From assembly GCA_000756795.1 (NCBI GenBank), contig CCSI01000008.1, positions 1-64,000 of the forward strand: a stretch of DNA of 64,000 bases, written 5' to 3'. Each line of letters begins with the position of its first letter. Positions within the stretch are counted from its first letter, which is position 1. Source of the stretch: Qipengyuania vulgaris (lineage in GTDB: Bacteria; Pseudomonadota; Alphaproteobacteria; Sphingomonadales; Sphingomonadaceae). This document shows, in pieces, positions 1 to 64,000 of the stretch. Position numbers and translations under genes: made by a program. The notes beneath the pieces are model-generated. The model saw only the letters and a list, made by a program, of their open reading frames with translations, did not search any database and was not told where the DNA came from.

Positions 1-888
1 CCTCCCCCGCCGCCGCCACCGCCGCCTCCGGCACCCGTAGTCATACCGCCGCGGCCGACACCGCCGATGGGTGCGACCACCAGCATGACCATCCCGATGG
101 TCGCAGCGACCGGCGTGCGCCAGACGGTGAACGCGAACCTCACGCCCGCACAGACGACGTGGAACCTGCGCTCAGCGCTCAACGTCGCGGCCTTGAATTG
201 CCAGGCCCCGGAGCATGCGACCCTGGTCGATAATTACGGGGCCAAGCTCAAGATTCACGCGCGCGAGTTGTCCGCGACCAATCGCGCACTGCAGAGCGAA
301 TTCCGCCAGCGTTACGGGGCGACCTTCCGCGATGTGCAGGATTCCTACATGACGCAGGTCTACAACTACTTCGCCCTGCCGCCTGCCAAGAACGATTTTT
401 GCGATGTCGCGACCACTATTGCCGGCGAAGTCGTAACCGTAGCGCCCGGTGAACTCAGTGTTTTCGCAGCAACAGCGCTGCCGCGCATCGAGACGGTGTT
501 CGAAGACTTTTTCCGTGCCTACGAGCAATATCGCGTCGATCTTCGCGCCTGGGATTCGCAGTATGGCCCACCAACGGTGACCACCACTGTGCAGGGCTAT
601 ACCAATCCGCTGGACCCGGCCGTGTCAGTCCCGCCGGGCGAGACAGTAGTCGGGTCGATGCCGGCGACTGCGCCTGTTTCCGTAGCGGGTGAAGCGCAGG
701 CTCCGGTCGATATCCCGCCTGCAACCGGTCAGACGCCCATTGTCATTGCCGATGGCAACGATGGCGATGGGCAGTCGACACTCCCGACCGAAGGGCCGAT
801 TTTCCAGTCGGGCGAAATCGTCCAGGGTGAAGCGGGTGTAGGTCAGGATATCGAAAGCGACGAGGACGACGATAAACCCGTACCCTGA
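1..888 (+). CDS. Proline-rich hypothetical protein, 5' end outside window
   Basis: The reading frame is open from base 1, so the start lies upstream of the window. The visible N-terminal part is a run of ten prolines followed by more proline-rich sequence. After it comes a central part of about 150 residues, predicted mostly helical with two cysteines, then a Pro/Val/Thr-rich linker and a strongly acidic tail (DEDDDKPVP) before TGA. I do not recognise a catalytic motif. The poly-proline segment and low-complexity tail suggest a secreted or envelope-associated protein, but no signal peptide can be seen because the N-terminus is missing. A hairpin with a T-run follows the stop. Its codon use matches the neighbours, and function is unknown. 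Confidence 0.7.
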   Translation, partial: PPPPPPPPPPAPVVIPPRPTPPMGATTSMTIPMVAATGVRQTVNANLTPAQTTWNLRSALNVAALNCQAPEHATLVDNYGAKLKIHARELSATNRALQSEFRQRYGATFRDVQDSYMTQVYNYFALPPAKNDFCDVATTIAGEVVTVAPGELSVFAATALPRIETVFEDFFRAYEQYRVDLRAWDSQYGPPTVTTTVQGYTNPLDPAVSVPPGETVVGSMPATAPVSVAGEAQAPVDIPPATGQTPIVIADGNDGDGQSTLPTEGPIFQSGEIVQGEAGVGQDIESDEDDDKPVP

Positions 889-908
889 GCGAGCTAACAG
901 GTTATTCC

Positions 909-945
909 CGAGGGCGGTGGGCGCGAGCCTTCCGCCCTTCGTTTT
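909..945 (+). terminator. Hairpin terminator after the proline-rich gene
   Basis: AGGGCGG (911-917) pairs with CCGCCCT (932-938). The loop can itself form GGC-GCGA-GCC, a GNRA-type tetraloop hairpin. TCGTTTT follows, as expected for intrinsic termination on the plus strand. It lies between two convergent genes and may serve both. Confidence 0.55.
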
Positions 946-949
946 GCGC

Positions 950-2446
950 TCAGCAAATTCCGTAATCCGGGAAGTTGGCGGCGCAGGCCTCCAGCATCGC
1001 TTGCACCGCATCCACGTTTGCTGCCTCGATCTGCGGCGGCAGGACCTGAAGCTTATCTGCCGGGGGAAAGCAGCCGTAACCTGCAAAAAGGCTATGCCAG
1101 CTCATGGAAGAATAGGCCGGCTGCGCACCGTAAATGCGCCTCACTGCTTCGCCGATATCCTTGTGGGTGAACCACGAGGTCATCATGTCCTTGAGCGTTT
1201 CGGGCAGTGAGTGGTTGCCCGCGTTCTCGCACCAGTATTCGGTGTCGGACCGTCCGTTCAGCCGATAGTGCCCGACGATGTAATCGCGGATACCATCGTA
1301 ACGTTCGGCGACCGAGCGGTTGAATTGGACGCGGTGCTCGGGCGTGAACCCGGCTGCGGCAAAGGCATGGGCAAATTGCTGCGCGGTATCGATGACGATG
1401 TGGAGCGCGGTGGCCTCGAGCGGTTCGATAAAGCCTTGCGAAAGGCCCACCGCGAGACAATTGCGCGTCCAGCTGTCCTCGACGCGGCCCACTTTCATCG
1501 AAAGGACGCGCGCCTCGCCATTGTCGCCCTCGGTCCCGATAGCGCGGCGAAATTCGGTTTCTGCGTCCTCGTCCGAGATATGGCGCGAGGAATAGACATA
1601 TCCGTTGCCGATGCGCGTTGTGAGCGGGATCGACCAGCGCCAGCCTGCTGACATCGCAAAACTCTCGGTCTGCGGTTTGAACGGGTCGTCGTGCTGCGTG
1701 GGCATGACGACAGCGCGATCGTTGAAGAGGTTCTCGCCGAAGGAAATGAAGCGCGCACCAAGCTTTTGCTGGGCGAGCAACGAGGCAAACCCCGAGCAGT
1801 CAATGAAGAAGTCGCCTTCGATGCGCTGGTCGTCTTCGCACAGGAGGGCGGCGATATCGCCATCGCCGCTGATCTCGACCTCGATGACCTTTAAGGGCTT
1901 GTGTTCAATCCCCCGCGCCACGGCCCATTCGCGCAAATAACCGCCGAGCTTGTGCGCGTCGAAGTGGTAGCCGTAGCTGGGGGGGAAGGGGAATGTGCCG
2001 GCAGGTTGCGGGCTCTTGCGTGCCTCGGCCAGCTTTGCGGCGAGGAACCAGTCGTCAGGGTGGGCGGGTACGTCCGCGCCGCGCCGCCGCAGCGCGCAAT
2101 TGCGGGTAAAGCCGGGTTCGCTGTGCAAATCGACCGGGCCGGGGAAGGGGTGGAAGTAGCTTTCGAAAGCCGGTTTTTCACTCCAGCCGGTGAAGCGAAT
2201 GCCGAGCTTGTAGGTCGCATCGCAAGCCTCCATCCACTCCGCCTCGTCGATGCCGAGGTGGTCGAAGAAGGCCTTCAATTGCGGGGTCGACCCTTCGCCC
2301 ACGCCAATAATCCCGATGGCCGGGCTTTCCACCACCGTGATGCGCGGGTCATGCGCTTCCCACTCCTTGTGGAGCAGGCAGGCAGTCATCCAGCCCGCGC
2401 TGCCCCCGCCAAGGACGACGATATGCGGTGGGGCGGGCGAACTCAC
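950..2446 (-). CDS. Flavin-dependent tryptophan-halogenase family protein (first of two)
   Basis: The 498-residue protein belongs to the tryptophan halogenase family (FADH2-dependent, PF04820 type). Visible features are the FAD motif GGGSAGW at residues 13-19, a lysine at about 80 in DATYKLGI (the position of the catalytic Lys of PrnA/RebH), the family signature WRWSIP, and GFIEPLEAT, which carries the catalytic Glu. All key residues are therefore present and an active halogenase is plausible. The start is GTG, overlapping the TGA of the upstream GH97 gene (GTGA), so translation is probably coupled. It is the last gene of a starch-utilisation operon. The natural substrate is unknown; relatives near TonB receptors in other bacteria have been assayed mainly as indole halogenases. 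Confidence 0.88.
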   Translation of the reverse strand: MSSPAPPHIVVLGGGSAGWMTACLLHKEWEAHDPRITVVESPAIGIIGVGEGSTPQLKAFFDHLGIDEAEWMEACDATYKLGIRFTGWSEKPAFESYFHPFPGPVDLHSEPGFTRNCALRRRGADVPAHPDDWFLAAKLAEARKSPQPAGTFPFPPSYGYHFDAHKLGGYLREWAVARGIEHKPLKVIEVEISGDGDIAALLCEDDQRIEGDFFIDCSGFASLLAQQKLGARFISFGENLFNDRAVVMPTQHDDPFKPQTESFAMSAGWRWSIPLTTRIGNGYVYSSRHISDEDAETEFRRAIGTEGDNGEARVLSMKVGRVEDSWTRNCLAVGLSQGFIEPLEATALHIVIDTAQQFAHAFAAAGFTPEHRVQFNRSVAERYDGIRDYIVGHYRLNGRSDTEYWCENAGNHSLPETLKDMMTSWFTHKDIGEAVRRIYGAQPAYSSMSWHSLFAGYGCFPPADKLQVLPPQIEAANVDAVQAMLEACAANFPDYGIC

Positions 2447-4476
2447 CCCAAGGGCACGAATTCGATGGCGAAACCGCCTGCAGGCGCGATCCGCAGCTCC
2501 AGCGTGTCTTCGCCGGTCACGGTGCGCGTTTCGACCTCCATCGCGTGGCGGTCGGCGCCCTGGCCATCGGCTGTCGCGCCGTCGCGCCAGATGGTGGCCG
2601 TGTAGCTTTTGCCCGGGTCTAGGAAGGACAATGGCACGTTCGCCATGCGCTCGGCCTCGTCGGTGACCGCGCCGACATACCAGTTGAGCGTGTTGCGGTC
2701 GCGGCGGGCGATGACGGCGTATTCACCGACTTTGCCGTCGACCAGCATGCTCTCGGCCCAGTCGGCCGGCACCCGCTTCACGAAATCGAGCGCGCGCGGG
2801 TATTTGACGAGGTTCTCGGGCAGGTCGGCGACCATCTGGATGGGCGAATAGATGGTGACATAGAAGGCCAGCTGGCGCGCGAGAGTGCTCGGCAAGTCGG
2901 GTGCGGTCGCACCGCGTCCCTCGAGCGAGAGGACGCCCGGCGTATAGTCCATTGGACCCGACAGCATGCGCGTGAAGATGAGCTCGGGCACATGACCAGG
3001 GTCGTTCTTCGGCACCGCCCATGCATCATATTCCGCCCCGCGGGCGCCTTCGCGGCTTACCCAGTTGGGATAGGTGCGGCGCAGGCCGGTATCCTTGATG
3101 GGCTCGTGCGGGTTGACTGCGATGCCGTGCTCGGCAGCCTCTTTGACAACCTTCAGGTGATGGCGGACCATTTCCTGCCCGTCGTGCCAGACGAAGGTCT
3201 CGCCCCAGCCGCCTTCACCGGCGGGCGCGATGATACCGCCCGCATCGGCGACATAGCCGCTCTTCACGGCATCGATGCCGAGGCTTTCGTAGAAGGCCAT
3301 CGCGTCTACGAGTTGCTCTTCATAGACCTTGATATTGCCGCCGGTCTCGTGGTGGCCGATGATGCGGACACCCTTCTCTTCGCCGTAGCGGGCGACTTCG
3401 GCGATATCGAAATCGGGATAGGCTTCGGTGAAGCTGAACTCGCGGCCATTGCCGAACCAGTTGCCGTCCCAGCCCTTGTTCCAGCCTTCGATGAGGACGC
3501 CGCGGAAACCGTGCTCGGCGGCGAAATCGATGTATTTCTTCGCGTTCTCGGTGGTCGCGCCGTGCTTCTCTCCGCTGGCCCAGCTCTCGATATCGAGATG
3601 CATCCCCCACCAGATGCCGATGTATTTGTGCGGCGTGAACCAGCTGACATCGCCAAGCTTGTTGGGCTCGTTCAGATTGAGCGTGATGTCGCTTTCGAAC
3701 AGCCCCTTAGCGTTCGAGGAAATGAGCACCGTGCGCCACGGCGTGTTGAACGCACCTTCGCGCACGACCTTGGCCCCACGCGGAGAGGGTGCAAGCTGGG
3801 CGCGCAGGCGCGTGCCGTCGATGCGTTTCAGCCACATGCCCGAATAGTCGACCAGCGCCGCTTCGTGGAACGAGAGGTGCGTGCCATTTTCGAGCACCAT
3901 GGTCACCGGCGTGTGCACGGTCGAGAGCGCGCTGATGGGGGTCTTCGAATAGAGGTATTCGTAGCGGTTCCAGTCGCCCGCCGGGATGGACCATGCCGTG
4001 CCGTCGCTGGCGATGTTGAACTCGGTCAGCTCGTCAGCAATGTTGTAGAAACGCTGCTCCGGATTGTCGGGGAACTCGGTGCGGAAACCGATGCCGTCAT
4101 CGAAAACGCGCAGGCGCACGGTAATCTCGCGCGCGGCTGCGTCCTTCTGCTGGAAAGTGAGCGCGAGTTCGTTGTGGCTGTCGGTCACCCACTGCTGCTC
4201 GCCCCAGGGCTGTTCCCAAGTCGAATTGTGTGCCTGCTCTCGAAACGCCACGACTTCGAAATTGCGCCGCATCGGGTCGGCATCGGTGAAGTTGAAGCCG
4301 ATGTTCGACTTGGCGATGATGGGCACGCCGTCGCGGGTGACCTCGTAATAGGGAATGCCTTCGCCATCGGCATCGAGCGTGACCTTGATGCGGCCGTCAG
4401 GCGAAGACACCGTCTCTGCCTGCGCGGCGGACAGCGGGAGGAGGGAGGCGCTCAGGAAAAGTGCCAGGCGTTTCAT
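2443..4476 (-). CDS. Glycoside hydrolase family 97 alpha-glucosidase (SusB-like)
   Basis: The protein has 677 residues from the ATG at 4476, preceded by GGAG. The frame stays open upstream, but that extension lies over the coding sequence of the next gene and is not used. A signal peptide is clear (MKRLALFLSASLLPLSAAQA). The GH97 layout is present: an N-terminal beta-sandwich, a (beta/alpha)8 barrel with HHETGG, VNPHEPIKDTG and REGARGAEYD carrying the conserved glutamates of inverting SusB-type enzymes, and a C-terminal beta domain. It probably releases glucose from maltodextrins in the periplasm. It overlaps the alpha-glucosidase gene upstream by ATGA and the halogenase downstream by GTGA. 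Confidence 0.93.
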   Translation of the reverse strand: MKRLALFLSASLLPLSAAQAETVSSPDGRIKVTLDADGEGIPYYEVTRDGVPIIAKSNIGFNFTDADPMRRNFEVVAFREQAHNSTWEQPWGEQQWVTDSHNELALTFQQKDAAAREITVRLRVFDDGIGFRTEFPDNPEQRFYNIADELTEFNIASDGTAWSIPAGDWNRYEYLYSKTPISALSTVHTPVTMVLENGTHLSFHEAALVDYSGMWLKRIDGTRLRAQLAPSPRGAKVVREGAFNTPWRTVLISSNAKGLFESDITLNLNEPNKLGDVSWFTPHKYIGIWWGMHLDIESWASGEKHGATTENAKKYIDFAAEHGFRGVLIEGWNKGWDGNWFGNGREFSFTEAYPDFDIAEVARYGEEKGVRIIGHHETGGNIKVYEEQLVDAMAFYESLGIDAVKSGYVADAGGIIAPAGEGGWGETFVWHDGQEMVRHHLKVVKEAAEHGIAVNPHEPIKDTGLRRTYPNWVSREGARGAEYDAWAVPKNDPGHVPELIFTRMLSGPMDYTPGVLSLEGRGATAPDLPSTLARQLAFYVTIYSPIQMVADLPENLVKYPRALDFVKRVPADWAESMLVDGKVGEYAVIARRDRNTLNWYVGAVTDEAERMANVPLSFLDPGKSYTATIWRDGATADGQGADRHAMEVETRTVTGEDTLELRIAPAGGFAIEFVPLG

Positions 4477-6068
4477 GCGGATATCTCCGTTATAATCGCC
4501 GCGTGGGGCGGCAATTCGCTGTGGCTCGCGCCATTGATAGCCATCAGGGTCTCGCCATGGCAATCCCCAAGAGCGATGGTTTCGCTGCCGAGGTTGAAGC
4601 GGAATTGCAGCTTCTGTCCCTCTGCTTCGCGGGTCATGAGGAGCAGGTCGCCTTCGTGGCTGCATTCGGTGACCGCGCCGTGTTGCATGGCCGGGTTCGC
4701 CTTGCGTAGGGCTATGGCGGCGCGGGTGAAGGCGAGGAGCGAATTTTCGTCCGCGTCCTGCGTCTCGACCGGGCGGGTGCGGTTGTCCTCGCCTACGGGA
4801 AGCCACGGCTCGGTGCTGCCGAAACCGGCGCAGCTGCTCGAGTTCCACGGCATGGGTGTGCGCGCGCCGTCGCGGCTCAGCGTCAGCGGCCAGTTGGCAA
4901 TCGCCTCGGGGTCGTGAAGCTGGTCGAAGGGTATGTCGACCTGCGTCAGTCCCAGTTCCTCGCCGTAATAGAGGATGGCATTGCCGCGCAGGCTCATCAG
5001 GAGCAGCGTCTTGAGGCGGGCAAATGCGTCGCGCTCTTCCGGCTCGCACCAGCGGCTGAGCGCGCGGGGCGCATCGTGGTTCTCGAACGCCCAGCTCGGC
5101 CAGCCGAGCCCGTCTTCGTCCGGCCAGTCGCGCAGCGAGGCGCAGACCAGCTGTGGGGTCAGCTTTTCGGCATAAAGGAAAGCGAAGCTGTAGGCCGAGT
5201 TGAGATGGCTTTCGCCCTCGGTGAACAGGCGCATCTCGCGTATGGCATCATCGCCGCCGACTTCAGCGACAGTGAAGATGCCTTCATATTCGTCGGTCAG
5301 CGCCCGGATGCGCTCGATGAAGGCCGGGATGTCGGCGTGGCCCTGGTTGTATTTCTTGAGCTGGAAATCGAAGGGCCGTGTGCGAGGCTTGTCGGTGGCA
5401 GGCGCGGGCGGATTGTCGCGCAATTCCGGGTCGTGCATCGCGAAATTGAGCGCATCGATACGGTAGCCGTCGACCCCGCGCTCGAGCCAGAAGCGCATCA
5501 CGCCTAGGATGGCGTCCTGCACCTCCCGATTGTGCATGTTCAGCTGCGGCTGGCTGCTGAGGAAATTGTGCAGGTAATACTGCCCGCGCCGCGCATCCCA
5601 GGTCCACGCCGGGCCGCCGAAGACCGACTGCCAGTTGGACGGAGGCGAGCCATCGGGCTTGGCATCAGCCCAGACATACCAGTCGTGCTTGGGGTTATCT
5701 CGGCTGGACCGGCTTTCCTCGAACCATGCGTGCTCGTCCGAAGTGTGCGAATAGACCTGGTCGATGAGAACCTTGAGGCCAAGTTCGTGCGCGCGGGCGA
5801 CCAGCGTGTCGAAATCCTCGAGCGTGCCGAAAATGGGGTCGACATCGCGATAGTCCGACACGTCGTAACCGAAGTCTTTCATCGGCGACTTGAAGAAGGG
5901 CGAAATCCAGATGCAGTCGATACCGAGGCTCGCCACATGCGGCAGGCGCTCGGTGATGCCCGGAAGGTCCCCGATGCCGTCGCCATTGGAATCGCGGAAG
6001 CTGCGCGGATAGATCTGGTAAATCGTCGCGCCCTTCCACCAGGGGTTCTGGGTGTTGGGAACGTTCAC
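4473..6068 (-). CDS. GH13 alpha-glucosidase (oligo-glucosidase type)
   Basis: This is a 531-residue enzyme of glycoside hydrolase family 13. The conserved regions are visible in order: DQVYSH (region I), QPQLN (region V of alpha-glucosidase/oligo-1,6-glucosidase types), GYRIDALNF with the nucleophile Asp, TVAEVGG with the acid/base Glu, and FENHDAPR with the transition-state Asp. There is no signal peptide (MNVPNTQNPWWKGATIYQ), so it probably acts in the cytoplasm on maltose and short maltodextrins imported by the MFS transporter. The GTG start at 6068 overlaps the stop of the upstream amylase (GTGA); the in-frame extension upstream lies inside that gene. Its own stop overlaps the GH97 start (ATGA). 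Confidence 0.93.
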   Translation of the reverse strand: MNVPNTQNPWWKGATIYQIYPRSFRDSNGDGIGDLPGITERLPHVASLGIDCIWISPFFKSPMKDFGYDVSDYRDVDPIFGTLEDFDTLVARAHELGLKVLIDQVYSHTSDEHAWFEESRSSRDNPKHDWYVWADAKPDGSPPSNWQSVFGGPAWTWDARRGQYYLHNFLSSQPQLNMHNREVQDAILGVMRFWLERGVDGYRIDALNFAMHDPELRDNPPAPATDKPRTRPFDFQLKKYNQGHADIPAFIERIRALTDEYEGIFTVAEVGGDDAIREMRLFTEGESHLNSAYSFAFLYAEKLTPQLVCASLRDWPDEDGLGWPSWAFENHDAPRALSRWCEPEERDAFARLKTLLLMSLRGNAILYYGEELGLTQVDIPFDQLHDPEAIANWPLTLSRDGARTPMPWNSSSCAGFGSTEPWLPVGEDNRTRPVETQDADENSLLAFTRAAIALRKANPAMQHGAVTECSHEGDLLLMTREAEGQKLQFRFNLGSETIALGDCHGETLMAINGASHSELPPHAAIITEISA

Positions 6069-7909
6069 TTCGCAGTATCCGATACGCGGCAAACGGCCCA
6101 GCCGAATGCCGGGATGGTGAAGGCGGCGCTGCCCGGGGCCGTGACCGCCGCGGGGCAATTGCCGGCGAGGCTTTCCAACTCGCGTGCCTCGTAACCGAGC
6201 ATGACATTGGCGCTTCGCGGAGCAGCGGTGGTGTTGAACACTGCGAGGTATTCGGTCCCGTCATCGGGATCGAAGCGGCTAACGGCGAAAATGCCCGGCT
6301 CCTGTTCGTAATGGCGCACTTCCTGGCGCCCGCGGGTTAAGGCAGGATGTGCCCGGCGCAGGCGTGAGAATTCGGCAATCAGCTGATAGAGCGGGTGGGC
6401 GGTGTCGAAATTGCTGGTGGCGGTGGTCGCGTCGGTGCCGATGAGGTTGTTGTCGTTGTAGACCGCCGTTTTCGAAGGGAACATGTCTTCGCGGGCCAAC
6501 TGGTCGTTGCCGTCGCCGACAAAGCCCTGTTCATCGCCGTAATATATGACGGGTGAGCCGCGCAGCGTCAGCATCATCGCATGCCCGAGCTTCACGCGGG
6601 CGAGCAGTTCGTCCTGCGAGATATCGGGCTTGTCCCATTTTATGAGCGTCGAGAAGCGCCCCATGTCGTGATTGCCGAGGAAAGTCGGCAGGCCGCGCGC
6701 AGCTTCCTCGCCGCCTTCGTAAAGCACGTCGCCATCAAACATGTGTGCGAGCACCACCGTCCCTTTGTCGCGGCCTAGGAGCTCGCGCATCGAGGCCTGA
6801 AAGGCGAAGTCGAGCACGGAGGGCAGTTTGTCGCGCCGGGTGTATTCGGCGATATAGCCGTTCTCGGGGATGTCCTTGTAGACCTCGCCGAACATGTGGA
6901 AGTTGGGAATGCCGCTTTCCTCGGCGACAGCCTCCAACGCGGGCACGAACTCCTGCCAAAAGCCCGGGTCGACGTGGCGCGCGGTGTCGATGCGAAAACC
7001 GTCGACGCCCGTATCGCGCACCCAGTTCGAAAAGATCTCGATCATTCCCGCACGTACGCGCGGATGCTCGGTGAAGAGATCGTCGAGGCCGGCGAAGTCG
7101 CCGTGACGGCTGTCCTCACCAGTGAACGAGCTGTTTCCGCGATTATGGTAATAAATCGGGTCGTTGAGCCAGGCGGGGACCTTTACGTCCTTCTCCGCAG
7201 CGGGCACTTCAGGGATGTAGGCGTAGTTCGGGTCGGTCAGTTTGGCGAAGTTTTCTGGACTGCTGTCGCCATCGCCCATGAAGCCTTCGTTGATGCGCGG
7301 GCCATCGGGGCCGCCGCGGGTCGAATAGGGGTAGTCGCCCTTGCTGCGGTATTCGTAATTCGTCACGTCACCGTCCGCGTAGCGGATGACGTCGGCGGTG
7401 TGGTTGGTGATGATGTCCATATAGACCTTCATCCCGCGCGCATGCGCCGCGTCGACGAAGGTCTTGAATTCCTTGTAAGTGCCAAAGTGGCTGTCGGGCC
7501 GGGTGAAATCGGTCACCCAATAGCCGTGATAGCCTGCGCTTTCGTCGCCATCAGGTCCTTGCACGGGCTTGTTGTGGAAGATGGGCGCAAACCAGATCGC
7601 GGTGACGCCTAGACCTTCAAGATAGTCGAGCCGCTTGGTCAATCCGACAAGATCGCCGCCATGAAAGAAGCCTTTCGCGGTCGGGTCGTAGCCCGTCGCG
7701 AGCCGATCGCCTTCATATCCGCCGAGGTCGTTGGAGGTGTCGCCGTTCTCGAAACGGTCGGGCAGGACGAAATAGACAATTTCCTCGCTCGGCAGGCGAT
7801 CGCGGAAAATTTCTGCTTCTGACTGCGCGGACGCGGGCGCTGCAGGCGTTTGCGCTGTGGCGCAGGCGGCAAGGCCGAGGGCGAGAAGCGGAAGGCATTT
7901 GCGGTACAT
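6065..7909 (-). CDS. GH13 alpha-amylase, lipoprotein
   Basis: The 614-residue protein has a lipoprotein signal peptide ending in the lipobox LAAC (residues about 13-16). It is therefore membrane-anchored, in the periplasm or at the cell surface. GH13 regions are present: MDIITNH, GFRIDTARH with the nucleophile Asp, FGEVYKD with the acid/base Glu, and LGNHDMGRF with the third acid. A C-terminal beta domain follows. It likely trims starch or long maltodextrins near the TonB-dependent receptor. The ATG overlaps the halogenase stop by one base (TGATG), and the downstream gene starts inside its stop (GTGA). A cyclomaltodextrinase-like or pullulanase-like specificity cannot be excluded. Confidence 0.92.
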   Translation of the reverse strand: MYRKCLPLLALGLAACATAQTPAAPASAQSEAEIFRDRLPSEEIVYFVLPDRFENGDTSNDLGGYEGDRLATGYDPTAKGFFHGGDLVGLTKRLDYLEGLGVTAIWFAPIFHNKPVQGPDGDESAGYHGYWVTDFTRPDSHFGTYKEFKTFVDAAHARGMKVYMDIITNHTADVIRYADGDVTNYEYRSKGDYPYSTRGGPDGPRINEGFMGDGDSSPENFAKLTDPNYAYIPEVPAAEKDVKVPAWLNDPIYYHNRGNSSFTGEDSRHGDFAGLDDLFTEHPRVRAGMIEIFSNWVRDTGVDGFRIDTARHVDPGFWQEFVPALEAVAEESGIPNFHMFGEVYKDIPENGYIAEYTRRDKLPSVLDFAFQASMRELLGRDKGTVVLAHMFDGDVLYEGGEEAARGLPTFLGNHDMGRFSTLIKWDKPDISQDELLARVKLGHAMMLTLRGSPVIYYGDEQGFVGDGNDQLAREDMFPSKTAVYNDNNLIGTDATTATSNFDTAHPLYQLIAEFSRLRRAHPALTRGRQEVRHYEQEPGIFAVSRFDPDDGTEYLAVFNTTAAPRSANVMLGYEARELESLAGNCPAAVTAPGSAAFTIPAFGWAVCRVSDTAK

Positions 7910-9420
7910 CAGTGTGCTCCTTGCGCGGCGCTGCGCACGATATCCTGGAGAGTGTCGAGGTGGCGGGGCATTTGCTTCACCTCCTCGACCAACGCGATTT
8001 CGGTCCCGTCGAGGAGGGCCGTAAGGTCCTGATCGGACATGTTATCGGCCAGCGGGTTGTACGCCTCGGCTTCGACACCCTGTCCCACGAGGACCTGGAA
8101 CCAGCCGGTTTCGGTGAAGAGTTCTTCGTGCTCGCGGTGGATGAAGCCGGCAGCCTTCCAGTTGGCGAGCTTGTCTTCGAGCGTGGCGGGCAGCGTCAGA
8201 TTGCGCATGTCGTCCCAAAAGGCTTCGCCCTCGCGCTCGTTCGCGGAGTAATGCAGCACGAGGAAGTCGCGGATGCGGGTCCATTCGAAATCGGCCTGCG
8301 CGTTGAACCAGTCGCGAATTGCAGGTTTCGTCTCGCCTTCGGGCAGGACCGAGAGGAAACGGCTGATGGCGCTCTGGACAAGGTGGATGCTGGTCGATTC
8401 CAGCGGCTCCATGAATCCTGCGGCAAGGCCCAGCGCAAGGCAGTTGTGCGACCAGTGCTTGCGGCGCTTGCCAGTGGTAAAGCGGATGGGTCGCGGGTCG
8501 CCCTGTGGTGCGCCGTCGAGATTGGCGAGCAGCTTGTCGCTCGCCTCGTCATCACCCAGATGGGCCGAGGAATAGACGAGGCCGTTGCCGATGCGGTGTT
8601 GCAAGGGAATGCGCCATTGCCACCCGGCCTTGCGGGCGATGGAGCGGGTATAGGGCGTGAAGTCGCCGCCGCCCTCACAAGGCACCGCCATGGCGCGGTC
8701 ACAGGGCAGGAAACTGGTCCAGTCTTCGAAGCCTGCGCCCAAGGTTTGCTCGATGAGCAGCCCGCGAAAGCCCGTGCAGTCGATAAAGAAATCGCCCGCA
8801 AGGACGGTGCCGTCTTCCAGCTTCAAAGCGGTTATGTCGCCGCTCTCGCCGTCCTGTTCGACGCTGGCAATCAAGCCCTCTTGCCGCTCTACGCCCTGCG
8901 CTTCGGCGAAGCGGCGCAGATAGGCGGCATAGAGCCCGGCGTCGAAATGGTAGGCATAGGGCATTTCCGGCGATTGCGGCGTGCGTCGACCGCGCTGCAT
9001 GCGCATTGTTCGCGCGGCCAGCTCGTTCAGCGAATAGCGGATGAGCGGCTTGGCAATGCCCTGCTTCTGCGCGCGCAGCCAGTAATGGTGGAAGGGAAGA
9101 AGGCCTGCGCCACGGCCGATATTGCCGAAGGCATGCATGTAGCTTTCGCCTTCGCGCAGCCAGCCGTCGAACTCGATGCCGAGCTTGAAGCTGCCCTTGG
9201 TCTCGCGCAGGAACTCAGCCTCGTCGAGCCCCAGCGCCCCGTTGAACAAATGGATTTGCGGAATGGTGGCCTCGCCCACGCCGACCGTGCCAATGGCCTC
9301 GCTCTCGACGAGCGTAATTTTCGTGGACTTCGGCGCGAAGCGAGCGAGCGCTGCTGCCGCCATCCATCCGGCGGTCCCGCCACCGGCAATCACGATATGT
9401 CTGTCTGTGCGGTCTGCCAT
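7909..9420 (-). CDS. Flavin-dependent tryptophan-halogenase family protein (second of two)
   Basis: This is a second, clearly diverged halogenase of about 503 residues. It has the FAD motif GGGTAGW, a catalytic-type lysine in GSFKLGIEF, the signature WQWRIP, and GFMEPLEST with the conserved Glu. The ATG at 9420 is preferred because GGGAG lies 8 nt upstream; an ATG two codons earlier (9426) has almost no spacing. With the 9420 start the lysine becomes residue 79, the number it has in PrnA and RebH. The gene lies between the TonB receptor and the lipoprotein amylase, and overlaps the amylase by TGATG. Sequence differences from the first halogenase argue against a recent duplication. Substrate unknown. 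Confidence 0.88.
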   Translation of the reverse strand: MADRTDRHIVIAGGGTAGWMAAAALARFAPKSTKITLVESEAIGTVGVGEATIPQIHLFNGALGLDEAEFLRETKGSFKLGIEFDGWLREGESYMHAFGNIGRGAGLLPFHHYWLRAQKQGIAKPLIRYSLNELAARTMRMQRGRRTPQSPEMPYAYHFDAGLYAAYLRRFAEAQGVERQEGLIASVEQDGESGDITALKLEDGTVLAGDFFIDCTGFRGLLIEQTLGAGFEDWTSFLPCDRAMAVPCEGGGDFTPYTRSIARKAGWQWRIPLQHRIGNGLVYSSAHLGDDEASDKLLANLDGAPQGDPRPIRFTTGKRRKHWSHNCLALGLAAGFMEPLESTSIHLVQSAISRFLSVLPEGETKPAIRDWFNAQADFEWTRIRDFLVLHYSANEREGEAFWDDMRNLTLPATLEDKLANWKAAGFIHREHEELFTETGWFQVLVGQGVEAEAYNPLADNMSDQDLTALLDGTEIALVEEVKQMPRHLDTLQDIVRSAAQGAH

Positions 9421-9483
9421 GGTCATGTCTCCCGTTCCCTCGACCGCAAATGCCTACACGAAGGCTGCGGCGATGGTATCGGG

Positions 9484-9519
9484 GGCAGGGCTGCCTGTAG
9501 GAGGAGCGACAGCCCTGCC
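9484..9519 (-). promoter_or_regulatory. Intercistronic hairpin downstream of the TonB receptor gene
   Basis: GGCAGGGCTG (9484-9493) and CAGCCCTGCC (9510-9519) form a perfect 10-bp stem with a 16-nt loop. It lies between the receptor stop and the next gene. No T-run follows on the minus strand, so it looks like an mRNA-stabilising or partial-attenuation hairpin, not a full terminator. Confidence 0.5.
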
Positions 9520-9531
9520 AGCCACGATTGA

Positions 9532-12372
9532 TCAGAACTTGTACGAAGCGCCGATCAGGTAAGTGCGACCATACTCTTCGTAGTCGATGATCTGCTCGCG
9601 ATCGTCGGCCTGGTAGTTCACGAAGGGTTCGTCGGTGAGGTTGAGCGCCTGCAGCGTGAGCGACAGGCCGTTGTCGAAGCGATAGCCGATCTGTGCGTCG
9701 AAAATCGATTCGTCATAGGTCTGGCGGAACGAGCGGCTGGCCGAAATGCCGATGAATTCGGCGAGGAAGCCGGTGCGGTAGCGGTGGCTGACACGCGCTT
9801 CGAAGCCGCTGTTTTCATAGTAGACGGTCGAGTTGACCACCCACTTCGACAGGCCCGGCGTATCGACATTGAATGTCTCGCCGTTCGACAGGGTCACATC
9901 AAGCTTGCTCTCGGTGAACGAAGCGCTGGTCTGGAAACCGAAGCCCGGAAGTACGCCGGTCATCTCGCCGATGGGCAGCGATGCCGTGGCTTCGACACCG
10001 AAGATGTAGCCTTCGGCACCATTGTCCGGACCGCCCACGAGACCCAGCGTCTGGCCGCCGGTGGCCGCAAATGCTGCCTGCTGTTCATCAGTCAGCAGCG
10101 GCACGAGATAGGAGAAATCGCGGATCACCGGAGCGTTCGGGTTAACGAAATCGTCGAGCCACTTGTAGTAGGTCGCAACCGCCACGTAACCTTCACCGCC
10201 AAGGTAGTATTCGAGCGAAGCGTCGACACCGTCTGCGACATAGGGGCGAAGCTGCGGGTTACCGCCGCCGCCGCTGAAGATGGAGTTGAACCCGTCCGCC
10301 GGAGGCATGTTGGCGATGCTCGCGTTATACGAGGCATTGAGCTGGTCCATGCGGGGACGTGCGAGCGTGCGGGCCGCGCCAAGGCGAAGCTTGAGATCTT
10401 CCGCAAGCTCGAAGTTGAACGTCGCGCTCGGCAGGATGTGTGCATATTCATCACCCTGCGAGACCGGGGTGACTTCAGCACCGATGCCACCGTTCGATTC
10501 AAAACCGTCCGAGCTTTGGTCGGTGAAGACAAGCTGCACGCCAACGTTACCGTCGAAATAGACCGAACCGAGTTCGCCCGACAGGTCCGTGCGGATGTAG
10601 CCGGTCCATACCGTTTCATCGACGGTCCAGTCCCCCGGATAGGGCAGGTCGGAGCTGGTGATGTCGGTGAGGATGTATGTGCCGTTGTTGAGCAGCACGA
10701 ACGGGTCATAGGCGATTTGCGGGCCGAAACCGAGGAAGCCGAGCGTGTCGACCGAGCCGACAATCGCGGACTGCGGAATCGGCGCGCGAAGCACCGCACC
10801 CTCGTCGCGATAGGGTGTGCCGTTGCCAGCCAGGCTCAGGAAGTTCTGGATGATGTCGCGGCTTTTCGTGCGGTCTTCGAACGAGACACCGATAACGATG
10901 TTCTCGAGAAGTCCGCGGTCCAGCTTGCCGACCACTTCACCACGGGCCGTCCACAGTTCGTCCTCGGTGTTGGTGTCGTTGATGAAGCCGGCCTGCACGA
11001 TGCCGTCACGGCCCCAACCGCGCGGGTCGGTCAGCTGGATGATGTCGGTGTTCGTGTAGTCGACCGTATTGGTGAAGCGGAACGGGAAGCCGTCTGCGCT
11101 ACGCTGGTAGGTAACGGTATCGCCTTCGTTCGGTCCGCTGGCCGCATAGTTGAGACCGGAATAGCTTTCGATCTGCTGCAGGCGGCGGTCCGAACGCGAA
11201 TAGGCCACGTCCATATTGAGAAGGACGGCATCGTTCTCGTATTTCGTATTCCAACCGATGGCGAAGGTTTCGGTATCCTTGCGGTCGAAGTCGTTACGCA
11301 CGACCGGCTGGACGTTCTCGAAGGTGACGCTGTCAGCAAGGCCGGGGCCGCCGTTGACGTCGGTGATGGTCGTGCCGGCGCCCCAGCCGGGGTTGAGCGG
11401 GAATTCCATGCCGCGCAGCGCGATCTTCTCGCGATAGTCGGCGTAGAACACGTCGAGCGTGGTGTTCCATTCAGCGCTCGGCTGGAATTCCAGCGTGCCG
11501 AAGACTCCCAGACGGTCGAGGTCGCCCGACTTGGAGAAAGGCTTCATGCCGCCAAGCACGAGCGCGCCTTGCGAGCCGTCGGGAGCATTGCCGCTATCGA
11601 CATCGCCATCGCCGAGCTCGGGATAACCCCATGCGTTGAAACGTTTCACCTGGCTTGGGCTCGACTGGTAGGCGACGCCGAGTGCAAGGCCGATAGTGTC
11701 ATCGGCGAACTGGTCGACATAGGTGCCGGTCGCACGATAGCCCCAACCGTCGAAATCGGGGTTGATAGCGCCGTCCTCGTTGAATTCGGCGCGGGCCGAA
11801 ACCGATACGATACGCTCGCCCTTGGCCAGCGGACGGATGGTGCGCAGGTCCACGGTGCCGGCAAGGCCCTGGCCGATGAGACCGGCGTAGGGAACCTTGT
11901 AGACCACACCCTGGTCAATGAGTTCGGAAGGATACTGGTCGTATTCGACGGCGCGGTTGTCGCCCGAGGACACCAGCTGGCGACCGTTGAGAAGCGAGGT
12001 CGAATAGTCCGGGCCGAGGCCGCGGATGGATAGGCTTTGTGCACGGCCGTCGATACGCTGGACCGCGAGGCCGGGAAGACGGCCGAGGGTTTCTGCAATC
12101 GAGACGTCGGGCAGCTTGCCGATGTCTTCTGCACTGAATGCTTCGGCGATGACCGGCGAGGCGCGCTTCAGGTTGACGGCGGTTTCGAGAGCCTGGCGGT
12201 AGCCTTCGACGACGATGACATCGGCACCAGCACCATTGTCTTCTTCGGAAACGTTTTCATCATCGGGTTCGACCGATGCTTCCTGAGCGCTGGCCGGCGC
12301 GGCCATGGTGGCCAGGGCGATGGTGATAGCCGAGGCGCTGAATCCCCCGACAAGCTGCTTGCGAAATGCCAC
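9532..12372 (-). CDS. TonB-dependent receptor, probable maltodextrin uptake
   Basis: The outer-membrane receptor has 946 residues. The GTG start at 12372 is chosen because GGGAG lies 8 nt upstream and a proper signal peptide follows (hydrophobic stretch ending APASAQ); upstream in-frame codons lie in the leader. A short acidic linker precedes the plug domain (IGKLPDVSIAETLGRLPG, RGLGPDYSTSLLNGR). The beta-barrel ends in YLIGASYKF with a terminal aromatic residue, as expected for outer-membrane insertion. The neighbours (amylases, glucosidases, LacI regulator, sugar transporter) point to maltose/maltodextrin import like Caulobacter MalA, but substrate is inferred from context only. It is probably the first gene of the minus-strand operon. 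Confidence 0.92.
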   Translation of the reverse strand: MAFRKQLVGGFSASAITIALATMAAPASAQEASVEPDDENVSEEDNGAGADVIVVEGYRQALETAVNLKRASPVIAEAFSAEDIGKLPDVSIAETLGRLPGLAVQRIDGRAQSLSIRGLGPDYSTSLLNGRQLVSSGDNRAVEYDQYPSELIDQGVVYKVPYAGLIGQGLAGTVDLRTIRPLAKGERIVSVSARAEFNEDGAINPDFDGWGYRATGTYVDQFADDTIGLALGVAYQSSPSQVKRFNAWGYPELGDGDVDSGNAPDGSQGALVLGGMKPFSKSGDLDRLGVFGTLEFQPSAEWNTTLDVFYADYREKIALRGMEFPLNPGWGAGTTITDVNGGPGLADSVTFENVQPVVRNDFDRKDTETFAIGWNTKYENDAVLLNMDVAYSRSDRRLQQIESYSGLNYAASGPNEGDTVTYQRSADGFPFRFTNTVDYTNTDIIQLTDPRGWGRDGIVQAGFINDTNTEDELWTARGEVVGKLDRGLLENIVIGVSFEDRTKSRDIIQNFLSLAGNGTPYRDEGAVLRAPIPQSAIVGSVDTLGFLGFGPQIAYDPFVLLNNGTYILTDITSSDLPYPGDWTVDETVWTGYIRTDLSGELGSVYFDGNVGVQLVFTDQSSDGFESNGGIGAEVTPVSQGDEYAHILPSATFNFELAEDLKLRLGAARTLARPRMDQLNASYNASIANMPPADGFNSIFSGGGGNPQLRPYVADGVDASLEYYLGGEGYVAVATYYKWLDDFVNPNAPVIRDFSYLVPLLTDEQQAAFAATGGQTLGLVGGPDNGAEGYIFGVEATASLPIGEMTGVLPGFGFQTSASFTESKLDVTLSNGETFNVDTPGLSKWVVNSTVYYENSGFEARVSHRYRTGFLAEFIGISASRSFRQTYDESIFDAQIGYRFDNGLSLTLQALNLTDEPFVNYQADDREQIIDYEEYGRTYLIGASYKF

Positions 12373-12501
12373 TTGTATTTCTCCCAAATCGCCCGGCTTG
12401 CAGTCCATGCCCCCGAGCAGTCCCGTTAGACTCGCAGGCAGATTCATGTCCGCCTGTTCAGCTTGGAGATACGTTGGAAAACGGTCGCTCAGGAAGACGG
12501 C

Positions 12502-12511
12502 ATACGTATAC
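12502..12511. promoter_or_regulatory. Candidate LacI-family operator upstream of TonB receptor
   Basis: ATACGTAT is a CG-centred palindrome, and the 9-mer TACGTATAC (12503-12511) recurs in inverse orientation upstream of the MFS transporter (14419-14427). Two copies in front of two units flanking a LacI regulator suggest an operator. Binding is inferred, not shown. Confidence 0.45.
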
Positions 12512-12543
12512 ACAGCCTATGCATGCACCATCGGGTGACGCGA

Positions 12544-12572
12544 ATAGTTTAGCGATTTTAAAGAGTTGTCAG
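12544..12572 (-). promoter_or_regulatory. Candidate promoter of the TonB receptor operon
   Basis: On the minus strand CTGACA (12572-12567) is separated by 17 bases from AACTAT (12549-12544). Transcription would begin near 12537, giving a leader of about 165 nt that contains the candidate operator at 12503-12511. Neither hexamer is a perfect match to consensus, so this is tentative. Confidence 0.35.
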
Positions 12573-13261
12573 TCGAGAAAAAGGTTGAGAGTGAGGCGCC
12601 CCGAGGCAGGATTGGCGTCGGGTTCGAATTCTTCCGGCAGGTGCGCGCAGTGCAAGGTGTTGCCGCGATAAATGACCATGGAATTGAAAGTGTCTGACAC
12701 GGTATAGGTCTGCTCGAACATCGCTGTGTCGCCGGAGATGTACCCTGCTTCTGGCAGGCCATGCTCGGCAACGGCGCTTTCCAGTTTCTCGCGATATTCG
12801 TCATACCTGCTTTCGCAGACGCTTTCGAAGCCGGTCGCGCGTTGGCGATAGAAAGCGGTGCCCCCTCGCGTCGAGCGGTCTAGATACAGGAGGACCGCGA
12901 GGCGGCTGTCCTCCAAGCCATCGAAATGAGGCAGGCGCTGGATGGGCGCGAGGTTGTCGGGCCGCTTGGTGACCACCGAAAGGAAACATTCGCGGTAGCG
13001 CGGGGGGCGATCCAGCGCGAACACCTCCTGCAGCATGGGTAGCAGCGGATCGACCAGCGGCATGGCTATGCGCTCGGATACTCCGGCCCGGATGCCCGGG
13101 TAGAATTCTCCCATCGGCCGATATTTGTGCTGGGCCGCGATTTCGATGACCCGCTCGCTGTCCGCGAGCGTGTTTTCGACCGTTACGATCGGCTGCTGCT
13201 CGCGTCCGAAAGTGGCGGTGGAGACCGAAGCAACGGATGAAAGGGCAAGTGGGCTGGTCAT
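12569..13261 (-). CDS. DUF6445 family protein (2-oxoglutarate/Fe dioxygenase-like)
   Basis: The 230-residue protein has no signal peptide. It resembles DUF6445 proteins, which commonly sit beside TonB receptors and tryptophan halogenases in sphingomonads and Caulobacter relatives. LPHFDG (an HxD motif), a later histidine in GNTLHCAHL and the closing SGRLTLNLFLD resemble the metal- and 2-oxoglutarate-binding pattern of cupin-fold dioxygenases, but activity is unproven. It is divergent from the LacI gene, with 112 bp between them. Its stop lies just before the TonB receptor leader, and the receptor probably has its own promoter overlapping the end of this gene. It may belong to the same regulon. 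Confidence 0.75.
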   Translation of the reverse strand: MTSPLALSSVASVSTATFGREQQPIVTVENTLADSERVIEIAAQHKYRPMGEFYPGIRAGVSERIAMPLVDPLLPMLQEVFALDRPPRYRECFLSVVTKRPDNLAPIQRLPHFDGLEDSRLAVLLYLDRSTRGGTAFYRQRATGFESVCESRYDEYREKLESAVAEHGLPEAGYISGDTAMFEQTYTVSDTFNSMVIYRGNTLHCAHLPEEFEPDANPASGRLTLNLFLD

Positions 13262-13373
13262 GGCGGCAGGGTTCCTAGCGACATTTTTCCGGCAATTGCA
13301 GCCCCATAACCTTGCACTTCGCGCACGGGAGCGTAGCGTGTCTTCCTAGGTCTCGCGCAGGCCGGGGAGAGAT

Positions 13374-14408
13374 ATGGGACGCAAGCCGACAGGACGGCCA
13401 ACCAGTTTCGATATTGCCTATGCGGCCGGGGTCTCCCAGCCCACCGTCAGCCGTGCGCTGCGCGGCGACCGGTCGGTGAGCGAGAAGACCCGTGCGAAGA
13501 TCCAGCAGATTGCGCGCGACCTCAATTACACGGTCGACAAGAATGCCTCCTCGTTGCGTTCGCAGCGTTCGAACACGATAGCGCTTCTTTTCTTCGAGGA
13601 TCCGACGCCAGATCAGAGCAGGATCAACCCCTTTTTCCTCGCCATGCTGGGTTCGATTACGCGGGCGACGGCGGACGAGGGGTTAGACTTGCTCATTTCC
13701 TTCCAGCGGATGGAAGACGACTGGCACGTCCAGTACCAGGACAGCCACCGCGCCGACGGGCTTATCCTCCTGGGCTATGGCGATTACACCAAATACCGCG
13801 AGCGGATGGACCAGCTCGCGCGGCAGGGAACGCATTTCGCGCGCTGGGGCTCGGTGTCGAGCGACAGCAGCGGGGTAACAGTGGGCACCGACAATGTCGG
13901 GGCGGGACGGCTGGCTGGCGAGCATCTGCTCCAGCAGGGGCGGCGCAAGATCGCCTTCCTTGGCCATGCAGACGACCATTATCCCGAGTTTGCCGGGCGC
14001 TATTCGGGGCTGTGTTCGGCGATGATCGACGCAGGGCTTGAGCCCGACCGCGCGCTCCAGTTCGATGCGCTAACCACCGAAGAAGAAGGGTGGGCTGCGG
14101 CCAAGGCACTGCTCGACAGCGGGCAGGAATTCGACGCGATTTTTGCCGCCAGCGACCTTATCGCCATTGGAGCCATGCGCGCGCTGGCCGATGCGGGGCG
14201 CAAGGTTCCCGGCGATGTGGCAGTGGTCGGTTTCGACGATATTCCGGCTGCCAGTATGACGACACCGCCGCTTACCACGGTGATGCAGGACATTACCGGA
14301 GCAGGCAAAATCCTCGTCGAGACGCTGCTTGCCCAAGTAGAAGGGCGCGACCTTCCGCCGCGCAAACTGCCGGGCAAGCTAATCGTGCGAGGAAGCAGCG
14401 TCAGCTGA
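13374..14408 (+). CDS. LacI-family transcriptional regulator
   Basis: The 344-residue repressor has an N-terminal LacI helix-turn-helix (residues about 10-32, [19 protein letters not shown]), a hinge helix ([12 protein letters not shown]) and a periplasmic-binding-like sugar domain. The start is ATG with GGGGAGAG upstream. It lies between the minus-strand starch operon and the plus-strand transporter/amylase operon, and is the obvious candidate controller of both. The effector is probably a malto-oligosaccharide or a derivative, by context. The TACGTATAC repeats at 12503-12511 and 14419-14427 are candidate binding sites. Confidence 0.93.
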
Positions 14409-14416
14409 CAGCGTAT

Positions 14417-14427
14417 TCGTATACGTA
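14417..14427. promoter_or_regulatory. Candidate LacI-family operator upstream of MFS transporter
   Basis: The sequence contains the palindrome CGTATACG (14418-14425) and GTATACGTA (14419-14427), the reverse complement of the 9-mer found upstream of the TonB receptor. It lies about 80 bases before the transporter start and just after the LacI stop. Confidence 0.45.
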
Positions 14428-14504
14428 GTGGCGCGCGGCCAAGCTTCATGCCAGCTTCGGTGAATTGAGGGACCGGGCAAAGACCCGGCCGGGATGAGGA
14501 TTGC

Positions 14505-16058
14505 ATGACTATGGACGCGACGGTCGCGAACGCCGGTGGGCGCGAAAAACCCCGGCAGGGATTCGCCGGACTCTGGAACATCAGCTTCGGCTTTTTCGGC
14601 ATCCAGATCGGATTCGCGCTGCAAAACGCGAATATGAGCCGGGTCTTCCAGACGCTGGGCGCGAGCATGGACGATCTCCCCGCCTTGTGGGTCGCCGCAC
14701 CGCTCACCGGTCTCATTGTGCAGCCGATCATCGGCCACCTGTCGGACAAGACGTGGAACAGGCTGGGCCGCCGCCGCCCGTATTTCCTGACCGGAGCAAT
14801 CTTCGCCGCGCTTTCGCTCTTCGTCATGCCATTAAGCCCCGCCTTCGCTTACCCGCTATTCTTCGCGGCAGCGATGCTCTGGGTGCTCGATGCATCGCTC
14901 AACGTTTCGATGGAGCCGTTCCGCGCCTTCGTGGGCGACATGCTCAATACCGACCAGCACAGCGCCGGCTATGCGGTGCAGACCGCCTTTATCGGTGCGG
15001 GCGCGGTCGTGGGTTCGATCTTCCCCTATTTGCTCGAGCAGATGGGCGTGGCCAACGTCGCGCCAGGCGGAGGCATTCCCGACACGGTGAAATACAGCTT
15101 CTGGTTCGGCGCATTCGCCCTGTTCACCGCGGTCATGTGGACCATCGTGACCACCAAGGAATTCTCTCCCGAGGAAATGGCGGCATTCGGCGAGGAGGCC
15201 GAGGCGGACGCCTCGCAGCCGATCAGGGCGCTTGCGGCGAAATCGACCGCTGCCAGCGCCGTTTGGATATTCGCCGGCGCGGCGCTCGTTCTGCTTGTCC
15301 AGGCGCTCGATTTGCAGAAGGAGATCTATCTTCTGGGCGCGTTGTTGGTCGTCTATGGCCTTCTCAGCGCACTTGCGATCTCGATGGCGAAGAGAGGCCA
15401 GTCTGCCAACATGCTCTCCAGCATCGTGGGCGATTTCGCGGGCATGCCCGAGGTGATGAAACGCCTCGCGCTGGTGCAGTTCTTCAGCTGGTCGGCGCTG
15501 TTCATCATGTGGATCAACACCACGCCCGTGGTCACCCAATATGTCTTCGGCAGCACCGACACGACCAGCGCCGCCTATAACGAGGGCGCGAACTGGGTGA
15601 ATGTGCTCTTCACCGTCTACAACGGCGTGGCTGCAATCGCCGCGCTCGCGCTGATACCGGTGCTGAGCCGCAAGTTCGGGCAGGTGATGACCCACTCGAT
15701 CTGCCTGACGCTGGGCGCGATCGGCTTCCTGATGTTCTTCTTCGTCCGCGATGCAACGACGCTGTTGCTGGCAGAGGTGGGCATCGGCATCGCATGGGCG
15801 AGCATTCTTGCCATGCCCTATGCCATCCTCGCCTCGAACCTGCCGCAGGCCAAGCTCGGCATCTACATGGGGCTGTTCAACATCTTCATCGTCGTGCCGC
15901 AGCTGCTTGTGGCGACCGTCATGGGGCAGATCATGCTCTGGCTGTTCCCGGGCGAACCCATCTGGACGATGCTATTCGCTGCGGGCTCGTGGATAGTCGC
16001 GGCTATCGCCATGCAGCGTGTCAGCGCCGCCATCCCGCAGGAGACTCCGCATGCGTAA
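14505..16058 (+). CDS. MFS/GPH-type sugar transporter (maltose/maltodextrin by context)
   Basis: This is a 517-residue inner-membrane transporter with about 12 hydrophobic segments. The first segment ([19 protein letters not shown]) and the loop motif [17 protein letters not shown] are typical of the glycoside-pentoside-hexuronide/sucrose-maltose branch of the major facilitator superfamily, known for MalT-like and SucP-like carriers in these bacteria. ATG at 14505 follows GAGG with 5-nt spacing. The gene overlaps the next one by 8 bases, so they form an operon. It likely brings maltose or maltodextrins released in the periplasm into the cytoplasm, where the GH13 alpha-glucosidase can act. Confidence 0.9.
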
Positions 16059-17457
16059 GTTTATCGCCGCCACTTCAGCCCTCGGATTACTTGCAGCTTG
16101 CGCTCCGGTCGAAAGGCCCAAGCTCAATTCGGCAGCAGCTCCCATCTGGCAACCCAAGGATGTCGTCAGCATCGAGCATCCCGAATGGTCCCGCGATGCG
16201 GTGCTTTACCAGATAAACACCCGCCATTTCACCGAGGAAGGGACCTTCCGCGCTGCGCAAGAGCAGCTTCCGCGGCTGAAGGAACTGGGGGTCGACATCC
16301 TGTGGCTGATGCCCATCCACCCGATCGGCGAAGAAAATCGCAAGGGCACGCTCGGCAGCCCCTATTCGGTTCGCGATTATTACGATGTGAACCCAGAATT
16401 TGGCACGCGCGAAGACTTCCGCGCCTTCGTCGATGCCGCGCATGCACAAGGCTTCAAGGTCATCCTCGACCTCGTCGCCAACCACACCGCGTGGGACAAC
16501 CGCCTCCGCAGCGAACATCCCGACTGGTACGAGAAAAGCTGGGATGGCAGTTTCCGTCCCACGCCCTGGTGGGACTGGTCCGACATCATCGACCTCGACT
16601 GGAGCAAGCCGGGCGTGCGTGAACATGTCGGCGGGGCGATGGAATATTGGGTGCGCGAATACGGTATCGACGGCTATCGCGCCGATGTCGCAGGTTACGT
16701 TCCGCTCGACTTCTGGGAGACCATGCGCGGGCGGCTCGATGCCATCCGTCCGGTCTTCATGCTCGGTGAAGTCCAGCAGACCGCATGGCATCACAAGGCC
16801 TTCGACGCGACCTATGCCTGGGACTGGCACAACACGACCAAGAACGTCGCGCAGGGCAAGGGCAACGCCACCAGCTTCTATGGCTATTACGCCGAGAACG
16901 AGAGCCTCTGGCCTCGGCAGGCCATGCGCATGACCTATATCGAGAATCACGACAGCAATGCGTGGGAAGCCACGATGGAGGAGAATTACGGTCCTGCGCT
17001 CGAAGCCATGACCGCGCTCTCCTTCACCGGCGAGGGCCTGCCGCTCATCCATAACGGGATGGAGGCGTGCAACGCCAAGCGGCTCGAATTCTTCGAGCGC
17101 GACCCCATCGACTGGGACCAGGACCCGAATTGCCAGTATGGCGATTTGCTTGCCCGCCTCATCACTTTCCGCAAGGCCAATCCGGCGCTGGAGAACGGCC
17201 AGTGGGGTGCGGTGATGCACAAGGTCGAGAACTCCGCGCCCGAGCAATTGTTCGCATGGGTGCGACAGGAAGACGGCAACAAGGTGCTGGGGCTCTTCAA
17301 CATGAGCGACAGGCCGCTCACCGCCACTTTCACCGACGGATTGCCGCAAGGTCGCTACACCGATTTTTCTACCGGCAATGCAGTGAATATTGAGGCAGGA
17401 CATACGGTCGAACTACCAGCATGGGGCTATCGCCTGCTAAGTTCTGGCGGACGCTAA
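16051..17457 (+). CDS. GH13 alpha-amylase family lipoprotein
   Basis: This 468-residue enzyme starts at ATG 16051 inside the end of the transporter gene, with AGGAG 7 nt upstream. A lipoprotein signal peptide is present ([17 protein letters not shown]), so it is anchored in the envelope. GH13 signatures in order: DLVANH, GYRADVAGYVP with the nucleophile Asp, MLGEVQQ with the acid/base Glu, and YIENHDSN. It is shorter than the other lipoprotein amylase in the locus and lacks a large N-terminal domain. It probably hydrolyses malto-oligosaccharides outside the cytoplasm. Exact bond preference cannot be read from sequence. Confidence 0.9.
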   Translation: MRKFIAATSALGLLAACAPVERPKLNSAAAPIWQPKDVVSIEHPEWSRDAVLYQINTRHFTEEGTFRAAQEQLPRLKELGVDILWLMPIHPIGEENRKGTLGSPYSVRDYYDVNPEFGTREDFRAFVDAAHAQGFKVILDLVANHTAWDNRLRSEHPDWYEKSWDGSFRPTPWWDWSDIIDLDWSKPGVREHVGGAMEYWVREYGIDGYRADVAGYVPLDFWETMRGRLDAIRPVFMLGEVQQTAWHHKAFDATYAWDWHNTTKNVAQGKGNATSFYGYYAENESLWPRQAMRMTYIENHDSNAWEATMEENYGPALEAMTALSFTGEGLPLIHNGMEACNAKRLEFFERDPIDWDQDPNCQYGDLLARLITFRKANPALENGQWGAVMHKVENSAPEQLFAWVRQEDGNKVLGLFNMSDRPLTATFTDGLPQGRYTDFSTGNAVNIEAGHTVELPAWGYRLLSSGGR

Positions 17458-17481
17458 CGATATCAATACGATTGCGCAGTA

Positions 17482-17508
17482 GCTGGCTTCCTTTGCCGGA
17501 GAGCCAGC
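17482..17508 (+). terminator. Hairpin after the amylase gene, weak terminator candidate
   Basis: GCTGGCT (17482-17488) pairs with AGCCAGC (17502-17508) around a 13-nt loop, 25 bases after the amylase stop. No T-run follows, so termination would be inefficient or factor-dependent. The rest of the 176-base gap before cysD shows no further gene or recognised riboswitch. Confidence 0.35.
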
Positions 17509-17633
17509 CCATTGTGCTGCGTGCCAATTTAACCTATCGGGCGCGCGATCTTTCGCTGCTTGCTGGCGGATACCGCGCGCGCCACATGGTCGCCTCCTCC
17601 GGCACGCCAGATAAACCCGAATAAGAGACACAC

Positions 17634-18542
17634 ATGTCCCTCACACATTTGCAGCGGCTCGAGGCCGAAAGCATCCACATCATGCGCGAAGTGGTGTCCG
17701 AGGCCGAAAAGCCCGTGATGCTCTATTCCATCGGCAAGGACAGCGCGGTGATGCTGCACCTGGCGAAGAAGGCTTTCTACCCTTCGCCGCCGCCGTTCCC
17801 GCTGCTCCATGTCGACACGACCTGGAAGTTCAAGGACATGTACGCGCTGCGCGAAAAGAGCGCAGAAGAAGCAGGCATGGAACTGCTCGTCCACCAGAAC
17901 CCCGAAGCCGAAGAGATGGGCATCAACCCCTTCGACCACGGTCCGCTCCACACCGATATGTGGAAAACGCAAGGGTTGAAGCAGGCGCTCGACAAATACG
18001 GCTTTGACGCAGCCTTCGGTGGCGCGCGCCGCGACGAGGAAAAGAGCCGCGCGAAGGAGCGCATCTTTTCCTTCCGCACCGCCAGCCATGGCTGGGACCC
18101 GAAGAGCCAGCGCCCCGAGCTGTGGAACCTCTACAACGCCAAGAAGAAGAAGGGCGAGAGCATCCGCGTCTTCCCGCTGTCGAACTGGACCGAGCTCGAC
18201 ATCTGGCAGTACATCCATCTCGAGAACATCGAGATTGTCCCGCTCTATTATTCCGCCAAGCGCCCGACCTTCGAATATGAAGGCGGGCTGTTCATGGCCG
18301 ACGATATCGAGCGCCTCGAAAAGGTCATGGGCAAGCGCCCCGAAATCACCGAACGTTCGATCCGCTTCCGCACGCTGGGCTGTTTTCCGCTGACCGGCGC
18401 TGTCGAGAGCGAGGCTGCGACGCTGCCCGAAATCATCCAGGAAATGCTGCTGACCACTACTTCCGAACGCCAGGGCCGCGTCATCGACAAGGATTCTGGT
18501 GACGCTTCGATGGAGAAGAAGAAGCAGGAGGGCTACTTCTGA
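17634..18542 (+). CDS. cysD: Sulfate adenylyltransferase subunit 2 (CysD)
   Basis: The 302-residue protein is the small, catalytic subunit of ATP sulfurylase, which forms adenosine 5'-phosphosulfate from sulfate and ATP in the cytoplasm. The PAPS-reductase/adenylyltransferase fold is evident: [14 protein letters not shown] is the SGxDS-like PP-loop, and [16 protein letters not shown] and [11 protein letters not shown] are family hallmarks. Length matches the family. The stop overlaps the cysNC start by one base (TGATG). The gene begins the assimilatory sulfate reduction pair, and its 5' gap contains no obvious regulator site. Confidence 0.97.
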
Positions 18543-20449
18543 TGACCGATCCAGTTTACAAGACCGACGCCCTCATCGCCGAGGATATCGACGCCTATCT
18601 GGAAAAGCACCAGCACAAGACCATGCTGCGCTTCATCACCTGCGGCAGCGTGGATGACGGCAAGTCGACCCTGATCGGCCGACTGCTCTACGATTCCAAG
18701 ATGATCTTCGAGGACCAGCTCGAAGCATTGAGCAACGACAGCAAGAAGGTCGGCACGCAGGGCCAGGAAATCGATTTCGCACTGCTGGTCGACGGTCTTG
18801 CCGCCGAACGCGAGCAGGGCATCACTATCGACGTCGCCTACCGCTTTTTCGCGACCGAGAGCCGCAAGTTCATTGTCGCCGACTGCCCCGGTCACGAACA
18901 GTACACGCGCAACATGGTCACCGGCGCCTCGACCGCCGACCTCGCCTGCATCCTCATCGATGCGCGCAAGGGCGTGCTGGTGCAGACCAAGCGCCACAGC
19001 TTCCTGTGCCACCAGCTCGGCATCAAGAACCTCGTGCTCGCCGTCAACAAGATGGACCTGATCGATTACGATCAGGAAAAATACGACGCGATTATCGCCG
19101 ACTACAAGGCATTTGCCGAAAGCATCGGCATCGAGAGCTTCACCGCGATCCCGATTTCGGGCCTTGCGGGCGACAACATCACGTCGAAGTCGGAAAACAC
19201 CGGCTGGTACAATGGCCCGACGCTGATGGAGCACCTCGAAGCGGTCGAAGTCCGCTCGGATGCGAACCTTGCCAAGCCGTTCCGCATGCCGGTGCAGTGG
19301 GTGAACCGCCCGAACCTCGACTTCCGCGGTTTCTCAGGCTTTATCTCGACCGGCAGCGTCAAGCCGGGCGACAAGGTCCGCTCGCTGCCCTCGGGCAAGA
19401 CCAGCACGGTCAAGTCGGTCGTCACCATGGACGGCGGCCTCGAACAGGGCATTGCCGGCCAGTCGGTCACCATCACCCTCGACGATGAAATCGACTGCTC
19501 GCGCGGTGACGTCCTGGCGGCAGCCGATAGCCCGCCCGAAGTGGCCGACCAGTTCGAAAGCACCATTGTTTGGATGGACGAGGACCCGCTGGTCGTCGGC
19601 CGTGCCTACTGGATGAAGCTCGGCACGCAGATGGTCAGCGTGACTGTCGCCGAGCCGAAATACGAGATCAACGTCAATACGATGGAGCATCTCGCGGCCA
19701 AGACGCTCGAGCTGAATTCCATCGGCGTGAGTGAAATCACCACCGACAAGCAGATCGTCTTCGATCCCTACGAAGAAAACCGTGCGCTCGGCGGGTTCAT
19801 CCTGATCGACAAGATTTCCAATCGCACCGTGGGTGCGGGGATGCTTCACTTCAGCCTGCGCCGCGCGCAGAACGTGCATTGGCAGGCTGTCGACATCACG
19901 CGTGATGATCACGCCGCGATGAAGAACCAGCGCCCGCGTGTGCTGTGGTTCACCGGTCTCTCCGGTTCGGGCAAGTCGACCATCGCCAACGAGGTCGAAA
20001 AGAAGCTGGCGATCATGAACCGCCACACCTTCCTGCTCGACGGCGACAATGTCCGCCACGGCCTCAACAAGGACCTTGGCTTCACCGAAAGCGACCGGAT
20101 CGAAAACATCCGCCGCATCGGCGAAGTCGCCAAGCTGATGACCGATGCCGGCCTCATCGTGTTGACCGCCTTCATCAGCCCATTCCGCGCAGACCGCCAG
20201 CTGGTCCGCGACATGATGGGCGAGGGCGAGTTCATCGAAATCCACGTCGACACCCCGCTCGAAGTGGCGGAACAGCGCGACGTGAAGGGCCTCTACAAGA
20301 AGGCGCGTGCAGGTGAACTCAAGAACTTCACCGGTATCGACAGCCCCTATGAGGAACCCGAAGAGCCGGAAATCCGCGTCAACACTGTGGCGATGAGCCC
20401 CGAGGAAGCTGCGGATTACATCATCAAGCAGATCCTGCCGCTCAAGTAA
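18542..20449 (+). CDS. cysNC: Bifunctional sulfate adenylyltransferase subunit 1/adenylylsulfate kinase (CysNC)
   Basis: This 635-residue fusion combines the GTPase subunit of ATP sulfurylase with APS kinase. The N-terminal GTPase part has GSVDDGKST (P-loop), DCPGHEQY (switch II) and NKMD (guanine specificity), followed by EF-Tu-like beta-barrel domains. From about residue 460 the APS kinase domain begins, with GLSGSGKST and the [10 protein letters not shown] motif. It produces PAPS for sulfation or sulfate reduction. Start and coupling to cysD are clear (TGATG). The fusion is common in proteobacteria. Confidence 0.97.
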
Positions 20450-20466
20450 GGCGAAAGAACAGACCC

Positions 20467-20715
20467 ATGATCCTGTTTCGCGGGCGCGAGGCCCATTCGC
20501 GCAGCTTCGCGAAGGCTGTCAGCTGGCGCATTCTCGGCAGCATCGACACCTTCGTGATCAGCTGGTTCTTCACCGGCAATCCCAAGGCAGCGGGCGCCAT
20601 CGCCTTCACCGAAGTGGTGACGAAGATGGTCCTCTACTACTTCCACGAACGCGCCTGGGCGAACGTGTCCTGGGGTTTCGCGAAGGACGAGGCGGCGGCC
20701 GAAAAGGCCGCCTGA
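20467..20715 (+). CDS. DUF2061 small membrane protein
   Basis: The 82-residue protein starts 17 nt after cysNC and is probably co-transcribed. It contains the DUF2061 pattern: SFAKAVSWRILGSIDTF, a short hydrophobic helix, then FTEVVTKMVLYYFHERAW. Members are small inner-membrane proteins often found after sulfate-activation genes; their function is unknown. A tail rich in Ala/Glu/Lys closes it. The pairing suggests a role in sulfate uptake or sulfation, but this is inference from context. Confidence 0.85.
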   Translation: MILFRGREAHSRSFAKAVSWRILGSIDTFVISWFFTGNPKAAGAIAFTEVVTKMVLYYFHERAWANVSWGFAKDEAAAEKAA

Positions 20716-20727
20716 CGACATCCGCGT

Positions 20728-21996
20728 TCAGTCGACGAAGTCGTCGACGCGCTCGATGATGATGGCAGGGGCCATGCCGCCCGCTGCACACATGGTGACA
20801 AGGCCGTAGCGCTTGTCCTGCCGCTCCAGCTCGTCGACCATCGTGCCGATGAGGATGGAGCCGGTGGCGCCAATCGGGTGGCCGAGGGCAATCGAGCCGC
20901 CGTTTACGTTGACTTTGTCCCAGTCGAGCTCGAGGTCGCGCACGAACTTGGCAGCGACCACGGCGAAGGCCTCGTTGATTTCGTAAAGGTCGATGTCGTC
21001 CTTGGTCAGGCCGGCCTTTTCCAAGACCTTTTTCGCCGCAGGAACGGGCGCGTTGAGCATCAGCGTCGGGTCATCACCCATATTCGCCGTCGCCACGATG
21101 CGGGCGCGCGGTTTGAGGCCGTGCTCTTTCGCATAGTCCTTGCTCGCCACCAGCACCGCTGCCGCGCCATCGACCACGCCCGAGCTGTTGCCCGCATGGT
21201 GGAAGTGCTGGATGTCGAGGTCGGGATATTTCGCATTCACAAGACCAGCGAATGTCGTGCCGTTCTTGTCGAGCGGGACATTGGCAATCTTGGCGAAGGC
21301 GGGCTCGAGTTCGGCCAGACCTTCCTTCGTGGTCTGCGGGCGAGGATACTCCTCCTTGTCGAGCACGACATTGCCCTCGTCATCGGTGACGGGGACCACC
21401 GACTTGTCGAAGCGCCCCTCTGCAATTGCCTGGGCCGCGCGCTGCTGGCTGCGGTAGCCGACCTCGTCCAGTTGCTCGCGGCTGAAGCCTTCCATCGTCG
21501 CAATCGCATCGCCGCACACGCCCTGGTGGCTCTGCGGGTGGCTGCGCATCAGGCGCTCGTTATAGCTGCCCATCATCGGCGGCTTGAGACCGGCGGCCAT
21601 CTTGTCCTTCGCCATCTGCGCGGTGAGGCTCATCATTTCCGTGCCGCCCGCAACGACGCAGTCTTCCATCCCGCTCATCACCTGTGCAGCGGCCAGCGCC
21701 ACCGAGGTAATCCCGCCGCCGCAGAAGCGGTCGAGCGTCGTGCCTGACGAGGTGATGTCATAGCCCGCGTCGAGTGCCGCCATGCGGCCCATGTCGCCTG
21801 CCTGCATGCCGTCCTGCGTGCTGACCGACCAGATGACATCGTCCACCGTCGCCGTGTCGAGATTGTTGCGGTCCTTGATGGCCTTGAGGCAGGTCGCCGC
21901 CAGATGCTGCGGATGCATCGCGGCCAGCGCGCCCTTGCCCTGCTTGCCAATCCCGCGCGGGGTGCGGACAGCATCGATGATGTAAGCTTCGGACAT
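20728..21996 (-). CDS. Acetyl-CoA C-acyltransferase (thiolase)
   Basis: The 422-residue thiolase catalyses the last step of fatty-acid beta-oxidation (thiolytic cleavage) or the reverse condensation. Start is ATG 21996 ([15 protein letters not shown]), with GAGAGG 9 nt upstream; the longer open frame runs into the divergent promoter region. The active-site cysteine lies in [15 protein letters not shown] near residue 90. The C-terminal [15 protein letters not shown] (His) and [13 protein letters not shown] (second Cys) are present. It is divergent from the enoyl-CoA hydratase and acyl-CoA dehydrogenase genes, and together they make a beta-oxidation cluster. Confidence 0.94.
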
Positions 21997-22112
21997 GGGC
22001 GCGTTCCTCTCTCGGTTGAACGATTGTTGCGGCAAAAGCCGGTTGACGTTTGCGTAAACCTCCCGCACCACTCGTGCAAGAACAGTTTCAAATCGCAATG
22101 GAGAGAGAAGTC

Positions 22113-22874
22113 ATGTCTGATGACGTGCTGACCGAAGTCGACGACGGTGTCCTGATTGTCACCATCAACCGCCCCGAAGCCAAAAACGCGATGAACAAGG
22201 CGGCGGCCGAGGGGATTGCTGCGGCGATGGACCGGTTGGACGAGGACGAAGATTTGCGTGTCGGCATCCTCACGGGCGCGGGCGGCACGTTCTGTTCGGG
22301 CATGGACTTGAAAGGCTTCCTGCGCGGGGAATCGCCCAGCATCGAGGGCCGAGGCTTCGGCGGTGTGGTGCAGAAACCGCCTGCGAAACCGTTGATTGCG
22401 GCAGTCGAGGGGTATGCGCTTGCGGGCGGTCTCGAACTGATGATTGCCTGCGACCTCGTCGTAGCAAACAAGGATGCCAAATTCGGCATTCCCGAAGCGA
22501 AGCGCGGCCTCGTGGCCGCTGCAGGCGGGGTGATGATGCTGCCCGACCAGATACCCGAGCGTATCGCGATGGAACTGGCGCTGACCGGAGACTTCATCGG
22601 GGCGGAACGCGCCTATGAACTTGGCCTCATCAATCGCGTGACCGATGGCGCGGCGCTCGACGCAGCGAAGGAACTTGCGGCGAAGATTGCCGCCAATGGC
22701 CCGCTTGCCGTGCGCGTGTCGAAGCAGGTGATGAAGGAATCGCGCGGGTGGCCGATGGAGGAACGCTACACGCGCCAGACCCAGCTTATTGCCCCCGTCT
22801 TCGTATCCGAAGACGCGCGCGAGGGCGCCGCCGCTTTTGCCGAGAAGCGCGCGCCGAACTGGAAGGGGAAGTAA
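22113..22874 (+). CDS. Enoyl-CoA hydratase/isomerase (crotonase) family protein
   Basis: The 253-residue crotonase-fold enzyme starts at ATG 22113 with GGAGAGAG upstream. Key features are INRPEAKNAMN, the oxyanion-hole region GAGGTFCSGMDLKGF, and YALAGGLELMIACDLVVA with GIPEAKRGLVAAAGG. The second catalytic glutamate of strict hydratases appears as PEAKRG. It probably hydrates trans-2-enoyl-CoA during beta-oxidation. It is followed after one base by the acyl-CoA dehydrogenase gene. Exact chain-length preference is unknown. Confidence 0.92.
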   Translation: MSDDVLTEVDDGVLIVTINRPEAKNAMNKAAAEGIAAAMDRLDEDEDLRVGILTGAGGTFCSGMDLKGFLRGESPSIEGRGFGGVVQKPPAKPLIAAVEGYALAGGLELMIACDLVVANKDAKFGIPEAKRGLVAAAGGVMMLPDQIPERIAMELALTGDFIGAERAYELGLINRVTDGAALDAAKELAAKIAANGPLAVRVSKQVMKESRGWPMEERYTRQTQLIAPVFVSEDAREGAAAFAEKRAPNWKGK

Positions 22875-22875
22875 G

Positions 22876-24039
22876 ATGAGCATTCTCAACGTACCCCAGC
22901 CCGAATTCATGGAAGACGAGGAGATTGCCATCTTCGCCGATGCCGTGGGCAAATTCTACCAGCAGCATGCGCCTGAAAAGCGGGTCCTCAAATGGCGCGA
23001 TGAGGGCCAGGTCGAGCGTGAATTCTGGAACGAGGCGGGAGAGGCGGGCCTGCTCGGCACTTCCGTGCCCGAGGAATATGGCGGCCACGGCGGCGATTTC
23101 CGCCACGAGATGGTCGTCATCGACCAGCAGGCCAAGCACAATGTCGAAGGCTTTGCGGCCAGCCTGCACAATACCGTGATCCTTCCGTACCTGGTGCGCC
23201 ACGGGACCGAGGAGCAGAAGAAGAAATACCTGCCCAAGCTCGTCAGCGGCGAACTGGTCAGCGCAATTGCCATGACCGAGCCGGGTGTTGGCTCCGACCT
23301 CCAGAGCATCACCACCACCGCGCTGAAGGACGGCAACGGCTACCGCATCAACGGGGCCAAGACCTACATTTCGAACGGACAGACCGCCGACTTCATCATC
23401 GTCGTCGCCAAGACCGACCCGAACGAGCGCGCCAAGGGCATCTCGCTCATGCTGCTCGAGACGGAAGGGGCGGAAGGCTTCCAGCGCGGTAAGAAGCTCG
23501 ACAAGATCGGCATGGACGCTGCCGATACCTCCGAGCTGTTCTTTGACGATGTCTTCGTGCCCAGCGACGCCGTGCTTGGCGGCGAAGAGGGCAAGGGCTT
23601 CTACCAGCTGATGGGCGAGCTGCCTCAGGAGCGCCTCATCATCGCCATGGGCGCGATGACGGGGATCGAGAAGGCGCTCGAGACCACGATGGAATACGTC
23701 AAGAGCCGCAAGGCTTTCGGAAAAACCATCTGGGACTTCCAGAACACGCAATTCGTGATGGCCGATCTGAAGGCGCGGGCCACCGCAGCACGGATTTTCG
23801 TCAACGATTGTATCGCCAGGCACCTCAAGCGCGAACTCAGCGTCGATACTGCCTGCATGGCGAAATATTGGGTCACCGAGTTGCAGGGAGAGGTGGTCGA
23901 CAAGTGCCTCCAGTTCCATGGCGGTGCCGGCTACATCAACGACTACCCGATTGCGCGCATGTATCGCGATAGCCGCATCACCCGCATCTTCGGCGGCTCT
24001 AACGAGGTGATGAAGATGGTGATTGCGCGCGGCATGTAG
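22876..24039 (+). CDS. Acyl-CoA dehydrogenase
   Basis: This 387-residue FAD enzyme introduces the first double bond in acyl-CoA beta-oxidation. ATG 22876 follows the hydratase stop by one base, with GGAAGGGGAAG as ribosome site. Domain order is helical N-domain, beta-domain with MTEPGVGSDLQSI, then C-terminal helical domain with LQFHGGAGYINDYPIARMYRDSRITRIFGGSNEV, where the catalytic glutamate is expected in GGSNEV. The last residues are MVIARGM. It is distinct from the glutaryl-CoA dehydrogenase at 32454-33638. Confidence 0.93.
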   Translation: MSILNVPQPEFMEDEEIAIFADAVGKFYQQHAPEKRVLKWRDEGQVEREFWNEAGEAGLLGTSVPEEYGGHGGDFRHEMVVIDQQAKHNVEGFAASLHNTVILPYLVRHGTEEQKKKYLPKLVSGELVSAIAMTEPGVGSDLQSITTTALKDGNGYRINGAKTYISNGQTADFIIVVAKTDPNERAKGISLMLLETEGAEGFQRGKKLDKIGMDAADTSELFFDDVFVPSDAVLGGEEGKGFYQLMGELPQERLIIAMGAMTGIEKALETTMEYVKSRKAFGKTIWDFQNTQFVMADLKARATAARIFVNDCIARHLKRELSVDTACMAKYWVTELQGEVVDKCLQFHGGAGYINDYPIARMYRDSRITRIFGGSNEVMKMVIARGM

Positions 24040-24100
24040 CTTGCCCGGGACGCGCCCTGAAGTAATGTTGCCGCGTAGGTAACTGTCGCGAAGGGGAGAA

Positions 24101-25483
24101 ATGCTGCCATCCCGCAGCTTCAGGGGCGTGTCTCGCCGCGGCGTGATTGCCGCCGCCTTCATCGCGCTCGCGATGGTGCTGGGCGGTGGAGGTTCGCCTT
24201 CGCCTGCAACCGAGATTGCCGTGCAACTGGGCTTTGCAGTAGCGCTGGTCGCGTGGCTGTGGTGGGCGCGTCCTGAAGAACAGGGGCAAGCGGCAATTCC
24301 GCGTCTGTTGCTCTTGTTCGGCCTCGCTCTGCTGGCGCTGCCGCTGCTCCAACTCGTCCCTTTGCCACCCGCAATCTGGCAGTCGCTGCCATCTCGCGAC
24401 CTGCAGCAGGCGACGCTTTCGCTCGTCGGCGAGGGGGATAGCTGGCGCGCGCTATCCATCAGTCCCCCGGCGACATTGGCGGCTTCGCTGGCGCTGATAC
24501 CAGCAGTCGGCGCCATGTGGGGAACGAGCCTCCTCCACCGCCGCGACCGGCGCTGGCTTCTGCTCGCTATGGTCATAGTCACTATCGCAGGGGCTTTGCT
24601 CGGGGCGCTCCAGATGGCGGGCGGGCCTGACGAATTTCGTCTTTACGAAAAGACCCATCGCGGCTGGCTCACCGCCTTTCATGCCAATCGCAATGCCGCC
24701 GCCGATGCGCTGCTCATCGGTGCTCTGGCGCTGAGTGCATGGTTCGCAGTTTCGAGCCGCGACGAACCTCGCCATCGACACCTGCCGATATTCGCTGCCG
24801 CGCAGCTCATCCTCGTGGTTGCGCTCACCCTCACCGGGTCGCGCACGGGTATAGCGCTGCTGGTCGTCAGCCTGCCGTTCCACTGGATGATGCTGCGACC
24901 CGCAGGAGCCGATGTGTCGCGGCGAACGCTCTTCGCAGCCACCGTTGCCTTCGTAGCGGCGCTTGTCGCACTGCCGCTGGCGTTGGCGAGCAATTCGCGC
25001 CTCGCCCGCGTGGCAGAACGGTTCGATGCCACCACCGACGCCCGCTTCCCACTGTGGGATGACACGTTGAATGCAATCTCCGGGTTCTGGCCTGCGGGCA
25101 GCGGCCTCGGGACTTTTCCTTATGGCTTCCAGCCATTCGAAAGTCTCGAACATCTCGACCAGTTCTTCCCCAACCGGGCGCATAACGACTATCTCGAATT
25201 CCTGCTCGAAGCAGGCCTTCTCGCACCCGTCGTGCTCGCCTCCGGTGCCATCGCGCTCTTCTTGCTGGCGCGGCGCGCGTGGAAGCTGTCGCCGCAAGAC
25301 CACGCCAGCCAACTCTTTGCGCTCGGCACGCTGGCCATCGTTGCACTTCATTCCATCGTGGATTATCCCCTGCGCAACATGGCAATAGCCTGTCTTGCGG
25401 GGGTCGCGGCAGGTCTGCTCACGGTGGCGCCGCGTTCGGGTAATGCGCCTGGCCGAAACGAGGGACGGGAAGGCACGAAATGA
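24101..25483 (+). CDS. O-antigen ligase/Wzy polymerase family membrane protein
   Basis: The 460-residue protein has about 10-12 hydrophobic segments and a large polar loop before the last helices, as in the O-antigen ligase/Wzy superfamily. The loop holds FFPNRAHNDYLEFLLEAGLL, which matches the conserved HNxYLE-like motif of that family. It probably polymerises or attaches a polysaccharide at the periplasmic face. The stop overlaps the start of the export lipoprotein (ATGA), so it heads an exopolysaccharide operon. Ligase versus polymerase role is undecided. Confidence 0.85.
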   Translation: MLPSRSFRGVSRRGVIAAAFIALAMVLGGGGSPSPATEIAVQLGFAVALVAWLWWARPEEQGQAAIPRLLLLFGLALLALPLLQLVPLPPAIWQSLPSRDLQQATLSLVGEGDSWRALSISPPATLAASLALIPAVGAMWGTSLLHRRDRRWLLLAMVIVTIAGALLGALQMAGGPDEFRLYEKTHRGWLTAFHANRNAAADALLIGALALSAWFAVSSRDEPRHRHLPIFAAAQLILVVALTLTGSRTGIALLVVSLPFHWMMLRPAGADVSRRTLFAATVAFVAALVALPLALASNSRLARVAERFDATTDARFPLWDDTLNAISGFWPAGSGLGTFPYGFQPFESLEHLDQFFPNRAHNDYLEFLLEAGLLAPVVLASGAIALFLLARRAWKLSPQDHASQLFALGTLAIVALHSIVDYPLRNMAIACLAGVAAGLLTVAPRSGNAPGRNEGREGTK

Positions 25484-26193
25484 CAATGAGGCCACCCTTG
25501 GCGGCGACGGGCCGGCTCGCGGCGCTCGGCATGCTGGCGCTGCTGGTCGCATGCCAGAGGCCGACCAATCCTGTCGTGCCGGCCGGGCAGGCCGGTTACG
25601 ATGCGGTTGTTGTCGACCCGGTGGCCGCGACGCCCGAACGCTACACGCTCAGACCCGGAGACAAGATAGCGGTACGCGTGTACGGCGAAAGCGAGCTTTC
25701 GGTTTCCGAGATCATCATTGACAATGCAGGTGTCGTCAGCCTCCCGCTCATTGGCGACGTGCGCGCCATGGGCAACACGGCGACGGAGTTGGGTGACCTG
25801 ATCGAAGCCGCCTATGCTGCGGAATTCCTGCGGGACCCCGAAGTAACCGTTTTCATCCTCAGCGGCTTCCAGCGAACGATTGCAGTTGAGGGCGAGGTGA
25901 TGCAGCCGGGTGTTTTTCCCTACGCAGAAGGACAGACCCTGCTTAGCGCGCTGGCCCTCGCCAGAAGCCCGACCGATACGGCAAAGCTCGACGAGGTCAT
26001 GATTTTTCGCACCATCGATGGGCAGAAGAGCGCCGGCCGCTTCGACATCCGCGCCATCCGCGGCGGTCGGATGCCCGATGTCGCGCTGATTCCCGGTGAC
26101 GTTGTGGTGGTCGGCTACAGTTCGGTACGCGGGGCGTGGCTCGACGCGCTTCGTGCGCTGCCGGTCATCGGTTATTTCAGGCCGCTCAACTGA
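25480..26193 (+). CDS. Polysaccharide export lipoprotein (Wza-like)
   Basis: The 237-residue protein has a lipobox LVAC at the end of its signal peptide. The polysaccharide export domain begins with YTLRPGDKIAVRVYGESELS, and an SLBB-like repeat follows (IAVEGEVMQPGVFPYAEGQTLLSAL). At 237 residues it is shorter than E. coli Wza, fitting compact alphaproteobacterial homologues. It forms the outer-membrane export channel with the Wzc-like partner. The start overlaps the previous gene (ATGA), and its stop overlaps the next start (TGATG). Confidence 0.93.
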   Translation: MTMRPPLAATGRLAALGMLALLVACQRPTNPVVPAGQAGYDAVVVDPVAATPERYTLRPGDKIAVRVYGESELSVSEIIIDNAGVVSLPLIGDVRAMGNTATELGDLIEAAYAAEFLRDPEVTVFILSGFQRTIAVEGEVMQPGVFPYAEGQTLLSALALARSPTDTAKLDEVMIFRTIDGQKSAGRFDIRAIRGGRMPDVALIPGDVVVVGYSSVRGAWLDALRALPVIGYFRPLN

Positions 26194-28379
26194 TGGATAC
26201 GGTCACTTCCTCATCCGCCCTTCGGAACGGCACCATCTCCGGCAATGCAGGTGAAAGCCCGATTAGCGCGGCAATCCACCACGTGCTTTCCGCCATCCGG
26301 CGAAATCTCTGGCTGGCGCTTGCGATCATTGGAGCCTGCGTGGCGTTGGCGATTGTCGAGACCATGCTCGACACGCCGCGCTTTTCTGCAACCTCGACGG
26401 TGCAAATCAACGATACCAGCGACGAGGTCCTGGGCGCCGAATTCGAGACCCAGATCGCCCCGCCGTCCGACTGGGACACCGACCGGTTCCTCAACACTCA
26501 GCTCGATGTATTGCGCAGCCGCGCATTGGCGGTCCGGGTGGCAGACGCGCTCGATCTCGCCAATGACGAGCGTTTCTTCGCCGCCATGGAAGTGCCGCCG
26601 GGCCAGATCGACATCCCTGAATCCGAGCGTCGCAGTTGGGCCATCAGCTTGCTGCAGGGTAACCTCGAAGCCGATCTTCGCCGGTCGACTCGGATCGGCA
26701 TAATCGTCTTTACCAGCACCGACCCGGAAATTTCGGCGCGGATCGCCAATGCCTTTGCCGAGGAGTTCATCCAGCAGAACCTCCAGAGGCGGTTCGACAG
26801 CTCTTCCTATGCGCGTAATTTTGTCGCCGAGCAGCTCGACGAAGCGCGGAGCAACCTGGAAGAGTCGGAAGAGGCGCTCAATGATTATGCGCGCCAGGCC
26901 GGCCTGCTGCGGACGCGTGACGCCATTGCTCCATCCGGACGCGAACTGGCGGCGGGGACCATAACTTCTTCCAGCCTGCTGCAGTATAACGAGGCCGCGA
27001 TCCGCGCTCGCGAGGCGCGCATTGCCGCGCAGTCGCGCTGGGACGCGGTGAATGCTTCGCCGCTGCTGTCTTCCCAGCCGGAACTCTCGCACCCCACGGT
27101 GCAAAACCTGATGACGCGCCGCGCGGAACTGGAAAGCGAACTCCAGTCGGCGCGCGACCGTTACTTGCCGAACCATCCCGCTATCTCCCGCCTCGAGGCC
27201 GATATCGCGGGTGTGAACCAGCAGCTTAACCGCACGGCCAACAATGTGCGCCAGTCCATCCGTGCAGAGTACCGCGCGGCGGCCGCTGCCGAGAACCGCC
27301 TCCAGCGCCAGCTTGGCCAAGCACGCGGGGCAACTCTCGCCGAGCAGGACCAGTCGGTGCGGTACAATGTGCTGGCACGTGAGGCAGACACCGCGCGTTC
27401 CATTTACGACGGTCTCCTCCAGCGTTATCGCGAGCTCAACGCGTCGGCGGGCATTTCCTCAAGCAACATCGCGATCATTGATCGCGCCGAGGCTCCCAGC
27501 ACCAAGTCTTCTCCCAGCTTGACGCGCAACCTTGCAATTGGCCTCCTTATCGGTCTGGCGCTGGCGGGCCTTGCCATTTTCCTGCGTGACCAGCTCGACG
27601 ACGTCATCCACACGCCCGAGGATGTCGAAGACAAGCTCGGCCTGCCGCTGCTCGGCGTAGTCCCGCGCGCCGCGGGCGGAAACCCGCTTGACGCACTGGC
27701 AGACCCGAAATCGCCGCTGGCCGAAGCCTATAATTCGATGCGCGGTTCAATGCTCTATTCCACTCCCGAAGGCCTGCCGAAGGTGGTCTTGGTGACCAGT
27801 GCCCAGGCGTCGGAAGGCAAGAGCACCACCAGCCTCGCCATGGCAGAGGGTTTCGCACGTATCGGCGTTTCGTCGCTGCTCATAGATGCCGATTTGCGCC
27901 GTCCCTCGTTGCAGGGCCTGCTCGGTTTGAAGGGCGAGAAGGGCCTTACCGATCTTCTGACCGGCCAGGTGGATGCGGCCATCGTCCTTCAAACCGTGCA
28001 GCACGGCGATGCCAGCTACGACTTGCTGCCCGCAGGGCCGCCGCCTCCGAGCCCTACCGAACTCATCGCCTCGCCGCGTATGGCTCAGATGCTCGAAGCC
28101 TATGCTGCGAAATACGATGTCGTCATCGTCGACGGCCCCCCGGTACTGGGCCTTGCCGACGCGCCGATGCTGGCGGCGATTTCGGATGGCACGGTGTTCG
28201 TGGTCGAGGCAGACCGCGGGCGTAGCGGATCGCTGAAAGCCGCGCTGCGCAGACTGCGTTCGATGGAGCCGCACCTGCTCGGCGCGGTGCTGGCAAAGTT
28301 CGATCCGGACAAGGCGGGCAATCGCTATTCGGCCTATTACGGCAACGACTATTACAGCTACTCCGAAGCTCGCACGTGA
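26193..28379 (+). CDS. Exopolysaccharide chain-length determinant/tyrosine autokinase (Wzc-like)
   Basis: This 728-residue inner-membrane protein joins a Wzz domain (two transmembrane helices near residues 40-60 and about 450-465, with coiled coil between) to a cytoplasmic BY-kinase. The kinase has Walker A SEGKSTTS at about residue 540, Walker A' LLIDADLRRPS and Walker B VVIVDGPPVLG. The C-terminus is a tyrosine cluster (YSAYYGNDYYSYSEA), the expected autophosphorylation tail. It controls polymer length and export. ATG 26193 overlaps the upstream stop (TGATG). No dedicated Wzb phosphatase gene is visible in the cluster. Confidence 0.95.
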   Translation: MDTVTSSSALRNGTISGNAGESPISAAIHHVLSAIRRNLWLALAIIGACVALAIVETMLDTPRFSATSTVQINDTSDEVLGAEFETQIAPPSDWDTDRFLNTQLDVLRSRALAVRVADALDLANDERFFAAMEVPPGQIDIPESERRSWAISLLQGNLEADLRRSTRIGIIVFTSTDPEISARIANAFAEEFIQQNLQRRFDSSSYARNFVAEQLDEARSNLEESEEALNDYARQAGLLRTRDAIAPSGRELAAGTITSSSLLQYNEAAIRAREARIAAQSRWDAVNASPLLSSQPELSHPTVQNLMTRRAELESELQSARDRYLPNHPAISRLEADIAGVNQQLNRTANNVRQSIRAEYRAAAAAENRLQRQLGQARGATLAEQDQSVRYNVLAREADTARSIYDGLLQRYRELNASAGISSSNIAIIDRAEAPSTKSSPSLTRNLAIGLLIGLALAGLAIFLRDQLDDVIHTPEDVEDKLGLPLLGVVPRAAGGNPLDALADPKSPLAEAYNSMRGSMLYSTPEGLPKVVLVTSAQASEGKSTTSLAMAEGFARIGVSSLLIDADLRRPSLQGLLGLKGEKGLTDLLTGQVDAAIVLQTVQHGDASYDLLPAGPPPPSPTELIASPRMAQMLEAYAAKYDVVIVDGPPVLGLADAPMLAAISDGTVFVVEADRGRSGSLKAALRRLRSMEPHLLGAVLAKFDPDKAGNRYSAYYGNDYYSYSEART

Positions 28380-29506
28380 CGAGGGGCGGGCGGCTGGCGC
28401 TGTCGCTCGCGGCACTTGTGTTTGCCGGTCTCGCGCTGTTTTCGGGGCTCGACCGCCATAGCGAGCATGAGCCTGGCGCGGTCGGGTTGGTGCCGGAGAA
28501 TTTACGAGCGTCCAGCTGGGAAGTTGCTGCGGCACAGGCCCTCTCGCAGGGCGAAGCTGCCCGAGCCGGCGAGCTTGCCGCCGAGGCGGTCTCTGCCAAT
28601 CCGCTTGACCCCGAAGCCGTGAGTCTTTTCGCCGCTTCACGCCTTGCTGCGGGAGAACGGATAGAAGCGGGTCGTGCTTTCGAAGTGGCCTCGCTGCTCG
28701 GCTTTCGCACGCCGCTGGTGCAGGCCTATTTCTTCGATATCGCAATCGCGTCGGGCAACGCAGAGGCGGCTGCCGACCGGCTCGATGTCCTGCTGGCGGT
28801 GCAACCGTCGATGGCAGCCAATGGCTACTTCTTTTCCGCGCTCGAACAGGTCGAGGGTGGCCGCAGCGAACTGGCTCGCCGGCTGCAAGAGCCACCCGAT
28901 TGGGCTGATGCCTACCTCACCGGCTTTCGTGCAGACAACGCGTCCTTGGCAGCCCGCGCGGCCTTCCTTGCAAGGCAAGCGGGCGAGGTCCCCCTGGGCT
29001 GCGAGCGTATCGAACCGATGCTGCGTGAACTCGCTAGGCGAAGCATGCGGGGTGAGGCCATGCGGCTGGCACAGGGCCAATGTCCTGAACGTGCTTTGGC
29101 GCAGGCCTTGATTGACCCGGGCTTCGAGACCTTGGGAGAGGACAGCGCATTCGGTTGGCGGCGGCATGGGAGCGGGGATTTGCGCATTTCTTCCATCGGT
29201 AGGAAAGAGAAGATGGTCGAGGTGGAGAACCGCTCGGCGACGACTCGGCTGGTCCTGTCCCAGCTCGTTGCGCTGGAACCGGGGGAGTATCGCATTTTCG
29301 CCAGCGTTGCGGGCGGTCCGCGCGATGCTGTCATTGCCTCGCTCGATTGCGGGGCGCCGAAGAGACCTTCGGGGAGGGGCGGTTCGCTCGGGCGCGGACA
29401 ATTGGTGTCGGTGCCGGATTGCGACGACCTTACGCTTGGTATCTGGATCAAGCCGGCGGCAGTGCCTCTGCAACTGGACGACTTGCGGATTTCGCCGGTC
29501 GGCTAG
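28376..29506 (+). CDS. TPR-like hypothetical protein of the exopolysaccharide operon
   Basis: The 376-residue protein starts with GTG, overlapping the kinase stop (GTGA). A single N-terminal hydrophobic helix (about residues 8-24) anchors or exports it. Residues about 45-150 show helical repeats with the rhythm of tetratricopeptide motifs (ARAGELAAEAVSANPLDPEAV). The C-terminal third has a beta-rich appearance that may be a carbohydrate-binding-like domain. I do not recognise a defined family. Its coupling to the Wzc-like gene suggests a role in export complex assembly. It ends in a 4-base CTAG overlap with the convergent glycosyltransferase. Confidence 0.75.
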   Translation: MTRGGRLALSLAALVFAGLALFSGLDRHSEHEPGAVGLVPENLRASSWEVAAAQALSQGEAARAGELAAEAVSANPLDPEAVSLFAASRLAAGERIEAGRAFEVASLLGFRTPLVQAYFFDIAIASGNAEAAADRLDVLLAVQPSMAANGYFFSALEQVEGGRSELARRLQEPPDWADAYLTGFRADNASLAARAAFLARQAGEVPLGCERIEPMLRELARRSMRGEAMRLAQGQCPERALAQALIDPGFETLGEDSAFGWRRHGSGDLRISSIGRKEKMVEVENRSATTRLVLSQLVALEPGEYRIFASVAGGPRDAVIASLDCGAPKRPSGRGGSLGRGQLVSVPDCDDLTLGIWIKPAAVPLQLDDLRISPVG

Positions 29507-30561
29507 CTTTCCAACAGCCTGGAATAGAAGAGATCCCACTTCTCCGCGATAGTGGCAGGTGAGAAGTGCCCACCGGCGAGGTCGCGGGCAGATTGCGACA
29601 TTGCCTGCCACTCTTCCTTCGCCATCGTCATGCCCTCCACTAGGGCTTGCGAGATGGAGGCCCTGTCGGTCCCGCATTGCAGCGCAGCGCCATTCACGAA
29701 GCCTTCCGGCAAGTGGCAGTGGCTGGTCATGATGGTCGGCACACCTGCCGCCCAGCTTTCAAGTATCGCCATCGGCAGCCCCTCGCTGAAGGATGGCAGC
29801 ACGAGGAAGCGCGAGAGGTCGAACAGCGCGGCTTTCTGCGAACCGAAAGCCGTCCCGACGAATTCGATGCCCGCACCGCGATGCTCCTTCATGGCGTTTT
29901 CGAGCATCTCGATTCCCGCGTCGTCACCCCATCCGGCGATGGTCAGTGTGGCATCCTCGGGAAGCTGGTCGCGGACCTTTACCCATGCCGCGACGAGGGC
30001 AGCGATGTTCTTCTTCTCGTGGATGCGCCCGAGGTAGAGCGCGTTGGGGCCGCGCGGCAGGTCGCTTGGCGAGGATAGCGGCGGGGCGGGGTTGGGAATG
30101 GTCGCAACCTTGGTCCCCCGCGTCTCATGCGCGATGTCCTGCGCCTCGGCTTCGGTGAGGGCGTGGAAGGCGCTTGCTGCCCGCCATGCGCTTCGCTCCC
30201 ACGCTGCCCGCGCGAGGTGCTTCTTCCACGCGTTGCGGCGGGTAATCCACGGGTCGAGCATGCCATGCGGACTGATGACGAGCGGCTTGCCCGAGTGCTT
30301 CGCCCACTGGCCTGCTGCATGGCTGGGATATTGCCAGATGCCGTGGAGGTGGAGGAGGTCCAGCCCCGCGGCTTCCAGCGAATTTGAAAGGTCCGGCGAA
30401 TAGCCGAGGAAGGCTGGGCCGGACTGGTCCACGAGATGCGTTTCCACGCTTTCGAGCCGCCATGCATCGGCCTCGCTATCCTCCTCGCGAAGGCCCAGCA
30501 CGACCGGCTCGGCACCGAGCGCGCGCAGCATTTCCGCTTGAGCGAAGACCGCCTCGAACAC
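29503..30561 (-). CDS. Glycosyltransferase family 4 (GT-B) protein
   Basis: This GT-B enzyme of at least 352 residues has the C-terminal nucleotide-sugar domain with LGRIHEKKNI, FVGTAFGSQKAALF and LPSFSEGLPMAILESWAAGVPTI, typical of GT4. The GTG at 30561 is the first ordinary start codon. The in-frame sequence upstream, however, reads KRIGLLSSWVSRRNGG, exactly the N-terminal strand of such enzymes, and has no ATG, GTG or TTG. Translation may start at a CTG at 30636-30634 overlapping the upstream stop, or the start codon may be mutated. It probably adds a sugar for the exopolysaccharide. Acceptor and donor are unknown. Confidence 0.83.
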   Translation of the reverse strand: MFEAVFAQAEMLRALGAEPVVLGLREEDSEADAWRLESVETHLVDQSGPAFLGYSPDLSNSLEAAGLDLLHLHGIWQYPSHAAGQWAKHSGKPLVISPHGMLDPWITRRNAWKKHLARAAWERSAWRAASAFHALTEAEAQDIAHETRGTKVATIPNPAPPLSSPSDLPRGPNALYLGRIHEKKNIAALVAAWVKVRDQLPEDATLTIAGWGDDAGIEMLENAMKEHRGAGIEFVGTAFGSQKAALFDLSRFLVLPSFSEGLPMAILESWAAGVPTIMTSHCHLPEGFVNGAALQCGTDRASISQALVEGMTMAKEEWQAMSQSARDLAGGHFSPATIAEKWDLFYSRLLES

Positions 30562-30632
30562 GCCGCCGTTGCGGCGCGAGACCCATGAGGAAAGCAGGCC
30601 TATCCGCTTTCCTGCAAGGGATGCGGACGAAC

Positions 30633-31643
30633 TCAGGCCTCGACGACCTTCTGCTCGATGGCACCGAAGATCGAATGGCCGTCGGCGTCCTTCATCTCGA
30701 CGCGGACGGTGTCGCCCGGTGCCATGAAGCGGGTTTTCGCCTCGCCGTCGGCGATTGTCTCGATCATGCGGATTTCGGCGATGCAGCTATAGCCGAGACC
30801 GCCTTCGGAAACTGGTTTGCCAGGGTCGCCATCGGGGCCCTGGTTCGAGACCGTGCCCGAGCCGATGATGGTGCCTGCACCCAGGTCGCGCGTCTTGGCC
30901 GCATGGGCGACGAGGTCGGCGAGACTGAAGGTCGCATCGACACCAGCATTGGCGCGGCCGAAGGGTTCGCCATTGTAATCGACCATCAGCGGCAGGTGGA
31001 TGACGCTGCCCTTCCATGCATCGCCCAATTCGTCGGGCGTGACCGCGACGGGGCTGAAGGCACTGGCAGGCTTGGACTGGAAGAAGCCGAAGCCCTTGGC
31101 GAGTTCGCCGGGGATGAGGCCGCGAAGGCTCACGTCGTTCACCAGCATCACCAGCTTGATGTGCCCGGCTGCATCCTCGCTCGACACGCCCATCGGCACG
31201 TCGTCGGTAATGACCGCGATTTCGCCCTCCATGTCGCAGCCCCACTTGGTGTCCTTCAAGGGGATGTCGTCGCGCGGGGCGAGGAAGTTGTCGCTGCCGC
31301 CCTGGTACATGAGCGGGTCGTGGTAGAAGCTCTCGGGCACCTCGGCACCGCGCGCCTTACGCACCAGTTCGACGTGGTTGATATAGGCCGATCCGTCCGC
31401 CCACTGGTAGGCGCGCGGCAGCGGTGAATGCGCCTCGCGCTCGTGGAACCGTTCGCAGGGCACCGCTTGGTGTTCGACATCGGTGTAGAGCGCTTCCAAC
31501 TTGGGCGCGACCTCGTCCCAATTGTCGAGTGCGGCCTGCATCGTCGGTGCGATGTTGTCGGCGGCGCAGTAACGGGTGAGGTCTTTCGAGACGACCACCA
31601 GCTTGCCGTCGCGGGATCCGTCTTTCAGCGTGGCGAGTTTCAT
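30633..31643 (-). CDS. Fumarylacetoacetate hydrolase family protein
   Basis: The 336-residue protein belongs to the fumarylacetoacetate hydrolase superfamily. Metal-ligand and core motifs are visible: CDMEGEIAVI (acidic residues binding the metal), LVNDVSLRGLIPGEL, FFQSKPASAFSPVAVTP, and GTIIGSGTVSNQGPD. Next to maleylacetoacetate isomerase it most likely cleaves fumarylacetoacetate in tyrosine/homogentisate breakdown, though related C-C hydrolases share these motifs. ATG at 31643 follows GAGAGG. It is the middle gene of a minus-strand unit with the isomerase upstream. Confidence 0.9.
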   Translation of the reverse strand: MKLATLKDGSRDGKLVVVSKDLTRYCAADNIAPTMQAALDNWDEVAPKLEALYTDVEHQAVPCERFHEREAHSPLPRAYQWADGSAYINHVELVRKARGAEVPESFYHDPLMYQGGSDNFLAPRDDIPLKDTKWGCDMEGEIAVITDDVPMGVSSEDAAGHIKLVMLVNDVSLRGLIPGELAKGFGFFQSKPASAFSPVAVTPDELGDAWKGSVIHLPLMVDYNGEPFGRANAGVDATFSLADLVAHAAKTRDLGAGTIIGSGTVSNQGPDGDPGKPVSEGGLGYSCIAEIRMIETIADGEAKTRFMAPGDTVRVEMKDADGHSIFGAIEQKVVEA

Positions 31644-31658
31644 GGGAGGTCCTCTCTC

Positions 31659-32303
31659 TTATTGGTTTTCGGGATTGTCGGGCTGCGCGTCCGGATGGGC
31701 GCGCTGGAATTCGGGAAGGGCGAGGCAGGCCGCCTCTATTCGCTCGATATGCGGCTTGTCCGAGAAGTCGAACTCGAACCGCCGGGCATTGTAGACCTGC
31801 GGGAGCAGGCAGACTTCGAAGAAGCCGGGTTTGTCGAAAAGGAAGTCGCCCGTGCCGAGCTGGGCCAGCCGCGCTTCCAGCGGGTCGAGCGTGCGCGCAA
31901 GCCAGTGGCGGTACCACACCGCAATCTCGTCTTGCGACTTGCCATATTCGTTGGCGAGATACTTCAGCACCGGCAGGTTGAGCGGCGCGTGGAGTTCGGT
32001 CGCAATGGCGTAGGCCAGTTCGCGCGCGACATAGCGGTCGTCGAGGTCGGCGGGCAGTAGCGGCCTGTCGGGATAAGCCTCGTCGAGCCACTCGATTTGC
32101 GCCATCGACTGCACGCGGTCCTTGCCGCCCGCCTCCAGCAGCGGCACCGAACCGAAGGGATTGCGGCTGGTGAAAACCTCGCCCTTCTGCTCCGCCTTGA
32201 GCAGGTTTACCGGCACATATTCGTATTCGAGTCCCTTGAGCTCCAGCGCGATGCGCAGGCGGTAGCTGGTCGAACTGCGATAGTAACCGTGCAGGCGGAT
32301 CAT
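31659..32303 (-). CDS. maiA: Maleylacetoacetate isomerase (zeta-class GST)
   Basis: This 214-residue enzyme converts maleylacetoacetate to fumarylacetoacetate using glutathione. The zeta-class signature SSTSYRLRIALELKG is at residues 9-23, followed by NPFGSVPLLE and QSMAQIEWLDEAYPDRPLLP. Start is ATG 32303 with AGGAG 7 nt before it. Upstream in-frame codons do not resemble the family. The next gene downstream is a fumarylacetoacetate hydrolase, the following step of the pathway, 15 nt away. Confidence 0.95.
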   Translation of the reverse strand: MIRLHGYYRSSTSYRLRIALELKGLEYEYVPVNLLKAEQKGEVFTSRNPFGSVPLLEAGGKDRVQSMAQIEWLDEAYPDRPLLPADLDDRYVARELAYAIATELHAPLNLPVLKYLANEYGKSQDEIAVWYRHWLARTLDPLEARLAQLGTGDFLFDKPGFFEVCLLPQVYNARRFEFDFSDKPHIERIEAACLALPEFQRAHPDAQPDNPENQ

Positions 32304-32428
32304 GCTGTCTCTCCTAGAGGATGGAACACATGGAACACGGTCTGGGGCGAAAATCGCGACCCCGTGCGGACCGTGAGAAAATCGTGGGTCCGGGCGGGTT
32401 CGTGGTTGCTCATGCGCACTTGATGCCA

Positions 32429-32450
32429 CCTTCCCTCGATGTAGGGAAGG
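32429..32450 (-). terminator. Hairpin just after gcdH
   Basis: CCTTCCCT (32429-32436) pairs perfectly with AGGGAAGG (32443-32450) across a 6-nt loop, three bases past the gcdH stop on the minus strand. No T-run follows; it may be a weak or factor-assisted terminator separating gcdH from maiA. The rest of this 150-base gap holds a tandem 9-base duplication (32321-32338) and no gene. Confidence 0.4.
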
Positions 32451-32453
32451 GGA

Positions 32454-33638
32454 TCAGAATGCGGCAATTCCCGTGATGGCGCGGCCGAGGATCAGCGCAT
32501 GGACGTCATGCGTGCCTTCGTAGGTGTTGACCGTCTCGAGGTTCACCATGTGGCGAATGACCTGGTATTCCTCCGAGATGCCATTGCCGCCATGCATGTC
32601 GCGCGACTTGCGGGCGATATCCAAGGCCTTGCCGACATTGTTGCGCTTCACGATGGAAATCATGTCGGGCGCAAACTTGCCTTCGTCCATCAGACGGCCG
32701 ACGCGAAGCGAACCCTGCAGGCCGAGCGAGATTTCGGTCATCATGTCGGCAAGCTTCAATTGGTAGAGTTGCTTCGATGCAAGCGGCACGCCGAATTGCT
32801 GGCGATCGAGACCGTACTGGCGGGCGGCATGCATGCAGAATTCGGCCGCACCCAGCGCGCCCCAGCTGATGCCGTAGCGCGCGCGGTTGAGGCAGCCGAA
32901 GGGACCTTTGAGTCCCTGCACTTCGGGAAGCAGCGCGTCTTCGCCCACTTCGACCTCGTCCATGACAATCATGCCAGTTGTGCTGGCGCGCAGCGAAATC
33001 TTGCCTTCGATTTTCGGAGCCGAGAGGCCCTTCATTCCCTTTTCGAGCACGAAGCCGCGAATGCCGCCGCCATGCGCTTCGCTCTTCGCCCAGACGACGA
33101 AGACATCGGCGAAGGGCGAGTTCGAAATCCAGGTTTTCGAGCCGTTGATGACATAGCCGCTGTCGACCTTCTTGGCGGTGGTTTTCATGCCCGCCGGATC
33201 ACTGCCCGCATCGGGTTCGGTCAGGCCGAAGCAGCCGATGAGCTGGCCGCTGGCGAGGCCGGGCAGGTATTTCCGCTTCTGCTCTTCCGAGCCATAGGCG
33301 TGGATGGGATACATCACGAGGCTCGACTGGACCGACGCCATCGAGCGGTAGCCGGAATCGACGCGCTCGATTTCGCGCGCGATCAGGCCGTAGGCGACGT
33401 AGCTTGCGCCTGCGCCGCCATATTCCTCCGGCACAGTCGCGCCGAGCAGGCCCGCTTCACCCATAAGCGGGAAGAGTTCAGGCGCGTCCTTCTCGGCAGA
33501 AAACGCCTCGATGACACGCGGCTGGAGTTCGCCCTGCGCAAATGCATGCGCAGCGTCGCGGATCATCCGCTCTTCCTCGGTCAGCTGTTCATCGAGGTTG
33601 AAGGGATCAGTCCAGTCGAACGGCACCATACCAGCCAT
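32454..33638 (-). CDS. gcdH: Glutaryl-CoA dehydrogenase
   Basis: The 394-residue acyl-CoA dehydrogenase of the glutaryl-CoA type oxidises and decarboxylates glutaryl-CoA to crotonyl-CoA in lysine/tryptophan breakdown. Typical stretches are [28 protein letters not shown] and the C-terminal [22 protein letters not shown], with the catalytic Glu in YEGTHD. Length agrees with the family. Start is ATG at 33638 with GGAG upstream. It stands apart from the beta-oxidation dehydrogenase at 22876-24039, and lies near the aromatic catabolism genes. Confidence 0.95.
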
Positions 33639-33699
33639 GTGGTCTCCTTTGTAACTTTATTCGCCGATGGCAGAGCCAAGAGGCCCTTGCAAGGGGGCT

Positions 33700-34137
33700 T
33701 CAGGCGGGTTCCGCATCGCTAGGCTTGAGAAGCGTGTAGCTGCTTTCGTCGCATAGGCCAGTCACCCATTCTTCGCCAACCTTGAGCCATGCGTGGAAGC
33801 GGGGGATTCCTGCCTCGTCGCGCTGGGTGCCTATGAAGAGGCTGGGGGTGATGCCGCGCCGCTCGAGCATCCAGCGCGCGGCGATTGCCTGCGGGAGGCA
33901 ATTGGGCGCGCCCGGCACGTTGTTGAGCGCGCGCTGCATCGCGAGGCGCACGCGGCGGATGGTCGCGAGGTTGTCTGTTGCGCCCTGTTCAGTTGACACC
34001 GTACCGAACCGCGAACGCCAGCGCCGCGGCGGCACTCTGGCGATAAGCGTCCTGGCAAACAGCACCAGCACGATGGCTTCGAGCGAGGCAATCTTGTCGG
34101 CGCTGTCGAGCGCGAGGAAGGTGCGAAGCTTGGGCAT
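33700..34137 (-). CDS. Orphan lasso-peptide biosynthesis B2-like protein (transglutaminase-like)
   Basis: The 145-residue protein matches the lasso peptide B2/Transglut_core3 family. A basic and hydrophobic N-terminal helix pair precedes the catalytic core, with Cys in NCLPQAIAARWML, His in PRFHAWLKVGEEW and an acid near the C-terminus (LCDESSY). In lasso systems B2 is the leader peptidase, but here no precursor, RRE protein or asparagine-synthetase-like cyclase is nearby, so it is an orphan of unknown role. Start ATG 34137 sits only 3 nt after a GC-rich hairpin that covers the usual ribosome site. Homologous stand-alone genes are common in sphingomonads. Confidence 0.8.
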   Translation of the reverse strand: MPKLRTFLALDSADKIASLEAIVLVLFARTLIARVPPRRWRSRFGTVSTEQGATDNLATIRRVRLAMQRALNNVPGAPNCLPQAIAARWMLERRGITPSLFIGTQRDEAGIPRFHAWLKVGEEWVTGLCDESSYTLLKPSDAEPA

Positions 34138-34140
34138 GAC

Positions 34141-34163
34141 GGGGGCGAGTATATCACGCCCCC
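34141..34163 (-). promoter_or_regulatory. GC-rich hairpin directly before the lasso-B2-like gene
   Basis: GGGGGCG (34141-34147) pairs with CGCCCCC (34157-34163) around AGTATATCA. On the minus strand it falls between the copper-storage stop and the ATG at 34137, where the ribosome binding site should be. It could end the upstream transcript or limit translation of the downstream gene. No T-run is present. Confidence 0.45.
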
Positions 34164-34174
34164 ACCAAATTGCC

Positions 34175-34573
34175 TCAATTCACTTTCGGAAGCGCCTTGC
34201 GGCAATCGTCGGCGCATTCGCGGCACATCTTGGCGCACCATTTGCAATGGTCGTTATTGTGCTTTTCGCATTCCTCGGCGCAGGTTTCGCAGGCCTTGAT
34301 GCACAATTCGAGCTGGGCGCGAAGCACATCGATGTTCTGCGCGGTGCGGCGCGTGGCGAGACGGGCGGTGGAGGCGCAGATATCTGCGCAGTCGAGGCAG
34401 TTGCGCACGCATTGCGACATGTCCATTTCGTTGCCCGACATTTCTGCAACGCAGGCATCTGCGCAGCTGGTGCAGAAGAGCGAGCACAGCATGGCGTGCC
34501 GGGCGGCGAGTATCAGCTCTTCGGTCTCGTCCTGAACCTGGGGGTGATAGCCGACCATTTTTTGAAGCGACAT
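34175..34573 (-). CDS. Four-helix-bundle copper-storage protein (Csp type)
   Basis: The 132-residue protein carries 17 cysteines in CxxxC/CxxC spacing over four helices (LCSLFCTSCADAC, QCVRNCLDCADIC, LCIKACETCAEEC, HCKWCAKMCRECADDC), as in the Csp/DUF326 copper-storage family, where thiolates fill the bundle core with Cu(I). No signal peptide is seen, so it is probably the cytosolic Csp3-like type. ATG 34573 has GGAAAGG 7 nt upstream, but that sequence is the arm of a terminator-like hairpin, pointing to expression control. A response-regulator gene lies just upstream. Confidence 0.92.
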   Translation of the reverse strand: MSLQKMVGYHPQVQDETEELILAARHAMLCSLFCTSCADACVAEMSGNEMDMSQCVRNCLDCADICASTARLATRRTAQNIDVLRAQLELCIKACETCAEECEKHNNDHCKWCAKMCRECADDCRKALPKVN

Positions 34574-34574
34574 G

Positions 34575-34616
34575 AAAAAGCCTTTCCTCGGATGTGTTAC
34601 CTACCCAAGGAAAGGC
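34575..34616 (-). promoter_or_regulatory. Terminator-like hairpin containing the copper-storage gene ribosome site
   Basis: On the minus strand GCCTTTCCT (34616-34608) pairs with AGGAAAGGC (34588-34580), with two further pairs beyond one mismatch and a 13-nt loop. TTTTT follows (34579-34575), then C and the ATG. The structure is a good intrinsic terminator, yet its 3' arm contains the GGAAAGG ribosome site. It is therefore an attenuator, a translational lock, or the terminator of the preceding gene. Confidence 0.6.
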
Positions 34617-34658
34617 CGCGAGCCGTAAGGGCGTTCCGAGATTTCTCGGTTCGGGCGT

Positions 34659-35027
34659 TCAGCCGTGGGCAGCAGCGCGCTGGACCGAGTGGATGACCTC
34701 GGCTGGCGGGCAGGGCTTGTGCAGCGCCTGTGCGCTGGGGAAGCGGCGGGAGACTTCTTCGGGGGTCAGCTGGCCGGAATGGAAGATGACCGGCACGTCT
34801 TCGGCCATCATCTGCTCGGCAAGCGGATAGACGATACCGTCGCCCAGCTGCACGTCGAGAATGGCGATGTCGGGCTTGGATTTCTGGTAGGCGAGCATGG
34901 CGCTCGAGAGGTCGTCGTATGGGCCTTCGACGATATATCCGGCTTCGGAAACGGTATCGCAAAGGTCATAGCCGACGATCATTTCATCCTCGGCGACGAG
35001 CACGCGTAGCGGCTGCTGCTGTCCCAT
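34659..35027 (-). CDS. Single-domain response regulator
   Basis: The 122-residue protein is a stand-alone receiver domain. Acidic pocket residues EDE lie near 12-14, the phospho-acceptor Asp in IAILDVQLGDG, then FHSG with the conserved Ser/Thr and HKPC with the lysine, so phosphotransfer should work. ATG 35027 is preferred because GAGGAGAG precedes it; an in-frame ATG ten codons earlier lacks a ribosome site. No output domain and no adjacent histidine kinase are present. Single-domain regulators of this type often act in alphaproteobacterial phosphorelays with HWE kinases. A hairpin follows downstream at 34580-34616. Confidence 0.9.
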   Translation of the reverse strand: MGQQQPLRVLVAEDEMIVGYDLCDTVSEAGYIVEGPYDDLSSAMLAYQKSKPDIAILDVQLGDGIVYPLAEQMMAEDVPVIFHSGQLTPEEVSRRFPSAQALHKPCPPAEVIHSVQRAAAHG

Positions 35028-35094
35028 CCAGGCTCTCTCCTCTTTCGCGCGACCCAAGTACTCTTAATGAGGAGATTCTAATAAGGTTCCCGCG

Positions 35095-35568
35095 TCAGGC
35101 ACCGGCTCCGTATTTCGCGTTGAAGTCGGCGGACTTGCCATCGGCGAGAAGGCGCGCCTGGCCGGTCCAGTCGTCTCGGCGGATACGGCCCTCGAAGCGG
35201 CCAAGTTGCGCGTCTATACGGTCGATTTCCGCTTCGTCCCACGCGGCGATTTGCGCAAAGCTGTTGACGCCGAGGCTTTCGAGCGTGGCGGCCAGTTTCG
35301 GCCCGACACCCTTGATGCGGGTGAGGTCGTCGCCATTGCCGTCGCTGACCTTGGTTACGGTCGGCTGCGGGTCGGTGGTCGCAGCGGGCGGGGCGTCGAC
35401 CAGCGCATTATTGCGCTGTGCGCGTTCGGCGCCTTCGTCGAGCACGTCCTGCTTCGTGCCGGTCACCCGCGTGCGGCGGCTGCTACGGAAGAGGAACCAT
35501 GCGACGAGCAGGCCCACGACCAGCGCGATGGCAAGCAGGATCCAGTTTTCGGCGAGGAGTTGGCTCAT
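35095..35568 (-). CDS. Membrane-anchored helix-hairpin-helix protein
   Basis: The 157-residue protein begins MSQLLAENW. A single transmembrane helix (about residues 9-27) is followed by a basic stretch (RSSRRTRVTG), a flexible linker and a C-terminal helix-hairpin-helix-like domain (DLTRIKGVGPKLAATLESLGVNSFAQIAAW) of the kind also seen at the end of ribosomal L21-like and RadC-like proteins. Start ATG 35568 overlaps the stop of a 41-codon gene (ATGA). Nucleic-acid binding at the membrane is possible but unproven. It is the last gene of a three-gene minus-strand unit. Confidence 0.82.
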   Translation of the reverse strand: MSQLLAENWILLAIALVVGLLVAWFLFRSSRRTRVTGTKQDVLDEGAERAQRNNALVDAPPAATTDPQPTVTKVSDGNGDDLTRIKGVGPKLAATLESLGVNSFAQIAAWDEAEIDRIDAQLGRFEGRIRRDDWTGQARLLADGKSADFNAKYGAGA

Positions 35569-35690
35569 GTGATGTCCTTGGTTTCTTCGGTTTGGACCGG
35601 CGCCGCGCGGCCCCACAGCGCCCAGCCGATTGTGAGGCCGAGGAGGTAAGCGACCAACATCAGGGCAATGACTTCGAACCAGATGGGCAT
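35565..35690 (-). CDS. Small membrane protein of 41 residues
   Basis: This short gene encodes one hydrophobic helix (WFEVIALMLVAYLLGLTIGW) followed by a short polar tail. ATG 35690 has GAGG 5 nt upstream and starts two bases after the OmpA-like gene stop; its TGA overlaps the next start (ATGA). This tight packing supports real translation. I recognise no named family. Its partners suggest a small inner-membrane component of an envelope-associated unit. Confidence 0.7.
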   Translation of the reverse strand: MPIWFEVIALMLVAYLLGLTIGWALWGRAAPVQTEETKDIT

Positions 35691-35692
35691 GG

Positions 35693-36430
35693 TTACCTCG
35701 GGCCGGGAGTGTCGACGGGGGTGGGGGTGAGCGGTTCCATCCGGATGACGGAAAATTCGATGCGGCGGTTGGCGGGGTCCTCGGCGGTAAGCCGTTCAGC
35801 AGGTTCGGCGGATCCCAGCCCCCGTGCGCGCAGGCTCTCTCTTGGGATGCCGCGCCTCACCAATGCTTCGCGAACAACCCTGGCCCGATCCATCGAAAGC
35901 GCGACATTGTCGGCTTCGTTGCCCGATTTATCGGTATGGCCGGTGATGGCGATGATGGCGCCCGAGCACGGCTCCAGCGCCTCGGCCACTTCATCGAGCA
36001 GCATGCGGCTGGCGGACAGCAGTGCCGCGCTGCCTTCTTCGAAACGGATGGTGCGGGTGCGCAGCAAGCCGTCGACATCTTCCTGGCAATGCAGCGGCTC
36101 GAAGGTTCGTTCGCCGCTTTCGGCGTTGAGCGATCCATCGACCCAGCTCACTCCGCCGACCCCGGGGATGGATTTAACGATTTGCGCCGCGCGGGTGCGC
36201 CGCTCATCATCGAGCCCTTCGCCGCCCGACAGCAGAGGATGCCGCGAAGGCGAACCATCGACGAGGCCGAAATCGGTCTCGACCATCGAAAGGCCTTCTG
36301 CCGCGAGTGCATCCTTGGCATCGCCCGCCAGCCGCTCTGCCATGGCATCGGCCCTTCCCGAAAAGCTCGAGAAAGACCCGATGGCGATGACGAGCAAGGC
36401 TCCGGCAGGTATGGCGAGGCGACGCAGCAT
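35693..36430 (-). CDS. OmpA-family peptidoglycan-binding protein
   Basis: The 245-residue protein has an N-terminal hydrophobic segment (signal anchor), a BON-like region with the repeat-like stretch LAGDAKDALAAEGL, and a C-terminal OmpA domain. The OmpA part shows TIRFEEGSAAL, ITGHTDKSGNEADNVALSMDRARVV and SEPAERLT-like closing residues, including the Asp and Arg that bind diaminopimelate in peptidoglycan. It is likely periplasmic and envelope-linked. Two small membrane-protein genes follow without gaps. Function in cell-envelope integrity is inferred. Confidence 0.88.
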   Translation of the reverse strand: MLRRLAIPAGALLVIAIGSFSSFSGRADAMAERLAGDAKDALAAEGLSMVETDFGLVDGSPSRHPLLSGGEGLDDERRTRAAQIVKSIPGVGGVSWVDGSLNAESGERTFEPLHCQEDVDGLLRTRTIRFEEGSAALLSASRMLLDEVAEALEPCSGAIIAITGHTDKSGNEADNVALSMDRARVVREALVRRGIPRESLRARGLGSAEPAERLTAEDPANRRIEFSVIRMEPLTPTPVDTPGPR

Positions 36431-36498
36431 AGGCCCAAGCCTTTAGCCAAGCCGCGCCGCCCCTGCCAAGCGCCAGTTCGCTTTAATGAGTCCTGACC

Positions 36499-38160
36499 CT
36501 AATTCAGCGAACCGGCCGTATCGACCAGCGCGATATACTCCTTGCGCCAGTAATCGTCCTGAGGCCCGGCGAGCTGGCCGACCTTGTCCCAGCTGTATCC
36601 GGCGAGCAGGCTGTCACCGCGCAGCTTCTGGCCATAGGCGGCAACCGAGGCGGCGAAGGCGAAGTCGCCCTGCGGCAGGCGCTTAGTATAAAGCGCGGCG
36701 CTGGGCAGGCGGTATTGCAGGAGGCGCGATTTCTCGCCGTCCGGCAGCTTGTAGCGCAATTGAACAAAGGCTGCCTCATCGCTGCGCCCTGCCGCCTTGC
36801 TGTCCTTGGCGATATCGTAGCGGCGCTCGCCGATCCAGCCCTTGTTGCCCGCCGGGATGACCTCGTAAATCGCAGTCACCTGGTGGCCTGCGCCGATGTC
36901 GCCCGCATCGACCGCGTCATTGTCGAAATCTTCCTCGCTAAGCGCGCGGTTTTCATAGCCGATGAGGCGGTACTGGCTGACCACGGCGGGGTTGAATTCG
37001 ACCTGTATCTTCACGTCCTTGGCGATAGTGAACAGCGTCGAGCTCATCTCGTCGCGCAGCACTTTCTTCGCTTCCAGCGCCGTGTCGATATAGGCGTAAT
37101 TGCCGTTCCCGTGATTGGCGATCTGCTCCATCATCGCCTCGTTGTAATTGCCCGTGCCGAAGCCCAATGTGGTGAGGGTGACACCGCTGTCGCGCTGCTT
37201 CTCGATCATCTCGATAAGGCGGTCGGTGTCCGAAATGCCGACATTGAAATCGCCATCGGTGGCAAGGATGACGCGGTTGACGCCGCCCTCGATATAGCCC
37301 TGCCGCGCCATGTCGTATGCAAGGCGAAGCCCGTCTGCGCCTGCGGTCGAGCCACCCGATTTCAGCCGCGAGAGCGCCGCGCGCACTTCTGCCGGATTGC
37401 TGGTGGGTTCGAGCACCACGGCGGTGCGGCCCGCGTAGACGACAATCGAAATCTTGTCCTTGCGCGACATTTCCCCGGCGAGGCCTGAAAGTGCCCGTTT
37501 GACTAGAGGTAGCTTGTCGGATGAGTTCATCGAGCCGGAGACATCGACGAGGAAAACGAGGTTGGCAGCAGGGCGCTCCTCGCTCGGCAGGTCGTAACCG
37601 CGCAAACCCACGCGGATGAGGCGGGCTTCCGAATTCCACGGACTTGCCGCTGCATCGAGCGTCACCGAGAACGGCTTGCTGCGGTCAGACGGGCGCGCAT
37701 AGTCGTAGCGGAAGTAGTTGATCATCTCCTCGGTGCGCACCGCAGCTTCGGGCGGCAATTGCCCCATGGTTAGGAAGCGCCGGGTGTTGGCATAGGCACC
37801 GGTATCGACATCGACCGAGAAGGTGGAAACCGGCTCGGCAGCGGCAATCTTGATGGGGGAGACTTCCTCGCCTGCGTAACGTTCGCGGTCCTCGGGCGCG
37901 ACCATGAGGTCCGGGTGCGGGGGCATCATGATCGATGTTGGCGATGCGAACCGCGAGGGTGGAGGGGCCATGGCCATGTCGGCCATTTCGGCTTCGCTGG
38001 CCATTTCGGGAACTGGCGCGCCATACGAAATGTCGTGCGTGGTGACGTTCTCGACCTCTTCGCCGCCGTTTTCCTGCGAACAGCCGACCAGACTCACGAT
38101 TATCGAACCGGTGGCGAGGAGCGACAACACGCCTCCGCCCATGCGTGTGCGATTGTCCAT
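36499..38160 (-). CDS. VWA-domain lipoprotein (YfbK-type)
   Basis: The protein has 553 residues from ATG 38160, with AGAGG 6 nt upstream; in-frame ATGs at 38175 and 38184 are possible but less well placed. A lipobox LVGC closes the signal peptide. An N-terminal YfbK-like domain is followed by a von Willebrand factor A domain with intact MIDAS motif DVSGSMNS and downstream TDGDFNVG, then the DUF3520-type C-terminus. It likely binds a partner through a metal-bridged contact in the periplasm. It is monocistronic with an AT-rich upstream region. Confidence 0.9.
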   Translation of the reverse strand: MDNRTRMGGGVLSLLATGSIIVSLVGCSQENGGEEVENVTTHDISYGAPVPEMASEAEMADMAMAPPPSRFASPTSIMMPPHPDLMVAPEDRERYAGEEVSPIKIAAAEPVSTFSVDVDTGAYANTRRFLTMGQLPPEAAVRTEEMINYFRYDYARPSDRSKPFSVTLDAAASPWNSEARLIRVGLRGYDLPSEERPAANLVFLVDVSGSMNSSDKLPLVKRALSGLAGEMSRKDKISIVVYAGRTAVVLEPTSNPAEVRAALSRLKSGGSTAGADGLRLAYDMARQGYIEGGVNRVILATDGDFNVGISDTDRLIEMIEKQRDSGVTLTTLGFGTGNYNEAMMEQIANHGNGNYAYIDTALEAKKVLRDEMSSTLFTIAKDVKIQVEFNPAVVSQYRLIGYENRALSEEDFDNDAVDAGDIGAGHQVTAIYEVIPAGNKGWIGERRYDIAKDSKAAGRSDEAAFVQLRYKLPDGEKSRLLQYRLPSAALYTKRLPQGDFAFAASVAAYGQKLRGDSLLAGYSWDKVGQLAGPQDDYWRKEYIALVDTAGSLN

Positions 38161-38232
38161 ATTCTTCCTCTCCATGATTCGCATCTCCTAGTGTGATGTT
38201 ATCTTATAAATAAGGGCGATATCATGGCGAAA

Positions 38233-38261
38233 ATATGGCTAAAATGAGGCAATAGTCAAAT
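38233..38261 (-). promoter_or_regulatory. Candidate sigma-70-type promoter of the VWA lipoprotein gene
   Basis: On the minus strand TTGACT (38261-38256) and ATATTT (38238-38233) are separated by 17 bases. The surrounding 200-base gap between this gene and the flippase is unusually AT-rich for the window. Transcription would start near 38226, giving about 65 nt of leader. Confidence 0.4.
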
Positions 38262-38362
38262 CGGGCAGGATTTTGGACGTGGAGAGGCATCCCGCGAAGG
38301 CGGTTATCTCGCTAAAATATATGGATTTTCACCGGTGCGCTCAACGCGCCGCGATTAAGGCC

Positions 38363-39856
38363 TTATTCTGCCTTCTTTGCCTTATTCTTGCTGAACAGCA
38401 GCCGGTCCTCGGGGCCAAAGCCCCGTTTCCAGATGACGAATCCGTAGGTCGCAAGAATGGCGGGCACGCCGAAGGCCAGTTCCGCCCATTCCGGCAGCAG
38501 TGTCGCCAGCCAGCCGACCAGCACGGCAGGTGCGACTGCCCACACCAGCGGCCAGCGGAAGGGATTGATGGGCTGGCCGATAATGCGCGAGAGCAGGTAA
38601 GCTTTCACCAGGCTCGCGACGCCGAGCGAAGTCATCAGCGCGAGTGCCGCAGCTGCTGCCTTGAAAGGTTCGCCATAGCCATAGGCGACAGCCAGCTTGA
38701 TGAGGATAATGGTGAGGCCGGCCTGTACCGCAATCGTCGTGATTGAGATCCAGAGATTTCGAACGCGCGCGACGTAGACCAGCACAGCCTCGGATACGAC
38801 CGCTGTTGCCGCCACGACCTCGGCTGTCAGCAGGAAGGCTAGCGCGCCCGTTCCGCCCACGTATTCGGGTCCGAACAGGCCCATGATGGCCTCGCCCGGT
38901 ACGCCCAGCGCCAGCGCGATGCCCGCTTGCGCGGCGATGATCCAGAAGCCGACCTGACACACCTGCTTGGCGATTGCGGCGTAGTTCTTGGTCTTCAAGT
39001 TCTTGGTAATGACGGGTCCGAGGATGGGCTCGAAGCTGGTTTTCAGTTTCTGTGGCAGCGATGCGAGTTGCTGCGCCATGTAGTAGACACCGACTGCCGA
39101 CGGAGCGGCGAAGAGGCCGAGGATGAAGATGTCGACGCGGCGGGTGCCCCACTCGATTGCGTCTGCCGTGGCAAGGGGAAGTGCGCGAAGAGTAATCTTG
39201 CCCATATATATCGGGCTTGGCCGCCAGCCAACGGGGCGGCCATAGGCGCGGAAGAAGGCCCATAATCCGACCGCCAGACCTGCGTAAATCGAAACCAGGT
39301 AAGCCATCGACAGGCCCGATGCCGAGATACCGGGAACGAAGAAGAACACGCCCGCCATGATGGAAATCGTCCACGGCTCGACCACCGCGCGGGCGCGCAC
39401 CGTGGTAGCGATGTCGTATTTGTATGCCTGTGCGGCGAGCACGATTTCGGTCAGCGCGTAGCCGGGAATGGCGAGCACGATGAAACGGTCGAGCTCGGTG
39501 AATTCCCCGCTCGGGAAGAGCGGGGCAGGCACGAAATAGAAGAAGGCTGCAGCCAGCGAAGAGAATATCAGCGCCAGCAACATCCCGTCATAAACGAGAT
39601 TGGCCGGATGGTGCTCGTCGCCGTCGGTCAGGCGCTGGGCCAGCCCGCGCTTCTCGCCCATCGCGCAGACCAGCGCGACGAGTTCGACCACCACGAGGGC
39701 AGATGCGAAGCGTCCCACCGCGTCGACACCATAGAGGCGACCCGCGATGAACAGGAAGGGGATACGCGCCAGCAAGCGCAGCAGGAAACCGGCTACGTTC
39801 TGCTTTCCGCCCTTGGCGATGGCGGACATGTCATCTTCGGTAGCCTCGGTGGTCAC
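38363..39856 (-). CDS. Oligosaccharide flippase family (Wzx/MATE-like) membrane protein
   Basis: This is a 497-residue protein with about 12-14 transmembrane helices. The N-terminal KQNVAGFLLRLLARIPFLFIAGRLYG and the general pattern of paired helices fit the polysaccharide biosynthesis/MviN-like flippases that move lipid-linked glycans across the inner membrane. The GTG start (39856) overlaps the gpsA stop (GTGA). An internal ATG ten codons later is an alternative. It lies 8 kb from the exopolysaccharide cluster, and its glycan partner cannot be named from sequence. Confidence 0.85.
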   Translation of the reverse strand: MTTEATEDDMSAIAKGGKQNVAGFLLRLLARIPFLFIAGRLYGVDAVGRFASALVVVELVALVCAMGEKRGLAQRLTDGDEHHPANLVYDGMLLALIFSSLAAAFFYFVPAPLFPSGEFTELDRFIVLAIPGYALTEIVLAAQAYKYDIATTVRARAVVEPWTISIMAGVFFFVPGISASGLSMAYLVSIYAGLAVGLWAFFRAYGRPVGWRPSPIYMGKITLRALPLATADAIEWGTRRVDIFILGLFAAPSAVGVYYMAQQLASLPQKLKTSFEPILGPVITKNLKTKNYAAIAKQVCQVGFWIIAAQAGIALALGVPGEAIMGLFGPEYVGGTGALAFLLTAEVVAATAVVSEAVLVYVARVRNLWISITTIAVQAGLTIILIKLAVAYGYGEPFKAAAAALALMTSLGVASLVKAYLLSRIIGQPINPFRWPLVWAVAPAVLVGWLATLLPEWAELAFGVPAILATYGFVIWKRGFGPEDRLLFSKNKAKKAE

Positions 39857-40842
39857 CCGGCGGCTTCCTGTTCGGCCTTGAGCGGGCGCGCAAGAATGCC
39901 TTTGACAACCTTGCCCGGATTATCGCCCTTCAGGAGGTCGTAGACTGCGGTGACGATGGGCATGGCGATCCCGTGGCGTGCGGCGAGTTCGACCAGCACG
40001 GGCGCGGTGTGCGCGCCTTCGGCCACTGTCTTGCGGTCGGACATAAGCACCTTCGCATCCTGGCCTTCGCCCAGCGCCTTGCCGAGCGAGAAGTTGCGGC
40101 TGGAGGTGGAGGAGCAGGTCAGCACGAGGTCGCCCAATCCGCACAGACCGGTCAGCGTTTCGGGCTTGGCGCCCTTCGCCTCACCGAAGCGGAGCATCTC
40201 GGCATAGCCGCGTGCGATAAGCGCGGCGCGCGCGTTCTGGCCGAGGTTCAATCCGTCGACCACGCCGCAGGCAATCGCGAGCACGTTCTTCACCGCCCCG
40301 CCGATTTCCGCGCCGGTGACATCGTCCGAATAATAGGGCCGGAAGGTCGGGCGGGCGATGTAGGGCGCGATGCGGTCCCACTGTGCCTCGCCGCCGCCGC
40401 AAGCCAGTGTCACGGCCGCGGGAAGACCTGCGACAACTTCATGCGCAAACGTCGGACCGGAGAGGACGGCAATCTCGCTGTCGGGCGCAACATCCTTAGC
40501 GACATCGTTCATCAGCCGCCCGCTGCCTGCCTCGATGCCCTTCGAGCACAGTATGAGGTCGCGCGGGTGCGAGGGCATGGCCTTCAGCACCGTGCCCATG
40601 TGCTGCGCCGGAGTGACCACGAGCAGCACGTCGAGTTTCGCCATTTCGGCAAGGTCGTCGGTCGCGCGAATGTTGGGCGCGAGCGAGGCGGTGGGCAGAT
40701 AGGTGTCGTTGCTGTGGCGGGTGTTGATTTCTTCGACGAGGTCCGCCTCGCGCGCCCACAGCAGCACTTCGGTGCCGTCGCTGGCGACCATCTGCGCCAG
40801 CGCGGTGCCCCAGGCGCCTGCTCCCAATACTCCGATAGTCAT
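39853..40842 (-). CDS. gpsA: Glycerol-3-phosphate dehydrogenase [NAD(P)+]
   Basis: The 329-residue enzyme makes sn-glycerol-3-phosphate from dihydroxyacetone phosphate for phospholipid synthesis. The NAD(P)-binding motif [14 protein letters not shown] lies at residues about 4-17. [19 protein letters not shown] and [13 protein letters not shown] (with the catalytic Lys) are all present. ATG 40842 overlaps the tsaD stop (ATGA); longer in-frame codons upstream lie inside tsaD. Length matches the family. Confidence 0.96.
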
Positions 40843-41879
40843 GCCTTGACCCCCGCTCCCCTGACCGGCTCCGCATCCGGGTCGAGCGGCCAGCGTGGCC
40901 GCGCCGAGATGTCCAGCGGGTCGGGGCTGAAATCCTTCATTCCCAGCCGCTCGATACCCGCCCAGGCTATCATCGCGGCGTTGTCGGTGCACAGCTTTGG
41001 CGGCGGTGCGGTAAAGCGCATGTCGTGCGTCGCAGCCAGTTCTTCAAGCGCGGCGCGGACCGAGGCATTGGCGGCGACACCGCCTGCGACGACCAGTGTC
41101 CTGCAATCGCGCATCTCGCCCAGCGCAATGCGCAGGCGGTCGATGACGCAGTCGATGGCGGCCTGCTGGAAGCTCGCAGCAATGTCGGCGACTTCGTATT
41201 TCCCGCTTTCGTGCGCACGCAGGACGGCGCTCTTGAGTCCGGCAAAGCTGAAATGCGGTTCGCCGCTCCCGACCATCGGGCGGGGCAAGGGGACGGATTT
41301 CGCATCGCCCTCCTTGGCCTTGCGCTCAACCGCAGGGCCGCCGGGGAAACCGAGGCCGAGTATCTTGGCGGTCTTATCGAAAGCCTCGCCCAGCGCATCG
41401 TCGATGGTGGTAGCGAGGCGGCGGTACTGGCCGACACCGTCGACACGCAAAATCTGGCAGTGTCCGCCCGACACCAGCAGCAGCGCATAGGGAAATTCGA
41501 GACTGTCGTCGGCGAGGCGCGGGCTAAGCGCATGACCTTCGAGGTGGTTGACAGCAACCAACGGCACGTCGCTCGCCATGGCGAGGGCCTTGGCGCTGAC
41601 GAGGCCCACCATCACGCCGCCGATAAGGCCGGGACCTGCCGTCGCCGCAATCGCATCGAGGTCGGAAAGCTGCACATCGGCGTCCGCCAGCACCGCCTCC
41701 ACCATTGGGGTCAGCCGTTCTGCATGGGCACGCGCGGCAATCTCGGGCACGACGCCGCCGAAGGGCGCGTGTTCCGCGTCCTGCGAGGCGATGCGCTGCG
41801 CCACGATGCGCCGCTCGCCGTCCACGATGGCGGCGGCGGTTTCGTCGCAGGAACTTTCGATGCCGAGTACCAGAACCAT
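40839..41879 (-). CDS. tsaD: tRNA N6-threonylcarbamoyladenosine synthase subunit TsaD
   Basis: The 346-residue ASKHA-fold protein helps transfer threonylcarbamoyl to A37 of ANN-decoding tRNAs. Metal-binding NHLEGH, ATP-binding LLLVSGGHC and the N-terminal [16 protein letters not shown] are clear. ATG 41879 has GGGGA about 8 nt upstream; the longer open frame overlaps the divergent promoter region and lacks family similarity. It is divergent from hemC with only 46 bp between starts. Confidence 0.97.
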
Positions 41880-41925
41880 TGTGCGCTTCCCCTTAGTCAT
41901 ATCCCTCGCTAGGGCAAGCGCGCCC

Positions 41926-42855
41926 ATGCCTGTGACACCTCCCTTTCGCCTCGGAACCCGCCGTTCTCCGCTCGCCATGGCTCAGGCCCACGAGGCGCGC
42001 GCGCGGCTGTGCGCAGCGCTTGGCTGGGACGAGGCTCAGGTCGAACTCGTGCCTGTGGTGGCCAGCGGCGACAAGATACAAGACCGCCCGCTCGCCGATA
42101 TCGGCGGCAAGGCGCTGTGGACACGCGAACTCGATATCTGGCTCGCCGAGGGCAAGATCGACGCTGCGGTGCATTCGATGAAGGACGTCGAGACCATCCG
42201 GCCTGCCGAAATTGCTATCGGAGCTATCCTGCCGCGTGCCGACAAGGCGGATGTCCTCCTCGGCGCGACCTCGCTCAGCGCCATCCCGCAAGGCGCGCGT
42301 GTCGGGACAAGCGCACCGCGCCGTGCCGCGCAATTGCTCCATGCGAGGCCTGACCTCGAGGTGGTCGGCATCCGGGGCAATGTGGCAACCCGCATGGCCA
42401 AGCTGCAGGCGGGCGAGGCGGATGCGACTTTCCTCGCTGCCGCGGGCCTAGCGCGGCTCGGTGAGGACAGCACCGGCACGCGTCTCGACCCGGAGGAGTG
42501 GCTTCCCGCTCCTGCACAGGCTGCCATCGGCATCGAATGCCGCGTCGATGACGAGGGCGCGAAGGAACTACTCTCGGCCATCAACCACCGTCCGAGCGCG
42601 GAAGAGGTGCTGGCCGAACGCGCTCTACTCGAAGGGCTGGGCGGCACTTGCCACAGTCCCATCGCTGCATTGACCCGCCGCGATGGCGACCAGCTACACA
42701 TGACCGCCGCGATCTACAGCCCCGATGGCGCCATCCGCATCGCCCGCGATGCCACATTCGAGCCGGGGGACCTCGACGCAGCGCGCAACCTCGCGAGCGA
42801 ACTCCTCGCCGGAGCGCCCGAGCATGTCGCGGCGCATTTCGGCGGCGTGGCATGA
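41926..42855 (+). CDS. hemC: Hydroxymethylbilane synthase (porphobilinogen deaminase)
   Basis: The 309-residue enzyme polymerises four porphobilinogens in heme synthesis. Features are [14 protein letters not shown], the lysine/arginine-rich site [31 protein letters not shown] and the cofactor-attachment cysteine in [13 protein letters not shown] 41926 starts in the short gap to tsaD; upstream in-frame codons are antisense to tsaD. The stop overlaps the hemD start (ATGA). Confidence 0.97.
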
Positions 42856-43538
42856 CGCGGCCGCTGTTCGTATTGCGGCCTGAACCCGGCCTCAGCGTTA
42901 CTCTCGAAACCGCTGCATCCATAGGTCTCGAGGCGCTCGGCTGCCCGCTGTTCAAGGTGAAGCCGGTCGAATGGTCTGCTCCGCCGCGTGCTGATTTCGA
43001 CGCCTTGCTGGTCGGAAGTTCCAATGTCTTCCGCCACGGCGGCAGAGCGCTGGCGAAGCTCGAAGGCCTGCCCGTCTACGCCGTCGGCGAGGCCACCGCC
43101 GAAGGCGCGCGTGAGAAGGGTTTTCTCGTCACCATGACCGGCAAGGGCGGCTTGCAGAACCTGCTCGACGAGGTGGCGGGTCGCGAGCTGAAGTTCCTGC
43201 GGCTCGCTGGCGAGAAGATGGTCGAACTTTCGCGGCCCGTCGGCATCACAATCGAGACACGCATAGTCTATCGCACCGTCCCTCTCGAAATCTCGCCCAG
43301 CGTCAGCAAGACCATGCGCGAGGAGGGCGGGGTGGCTGTCCTTCATTCGGGCGAGGCGGCGCGCAGGCTTATCACCGAATGCGAGCGGCTCGGCATCAGG
43401 CGCAAGTCCATCACCATCGCCGCGCTCGGCCCGCGCATCGCGGAAATCGCGGGCGAGGGATGGGAAGCTGTCCACACCGCAGCCCAGCCGCTCGACGCCG
43501 AGCTACTGGCCTTGGCGCAGGCTTTGTGCCAAGGCTGA
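42852..43538 (+). CDS. hemD: Uroporphyrinogen-III synthase
   Basis: The 228-residue protein is recognised from position and pattern: N-terminal RPEPGLSVTLETAASIGLEALGCPLF, central LLVGSSNVFRHG, AVGEATAEGAREKG, and C-terminal IAALGPRIAEIAGEGW. Family members vary strongly in sequence, but its place directly behind hemC (ATGA overlap) is decisive. It closes hydroxymethylbilane to uroporphyrinogen III. The next gene starts 57 nt later. Confidence 0.93.
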   Translation: MTRPLFVLRPEPGLSVTLETAASIGLEALGCPLFKVKPVEWSAPPRADFDALLVGSSNVFRHGGRALAKLEGLPVYAVGEATAEGAREKGFLVTMTGKGGLQNLLDEVAGRELKFLRLAGEKMVELSRPVGITIETRIVYRTVPLEISPSVSKTMREEGGVAVLHSGEAARRLITECERLGIRRKSITIAALGPRIAEIAGEGWEAVHTAAQPLDAELLALAQALCQG

Positions 43539-43595
43539 GGCAGGGGATAGCTGCGGCGCATCGAACGCCGCAAACGGGTCGCGGAACGGAGTAGG

Positions 43596-44507
43596 ATGGA
43601 CGATTTTTCGAGCACTCGGCGAAGCCGCAAGACCATGCGGCCGATGCTTATGGCCGTTGTTGGTTCGTTTGCGCTTGGCGCGGGAATTGTCGGCTATGTT
43701 GCTTACCGGATGAATTCGGGCGAAGAGCAGGTCGATTCCGCTCCGCCGCAAACCGCTATCGCTGCCCAGCCTTCCGCAGGTGCGAGCCCGCTCCCCACAC
43801 CGACCAGTTCGGCGGCAAGACGCTCTGCCGAAGCGGTCGAGCAGATGGCCGAGACCCAGGGCGGCATCGACCAGCGCCTCGCCGCCGCCGAGCAGCGCCT
43901 TGCGCGTCTTGACCTTCAGGCGCAGGCGGCCGCCGGCAATGCCGCCCGTGCGGAGGGCCTGCTCATTGCATTCGCCATCCGCCGCGCCATCGATAAAGGT
44001 GCGCAATTGGGCTACCTTGCCGATCAGCTAAGGCTGCGTTTCGGCGATGCGCTGCCCAATGCGGTGAACACCATTCTCACCTTCTCGCGCGATCCGGTGA
44101 CGCTGGACCAGCTAACCGCGCGGCTCGATGGCCTTTCGCCGCAGTTGCAGTCGGGCGACCAGCGCGGCGGGTTCGAGCGCTTTACCGACGAGTTGGGCGC
44201 GCTTTTCACCATCCGCCGCGAAAGCGCCCCATCGCCGCAGCCCGAAATGCGCATCGAGCGCGCGCGGCTGTTCCTGCTATCGGGCCGGACTGGGGATGCG
44301 ATTGCCGAGGTACGGAACATGCCCGGTGCCGCCAATGCGCAAGGTTGGCTGCGCGATGCCGAGCGCTACGAAGCCACGCAGCGTTCGCTCGACCTCATCG
44401 AGACCGCTGCCGTGCTCGAGCCGCGCCGCCTGCGCGATGGTGCGGGTAACCGGATTTCGCAGCCCAGCCCGGCGGACAATCCGGCCGAGAATTCCGCCGA
44501 CGATTAG
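43596..44507 (+). CDS. Mic60/mitofilin-like inner-membrane protein in the hemX position
   Basis: The 303-residue protein has a short cytoplasmic N-terminus, one transmembrane helix (about residues 16-36, MLMAVVGSFALGAGIVGYVA), a proline/serine-rich linker, a coiled-coil region (RRSAEAVEQMAETQGGIDQRLAAAEQRLARLD) and a helical C-terminal domain. This layout and the position next to hemC/hemD match alphaproteobacterial relatives of the mitochondrial MICOS subunit Mic60. The C-terminal helical region lacks clear diagnostic residues that I can verify, so the call rests on architecture and context. Confidence 0.65.
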   Translation: MDDFSSTRRSRKTMRPMLMAVVGSFALGAGIVGYVAYRMNSGEEQVDSAPPQTAIAAQPSAGASPLPTPTSSAARRSAEAVEQMAETQGGIDQRLAAAEQRLARLDLQAQAAAGNAARAEGLLIAFAIRRAIDKGAQLGYLADQLRLRFGDALPNAVNTILTFSRDPVTLDQLTARLDGLSPQLQSGDQRGGFERFTDELGALFTIRRESAPSPQPEMRIERARLFLLSGRTGDAIAEVRNMPGAANAQGWLRDAERYEATQRSLDLIETAAVLEPRRLRDGAGNRISQPSPADNPAENSADD

Positions 44508-44516
44508 TACCTGACC

Positions 44517-45731
44517 CTAAGCTTTCATCAGTTCGGGAACATCGCCCGATACGCCGCGCGCTTCGTCCATGAAGAATTTCTTGAGCCAGCCCGAGCGCTG
44601 GACCCCTGCCATGCCGAGGCGGCGCACGGCACTGGCGGTCTTGCCGGGCACGCCGAAGATGCGCGTCAGCGTGTCGGTCGCGCCCATGACCATGATGGAA
44701 TCGAGCGCGCGCCACTTCTCGTAACGCTCCAGCACCTGCGCATCACCAAGGTCGAGGCCGAGGCGGCGCGCCTCTTCCAGCACCTCGACCAGTGCGCCGA
44801 CATCGCGCAGGCCAAGGTTGAGGCCTTGTCCGGCAATCGGGTGCATCCCGTGCGCGCTGTCGCCGATGAGCGCCATGCGTTCGCCAACGATGCGCGCCGT
44901 GTGCTGGAAGCTCAAGGGATAGGACGAGCGCCCACTGTTGAGTTCGAGCGTGCCGAGAATGTCGCCCATGCGCTTTTCCACTTCGGCGAGGAAGGCGCGG
45001 TCGCCCATCTTGAGCACGCCGGCGGCATCCTTCTCGTCGACCGTCCAGACCAGCGCGCTGCGGTGCTTGCCGTCCGGCCCGTCGAGCATGGGAAGGAGCG
45101 CGAAGGGGCCGTCCTCGTAGAAAATTTCCCACGCAATCCCTTCGTGCGGCCTGGAGTGGTTGAGGCCGGTGATGATGGCGCGGTGCGAATAGTCCCAGCT
45201 CGCCATCTTGAGCCCTTCTTCCTCGCGCGTCGGCGAGCCGCGGCCTTCCGCGCCCACGAGCAAATCGGCTTCGAGAACCGTGCCATCGCCCAGCGTCGCG
45301 TTGACGGAAAAGGCATCGCGGTGGCGGCTGACGACATCGACCGGCGCGTGCATGGTGATGAGCGGCTCGGCCTTGGCCGCCTCGAACAGCGCGATGCGCA
45401 GCTGGCGGTTGGCGAACATGCGTCCGAGCGTGCCCTCATGCGGCTCGGGCCGGAAATCGATGCGGCCCGGCTTCATCTGGTCGAGCACGGCGATAGCCTC
45501 AATGGGCGAGCCATGTTCCTCCAGCGCCTCGGCAAGGCCGATATTGCGGAACAGGCGCCAGCTGGCCGTCGAGATGGCCGAGGCGCGCCCGTCGAAGCCT
45601 TCTGCGATGAGGTCGGCCGGGTCCGCCCGGTCGATGAGGTGGCTGGAAAGGCCCTTCTTCGCCGCCGCAAGGGCCAGCGTGGTGCCGACGAGGCCGCCGC
45701 CAAGGATGAGCAGGTCGCGCTTGTCTGTCAT
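44517..45731 (-). CDS. UbiH/UbiF/COQ6-type FAD monooxygenase, probable ubiquinone biosynthesis
   Basis: The 404-residue flavin hydroxylase starts at ATG 45731 (MTDKRDLLILGGGLVG); longer in-frame codons are antisense to the next gene. Motifs: GGGLVGTTLALAAA (FAD), VGAEGRGSPTR, and ALIGDSAHGMHPIAGQGLNLGLRD, the hallmark of the ubiquinone hydroxylases. It hydroxylates the quinone ring at an unresolved position (UbiH, UbiF or UbiI role). It is divergent from the DsbD-like gene. Confidence 0.93.
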   Translation of the reverse strand: MTDKRDLLILGGGLVGTTLALAAAKKGLSSHLIDRADPADLIAEGFDGRASAISTASWRLFRNIGLAEALEEHGSPIEAIAVLDQMKPGRIDFRPEPHEGTLGRMFANRQLRIALFEAAKAEPLITMHAPVDVVSRHRDAFSVNATLGDGTVLEADLLVGAEGRGSPTREEEGLKMASWDYSHRAIITGLNHSRPHEGIAWEIFYEDGPFALLPMLDGPDGKHRSALVWTVDEKDAAGVLKMGDRAFLAEVEKRMGDILGTLELNSGRSSYPLSFQHTARIVGERMALIGDSAHGMHPIAGQGLNLGLRDVGALVEVLEEARRLGLDLGDAQVLERYEKWRALDSIMVMGATDTLTRIFGVPGKTASAVRRLGMAGVQRSGWLKKFFMDEARGVSGDVPELMKA

Positions 45732-45774
45732 GGGGCCAGTCCCTAATGCGCGAAGCGTGACGGAAGCAAGGACA

Positions 45775-47826
45775 ATGGAAGCGCTGCGCAGCATTTGGCT
45801 GGCTCTCGTGCTGGCTGCGGCCTTGCTGCTGCCCGCTTCGCTGTCGGCGCAGGAAGCGCGCTTTGGCGATGACAATATCGCGGTCGAATTGCGAAGCGAC
45901 GGTCCTCCCGTGCCGGGCGAGACCTGGATGCTGGCGCTGCATTTCACCCCCAGCAGCAGCGAATGGCACGGATACTGGTCCAACCCCGGCGATGCGGGGC
46001 AGGGCATGGATTTGCAGCTCGACCTGCCCGAGGGCTGGGAGGCCGGCGAGCCGCTTTACCCCGTGCCGCAGGTGCTGGTGATTTCCGGCCTGATGAACCA
46101 CATTTACGAGGGCGACTACGCCGTGCTCGTGCCGGTGGAAGTCCCCGAGCAGGCGGCGGTGCAGAACATCGTGCCTATTACCGGTTTCGTGTCCTATCTC
46201 GCGTGCACCGACCGTGTATGCGTGCCGCAAGATGCGCGACTGCGGGTCCGCGAGGGTGGCGACTTCCGAGCATGGCAGGCAGCGGTCGCTCCGGCGCTCG
46301 ACAGCGTGGCGGGCTACGAGGTGACGCGCGACCGGCTGCGGGTCGGCATTCCGATGCCCGCCGACTTGGAACTTGGCGATTTGCACCTGTTTATGGGCAC
46401 GAGCGATTTCGGCAGCGGCCTCGCGCCCGACTATGCCGCGACCCAGACCTTCATCCGTGAGGGCGATTTGCTGGTCGTCGAAATGCCGCTGAAACGCCGC
46501 GATGGGTTCGAGGCTTCACCGCTGCCTGAACGTATCGAGGGCATCCTCGCGCTGGGCGAAGGGCAGGGCGTAAGGTTCACTGCAGAGCAGCGCGACGTGC
46601 CGCTCGAGGGTGTGAAAGCCTTGCGCGGACCGGTCGATGTGCCGGAATTCTGGGTGTTGTTGCTGGCCGCGCTGGCGGGCGGATTGCTCCTCAACATCAT
46701 GCCCTGCGTCTTTCCCATCCTCAGCCTGAAAGCGCTCGCGCTTGCCAAGGCAGGCGGCGACGAGATGTCCGCTCGCCGCGATGCGCTGGCCTATACGGCG
46801 GGTGTCGTGCTGGCCTGTGCCGGGCTGGGCGCGCTCATCATCCTGCTGCGCTCGGCAGGCGAGCAGGTGGGCTGGGCCTTCCAGTTGCAGGAGCCGCGTG
46901 TCGTGGGCGCGCTATTTCTGCTTGCGGTCGCGATCACAGCCAATTTCCTCGGCCTCTTCCAGGTGCCGGGCATGGCAATTGCCGGCGGCAAACCTTCTAT
47001 GCGCGGGTCTTTCGGGACCGGCTTGCTGGCCGCCTTCGTAGCGACGCCCTGCACAGGGCCGTTCATGGCGCTGGCTTTGGGCGCGGCGCTCGTGCTGCGG
47101 CCCGTCGAGGGCTTCGCGATATTCACCGCGCTAGGTATCGGTCTCGCGCTGCCGTTCCTCCTCATCGGTTTCATCCCCGCGTGGCGTCGACGCCTGCCAA
47201 AGCCCGGACCATGGATGGAGCGCTTCCGCCGCTGGATGGCCTTGCCGATGGGACTGACCGTGCTCGCGCTCGCATGGCTCTTGTGGCGAATTGCCGACAA
47301 TTTCTGGCTGGCCATGCTGGCTGCGGTGACGGTGATCCTGCTGATGGTCCTCGCATCCTTGGGGCAGCGCCAGAAACGCGGGCAGGGCGGCGGGAGGATT
47401 TTCCTCGCCTGCATCGTGGCCTTGGCGATTTTCGCGCTCTCGATTTTCCCCGAGCCGGAGCCGCGCGCGCAGACCGAAAGCAGTCTGCTCGACCCGCAGC
47501 CATTCTCCGAAACCGCGCTGGCCGAGGCCCGCGCTTCGGGCCAGCCTGTGTTCGTCTGGTTCACTGCCGACTGGTGCGTCACCTGCAAGGTGAACGAGGG
47601 TGTCGCCATTGAGCGCGAGGAGACACGCACGGCGTTCGAGAAAGCGGGCGTCCTCACCCTGCGCGGCGACTGGACGCGGCGCGACGAGGATATTGCCGCA
47701 TTCCTCGCCAGCCAGGGTGCGGCGGGCGTGCCGCTGTACCTCTGGTATCCGGCTGGCGGCGAGGCGCAGCAATTGCCGCAGGTGCTTACGCCGGAGACCC
47801 TTCCGGCTCTGGCGGAGCAGAGATAG
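45775..47826 (+). CDS. DsbD-like thiol:disulfide interchange protein (ScsB/DsbD type)
   Basis: The 683-residue protein has a signal peptide (LVLAAALLLPASLSAQ), a periplasmic N-domain with a Cys pair (YLACTDRVCVP), a membrane core of about eight helices with conserved cysteines (NIMPCVFPILSLK and FVATPCTGPFMALALG), and a C-terminal thioredoxin domain with WCVTC. It passes electrons from the cytoplasm to periplasmic thiols. The start at ATG 45775 is supported by the signal peptide; a GTG six codons earlier is possible. Its 3' end overlaps a convergent lipoprotein gene by 41 bases. Confidence 0.93.
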   Translation: MEALRSIWLALVLAAALLLPASLSAQEARFGDDNIAVELRSDGPPVPGETWMLALHFTPSSSEWHGYWSNPGDAGQGMDLQLDLPEGWEAGEPLYPVPQVLVISGLMNHIYEGDYAVLVPVEVPEQAAVQNIVPITGFVSYLACTDRVCVPQDARLRVREGGDFRAWQAAVAPALDSVAGYEVTRDRLRVGIPMPADLELGDLHLFMGTSDFGSGLAPDYAATQTFIREGDLLVVEMPLKRRDGFEASPLPERIEGILALGEGQGVRFTAEQRDVPLEGVKALRGPVDVPEFWVLLLAALAGGLLLNIMPCVFPILSLKALALAKAGGDEMSARRDALAYTAGVVLACAGLGALIILLRSAGEQVGWAFQLQEPRVVGALFLLAVAITANFLGLFQVPGMAIAGGKPSMRGSFGTGLLAAFVATPCTGPFMALALGAALVLRPVEGFAIFTALGIGLALPFLLIGFIPAWRRRLPKPGPWMERFRRWMALPMGLTVLALAWLLWRIADNFWLAMLAAVTVILLMVLASLGQRQKRGQGGGRIFLACIVALAIFALSIFPEPEPRAQTESSLLDPQPFSETALAEARASGQPVFVWFTADWCVTCKVNEGVAIEREETRTAFEKAGVLTLRGDWTRRDEDIAAFLASQGAAGVPLYLWYPAGGEAQQLPQVLTPETLPALAEQR

Positions 47827-48337
47827 CGTTCGCGCACTGCGTGATGAATTCGCCCGGACGCTGGCTTGCATTCAGAACCAGCGAGCCTGCACCCGGGACC
47901 GTAGCCTCGACACGGTTGCGCCCAGTCAGCACTTCCAGGCGCGGGTCGTCGGCGGGCAGGCGGCCTCGCCATAGCCATGGGCTGTTCTCTTCCGTCCCGT
48001 CCTGCTCTGCATCAATCCAGAGCCGTTCGACATGGCCGTTGCCGATAAGCGCCAGCACTGCCTTGGCGTTTGCATCGGCGCGCTCGAAGCGGGTGTAGAC
48101 CAGCGTCCCGTCCTCGCAGCCGAGCGCCATAAGCGGCGCTTCGCCGGGCTTGCCGTAGAGAAGCCGTCCCGACTCCCCCAGCGCCCAGGCCGCACCCTCG
48201 GTATCGGGCGATTGCACAGGCTCGGCTGGCCGTGTCCGCTCGTCCGAGACCTCGCTGCGACCGAGGTATTCGTCGGAAGCAGGCGGCTTGCATGCAGCGA
48301 GAAGGGCAAGTGAAGCGATGGTAGCGGCGCGAAGCAT
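47786..48337 (-). CDS. Hypothetical lipoprotein
   Basis: The 183-residue protein has a lipoprotein signal with the box LAAC at residues 13-16. The rest shows two cysteines (ALGCEDG and ITQCANA) and no family I recognise. Its last 41 bases overlap the end of the DsbD-like gene on the opposite strand, which is unusual for the window. A role in envelope biology can only be inferred from the lipobox. Confidence 0.78.
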   Translation of the reverse strand: MLRAATIASLALLAACKPPASDEYLGRSEVSDERTRPAEPVQSPDTEGAAWALGESGRLLYGKPGEAPLMALGCEDGTLVYTRFERADANAKAVLALIGNGHVERLWIDAEQDGTEENSPWLWRGRLPADDPRLEVLTGRNRVEATVPGAGSLVLNASQRPGEFITQCANAISAPPEPEGSPA

Positions 48338-48396
48338 GCGCGCTGCTATGCCAACAGATATCGAGACGGCAAGTGGCGCATCGCTCGTTTCAACCG

Positions 48397-50592
48397 TCAG
48401 GGCTTGCCGCCCATCCGTTTGTAGCGCGTCTTGCCATACCGTGTCTTGCGCGTGCCCGGCCTTCCGGCGTCGCTGCGGCCGACGCGTGGCGCCTTCTTCT
48501 CTTCGTCGCCAAGGCCGAGTTCGTCGTTTTCAAGACGGCGGATTTCGTCGCGCAGGCGGCCTGCTTCTTCGAATTCGAGGTCGGCAGCGGCCTTGCGCAT
48601 GCGTTTCTCGAGGTCCTCGATATAGGCGCGCAGATTGTGGCCGACGAGGTTGTTGCGCTCGTCGTCGCCCGTGTCGACGGTGACCCCGTCCTGCGCAGCG
48701 GTATGCGCGACGATGTCGGCGATGTTGCGCTTGATGGTCTTCGGCGTAATGCCGTGTTCTTCGTTATAGGCTTGCTGCTTTTCGCGGCGGCGGTCGGTTT
48801 CCGCCATTGCGCGCTCCATCGAACCCGTCACGCGGTCGGCATAGAGGATTACGCGGCCCTCGACATTGCGCGCGGCGCGTCCAATGGTCTGGACGAGGCT
48901 GGTTTCGCTGCGAAGGAAGCCTTCCTTGTCGGCATCGAGGATGCAGACGAGCCCGCATTCGGGAATGTCGAGACCTTCGCGAAGCAAGTTGATGCCCACC
49001 AGCACGTCGTAAACGCCGAGCCGCAGGTCGCGGATGAGTTCGATACGCTCCAGCGTCTCCACGTCGGAGTGCATGTAGCGGACCTTCACGCCCGCCTCGT
49101 GCATGAATTCGGTAAGGTCCTCCGCCATGCGCTTGGTCAGCGTGGTGACGAGCGTGCGATAGCCCATCTTGGCGGTCTTCTTGCATTCCTCGATGCAGTC
49201 CTGGACCTGGTCCTCGACCGGCTTGATCTCGACCGGCGGATCGATGAGGCCGGTGGGGCGGATGACCTGTTCGGCGAAGACGCCGCCGGTTTGCTCCATT
49301 TCCCACGTGCCCGGGGTTGCCGAAACACAGAAAGTCTGCGGGCGCATCGCGTCCCATTCGTTGAAACGAAGCGGGCGGTTGTCGATGCAGCTGGGCAGGC
49401 GGAAACCGTATTCGGCCAGCGTGATCTTGCGCCGGTGGTCGCCCTTCGCCATCGCGCCGATCTGCGGCACGGTCTGGTGGCTTTCGTCCACGAAGAGCAG
49501 CGCGTTTTCGGGCAGGTATTCGAACAGCGTCGGCGGCGGTTCGCCGGGCAGGCGACCGGTAAGGAAGCGGCTGTAATTCTCGATCCCGGCGCAGGAACCG
49601 GTGGCGGCGATCATCTCGAGGTCGAAATTGGTGCGCTGTTCGAGCCGCTGCGCTTCGAGAAGGCGGCCATCCTCGTGCAGTTCCTTGAGCCGTTCGGTCA
49701 GCTCGAACTTTATGGCTTCGCTGGCCTGTTTCATCGTCGGGCCGGGCGTGACGTAGTGCGAATTGGCGTAGACGCGCACCTTGTCGAGGCTTGCGCCTTT
49801 CTTGCCGGTGAGCGGGTCGAACTCGCTGATTTCCTCGATCTCGTCGCCGAAGAAACTGATCCGCCAGGCCATGTCCTCATAATGCGAGGGGAAGATTTCG
49901 AGGCTGTCACCGCGCACCCGGAAATTACCGCGCGCAAAGGCGGCGTCGTTGCGCTTGTACTGAAGGGCGACGAGCTTGCGGATCAGTTCGCGCTGGTCGA
50001 CAGTTTCGTCCTTCTTGATATCGAAAATCATCGCCGAATAGGTTTCGACCGAGCCGATACCGTAGAGGCACGAAACCGAGGCAACGATGATGACATCGTC
50101 CCGTTCGAGCAGCGCGCGAGTGGCCGAGTGGCGCATCCGGTCGATGGCCTCGTTTACGCTAGATTCCTTCTCGATGTAGGTATCCGAGCGCGGCACGTAG
50201 GCTTCGGGCTGGTAATAGTCGTAATAGCTGACGAAATACTCGACCGCGTTCTCGGGGAAGAAGCTCTTGAACTCGCCATAGAGCTGCGCGGCGAGGATCT
50301 TGTTCGGCGCGAGGATGAGGGCAGGCCGCTGCAATTCCTCGATCACCTTGGCCATGGTGAAGGTCTTGCCCGAACCGGTGACACCCAAAAGCACTTGCGT
50401 CTGTTCGTCCTCGCGTGCCGAGCCGACCAATTCGGCAATCGCAGTCGGCTGGTCGCCGCTGGGCGTATAATCGCTCACCAGCTTGAACTTCTTGCCCGGC
50501 ATCGACTTTTCGGGGCGCATCGGTTTGTGCGGGGTGAAGTCTCCGGTTGTGTCCGGTTCTTCAAGTCCCCTGCGAATAACGAGTTCAGCCAT
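48397..50592 (-). CDS. uvrB: Excinuclease ABC subunit B
   Basis: The 731-residue UvrB acts in nucleotide excision repair, loading damage with UvrA and recruiting UvrC. Helicase motif [23 protein letters not shown] with the beta-hairpin, ESHQT-like motif II (VDESHQT), TIGRAARN motif VI and a C-terminal UVR region ([24 protein letters not shown]) are visible. ATG 50592 is the family-like start (MAELVIRRG). The C-terminal tail is rich in Arg/Lys. Monocistronic. Confidence 0.98.
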
Positions 50593-50690
50593 GCGCGCAC
50601 ATATGGGGAACGTGGATGTGAGGTGCAACTCGTGTTGCGCAGACGTGTCAGGCTGCTAGCGTCGCGCGCAACTTTCTGAAGGGATTATCC

Positions 50691-51242
50691 ATGTTTCGTA
50701 TCGCTCTTGCCTCATGTGCCGCCCTAGCTCTTGCTGCCTGTTCTTCGGGGAGCGACGATGTCGACGCCGATGGCGACGGCAAGATCTCGAACGAGGAAGC
50801 GCAGACGGCTGCAGCCAAGGTCCGCCGCCTCGAAGCAGGCGAATACAAGATGAGCATGGAGCTTCTCGAACTGGAAGATCCCGCGATGAAGCCCGAAGAA
50901 ATCGAACAGGCCAAATCGTTCTTCTCGGCGATGGGCGGCATGGCTCCAGCCAAATGCATGAGCGAGGAAGAAGCCAACGAAGGTCTCGTCGGCGTGGCCG
51001 AGGGCATGCAGGAAGGCGATTGCACCATGGAAAGCCTGACCTCGAACGAGGATGGGATGAACGGTACTATGACCTGCAAGGGCCAGAACGGTCCTGCCAA
51101 GGTAACGATGGACACGACCTCGACCGGCACGGAATCGGAAATGACCATGCGCGTGGTCGAGCCCAATGGCAGCGGCGGCGAGAAGACTGTGGCGATGAAG
51201 GTCACCATGACCCGCACCGGCGACTGTACTCCGGCAGAATAG
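50691..51242 (+). CDS. DUF3617 lipoprotein with an EF-hand-like motif
   Basis: The 183-residue protein has a lipobox LAAC and GAAGGG as ribosome site. Immediately after the lipid-anchored cysteine comes DADGDGKISNEE, an EF-hand-like calcium loop. The remainder has the DUF3617 pattern (Glu/Met-rich, with cysteine pairs in KCMSEEEA, GDCTME, MTCKG and GDCTPAE). DUF3617 function is unknown. The EF-hand motif may be part of a linker and not a working calcium site. Confidence 0.85.
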   Translation: MFRIALASCAALALAACSSGSDDVDADGDGKISNEEAQTAAAKVRRLEAGEYKMSMELLELEDPAMKPEEIEQAKSFFSAMGGMAPAKCMSEEEANEGLVGVAEGMQEGDCTMESLTSNEDGMNGTMTCKGQNGPAKVTMDTTSTGTESEMTMRVVEPNGSGGEKTVAMKVTMTRTGDCTPAE

Positions 51243-51287
51243 TCCATTCAGGAACCCGCCATCGCGCCCGCGCATTATTGCGGGACG

Positions 51288-52040
51288 ATGGCGAGTTTAC
51301 CTTTCACCGAAGCACGCGCCGAATGGGGCCGCCGGTTGGCGCTGGCTGCCGAGCCATGTCCCGACGATGCGCGCGGTCCGAAGGCGCTCCTGCTGCTCGG
51401 CGAATTCCTTTGGCCGCTAGAGCCGCTGAAGCGCCGTTTCTCAACGCTCGAGATTGCGCCTGCTCGCCACCCCAAGCACATCATGCTGCTGCCTGGTTTC
51501 GGCGCGCATCCCATCCGCATGCGCTGGATGGCGCGGGTGCTCGAAAAGGCGGGCCACACGGCGAAGAAGTGGGGGCTGGGCTACAACCTAGGCGCCACGG
51601 CCGACCGTTTCGCCAAGGTCGAGAAACGCCTCCTTGCGCTCTTCGAGGCCAAGGGCGAGCCCATCGTCCTCGTGGGCTGGAGCCTCGGTGGGACAATGGC
51701 GCGCGAACTTGCCAAGAAGCATCCCGACAAGGTCGAGAAGGTCGTGACCATGGGCTCGCCCTTCTCGGGCAGCCCGCGCGCGAACAATGGCTGGCGCGCC
51801 TATCAGGCGATTGCCGGACATCGCGTGGACGAGCCGGAAATCGACACGGTGATAGCCGAGAAGCCCCCTGTAGAGACCGTCGCTTTCTGGAGCCCACGTG
51901 ACGGTATCGTCGCGCCCAAATGCGCCTGCGGCAAGCCGGGCGAGCGCGACCGCGCCGTGGCACTGCGCTGCACGCATATGGGCTTCGTCCTCTCGAACGA
52001 GTCCATGTCGGCGCTTCTTTCGGAACTGGACCGCGGCTGA
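51288..52040 (+). CDS. Alpha/beta hydrolase
   Basis: The 250-residue protein has the alpha/beta-hydrolase fold: MLLPGFGAHPIRMRW (oxyanion region), the nucleophile elbow GWSLGG around residue 126, and a catalytic Asp in FWSPRDGIVAP followed by a histidine in ALRCTHMGFVLS. No signal peptide is present. Esterase/lipase or acyltransferase activity is possible. It lies 63 bp before the ATP-grasp gene, and whether it belongs to that operon is undecided. Confidence 0.88.
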   Translation: MASLPFTEARAEWGRRLALAAEPCPDDARGPKALLLLGEFLWPLEPLKRRFSTLEIAPARHPKHIMLLPGFGAHPIRMRWMARVLEKAGHTAKKWGLGYNLGATADRFAKVEKRLLALFEAKGEPIVLVGWSLGGTMARELAKKHPDKVEKVVTMGSPFSGSPRANNGWRAYQAIAGHRVDEPEIDTVIAEKPPVETVAFWSPRDGIVAPKCACGKPGERDRAVALRCTHMGFVLSNESMSALLSELDRG

Positions 52041-52103
52041 ACCCTTTAATTGGGTAAGAGAGCGCGGCGTCCTGCCGTGCGGGACCGATTTTCCAGGGGA
52101 CAC

Positions 52104-53531
52104 ATGACCGGCTCTGCCGACTTCTTCAACGAGATGCGCGAGCCCGATGGCAGTGTGCGCCCCGCCTATGCCGATTATTGCAAATGGTACGACGGGCAGG
52201 ATCCCAAGCTGCTGCGACGCAAACATGACGAGGCGGAAACGAATTTCCGCAAGACCGGCATCACCTTCAACGTCTATGGCGAGGACGAGGCCGAAGAGCG
52301 CCTCATTCCCTTCGACATGGTCCCTCGCATCATCGATGCGGCCGAATGGCGGCGCCTGAGCCGCGGCATTGAGCAGCGCGTGTCCGCGCTTAACGCATTC
52401 ATGCACGACCTTTACCACCGACAGGAAATCGTGCGCGCCGGTCGCCTGCCAGAGCGGTTATTGCGCAATAACGAGGCGTGGCTGGCCAATATGGTCGGCT
52501 TCACTCCGCCGGGCGGGGTGTATACGCATATCGTCGGCATCGACTTGGTGCGAACGGGGCCGGACGAGTTCTTCGTGCTTGAAGACAACGCCCGCACGCC
52601 TTCGGGCGTCAGCTACATGCTCGAAAATCGCGAAACGATGATGGCGATGTTCCCAGAGCTGTTCCTGCGCTGCCCTGTCGAGCAGGTTTCCGACTATCCC
52701 CGCCGCCTCGCCAAAAGCCTCGCAGCCTGCGCGCCCGAATGCGCCGGAGAGCGTCCCGTAGTCGCCGTGCTTACCCCGGGCATCTACAACTCCGCCTATT
52801 TCGAGCACGCTTTCCTCGCCGACCAGATGGGCGCGGAGCTGGTTGAGGGCAGCGACTTGCGCGTGGTCGATGGCCGCGTCGCGATGCGCACCACCAGCGG
52901 ATACAAGGCGGTCGATGTCATTTACCGTCGCGTGGACGACGAATTTCTCGACCCGCTCACATTCAATCCCGACAGCGTGCTGGGTGTGCCGGGCATCATG
53001 GATGTCTATCGCGCGGGCGGCGTCACCATCGCCAATGCGCCCGGAACCGGCGTGTGCGACGACAAGGCCATCTACTCCTTCATGCCCGAAATCGTCGAAT
53101 TTTACACCGGTGAGAAACCGCTGCTGCCCAATGTCGAGACATGGCGCTGCGCGGACGAAGAGAGCCTGAAGTACGTGCTCGACAATCTCGAAGAACTGGT
53201 GGTGAAAGAAGTCCACGGCTCGGGCGGCTACGGTATGCTCGTCGGCCCCGCAGCCTCGAAGAAGGAAGTGGAGGAATTCCGCGCCAAGATTGTCGCCAAG
53301 CCCGACAATTACATCGCGCAGCCGACGCTTTCGCTCTCGACCTGCCCTATCTTCACGAAGAAGGGCCTCGCGCCGCGTCACGTGGATTTGCGGCCCTATG
53401 TGCTTGTCTCCCCGGACAAAATCGACATCACGCCCGGCGGCCTCACCCGCGTGGCGCTGAAGGAAGGTTCGTTGGTGGTGAATTCGAGCCAGGGCGGCGG
53501 CACGAAAGATACATGGGTGCTTAAAGACTGA
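52104..53531 (+). CDS. Circularly permuted ATP-grasp protein (type 2), Anbu operon
   Basis: The 475-residue protein is an ATP-grasp ligase of the circularly permuted class (DUF404/DUF407). Typical stretches are RIIDAAEWRRLSRGIEQRV, FFVLEDNARTPSGVSYMLENR, GTGVCDDKAIYSFMPEIV and the C-terminal VVKEVHGSGGYGMLVG and STCPIFTKKGLAPRHVDLRPY. ATG 52104 follows CAGGGGACAC; the extension upstream is non-coding. Such enzymes are predicted to form amide bonds with an unknown amine and acid. The gene precedes alpha-E, transglutaminase and Anbu genes in one transcription unit. Confidence 0.92.
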   Translation: MTGSADFFNEMREPDGSVRPAYADYCKWYDGQDPKLLRRKHDEAETNFRKTGITFNVYGEDEAEERLIPFDMVPRIIDAAEWRRLSRGIEQRVSALNAFMHDLYHRQEIVRAGRLPERLLRNNEAWLANMVGFTPPGGVYTHIVGIDLVRTGPDEFFVLEDNARTPSGVSYMLENRETMMAMFPELFLRCPVEQVSDYPRRLAKSLAACAPECAGERPVVAVLTPGIYNSAYFEHAFLADQMGAELVEGSDLRVVDGRVAMRTTSGYKAVDVIYRRVDDEFLDPLTFNPDSVLGVPGIMDVYRAGGVTIANAPGTGVCDDKAIYSFMPEIVEFYTGEKPLLPNVETWRCADEESLKYVLDNLEELVVKEVHGSGGYGMLVGPAASKKEVEEFRAKIVAKPDNYIAQPTLSLSTCPIFTKKGLAPRHVDLRPYVLVSPDKIDITPGGLTRVALKEGSLVVNSSQGGGTKDTWVLKD

Positions 53532-54475
53532 TGCTCGGCAGAACCGCAAACGGCCTTTTCTGGATGTTCCGCTATCTCGAGCGGGCCGAGAACACCGCGC
53601 GCCTGCTCGATGCTGGCTTGCGCATGGCACTCACCCGCGACCTTGTGACGGCGGAGGAGGAGTGGCGCTCGGTCATTGCTACCTCGGGCCAGAAGAACGC
53701 TTACGAGGCGAAGCACGGCAGCTACACCGGCATGCAGGCATGGAACTTCCTGCTGCGCGAAAAGAGCAATCCTGCGAGCATCCACTCGATGTTCGGCCTC
53801 GTGCGCCAGAACGCGCGGCTGGCTCGCAACGCCATCAGCGGCGAGTTGTGGGAGGCGGTCAACGAGAACTGGCTCGTCATCGACGAGCAACTGGAGAAGC
53901 CGGTCGGTGAAAACCGCGTGCTCGATACGGTCAAGACCATCCGCCGCGCCGGCACGATGGCGCGCGGCGCTTTGCAGGGTTCGATGCTGCGCGAAGAAGG
54001 CTATCACTTCGCGCTGTCAGGCATGTTCATCGAACGCGCCGATGCCATCGCGCGCATCCTCGATATCAAGTATTACCTGCTGCTGCCGTCGCTCTCTTAC
54101 GTCGGGTCGAGCCTCGACACCAGGCAGTGGGACACGGTGCTGCGCTCGGTGTCGGGCGACCGCGCCTATCGCTGGCTCAATGCGGCGCAGGTCGACGCGC
54201 GCAGCATTTGCGAGTTTCTTATCCTCGACGACCGCTTCCCGCGCAGCCTTGCATTCTGTCATTCGGAACTGCGCGCAAACCTCGCCGCGCTCGCCCGCAT
54301 TCACGGCACCGAGGGCGAGAGCAACGCCCTAATGCGCGATGCCGATACGCGGCTGACAAACCTCAGCATCGACGAGATTTTCGACCAGGGCCTGCACGAA
54401 TTTCTCGTCGACTTCACCTCCTGCAACGCCGCCATCGGCGACGCGATTGCCGCAGACTACAGGTTCCTCAGCTGA
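53531..54475 (+). CDS. Alpha-E domain protein (DUF403), Anbu operon
   Basis: The 314-residue, almost all-helical protein has the DUF403/alpha-E pattern: NGLFWMFRYLERAENTARLLDAGLRM at the N-terminus, then ERADAIARILDIKYYLLLPS and the C-terminal LHEFLVDFTSCNAAIGDAIAADYRFL. It starts at the last base of the ATP-grasp stop (TGATG) and ends at the first base of the next start (TGATG). It always accompanies the permuted ATP-grasp enzyme; its role is unknown and it may be a scaffold or substrate carrier. Confidence 0.93.
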   Translation: MLGRTANGLFWMFRYLERAENTARLLDAGLRMALTRDLVTAEEEWRSVIATSGQKNAYEAKHGSYTGMQAWNFLLREKSNPASIHSMFGLVRQNARLARNAISGELWEAVNENWLVIDEQLEKPVGENRVLDTVKTIRRAGTMARGALQGSMLREEGYHFALSGMFIERADAIARILDIKYYLLLPSLSYVGSSLDTRQWDTVLRSVSGDRAYRWLNAAQVDARSICEFLILDDRFPRSLAFCHSELRANLAALARIHGTEGESNALMRDADTRLTNLSIDEIFDQGLHEFLVDFTSCNAAIGDAIAADYRFLS

Positions 54476-55293
54476 TGCGCCTCTCGATCCGCCACACCAC
54501 TCGCTATCGCTTCGACAATCCGGTCGTGCACGCGCTCCAGCGCCTGCGACTGACGCCCAAGGAAACCCAGGGTCAGGAAATCCTCGAATGGGAAATGGAG
54601 TACGAGAATGCGCATGAGGAGCTGACCTATGAGGACCAGCACCACAACACGACCACGCTGGTCGGGGTGGAGCCGGAGACGACCGAAGTCACCATCACCT
54701 GCCGCGGCAAGGTCGACACGAGCGACCAAGCAGGTGTCATCGGCCGCCATGCCGGACATCTGCCCTTGTGGAGTTTCCTGTCGCAGACGCGACTGACCCG
54801 TCCCGGTCCGGGCATGAAAAAGCTCATCGCCGACCTTGAGAAACACGAAGGCGAACGGCTCGACATGCTGCATGAATTGTCGCGAAGCACGCTCGACCGT
54901 GTCGATTACCAGGTCGGCAAGACCAACTGGAACACCACCGCCGAAGAGGCCTACGCCGCCAAGAACGGCGTGTGCCAGGACCATGCACATATCTTCATCG
55001 GCGCGGCCCGCGCGCTCGATGTGCCGGCGCGTTATGTCTCGGGCTACCTCATGATGAACGATCGCATCGAGCAGGAGGCGACCCACGCCTGGGCGGAAGC
55101 CTATGTCGAGGGGCTCGGCTGGGTCGGCTTCGACATTTCCAACGGCATCAGCCCCGACGAGCGCTATGTCCGCGTCGCCACGGGCCGCGACTATCGCGAT
55201 GCCTCGCCCGTCACCGGTATCAGCTTCGGCAACACCAGCCAGATGCTCGAAGTCGATGTCGAGGTCGAGCAGCAGCAAATTCAGCAGCAGTAA
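54475..55293 (+). CDS. Transglutaminase-like cysteine protease, Anbu operon
   Basis: The 272-residue protein has the bacterial transglutaminase N-domain (RHTTRYRFDNPV) and a papain-like core with Cys in NGVCQDHAH, His in EATHAWAEAYVEG and Asp in WVGFDISN. The triad is complete. It probably acts as a peptidase or amidase on the product of the ATP-grasp enzyme, as predicted for such operons, not as a cross-linking transglutaminase. ATG 54475 overlaps the preceding stop, and the Anbu gene starts 13 nt later. Confidence 0.93.
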   Translation: MRLSIRHTTRYRFDNPVVHALQRLRLTPKETQGQEILEWEMEYENAHEELTYEDQHHNTTTLVGVEPETTEVTITCRGKVDTSDQAGVIGRHAGHLPLWSFLSQTRLTRPGPGMKKLIADLEKHEGERLDMLHELSRSTLDRVDYQVGKTNWNTTAEEAYAAKNGVCQDHAHIFIGAARALDVPARYVSGYLMMNDRIEQEATHAWAEAYVEGLGWVGFDISNGISPDERYVRVATGRDYRDASPVTGISFGNTSQMLEVDVEVEQQQIQQQ

Positions 55294-55306
55294 CGAAAGA
55301 AAAACA

Positions 55307-56056
55307 ATGACCTATTGCGTGGGAATGAAGCTCGACAAGGGCCTAGTGCTGATGAGCGACACGCGCACCAATTCGGGCGTCGACAACATCTCGGTCTTCC
55401 GCAAGATGTTCACCTGGCAGGTTCCGGGCGAGCGCATCATCACGCTGATGACGGCGGGCAACCTTGCCACGACGCAGGCTGTTATCAGCCAGCTTGAAGA
55501 GCGCACGAAAGAGCCCGACGAGCGCGACAACATCCTTTTGAAGACACCGACGATGTTCCAGGTCGCCACCGAAATCGGCAACCTTATGCGTAACATCATC
55601 GGTGAGCGGCAGGACGCCAATGGTGTGAAGGGCAGGGGCCGTTTCACCGCTTCCATTATCGTGGCAGGCCAGATCAAGGGCATGGAGCCGCGCCTGTTCA
55701 TGGTCTATCCGGAAGGCAATTTCATCGAGGCCAGCCTCGACACGCCTTTCTTCCAGATTGGCGAAACCAAATATGGCCGTCCCATCATCATACGCGGCTA
55801 TGACAAGCAGATGAGCCTCGAGGACGGGGTGAAGCTGCTGATGGTCAGCTTCGATTCCACGCTGAAGGCCAATCTGTCGGTGGGCTTGCCGATTGATGTG
55901 CAGGTCATCGGCCGCGACGACTACGAGGCCAGCCACGAGCACCGCATCAGCCATGACGACAGCTACTTTTCCGCCATTTCGGCTGGCTGGGGCGATGCGC
56001 TGAAAAACGCTTTCCATTCGCTGCCCGACTATAGTTTCTATCGCGGCGACGACTGA
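55307..56056 (+). CDS. Anbu, proteasome-like self-compartmentalised protease subunit
   Basis: The 249-residue protein belongs to the Anbu (ancestral beta subunit, COG3484-type) branch of the proteasome/HslV superfamily. After removal of Met1 the new N-terminal residue is Thr, giving TYCVGMKLDKGLVLMSDTR with Thr1 and Asp17 in the positions used by proteasome subunits, and Lys32 near the third site. ATG 55307 is required for this; upstream in-frame codons overlap the transglutaminase gene. It is the last gene of the ATP-grasp/alpha-E/transglutaminase unit. Its physiological substrates are not known. Confidence 0.93.
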   Translation: MTYCVGMKLDKGLVLMSDTRTNSGVDNISVFRKMFTWQVPGERIITLMTAGNLATTQAVISQLEERTKEPDERDNILLKTPTMFQVATEIGNLMRNIIGERQDANGVKGRGRFTASIIVAGQIKGMEPRLFMVYPEGNFIEASLDTPFFQIGETKYGRPIIIRGYDKQMSLEDGVKLLMVSFDSTLKANLSVGLPIDVQVIGRDDYEASHEHRISHDDSYFSAISAGWGDALKNAFHSLPDYSFYRGDD

Positions 56057-56182
56057 CTGACCGGATACATCAAAAGCTAATTGGTCCGGTGCGGAGGTAA
56101 TTTCCCCATCCGTAAACCATGGCGAATTGTAATATACCGCCATGTTTACAACCATATGCGTAATGATACGGAATGCGCAGAA

Positions 56183-56198
56183 CTACGCAGTGCCGTAG
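56183..56198. promoter_or_regulatory. Inverted repeat upstream of the LuxR-type regulator
   Basis: CTACG (56183-56187) and CGTAG (56194-56198) are separated by six bases, ending 10 bases before the ATG. It may be an autoregulatory operator. The arms are short. Confidence 0.3.
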
Positions 56199-56208
56199 CG
56201 TCTTTCGC

Positions 56209-56838
56209 ATGACCCAGCGAAGCACTCTCCACATCGTCGATGGCTCCTGCCGCTCCCGTGCCGAACAGGCTCGGCTCGGGTTCGAAAACGGCTATCACTG
56301 CGAAATCTATTCGGATCTGGCGGAGCTCATGCTCAGTCCCCCGAACCGTGGCATCATCCTCGCGCGGGATGACGAGGGCGGGGGGCGCGTCGACGAAGTG
56401 CTCAGCCATCTCTCGCGCGCCGGTGTTTGGGTGCCAGTCGTGGCGACTTCGCAAGACCCTCGGCCCGGACAGGTGGTTGCCGCGATCAAGGCGGGGGCGC
56501 TCGATTATCTCCGCCTGCCCCTTCGGCCAGAACGGCTGCAGGAAGCAGTCAACCGGATAGAACGCGAAGCGGTCGCCTATGGCGAGGCGCGGCGCAAGAT
56601 GATCGAGGCGCGCAATCGAATTGCCAGCCTGTCCCCGCGTGAACGCGAAGTGCTCGACTGGCTGGCCGAGGGGCGCAGCAACAAGATGATCGCCCGCGAA
56701 CTCCACATCAGCCCGCGCACGGTGGAAATCCACCGCGCCAACATGATGAGCAAGCTTGGCGCCCACCATGCGGCCGAAGCGGTTCGGCTGCGGATAGAGG
56801 CCCATCTCGATGGCGGACAGAGAATGCAGGCAGGTTGA
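56209..56838 (+). CDS. LuxR-type regulator with degenerate receiver domain
   Basis: The 209-residue protein (from ATG 56209; an in-frame ATG at 56173 is possible) has an N-terminal receiver-like domain and a C-terminal LuxR helix-turn-helix (LSPREREVLDWLAEGRSNKMIARELHISPRTVEIHRANMM). In the receiver, the phospho-acceptor position after strand 3 reads GIILARDD, where Ala replaces the usual Asp, and the conserved Lys of LPLRPERL is lost. It is thus probably phosphorylation-independent. It follows the Anbu operon by 150 bp, but no shared role is shown. An inverted repeat lies just upstream. Confidence 0.88.
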   Translation: MTQRSTLHIVDGSCRSRAEQARLGFENGYHCEIYSDLAELMLSPPNRGIILARDDEGGGRVDEVLSHLSRAGVWVPVVATSQDPRPGQVVAAIKAGALDYLRLPLRPERLQEAVNRIEREAVAYGEARRKMIEARNRIASLSPREREVLDWLAEGRSNKMIARELHISPRTVEIHRANMMSKLGAHHAAEAVRLRIEAHLDGGQRMQAG

Positions 56839-56887
56839 AGACCTGCCCGCCCTTCGGTTCGCACCAATTCTCCAGTCGTCGGGAAAA

Positions 56888-57553
56888 TTAGCGGCAGAAA
56901 CTGCCGTTGCCATGTTCAAGATGGAGATGGTCGGCATGGGCTGCATTGTAATCGGGACCGAGCACGGTGCCGAACCGTTTGCAGGCGCTGCGATGGACGG
57001 TGCGCAGAAACTCGCGCTCCTTCTCACCAGCATTCCAGCCTGATTTCACGCTGATGCGCCTGCCGTCCTCGAGAACGAAGGCGCCGATATCGACCGCCTC
57101 CGCCCGCGAATGGGCTGAGCGGCGCGAAGTGCCTGCGACATTGCGGCAGGAATAGCTACCCATGGTCTCGATACGCGCAAGCGGGCTGCCGAGTAATTGC
57201 CGCGCCGCGCGGTCCACCCCGTAACGCGCCCAAGCGGCGAAAGTATTGGCCATCGGGCAGGCGAGGGGGCCAAGATTGGTCACGACCAGCGGGCCGAGGT
57301 CGCCGCCCACGCGGTCGAGCTGGACGCTGTCGAGCGCTTGGCAGCCTGCGCCATAATAACGGTCGGAAAGGGGAGCGAATTCAGCTCCACTTGCGCTTAG
57401 CTCGCGCACGCATTGCCGCGCTTCGGGCTTCTCCCAATTTGCCGAGCCGCTGCCCGAGGTGGGCGCGCGGGAAACCGGTTCGCGTGTTTCTGGAGAGACG
57501 CCGCATCCGGTCAGCGCAAGAGGAAGAAACGCTATGGCAGGGATGCGGCGCAT
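56888..57553 (-). CDS. Extensin-like (LAS-family) periplasmic protein
   Basis: The 221-residue protein has a signal peptide with a lipobox-like LTGC, so it is exported and possibly lipidated. The C-terminal extensin-like domain shows SAHSRAEAVDIGAFVL (His and Asp metal ligands) and NAAHADHLHLE (His-x-His), the zinc pattern of LAS peptidases such as D-Ala-D-Ala carboxypeptidases. Six cysteines are distributed as in the family. It is probably a peptidoglycan-acting metallopeptidase, though activity of this family is not established. ATG 57553 follows GGGAG by 6 nt. Confidence 0.88.
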   Translation of the reverse strand: MRRIPAIAFLPLALTGCGVSPETREPVSRAPTSGSGSANWEKPEARQCVRELSASGAEFAPLSDRYYGAGCQALDSVQLDRVGGDLGPLVVTNLGPLACPMANTFAAWARYGVDRAARQLLGSPLARIETMGSYSCRNVAGTSRRSAHSRAEAVDIGAFVLEDGRRISVKSGWNAGEKEREFLRTVHRSACKRFGTVLGPDYNAAHADHLHLEHGNGSFCR

Positions 57554-57616
57554 GAGTATCTCCCTATGCCGGGTATGGTTAACACCGACCTAACGACGGC
57601 CAGCAACTTCGCGACG

Positions 57617-57651
57617 TTGACTTCTGCTATTTAGGTTATTAGCTAAATAGC
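57617..57651 (+). promoter_or_regulatory. Promoter and 9-bp inverted-repeat operator of the sdpR-type gene
   Basis: GCTATTTAG (57626-57634) and CTAAATAGC (57643-57651) form a perfect inverted repeat with an 8-base spacer, ending one base before the ATG. TTGACT (57617-57622), a 17-base spacer and TAGCTA (57640-57645) would place the transcript start at or one base before the ATG. The repeat covers the -10, so self-repression by the ArsR-type protein is likely. Confidence 0.6.
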
Positions 57652-57652
57652 T

Positions 57653-57952
57653 ATGACAAGCGTGTTCGATGCCCTGTCCCATCCCATCCGGCGCGAGGTG
57701 CTGGAACTGCTTAAGCACGGCGGGCACACGGCTGGCGAGTTGGCGGACCATTTCCCGGTCTCCAAGCCAACCATGTCGGGCCATTTCGCCAAGCTGAAGG
57801 CCGCAGGCCTCATCCTCGGCGAAAACCGGGCAGGCAGCATTGTCTACACGCTCAATATGTCGACGCTTGAAGAAGCGCTGCACGGCTTCATGGCGCGCAT
57901 GGAAATCGCCCGCAAAGAAGCCCCCGGCAGCAGCAAAGGAGAGACTCCGTGA
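57653..57952 (+). CDS. ArsR-family regulator, SdpR-like autorepressor
   Basis: The 99-residue winged-helix protein has the ArsR/SdpR pattern: SVFDALSHPIRREVLELLKHGG, GELADHFPVSKPTMSGHFAKLKAAGLI and a beta-wing LGENRAGSIVYTLN. No metal-binding cysteines are seen, fitting SdpR-like repressors. ATG 57653 has no ribosome site, because the promoter/operator runs right up to it, so the mRNA may be leaderless. It overlaps the membrane-protein gene downstream (GTGA), the same arrangement as Bacillus sdpR-sdpI. Confidence 0.92.
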   Translation: MTSVFDALSHPIRREVLELLKHGGHTAGELADHFPVSKPTMSGHFAKLKAAGLILGENRAGSIVYTLNMSTLEEALHGFMARMEIARKEAPGSSKGETP

Positions 57953-58611
57953 ATGTGAAGCGCCCGCTTATTGCCGGTCTCGCTGTGGCCGCTGCCATGG
58001 TCGTTTTCGCCTTCGTGACGGCTGCGCGCCTGCCCGCCGATGCGGTGCTTCCGACGCATTGGAACGCGCGCGGCGAGCCCGATGCCTTCAGTCCGGCACT
58101 CTGGGCGCTGCTCTTCCCCGCCCTGCTCGCGGCAGGAACTTCATTGGGTTTCGCGCTCATCCCGCGTATCGAGCCGCTGCAAGAAAAGCTCGAAGGCTCG
58201 GCCCCGTTGCTGCGCGCGAGCTGGATTGGCATCATGCTGCTGTTTCTCATCATCCAGGGCACCATCGGCCTGCCCGCCTACGGTATCGAGGTGCCGGTCA
58301 ACGCCATCATGATCGGCGTCGGACTGATGCTGGTGATGCTCGGCAATGCGCTGCCCAAAAGCCGGCCCGGCTTCTTCGTCGGCATTCGCACACCTTGGGC
58401 CATCCTTGATGCCGACAACTGGATTGCCACGCACCGTCTGGGCGGCAAGCTGATGATGCTCGCAGGCCTTGCGATTATCGTCGCCAGCGTCATGCCTCTG
58501 AGCGCGGAGGCCATCGGCATCGTGGTATTGGTATCGGTATTCAGCGCCGCGCTGATACCCTTCGTCTACAGCTGGTGGCTGTGGCAGAGCGGTAAGGCCA
58601 ACAAGGCCTGA
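57949..58611 (+). CDS. SdpI-family membrane protein (DUF1648 + SdpI)
   Basis: The 220-residue protein has about six transmembrane helices. Residues 35-50 show LPTHWNARGEPDAF, the DUF1648 signature, and the second half has the SdpI pattern LPKSRPGFFVGIRTPWAILDADNW with ATHRLGGKLM. In Bacillus SdpI is an immunity protein and signal relay for the toxin SDP; here no toxin gene is seen. GTG 57949 overlaps the repressor stop and is preceded by AAGGAG. It probably senses a membrane-active stress and relieves the repressor. Confidence 0.9.
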   Translation: MNVKRPLIAGLAVAAAMVVFAFVTAARLPADAVLPTHWNARGEPDAFSPALWALLFPALLAAGTSLGFALIPRIEPLQEKLEGSAPLLRASWIGIMLLFLIIQGTIGLPAYGIEVPVNAIMIGVGLMLVMLGNALPKSRPGFFVGIRTPWAILDADNWIATHRLGGKLMMLAGLAIIVASVMPLSAEAIGIVVLVSVFSAALIPFVYSWWLWQSGKANKA

Positions 58612-58618
58612 GCAGCAT

Positions 58619-58990
58619 TTACTCGGGCGCGAGCACCTGCTCCCATAATTCGATTTTCACGCCGTCGGGGTCGAGCAGCCAGGCGAACTTGCCATAGCCT
58701 TCGTCGACGCTGTCGAGCACATCGACGCCCTTGTCCTTCAATTGCGCCACGAAGGTTTCGAGGTCGTCGACGCGTAGGTTTATCATGAATCCGCCCTGTC
58801 CCGGCTTAATATATTCCGCGTCCTTGAAATGGCTGATGAGCGAATAGGGCTTGTCGCCGGTCTCCTCGGCCCAGTCGAGTTGCGGCCCGTAAGGCCCGTC
58901 GATACCGAGAGTGTCGCGATACCAGGCCCGCGTCGCCTCGGGGTCCTTCACGACGTAAAACACGCCCCCCAGTCCGGTGATTTTCGCCAT
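58619..58990 (-). CDS. VOC-family (glyoxalase/dioxygenase fold) protein
   Basis: The 123-residue protein has the vicinal-oxygen-chelate fold: GGVFYVVKDPEATRAWYRDTLGI at the start and WLLDPDGVKIELWE at the end, where the Glu is a typical metal ligand. Start is ATG 58990; the longer open frame overlaps the divergent gene. It is a single-domain member with no known substrate and is not predicted to be a true glyoxalase I. The stop is 7 bases from the end of the convergent SdpI gene. Confidence 0.88.
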   Translation of the reverse strand: MAKITGLGGVFYVVKDPEATRAWYRDTLGIDGPYGPQLDWAEETGDKPYSLISHFKDAEYIKPGQGGFMINLRVDDLETFVAQLKDKGVDVLDSVDEGYGKFAWLLDPDGVKIELWEQVLAPE

Positions 58991-59065
58991 CTCGCCTTTC
59001 TCCCTTGATTGGCGGAAGACTGCCACAGGATTTCCCTTGGCGCAAAAGCCTGTATTGAGGGGGCA

Positions 59066-59485
59066 ATGATTTCGGTGCGCACCATCCTCACCTACGGCAC
59101 CTTCGACCTGTTCCATGTCGGGCACCTGCGCCTGCTCGAACGGCTGGCGGCTATGGGCGACCGGCTGGTGGTCGCAGTATCGACCGACGAATTCAACACC
59201 GAGAAGGGCAAGTCTTCCCTCATTCCGTATGAGGACCGCGCGGCCATCGTCGGCGCACTCTCCTGTGTGGACGAAGTCATCCCTGAGAAAAGCTGGGACC
59301 AGAAAGAGAGCGACGTGCTTGCGGTGGGCGCCGACGTGCTGGCGATGGGCGATGACTGGCAGGGGAAGTTCGACCACCTCTCGCACCTGTGCGAAGTGGT
59401 TTACCTCCCGCGCACCGAGGGCGTAAGCACCACCACCATCAAGGGCCAGCTCGTGCCCCGCAGCACCGACCTGCCCGACGCATGA
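59066..59485 (+). CDS. Glycerol-3-phosphate cytidylyltransferase-like protein (TagD type)
   Basis: The 139-residue nucleotidyltransferase has the HxGH motif in GTFDLFHVGHLRLLERL and the closing motif RTEGVSTTTIK (RTxGISTT-type), both diagnostic for the TagD/CTP:glycerol-3-phosphate branch. Length matches TagD. It would make CDP-glycerol or a related CDP-alcohol. ATG 59066 has GAGGGGG upstream. The stop overlaps the LicD gene start (ATGA). Such pairs are known from teichoic-acid synthesis in Gram-positives, and are unusual in this genomic setting. Confidence 0.9.
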   Translation: MISVRTILTYGTFDLFHVGHLRLLERLAAMGDRLVVAVSTDEFNTEKGKSSLIPYEDRAAIVGALSCVDEVIPEKSWDQKESDVLAVGADVLAMGDDWQGKFDHLSHLCEVVYLPRTEGVSTTTIKGQLVPRSTDLPDA

Positions 59486-60330
59486 TCGAATATACCGACG
59501 GCAAGCCGAGCGCCGACCTTGTGCGCCTTCAGGCCACGCTGTCGGAGATGGCAGAGCGGGTGCTGGCGTTTTGCCGGACCCACGACATTCCGATTGTTTT
59601 CATCGGCGGCACGGCTCTCGGCGCGGTGCGCGATAGCGGGTTCATCCCGTGGGACGACGACATCGACCTCGCCCTGATGCGCAAAGACTACCGGCGCTTC
59701 GCCGCCGCCTTTCGCGAGCATGGCATCGAGGGGCTGGTCCTGCAGGACTGGGATAGCGACCCGTCCTATCATCACGCGTTCGGACGGCTCAGGCTGGAGG
59801 GCACGCGCATCGACGAGCCCGACTTCGAAGGCACGGGGATGCACGAGGGCATTTTCATCGACCTTTTCATTTATGACGAACTACCGCGTTGGGGCGTATT
59901 GCGCAGTCTCCAACGGATGCTGCTCGGCCTCGCGAACCTCGTCATCATGCCCCCTGCCGTAGACGCCAAGCTGGCGGCGCGAGGGCAGTCACGAGGGCTG
60001 GCCCGCCGTATTGGCCTCGCGCTGCGAAGGGCAGGGCTCGCACCCCTTGCAATCCGGATGCGCGAGAAGGTCAGCCGCTGGGGCGAGGGCAGCGGGAGCG
60101 GGGTCATCGACAGCTTCCCGATGCTGGGCGTGAGCAAGTGGCGCAAGACCACGCTTGCCAAGTCCGACTTGCTGCCGCCGCGCCCTGCAAGGCTCGGCAC
60201 GCTCGAAGGCCATGTCCCGGCCAATGCCGAACGGTTCTTCGAACTGCACTACAACGCCAGCTGGCGCGAACCCCCGCCAGAGGATGCGCGCCAGCCCGGC
60301 CATGTCACCACGGTCGATTTCGGCGACTGA
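59482..60330 (+). CDS. LicD-family phosphotransferase
   Basis: The 282-residue protein has the LicD core: FIGGTALGAVRDSGFIPWDDDIDLALMRKDY, with the metal-binding DDDID, followed by basic helices. LicD proteins transfer a phosphoalcohol (for example phosphocholine) from a CDP donor to a glycan, and fukutin and ribitol-phosphate transferases share the fold. Next to a TagD-like enzyme, a glycerol-phosphate transfer to a surface glycan is a plausible role. ATG 59482 overlaps the preceding stop. Ends directly before the convergent symporter stop. Confidence 0.9.
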   Translation: MIEYTDGKPSADLVRLQATLSEMAERVLAFCRTHDIPIVFIGGTALGAVRDSGFIPWDDDIDLALMRKDYRRFAAAFREHGIEGLVLQDWDSDPSYHHAFGRLRLEGTRIDEPDFEGTGMHEGIFIDLFIYDELPRWGVLRSLQRMLLGLANLVIMPPAVDAKLAARGQSRGLARRIGLALRRAGLAPLAIRMREKVSRWGEGSGSGVIDSFPMLGVSKWRKTTLAKSDLLPPRPARLGTLEGHVPANAERFFELHYNASWREPPPEDARQPGHVTTVDFGD

Positions 60331-61809
60331 TTACGCGGTTTGCGCGGCCGGCGCTTTCGCCGTCGCCTTGCTCACCACAACGATAGCGAGCCATGCGGCG
60401 ATGAAGCCCGGGACGATTTCGTAAAGACCTGCGTCCATGCCCGGAAGCGCGCCGTTCCAGCCCAGTGCAATCCACGCCGCAACCGTTGCCGCGCCGGTTA
60501 CGAGGCCTGCAACCGCGCCCGCGCCGGTCATCTTCTTCCATGTCAGCGACAGGATGATGAGCGGACCGAAGGCCGCGCCGAAGCCTGCCCATGCATTGGA
60601 AACGAGGCCGAGGACTTGGCTTTCGGGATCGCTCGAGACCCAGATTGCCGCCAGCGCCACCAGCGCTACGCAGACGCGGCCGACATTCACGCTTTCACGC
60701 TCGCTCGCCTGCTTGCGGAAGAACAGCTTGTAGAAGTCTTCCGTCAGCGAGGAGGATGCCACCAGCAGCTGGGAGGAAATCGTCGACATGATGGCGGCAA
60801 GAAGTGCTGCCAGCAGGAAACCAGTGATGAGCGGGTGGAACAAGAGGTTCGCCAGCACGATGAAAATGGTCTCGGGGTTCTCGACCACCAGCCCGTTGCG
60901 CTCGACATAAGCGCGGCCCGCGATGCCGATACCGATAGAGCCAAGCAGCGCCACACCCATCCAGCTCATTCCGATATTGCGCGCGGTCTTGACCTTCTCG
61001 ACCGTGTCGATGGCCATGAAGCGCACGATGATATGCGGCTGACCGAAATAGCCGAGGCCCCAAGTCACCGCGCTGATGAAGCCGAGCAGCGTCAAGCCCT
61101 GCGTCAGGCTGAGAAAGCCCTCGACGGGCACGTCGGTCAGCGAACCCCCGCCTTCGCCGCCAGCGCCGAACATCACCACCAGCGGCATCAGCACCAGCGC
61201 GACAACCATGATGCAGCCCTGCACGAAATCGGTGAGGCTCACCGCGAGGAAGCCGCCAACCATGGTGTAGGCCAGCACGACAAGCGCGGTAATCCAAATG
61301 CCCATCATGTAATCCGACATGCCGGTATCGGGCAGGATGCCGGCGAAACTGGTCTCGAACAGCAGCCCGCCACCGACGAGACCTGCAGCTGTATAGACCG
61401 CGAAAAACACCACCACGATAAGCGCGGAAACGACACGGAGTGCTACGGCCTTGTCGGGGAAGCGGTTGGCGAGGAATTCGGGGATGGTCAGCGCATTGCC
61501 ATAGTCCTCGGTCTGCTTGCGCAGGCGCGGGGCGACGACAATCCAGTTGACCAAGGCGCCGACGAACAGGCCGATACCAATCCATGCCTCGACGAGTCCC
61601 GCGGCATAGAGCGCGCCGGGCAGGCCGAGCAGCAGCCACCCGCTCATATCCGAGGCCCCAGCCGACAGCGCGGCGACAGCGGGCGGCAGATTGCGTCCGG
61701 CAAGGAGATAGCCTTCCGAAGTTTCGGTCGAACGCTTCCAAGCCCACAGGCCGATGCCGATCATGGCGATGAAATACAGGGCGAGTGAAATTAGTGTTCC
61801 GGTTTCCAT
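60331..61809 (-). CDS. putP: Sodium/proline symporter (PutP-like)
   Basis: The 492-residue sodium:solute symporter has about 12-13 transmembrane helices. Signature stretches are SEGYLLAGRNLPPAVAALSAGASDMSGWLLLGLPGAL and WGLGYFGQPHIIVRFMAI, characteristic of PutP. Start is ATG 61809 (METGTLISLAL); the six upstream codons add nothing family-like. It imports proline (or a close amino acid) with Na+. The stop is adjacent to the convergent LicD stop. Confidence 0.94.
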   Translation of the reverse strand: METGTLISLALYFIAMIGIGLWAWKRSTETSEGYLLAGRNLPPAVAALSAGASDMSGWLLLGLPGALYAAGLVEAWIGIGLFVGALVNWIVVAPRLRKQTEDYGNALTIPEFLANRFPDKAVALRVVSALIVVVFFAVYTAAGLVGGGLLFETSFAGILPDTGMSDYMMGIWITALVVLAYTMVGGFLAVSLTDFVQGCIMVVALVLMPLVVMFGAGGEGGGSLTDVPVEGFLSLTQGLTLLGFISAVTWGLGYFGQPHIIVRFMAIDTVEKVKTARNIGMSWMGVALLGSIGIGIAGRAYVERNGLVVENPETIFIVLANLLFHPLITGFLLAALLAAIMSTISSQLLVASSSLTEDFYKLFFRKQASERESVNVGRVCVALVALAAIWVSSDPESQVLGLVSNAWAGFGAAFGPLIILSLTWKKMTGAGAVAGLVTGAATVAAWIALGWNGALPGMDAGLYEIVPGFIAAWLAIVVVSKATAKAPAAQTA

Positions 61810-61926
61810 GGAACGGGCAAGTAACAAATGTTACCGTGGCTGGCCACCTTAGTCTCCGTGAGCCGCCCGCGGGTGCCGGCAAAGACTGAGCTATGCAGCA
61901 CCGTTTGCTTGCCGTAGTGCCCATCC

Positions 61927-62475
61927 ATGAGCCGCACTTTCCATGATGAGTCGGTCGACTTGCCCGAAGGGCTCCTGACGCTTTTCCAGCGCAGCCGGGT
62001 ATCGCTGACCCTGGCCGATCTCGAACAGCCCGATTGCCCGCTCATCGCCGCCAACGACCACTTTTTCGAGCTATGCGGTTACCGAGCGGACGAGGTTATC
62101 GGTCAAAACTGCCGTTTTCTTCAGCCGGCATGCGGGGCAGGACCGGTGCGAGACCGGATGCGGCAGTTCATCACGGACGAAGCGCTGGACGACGGGAAGT
62201 TTGTCGTCCCGAACGAGACCAAGGGCGGGAAGCCTTTCCTCAACCTCATCTACATGTCCAAGTTGAAGCGCGGCGGGAAGCCGCGCCTCATCCTCGGGTC
62301 GCAATTCCGCATCAACAGCGAACGCGCGGGTATGGCGGAACTTTATGATCGTGCGCTCACCGAAGATTTGCGCAAGCTCAACCTGTTGACAACCGAAAGC
62401 AATTGGATTGTCTTGGGTAGCTTCGAGGCGCTCGCTTCGAGCAATGCGATTATTGCACAGGCACGCTTTGAATAG
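61927..62475 (+). CDS. Short LOV-domain blue-light receptor
   Basis: The 182-residue protein is a single PAS/LOV domain with flanking helices. The LOV signature GQNCRFLQ with the photoactive Cys62 is intact, and the later NETKGGKPFLNLIYMS and LILGSQF carry the Asn and Gln that bind the flavin. Helical extensions precede and follow the core, and no output domain is attached. It lies directly in front of the CheB/CheR gene and may feed a signal into it. No clear ribosome site is visible. Confidence 0.9.
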   Translation: MSRTFHDESVDLPEGLLTLFQRSRVSLTLADLEQPDCPLIAANDHFFELCGYRADEVIGQNCRFLQPACGAGPVRDRMRQFITDEALDDGKFVVPNETKGGKPFLNLIYMSKLKRGGKPRLILGSQFRINSERAGMAELYDRALTEDLRKLNLLTTESNWIVLGSFEALASSNAIIAQARFE

Positions 62476-62488
62476 GGGAACGCAGGAC

Positions 62489-64000
62489 ATGGCGGCGCAA
62501 GAGTTTCCGGTAATCGGTATCGGAGCCTCGGCTGGCGGGCTGGAGGCATTGCGCGAGCTTTTCGCAAACGTGGACGAGCCGACCGGAATGGCCTTCGTGG
62601 TCGTGCAGCACCTTGACCCCACCCATGAATCGCTGATGGCGCAGCTGATCGAGCGCTACACCAAGATGCCCGTTGCTCAGGCGAGCGGGACGCAGAAGGT
62701 CGAGCCGGATCACATCTATGTCATCCCTCCTGCACACGGTTTAGCGCTGAACGACGGGGTGCTCGAGCTTACCGAATTTACCGACCCACGCGGCATGCGG
62801 CGTCCCATCGACGATTTCTTCGAAAGCCTCGCACGCGACCGCCAGAACAATGCGGCTTGTGTTATCCTTTCGGGTACCGGCGGCGATGGCAGTCGCGGCC
62901 TTCGCGCCATCAAGGAGCACGGCGGATTGTGCCTCGCGCAAGAGCCAGAAAGCGCGGCATATGACGGGATGCCTTCTTCGGCCATCGGTACCGGGCTAGT
63001 CGATATCGTCGCGCCGCCTGGTGAAATCGTCGATGCGATGCGCAACTTCTTCGAGCGCACGACTTCCGGCAAGGCGATGATCGATGAGGCCAGCGAGGTC
63101 ACTGACCACATCGACCAATTGTGCGATGTGTTGCGCGACGCGGTCGGACACGATTTCTCGCGCTACAAGCACACGACGCTCACCCGCCGCATAGCCCGGC
63201 GAATGCAATTGCTCGGCTTGGACGATGCTGGCGAATACCTTGCCAAGCTTCGCAAGAGCCTCGACGAATGCACCGCGCTGTTCCGCGACCTTCTGATCAA
63301 TGTCACGCGTTTTTTCCGCGATGAGGCGGCGTTCGATGCGCTGAATCGCCTCGTTATAGAACCGCTGGTGCAGGATGCGCGCGACGACCAGGAAATTCGC
63401 GTCTGGGTGCCCGGCTGTTCCAGCGGCGAGGAAGCCTATTCCATCGCGATGCTATTTGCCGAAGCCTCGCGGAAATACGAACGCCGGCCCTACATCCAGA
63501 TTTTCGCGACCGATATCGACGACAAGATGCTCGATATCGCGCGGGAAGGGACGTATCCACTCGCGGCCTTGAACGACATCCCGCATGATTTGCAGGACCG
63601 TTATCTTATCGGCGGGACCGACAAGTTCCATATTTCTCCCATGATACGGGACATGGTGCGCTTCAGCGTGCACAACGTCATGCGCGACCCGCCGTTCTCG
63701 AAAATCGACCTTATTTCCTGTCGCAACCTGTTGATCTACTTCAACGAAGATCTGCAGCGTTCTGTCGTCCCGCTGTTTCACTTCTCGCTGGTGGAAAAAG
63801 GCCGCCTATTCCTCGGTTCGTCCGAGGCTATCGGGCGCTATGAGGACCTGTTCGAAAGCGTCGAGCAAAATGCGCGCATTTTCCGGCGCAAACACGCCAA
63901 GGGGAAATATAACCTGCAGATGGGACGCGACGTGCCCTTCGTAGTCCGCACGCGGCAAACGCAGAACCATCCGACGATAGGGACGCGCACCGAGAGCGAC
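62489..64000 (+). CDS. CheB/CheR fusion chemotaxis-like protein, 3' end outside window
   Basis: The frame starts at ATG 62489 (GCAGGAC upstream) and is open to the last base, giving 504 visible residues. Residues about 1-190 form a CheB methylesterase domain with the catalytic triad (GIGASAGG Ser, QHLDP His, GTGGDG Asp). From about 195 a CheR methyltransferase follows (LINVTRFFRD, VWVPGCSSGEEAYS, RNLLIYF). Fusions like this usually continue into PAS and HWE-kinase modules, which cannot be seen here. It lies 13 nt behind the LOV gene, a likely light-sensing pair. Confidence 0.93.
   Translation, partial: MAAQEFPVIGIGASAGGLEALRELFANVDEPTGMAFVVVQHLDPTHESLMAQLIERYTKMPVAQASGTQKVEPDHIYVIPPAHGLALNDGVLELTEFTDPRGMRRPIDDFFESLARDRQNNAACVILSGTGGDGSRGLRAIKEHGGLCLAQEPESAAYDGMPSSAIGTGLVDIVAPPGEIVDAMRNFFERTTSGKAMIDEASEVTDHIDQLCDVLRDAVGHDFSRYKHTTLTRRIARRMQLLGLDDAGEYLAKLRKSLDECTALFRDLLINVTRFFRDEAAFDALNRLVIEPLVQDARDDQEIRVWVPGCSSGEEAYSIAMLFAEASRKYERRPYIQIFATDIDDKMLDIAREGTYPLAALNDIPHDLQDRYLIGGTDKFHISPMIRDMVRFSVHNVMRDPPFSKIDLISCRNLLIYFNEDLQRSVVPLFHFSLVEKGRLFLGSSEAIGRYEDLFESVEQNARIFRRKHAKGKYNLQMGRDVPFVVRTRQTQNHPTIGTRTESD

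Follow-up and report, generated by a model that had tools for sequence, protein, structure and literature searches.

A flavin-dependent halogenase linked to a TonB-dependent receptor in a starch operon of Qipengyuania vulgaris

Our question was why two flavin-dependent halogenases should be encoded among starch-degrading enzymes behind an outer-membrane receptor. The window is the whole stretch of Qipengyuania vulgaris DNA that was analysed, 64,000 nucleotides of contig CCSI01000008.1. A first-pass annotation had described a row of halogenase, GH13, GH13, GH97 and halogenase behind a TonB receptor, joined by four start/stop overlaps, and all of this proved exact when the junctions were read directly and the proteins were compared with Pfam. 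It had also remarked that halogenases of this family are tested mainly on indoles, which is true of the closest relatives that have been studied, according to the text of the two papers on them (PMC5945002; PMC7336383). Beyond that account lie an upstream DUF6445 gene, a divergent group of LacI, MFS and amylase genes, and a second pair of halogenases elsewhere in the genome.

The minus strand carries, in order, DUF6445, the TonB receptor, the first halogenase (HAL1), a secreted GH13, a cytosolic GH13, GH97 and the second halogenase (HAL2). The gene of the 230 aa DUF6445 protein (12569..13261; PF20043, 220 bits) is likely the first of the operon and is single copy in this genome. The TonB-dependent receptor (9532..12372) has the TonB plug and barrel domains by Pfam, scores 544 bits with TIGR01782 against a cut-off of 310, and is modelled with a TonB-receptor fold (pLDDT 85.6). 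Its start is the GTG at 12372, with an alternative ORF start possible at 12513, and it is MalA-type by gene context. HAL1 (7909..9426; 505 aa; PF04820, 607 bits), a BrvH/Xcc4156-like flavin-dependent halogenase with no signal peptide visible by eye, shares one base (TGATG) with the secreted GH13 amylase (6065..7909; PF00128, 217 bits), whose N-terminus has a lipobox-like LALGLAAC by eye. Next come the cytosolic, alpha-glucosidase-like GH13 (4473..6068; PF00128, 409 bits for a query that began at 6110), with a GTG start at 6068 that overlaps the preceding stop as GTGA, and GH97 (2443..4476), which starts at 4476 in an ATGA junction, has a signal peptide by eye and matches PF10566, PF14508 and PF14509 as N, catalytic and C domains (query 2446-4506). 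HAL2 (950..2446; 498 aa; PF04820, 424 bits), a second flavin-dependent halogenase from another branch than HAL1, closes the row with a GTGA junction at start 2446.

HAL1 is not coupled in this way to the receptor; a gap of 105 nt (9427..9531, minus strand) separates them. This gap contains a strong hairpin without a T-run and folds far better than its shuffles (9420-9535, RNA fold z -4.1), and z is below -2 in 27 of 40 homologous gaps when compared to mononucleotide shuffles. No site in it was among the listed terminators, and the structure likely lowers or stabilises the downstream message. We also considered a hidden precursor peptide and rejected it, as no room was seen for one in the gap or between the overlapping genes.

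On the plus strand from 13374, and divergent from the operon, are genes for a LacI-family regulator (13374..14408; PF00356, PF13377), an MFS sugar transporter (14505..16058; PF07690, PF13347) and a third GH13 (16018..17457, ORF taken from the first start codon; PF00128, 122 bits), at the position of which the Qipengyuania citrea replicon has an annotated alpha-amylase. The LacI gene is retained beside most of the starch loci drawn for comparison and likely controls the locus. The features of a starch or maltodextrin TonB locus, that is a TonB receptor, starch-active hydrolases, a LacI regulator and an MFS transporter, were all found. Judged from its sequence, the locus is probably a LacI-regulated operon for starch and maltodextrin uptake and digestion, in which the receptor would have a dedicated halogenase. 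Further along the plus strand, 18542-20449 encodes an EF-Tu-like GTPase fused to an APS kinase, which we take to be an ordinary CysN/C-type protein.

The FAD motif, the Lys, WxWxIP and the Glu of EPLE(S/A)T that the first-pass annotation had listed are present in both halogenases, with K81 and E343 as the catalytic residues of HAL1. The catalytic Lys and Glu together with WxWxIP are kept in 41 of 41 HAL1-position proteins, and the two catalytic residues in 28 of 29 HAL2-position proteins; the columns of the GxGxxG FAD motif and WxWxIP are kept in 41/41 and 28-29/29, respectively. The nearest structures of HAL1 are 9luq, 6y1w (Xcc4156) and 6frl (BrvH), with 442-505 bits, and PrnA follows with 281. 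HAL2 is not BrvH/Xcc4156-like, and its best matches are SttH (5hy5, 301 bits) and PyrH (2wet, 295 bits), with which it aligns to about 458-465. In a tree of 123 halogenases the labels HAL1, HAL2 and other position require 8 changes, compared to a shuffled mean of 55.8, and therefore the halogenases stay with their loci, something that one small-molecule product common to all would not require. HAL1 is in a largely locus-specific clade. The 26 HAL2 proteins that follow GH97 form one clade (SH-aLRT 100). This clade lies in a larger branch of 30 (support 98), to which the second-type halogenase of the genome's other receptor locus also belongs, so that both receptor loci of the window's genome hold one halogenase per deep branch. 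On our reading HAL2 represents the second deep branch and is inherited with the enzymes and the regulator.

Deviant members of this family occur in halogenase arrays beside receptors: Lys, Glu or both are gone from a single member, which often has an intact neighbour on either side. Among the 123 family halogenases five lack both catalytic residues, all of them in arrays elsewhere, and among 127 from named genomes eight deviate at one or both. By our own locus labels these deviating members are at L078:15306-17054, L118:9044-10564, L182:8593-10191, L114:6315-7910 and L117:2934-7316, and further at L229:6562, L231:6781, L247:6995, L263:8512, L272:6727, L273:8454, L276:3083 and L253:2. The seven deviating array members that were checked are still full-length PF04820 proteins.

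To see how regular the arrangement is, 149 genomes of the family were searched for GH97, of which 59 were positive at E<=1e-60. Retrieval of 60 of the 63 other GH97 places gave, with the window, 61 loci, and 45 of these are starch loci with a receptor. The first-pass annotation had proposed looking for the five-gene order in related genomes, and the full order HAL1-GH13-GH13-GH97-HAL2 is found in 26/45 starch loci, with at least one halogenase in 41/45. In 39 of the 45 a halogenase immediately follows the receptor on its own strand, and in 37 HAL1 is followed by the secreted GH13. These adjacency counts rest on home-made profiles and stop-to-stop frames, and the total of starch loci varies with the script rules (46, 45 or 44); the strictest rules (44 loci) give 37 receptor-HAL1 and 20 GH97-HAL2 neighbours, versus 39 and 26 by the 45-locus rules. 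The start-stop overlap of HAL1 and GH13 is kept in 35 of 37 homologous junctions and that of GH97 and HAL2 in 15 of 26 (with no start near the stop in 8), so the overlaps go beyond chance. The named Qipengyuania citrea replicon has the same gene order with four-base overlaps, and Erythrobacter sp. AP23 (L198) has it with DUF6445 in front. Loss of the halogenases from most homologous loci, which the annotation had set against its own reading, was not seen for HAL1; it is HAL2 that is less constant, since a halogenase after GH97 is absent in 19/45 and is found in neither of the two same-genus genomes examined (L127, L132). A contig titled Arthrobacter sp. TPD3018 (L212) has a Sphingomonas-like starch locus and is probably a mislabelled or contaminated record.

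The constant partner of HAL1 is the receptor and not the starch genes. A tie to starch as such, which the first-pass annotation had assumed, found no support. Related halogenases also occur behind the TonB receptors of GH3 loci, G6PD/EDD loci and others, and no halogenase is present in the three starch loci with another type of receptor (L137, L152 and L157, about 35% identity). In 20 halogenase-centred loci of the family, taken from the top of the match list, a receptor lies within 2.5 kb in 18 (16 by profile and two by Pfam), and the sugar genes beside the pair vary from GH3 to G6PD/EDD to starch. We also scanned named proteobacterial genomes, using the best 80 of 578 confirmed HAL1 relatives, a sample biased to HAL1-like ones, and 74 of these 80 have a TonB-type receptor beside or near the halogenase. 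It is directly upstream by a strict rule in 52, a recognised receptor lies at most 2.5 kb away in 14 more, and a TonB-type outer-membrane protein (PF25183 + PF00593) is directly upstream in 8 more; of the other six (L220, L222, L226, L253, L261, L264), some have the receptor farther off, some lie near a contig end, and some show no receptor. On this comparison of sequences HAL1 can be placed in a wide family of receptor-linked BrvH/Xcc4156-like halogenases. Such halogenases usually adjoin an outer-membrane receptor and not starch enzymes specifically, which suggests that the substrate has to do with the receptor.

Xanthomonas and other gammaproteobacteria have the halogenase behind a member of another TonB-type outer-membrane family (PF25183 + PF00593, mostly with CarboxypepD_reg), for example at L236:3379-6522 and L236:7976-9874 and in L233, L238, L249, L250, L257, L268 and L270. 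In the window's genome all four PF04820 genes lie in pairs beside 2 of the 20 TonB receptors, and these two receptors are the only ones of the 20 above the TIGR01782 cut-off. A rule that a TIGR01782 receptor means a halogenase thus holds in this genome, and it was rejected for the family, where it fails: TIGR01782 matches at E<=1e-80 occur in 126/149 genomes and PF04820 matches, some of them weak and with at most 10 candidates scored per genome, in 105/149.

The partnership is also visible in how the proteins diverge. Over 32 loci the partial distance correlation of HAL1 with the receptor is 0.46 (0/500 permutations as high), compared to 0.16 with the overlapping GH13 (15/500), 0.04-0.10 with the cytosolic GH13, GH97 and LacI, and -0.13 with the MFS transporter. 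Leaving out the window's HAL1 clade raises the receptor value to 0.56 (0/500). Where HAL2 is present too (19 loci, compared without a permutation test), the HAL1-receptor value of 0.39 is hardly above the 0.33 for HAL1 and GH13, and HAL2 tracks the cytosolic GH13, GH97 and LacI (0.48-0.52) rather than the receptor (-0.10). The HAL1-receptor correlation could also be explained by co-replacement of neighbouring genes. In the receptor tree halogenase-linked and unlinked receptors part with 7 changes (shuffled mean 23.7), a separation that is biased because linked rows were mainly found via halogenases and unlinked rows mainly via genomes without them.

A second kind of enzyme recurs beside these pairs. 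DUF6445 has H112, D114, H204 and R222 invariant in 32/32 aligned sequences, an HxD...H triad with a distal Arg. Foldseek with its AlphaFold model (pLDDT 95.7) gave 42 matches at E<=0.001, and 40 of these are 2OG-type oxygenases as judged by titles, with TM-scores for the structural matches of 0.34-0.54. From this model DUF6445 is predicted to be an Fe(II)/2-oxoglutarate dioxygenase. It occurs in 41/149 genomes, with strong matches (>160 bits) in 29 of those, and is in or near 6/45 starch loci. Since 19 of 32 stretches with strong DUF6445 (up to 20 kb each) contain a halogenase and 13 contain none, the tie is frequent and not strict. At the genome's other receptor locus Cupin_8 and SapC lie beside the halogenases, and elsewhere a TPR-2OG-FeII protein does. 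One strand of L109:5155-15181 has a receptor, a TPR/2OG-FeII oxygenase, a halogenase, G6PD and 6-phosphogluconate dehydratase in a row, which suggests a glucose uptake locus of the same kind. Sets of receptor, SapC and Cupin_8 without halogenase are seen at L298:9681-14548 (genome G129) and L300:8490-14369 (genome G115), and therefore SapC and Cupin_8 can accompany a receptor alone.

We infer from these associations that the target of HAL1 is a polypeptide specific to the locus, perhaps the receptor itself. Maltodextrin would relieve LacI, and the receptor, HAL1, the enzymes and HAL2 would be produced together. HAL1 would be a working cytosolic FADH2-dependent halogenase, drawing FADH2 from a general reductase along with O2 and halide, and probably brominating by analogy with its relatives, of which BrvH prefers bromide. 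Its substrate would be a polypeptide of the receptor system, halogenated at an electron-rich ring ahead of export or while export is under way. The oxygenases, DUF6445 here and Cupin_8 with SapC or the TPR-2OG protein elsewhere, may act on the same target. Taken whole, with the receptor just after its synthesis, or a protein involved in handling it, as the most likely target and the oxygenases sharing that target, this is a tentative reading that may well have to be given up.

Looking at the receptors themselves shows where this reading is most exposed. A tryptophan serving as universal target in halogenase-linked receptors was rejected, as none is conserved in all. W453 comes closest in one group; it is invariant in 42/42 rows of receptor alignment A3, is present in 90% of 109 halogenase-linked receptors of that group and in 0% of 23 linked ones in the other, and occurs in 0/22 unlinked receptors (numbered 501 in that comparison). 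In the receptor model it sits in a long, probably extracellular loop, where it would be beyond the reach of a cytosolic enzyme after export and may be explained as a sugar-stacking residue. Strict specificity of HAL1 for its receptor was rejected as well, since one HAL1 clade, that of the window, serves two receptor types about 40% identical, the common type in L135 and another in the window, L128, L139 and L156. Genome G129 does not appear in the list of 105 genomes in which PF04820 was matched, for which no more than 10 candidates were scored in each genome, and the two 20-kb stretches of it that were searched showed no halogenase remnant. Two of its receptors nevertheless belong to halogenase-linked clades; the one in L155 lies with the starch genes, the one in L298 with SapC and Cupin_8. 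Halogenation is therefore dispensable there. Its starch receptor retains W248, W453 and W844.

The main rival to the receptor as target is a diffusible halogenated aromatic, such as a bromoindole or a phenolic, that would serve as a weapon or signal during polysaccharide feeding, with the operon setting the timing only. BrvH brominates free indole and not free tryptophan, but its turnover of indole is slow (PMC5945002). Such an optional product would be expected to be missing at times, as in G129, where two loci are otherwise kept, and it could be made beside receptor loci with varied sugar genes. However, loci and positions keep their own halogenase clades, HAL1 follows the divergence of the receptor, and no gene for precursor supply, export or resistance was recognised in the operon, the sugar-type MFS aside. 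We consider this rival unlikely, if still worth serious attention.

Two further explanations seem to us quite improbable, and about equally so. In one, an imported aromatic or phenolic compound, borne on the glycan or a toxic companion of algal or plant polysaccharide, would be detoxified or made usable through halogenation or hydroxylation in the cytosol. This fits a link to outer-membrane uptake genes with varied sugar genes, and the neighbouring oxygenases would also suit catabolic chemistry. Starch has no aromatic moiety, yet 41/45 starch loci have a halogenase, and among the genes recognised in the window's genome at its two loci there is none for degrading aromatics. In the other, the proteins would be flavin enzymes that do not halogenate in the cell but act as hydroxylase or oxidase, or their linkage would be old co-inheritance with no functional tie. 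Array members without catalytic residues (5/123 lacking both, 8/127 one or both) and G129, which seems to live without any halogenase, agree with it, but the near-complete retention of Lys, Glu and WxWxIP at the HAL1 and HAL2 positions (41/41 and 28/29) does not, and plain inertia would hardly keep the adjacency across classes of Proteobacteria. Least likely of all, and very doubtful, is that the halogenases shield receptor-expressing cells from phages or toxins, by hypohalous acid or receptor alteration for instance. In its favour are the tie to TonB receptors with varied sugar genes and the presence of family members in phages, where HAL2 matched 66 of 50,697 records. Against it, the ten phage matches listed are only 31-36% identical, and Pfam recognised no defence-type gene in the operon.

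Returning to the receptor system as target, a broader version would be a receptor modification spread over the Proteobacteria. A halogenase pair encoded beside the receptor, one enzyme per deep branch, would halogenate and hydroxylate that receptor or its dedicated partner together with SapC and oxygenases of the Fe(II)/2OG or JmjC type, and BrvH and Xcc4156 would be strays from this system; this is speculative and we would not expect it to hold. Neither the enzyme family nor the kind of operon is new; what appears new is the general rule joining halogenase and receptor. We did not find this linkage in titles and abstract openings of the open literature, a search mostly outside the subscription journals. 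This group of halogenases is studied for biocatalysis, and the texts on BrvH and Xcc4156 state their native substrates as unknown (PMC5945002; PMC7336383). The genomic rule narrows the search for a substrate to receptor-related ones and can be tested by a few deletions and mass spectra. A halogenated receptor or other protein, if confirmed, would be a surprising kind of protein modification for common Gram-negative bacteria.

Several known systems can be compared with the locus. The starch and maltose loci of MalA-type or CUT in Caulobacter and Xanthomonas are enzyme-plus-receptor systems, which combine a TonB receptor with GH13, GH97, LacI and MFS as is the case here. A halogenase as a regular member of them is absent from the titles and abstract openings of the open literature searched; gene tables of Xanthomonas and Caulobacter receptor loci may contain 'tryptophan halogenase' entries. 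The free-tryptophan halogenases PrnA, PyrH, SttH and RebH share the family and the catalytic residues with HAL1 and HAL2, but reside in antibiotic gene clusters and are not known from receptor loci. The C-terminal part of PrnA holds the tryptophan, and the alignment with HAL1 ends at residue 426, thus this part has no clear match in HAL1. The peptide tryptophan halogenase of MibH type, named as PDB 5uao in the text of the Xcc4156 paper (PMC7336383), is of the same family (205 bits with HAL1, 208 with HAL2) and resembles the proposed action in halogenating a ring inside a polypeptide. It is far more distant from HAL1 than BrvH and Xcc4156 are, and no precursor peptide gene that would fit it was seen in the operon.

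The closest likeness is to BrvH (6frl) and Xcc4156 (6y1w), with which HAL1 aligns over nearly its whole length (442 and 478 bits) and shares the Lys, Glu and WxWxIP. They differ in having been described from in vitro screening, and the word TonB is absent from the main text of both papers (PMC5945002; PMC7336383). The gene of BrvH does have a second halogenase gene upstream (PMC5945002), and an open site and a peptide substrate have been proposed for Xcc4156 and BrvH (PMC7336383). Over a stretch of some 200 residues, Xcc4156 shares 62% identity with the halogenase of this genome's second receptor locus and 74% with one in a Lysobacteraceae locus with the order HAL-SapC-Cupin_8-HAL, and among the 276 halogenase frames compared it is most like those of such loci.
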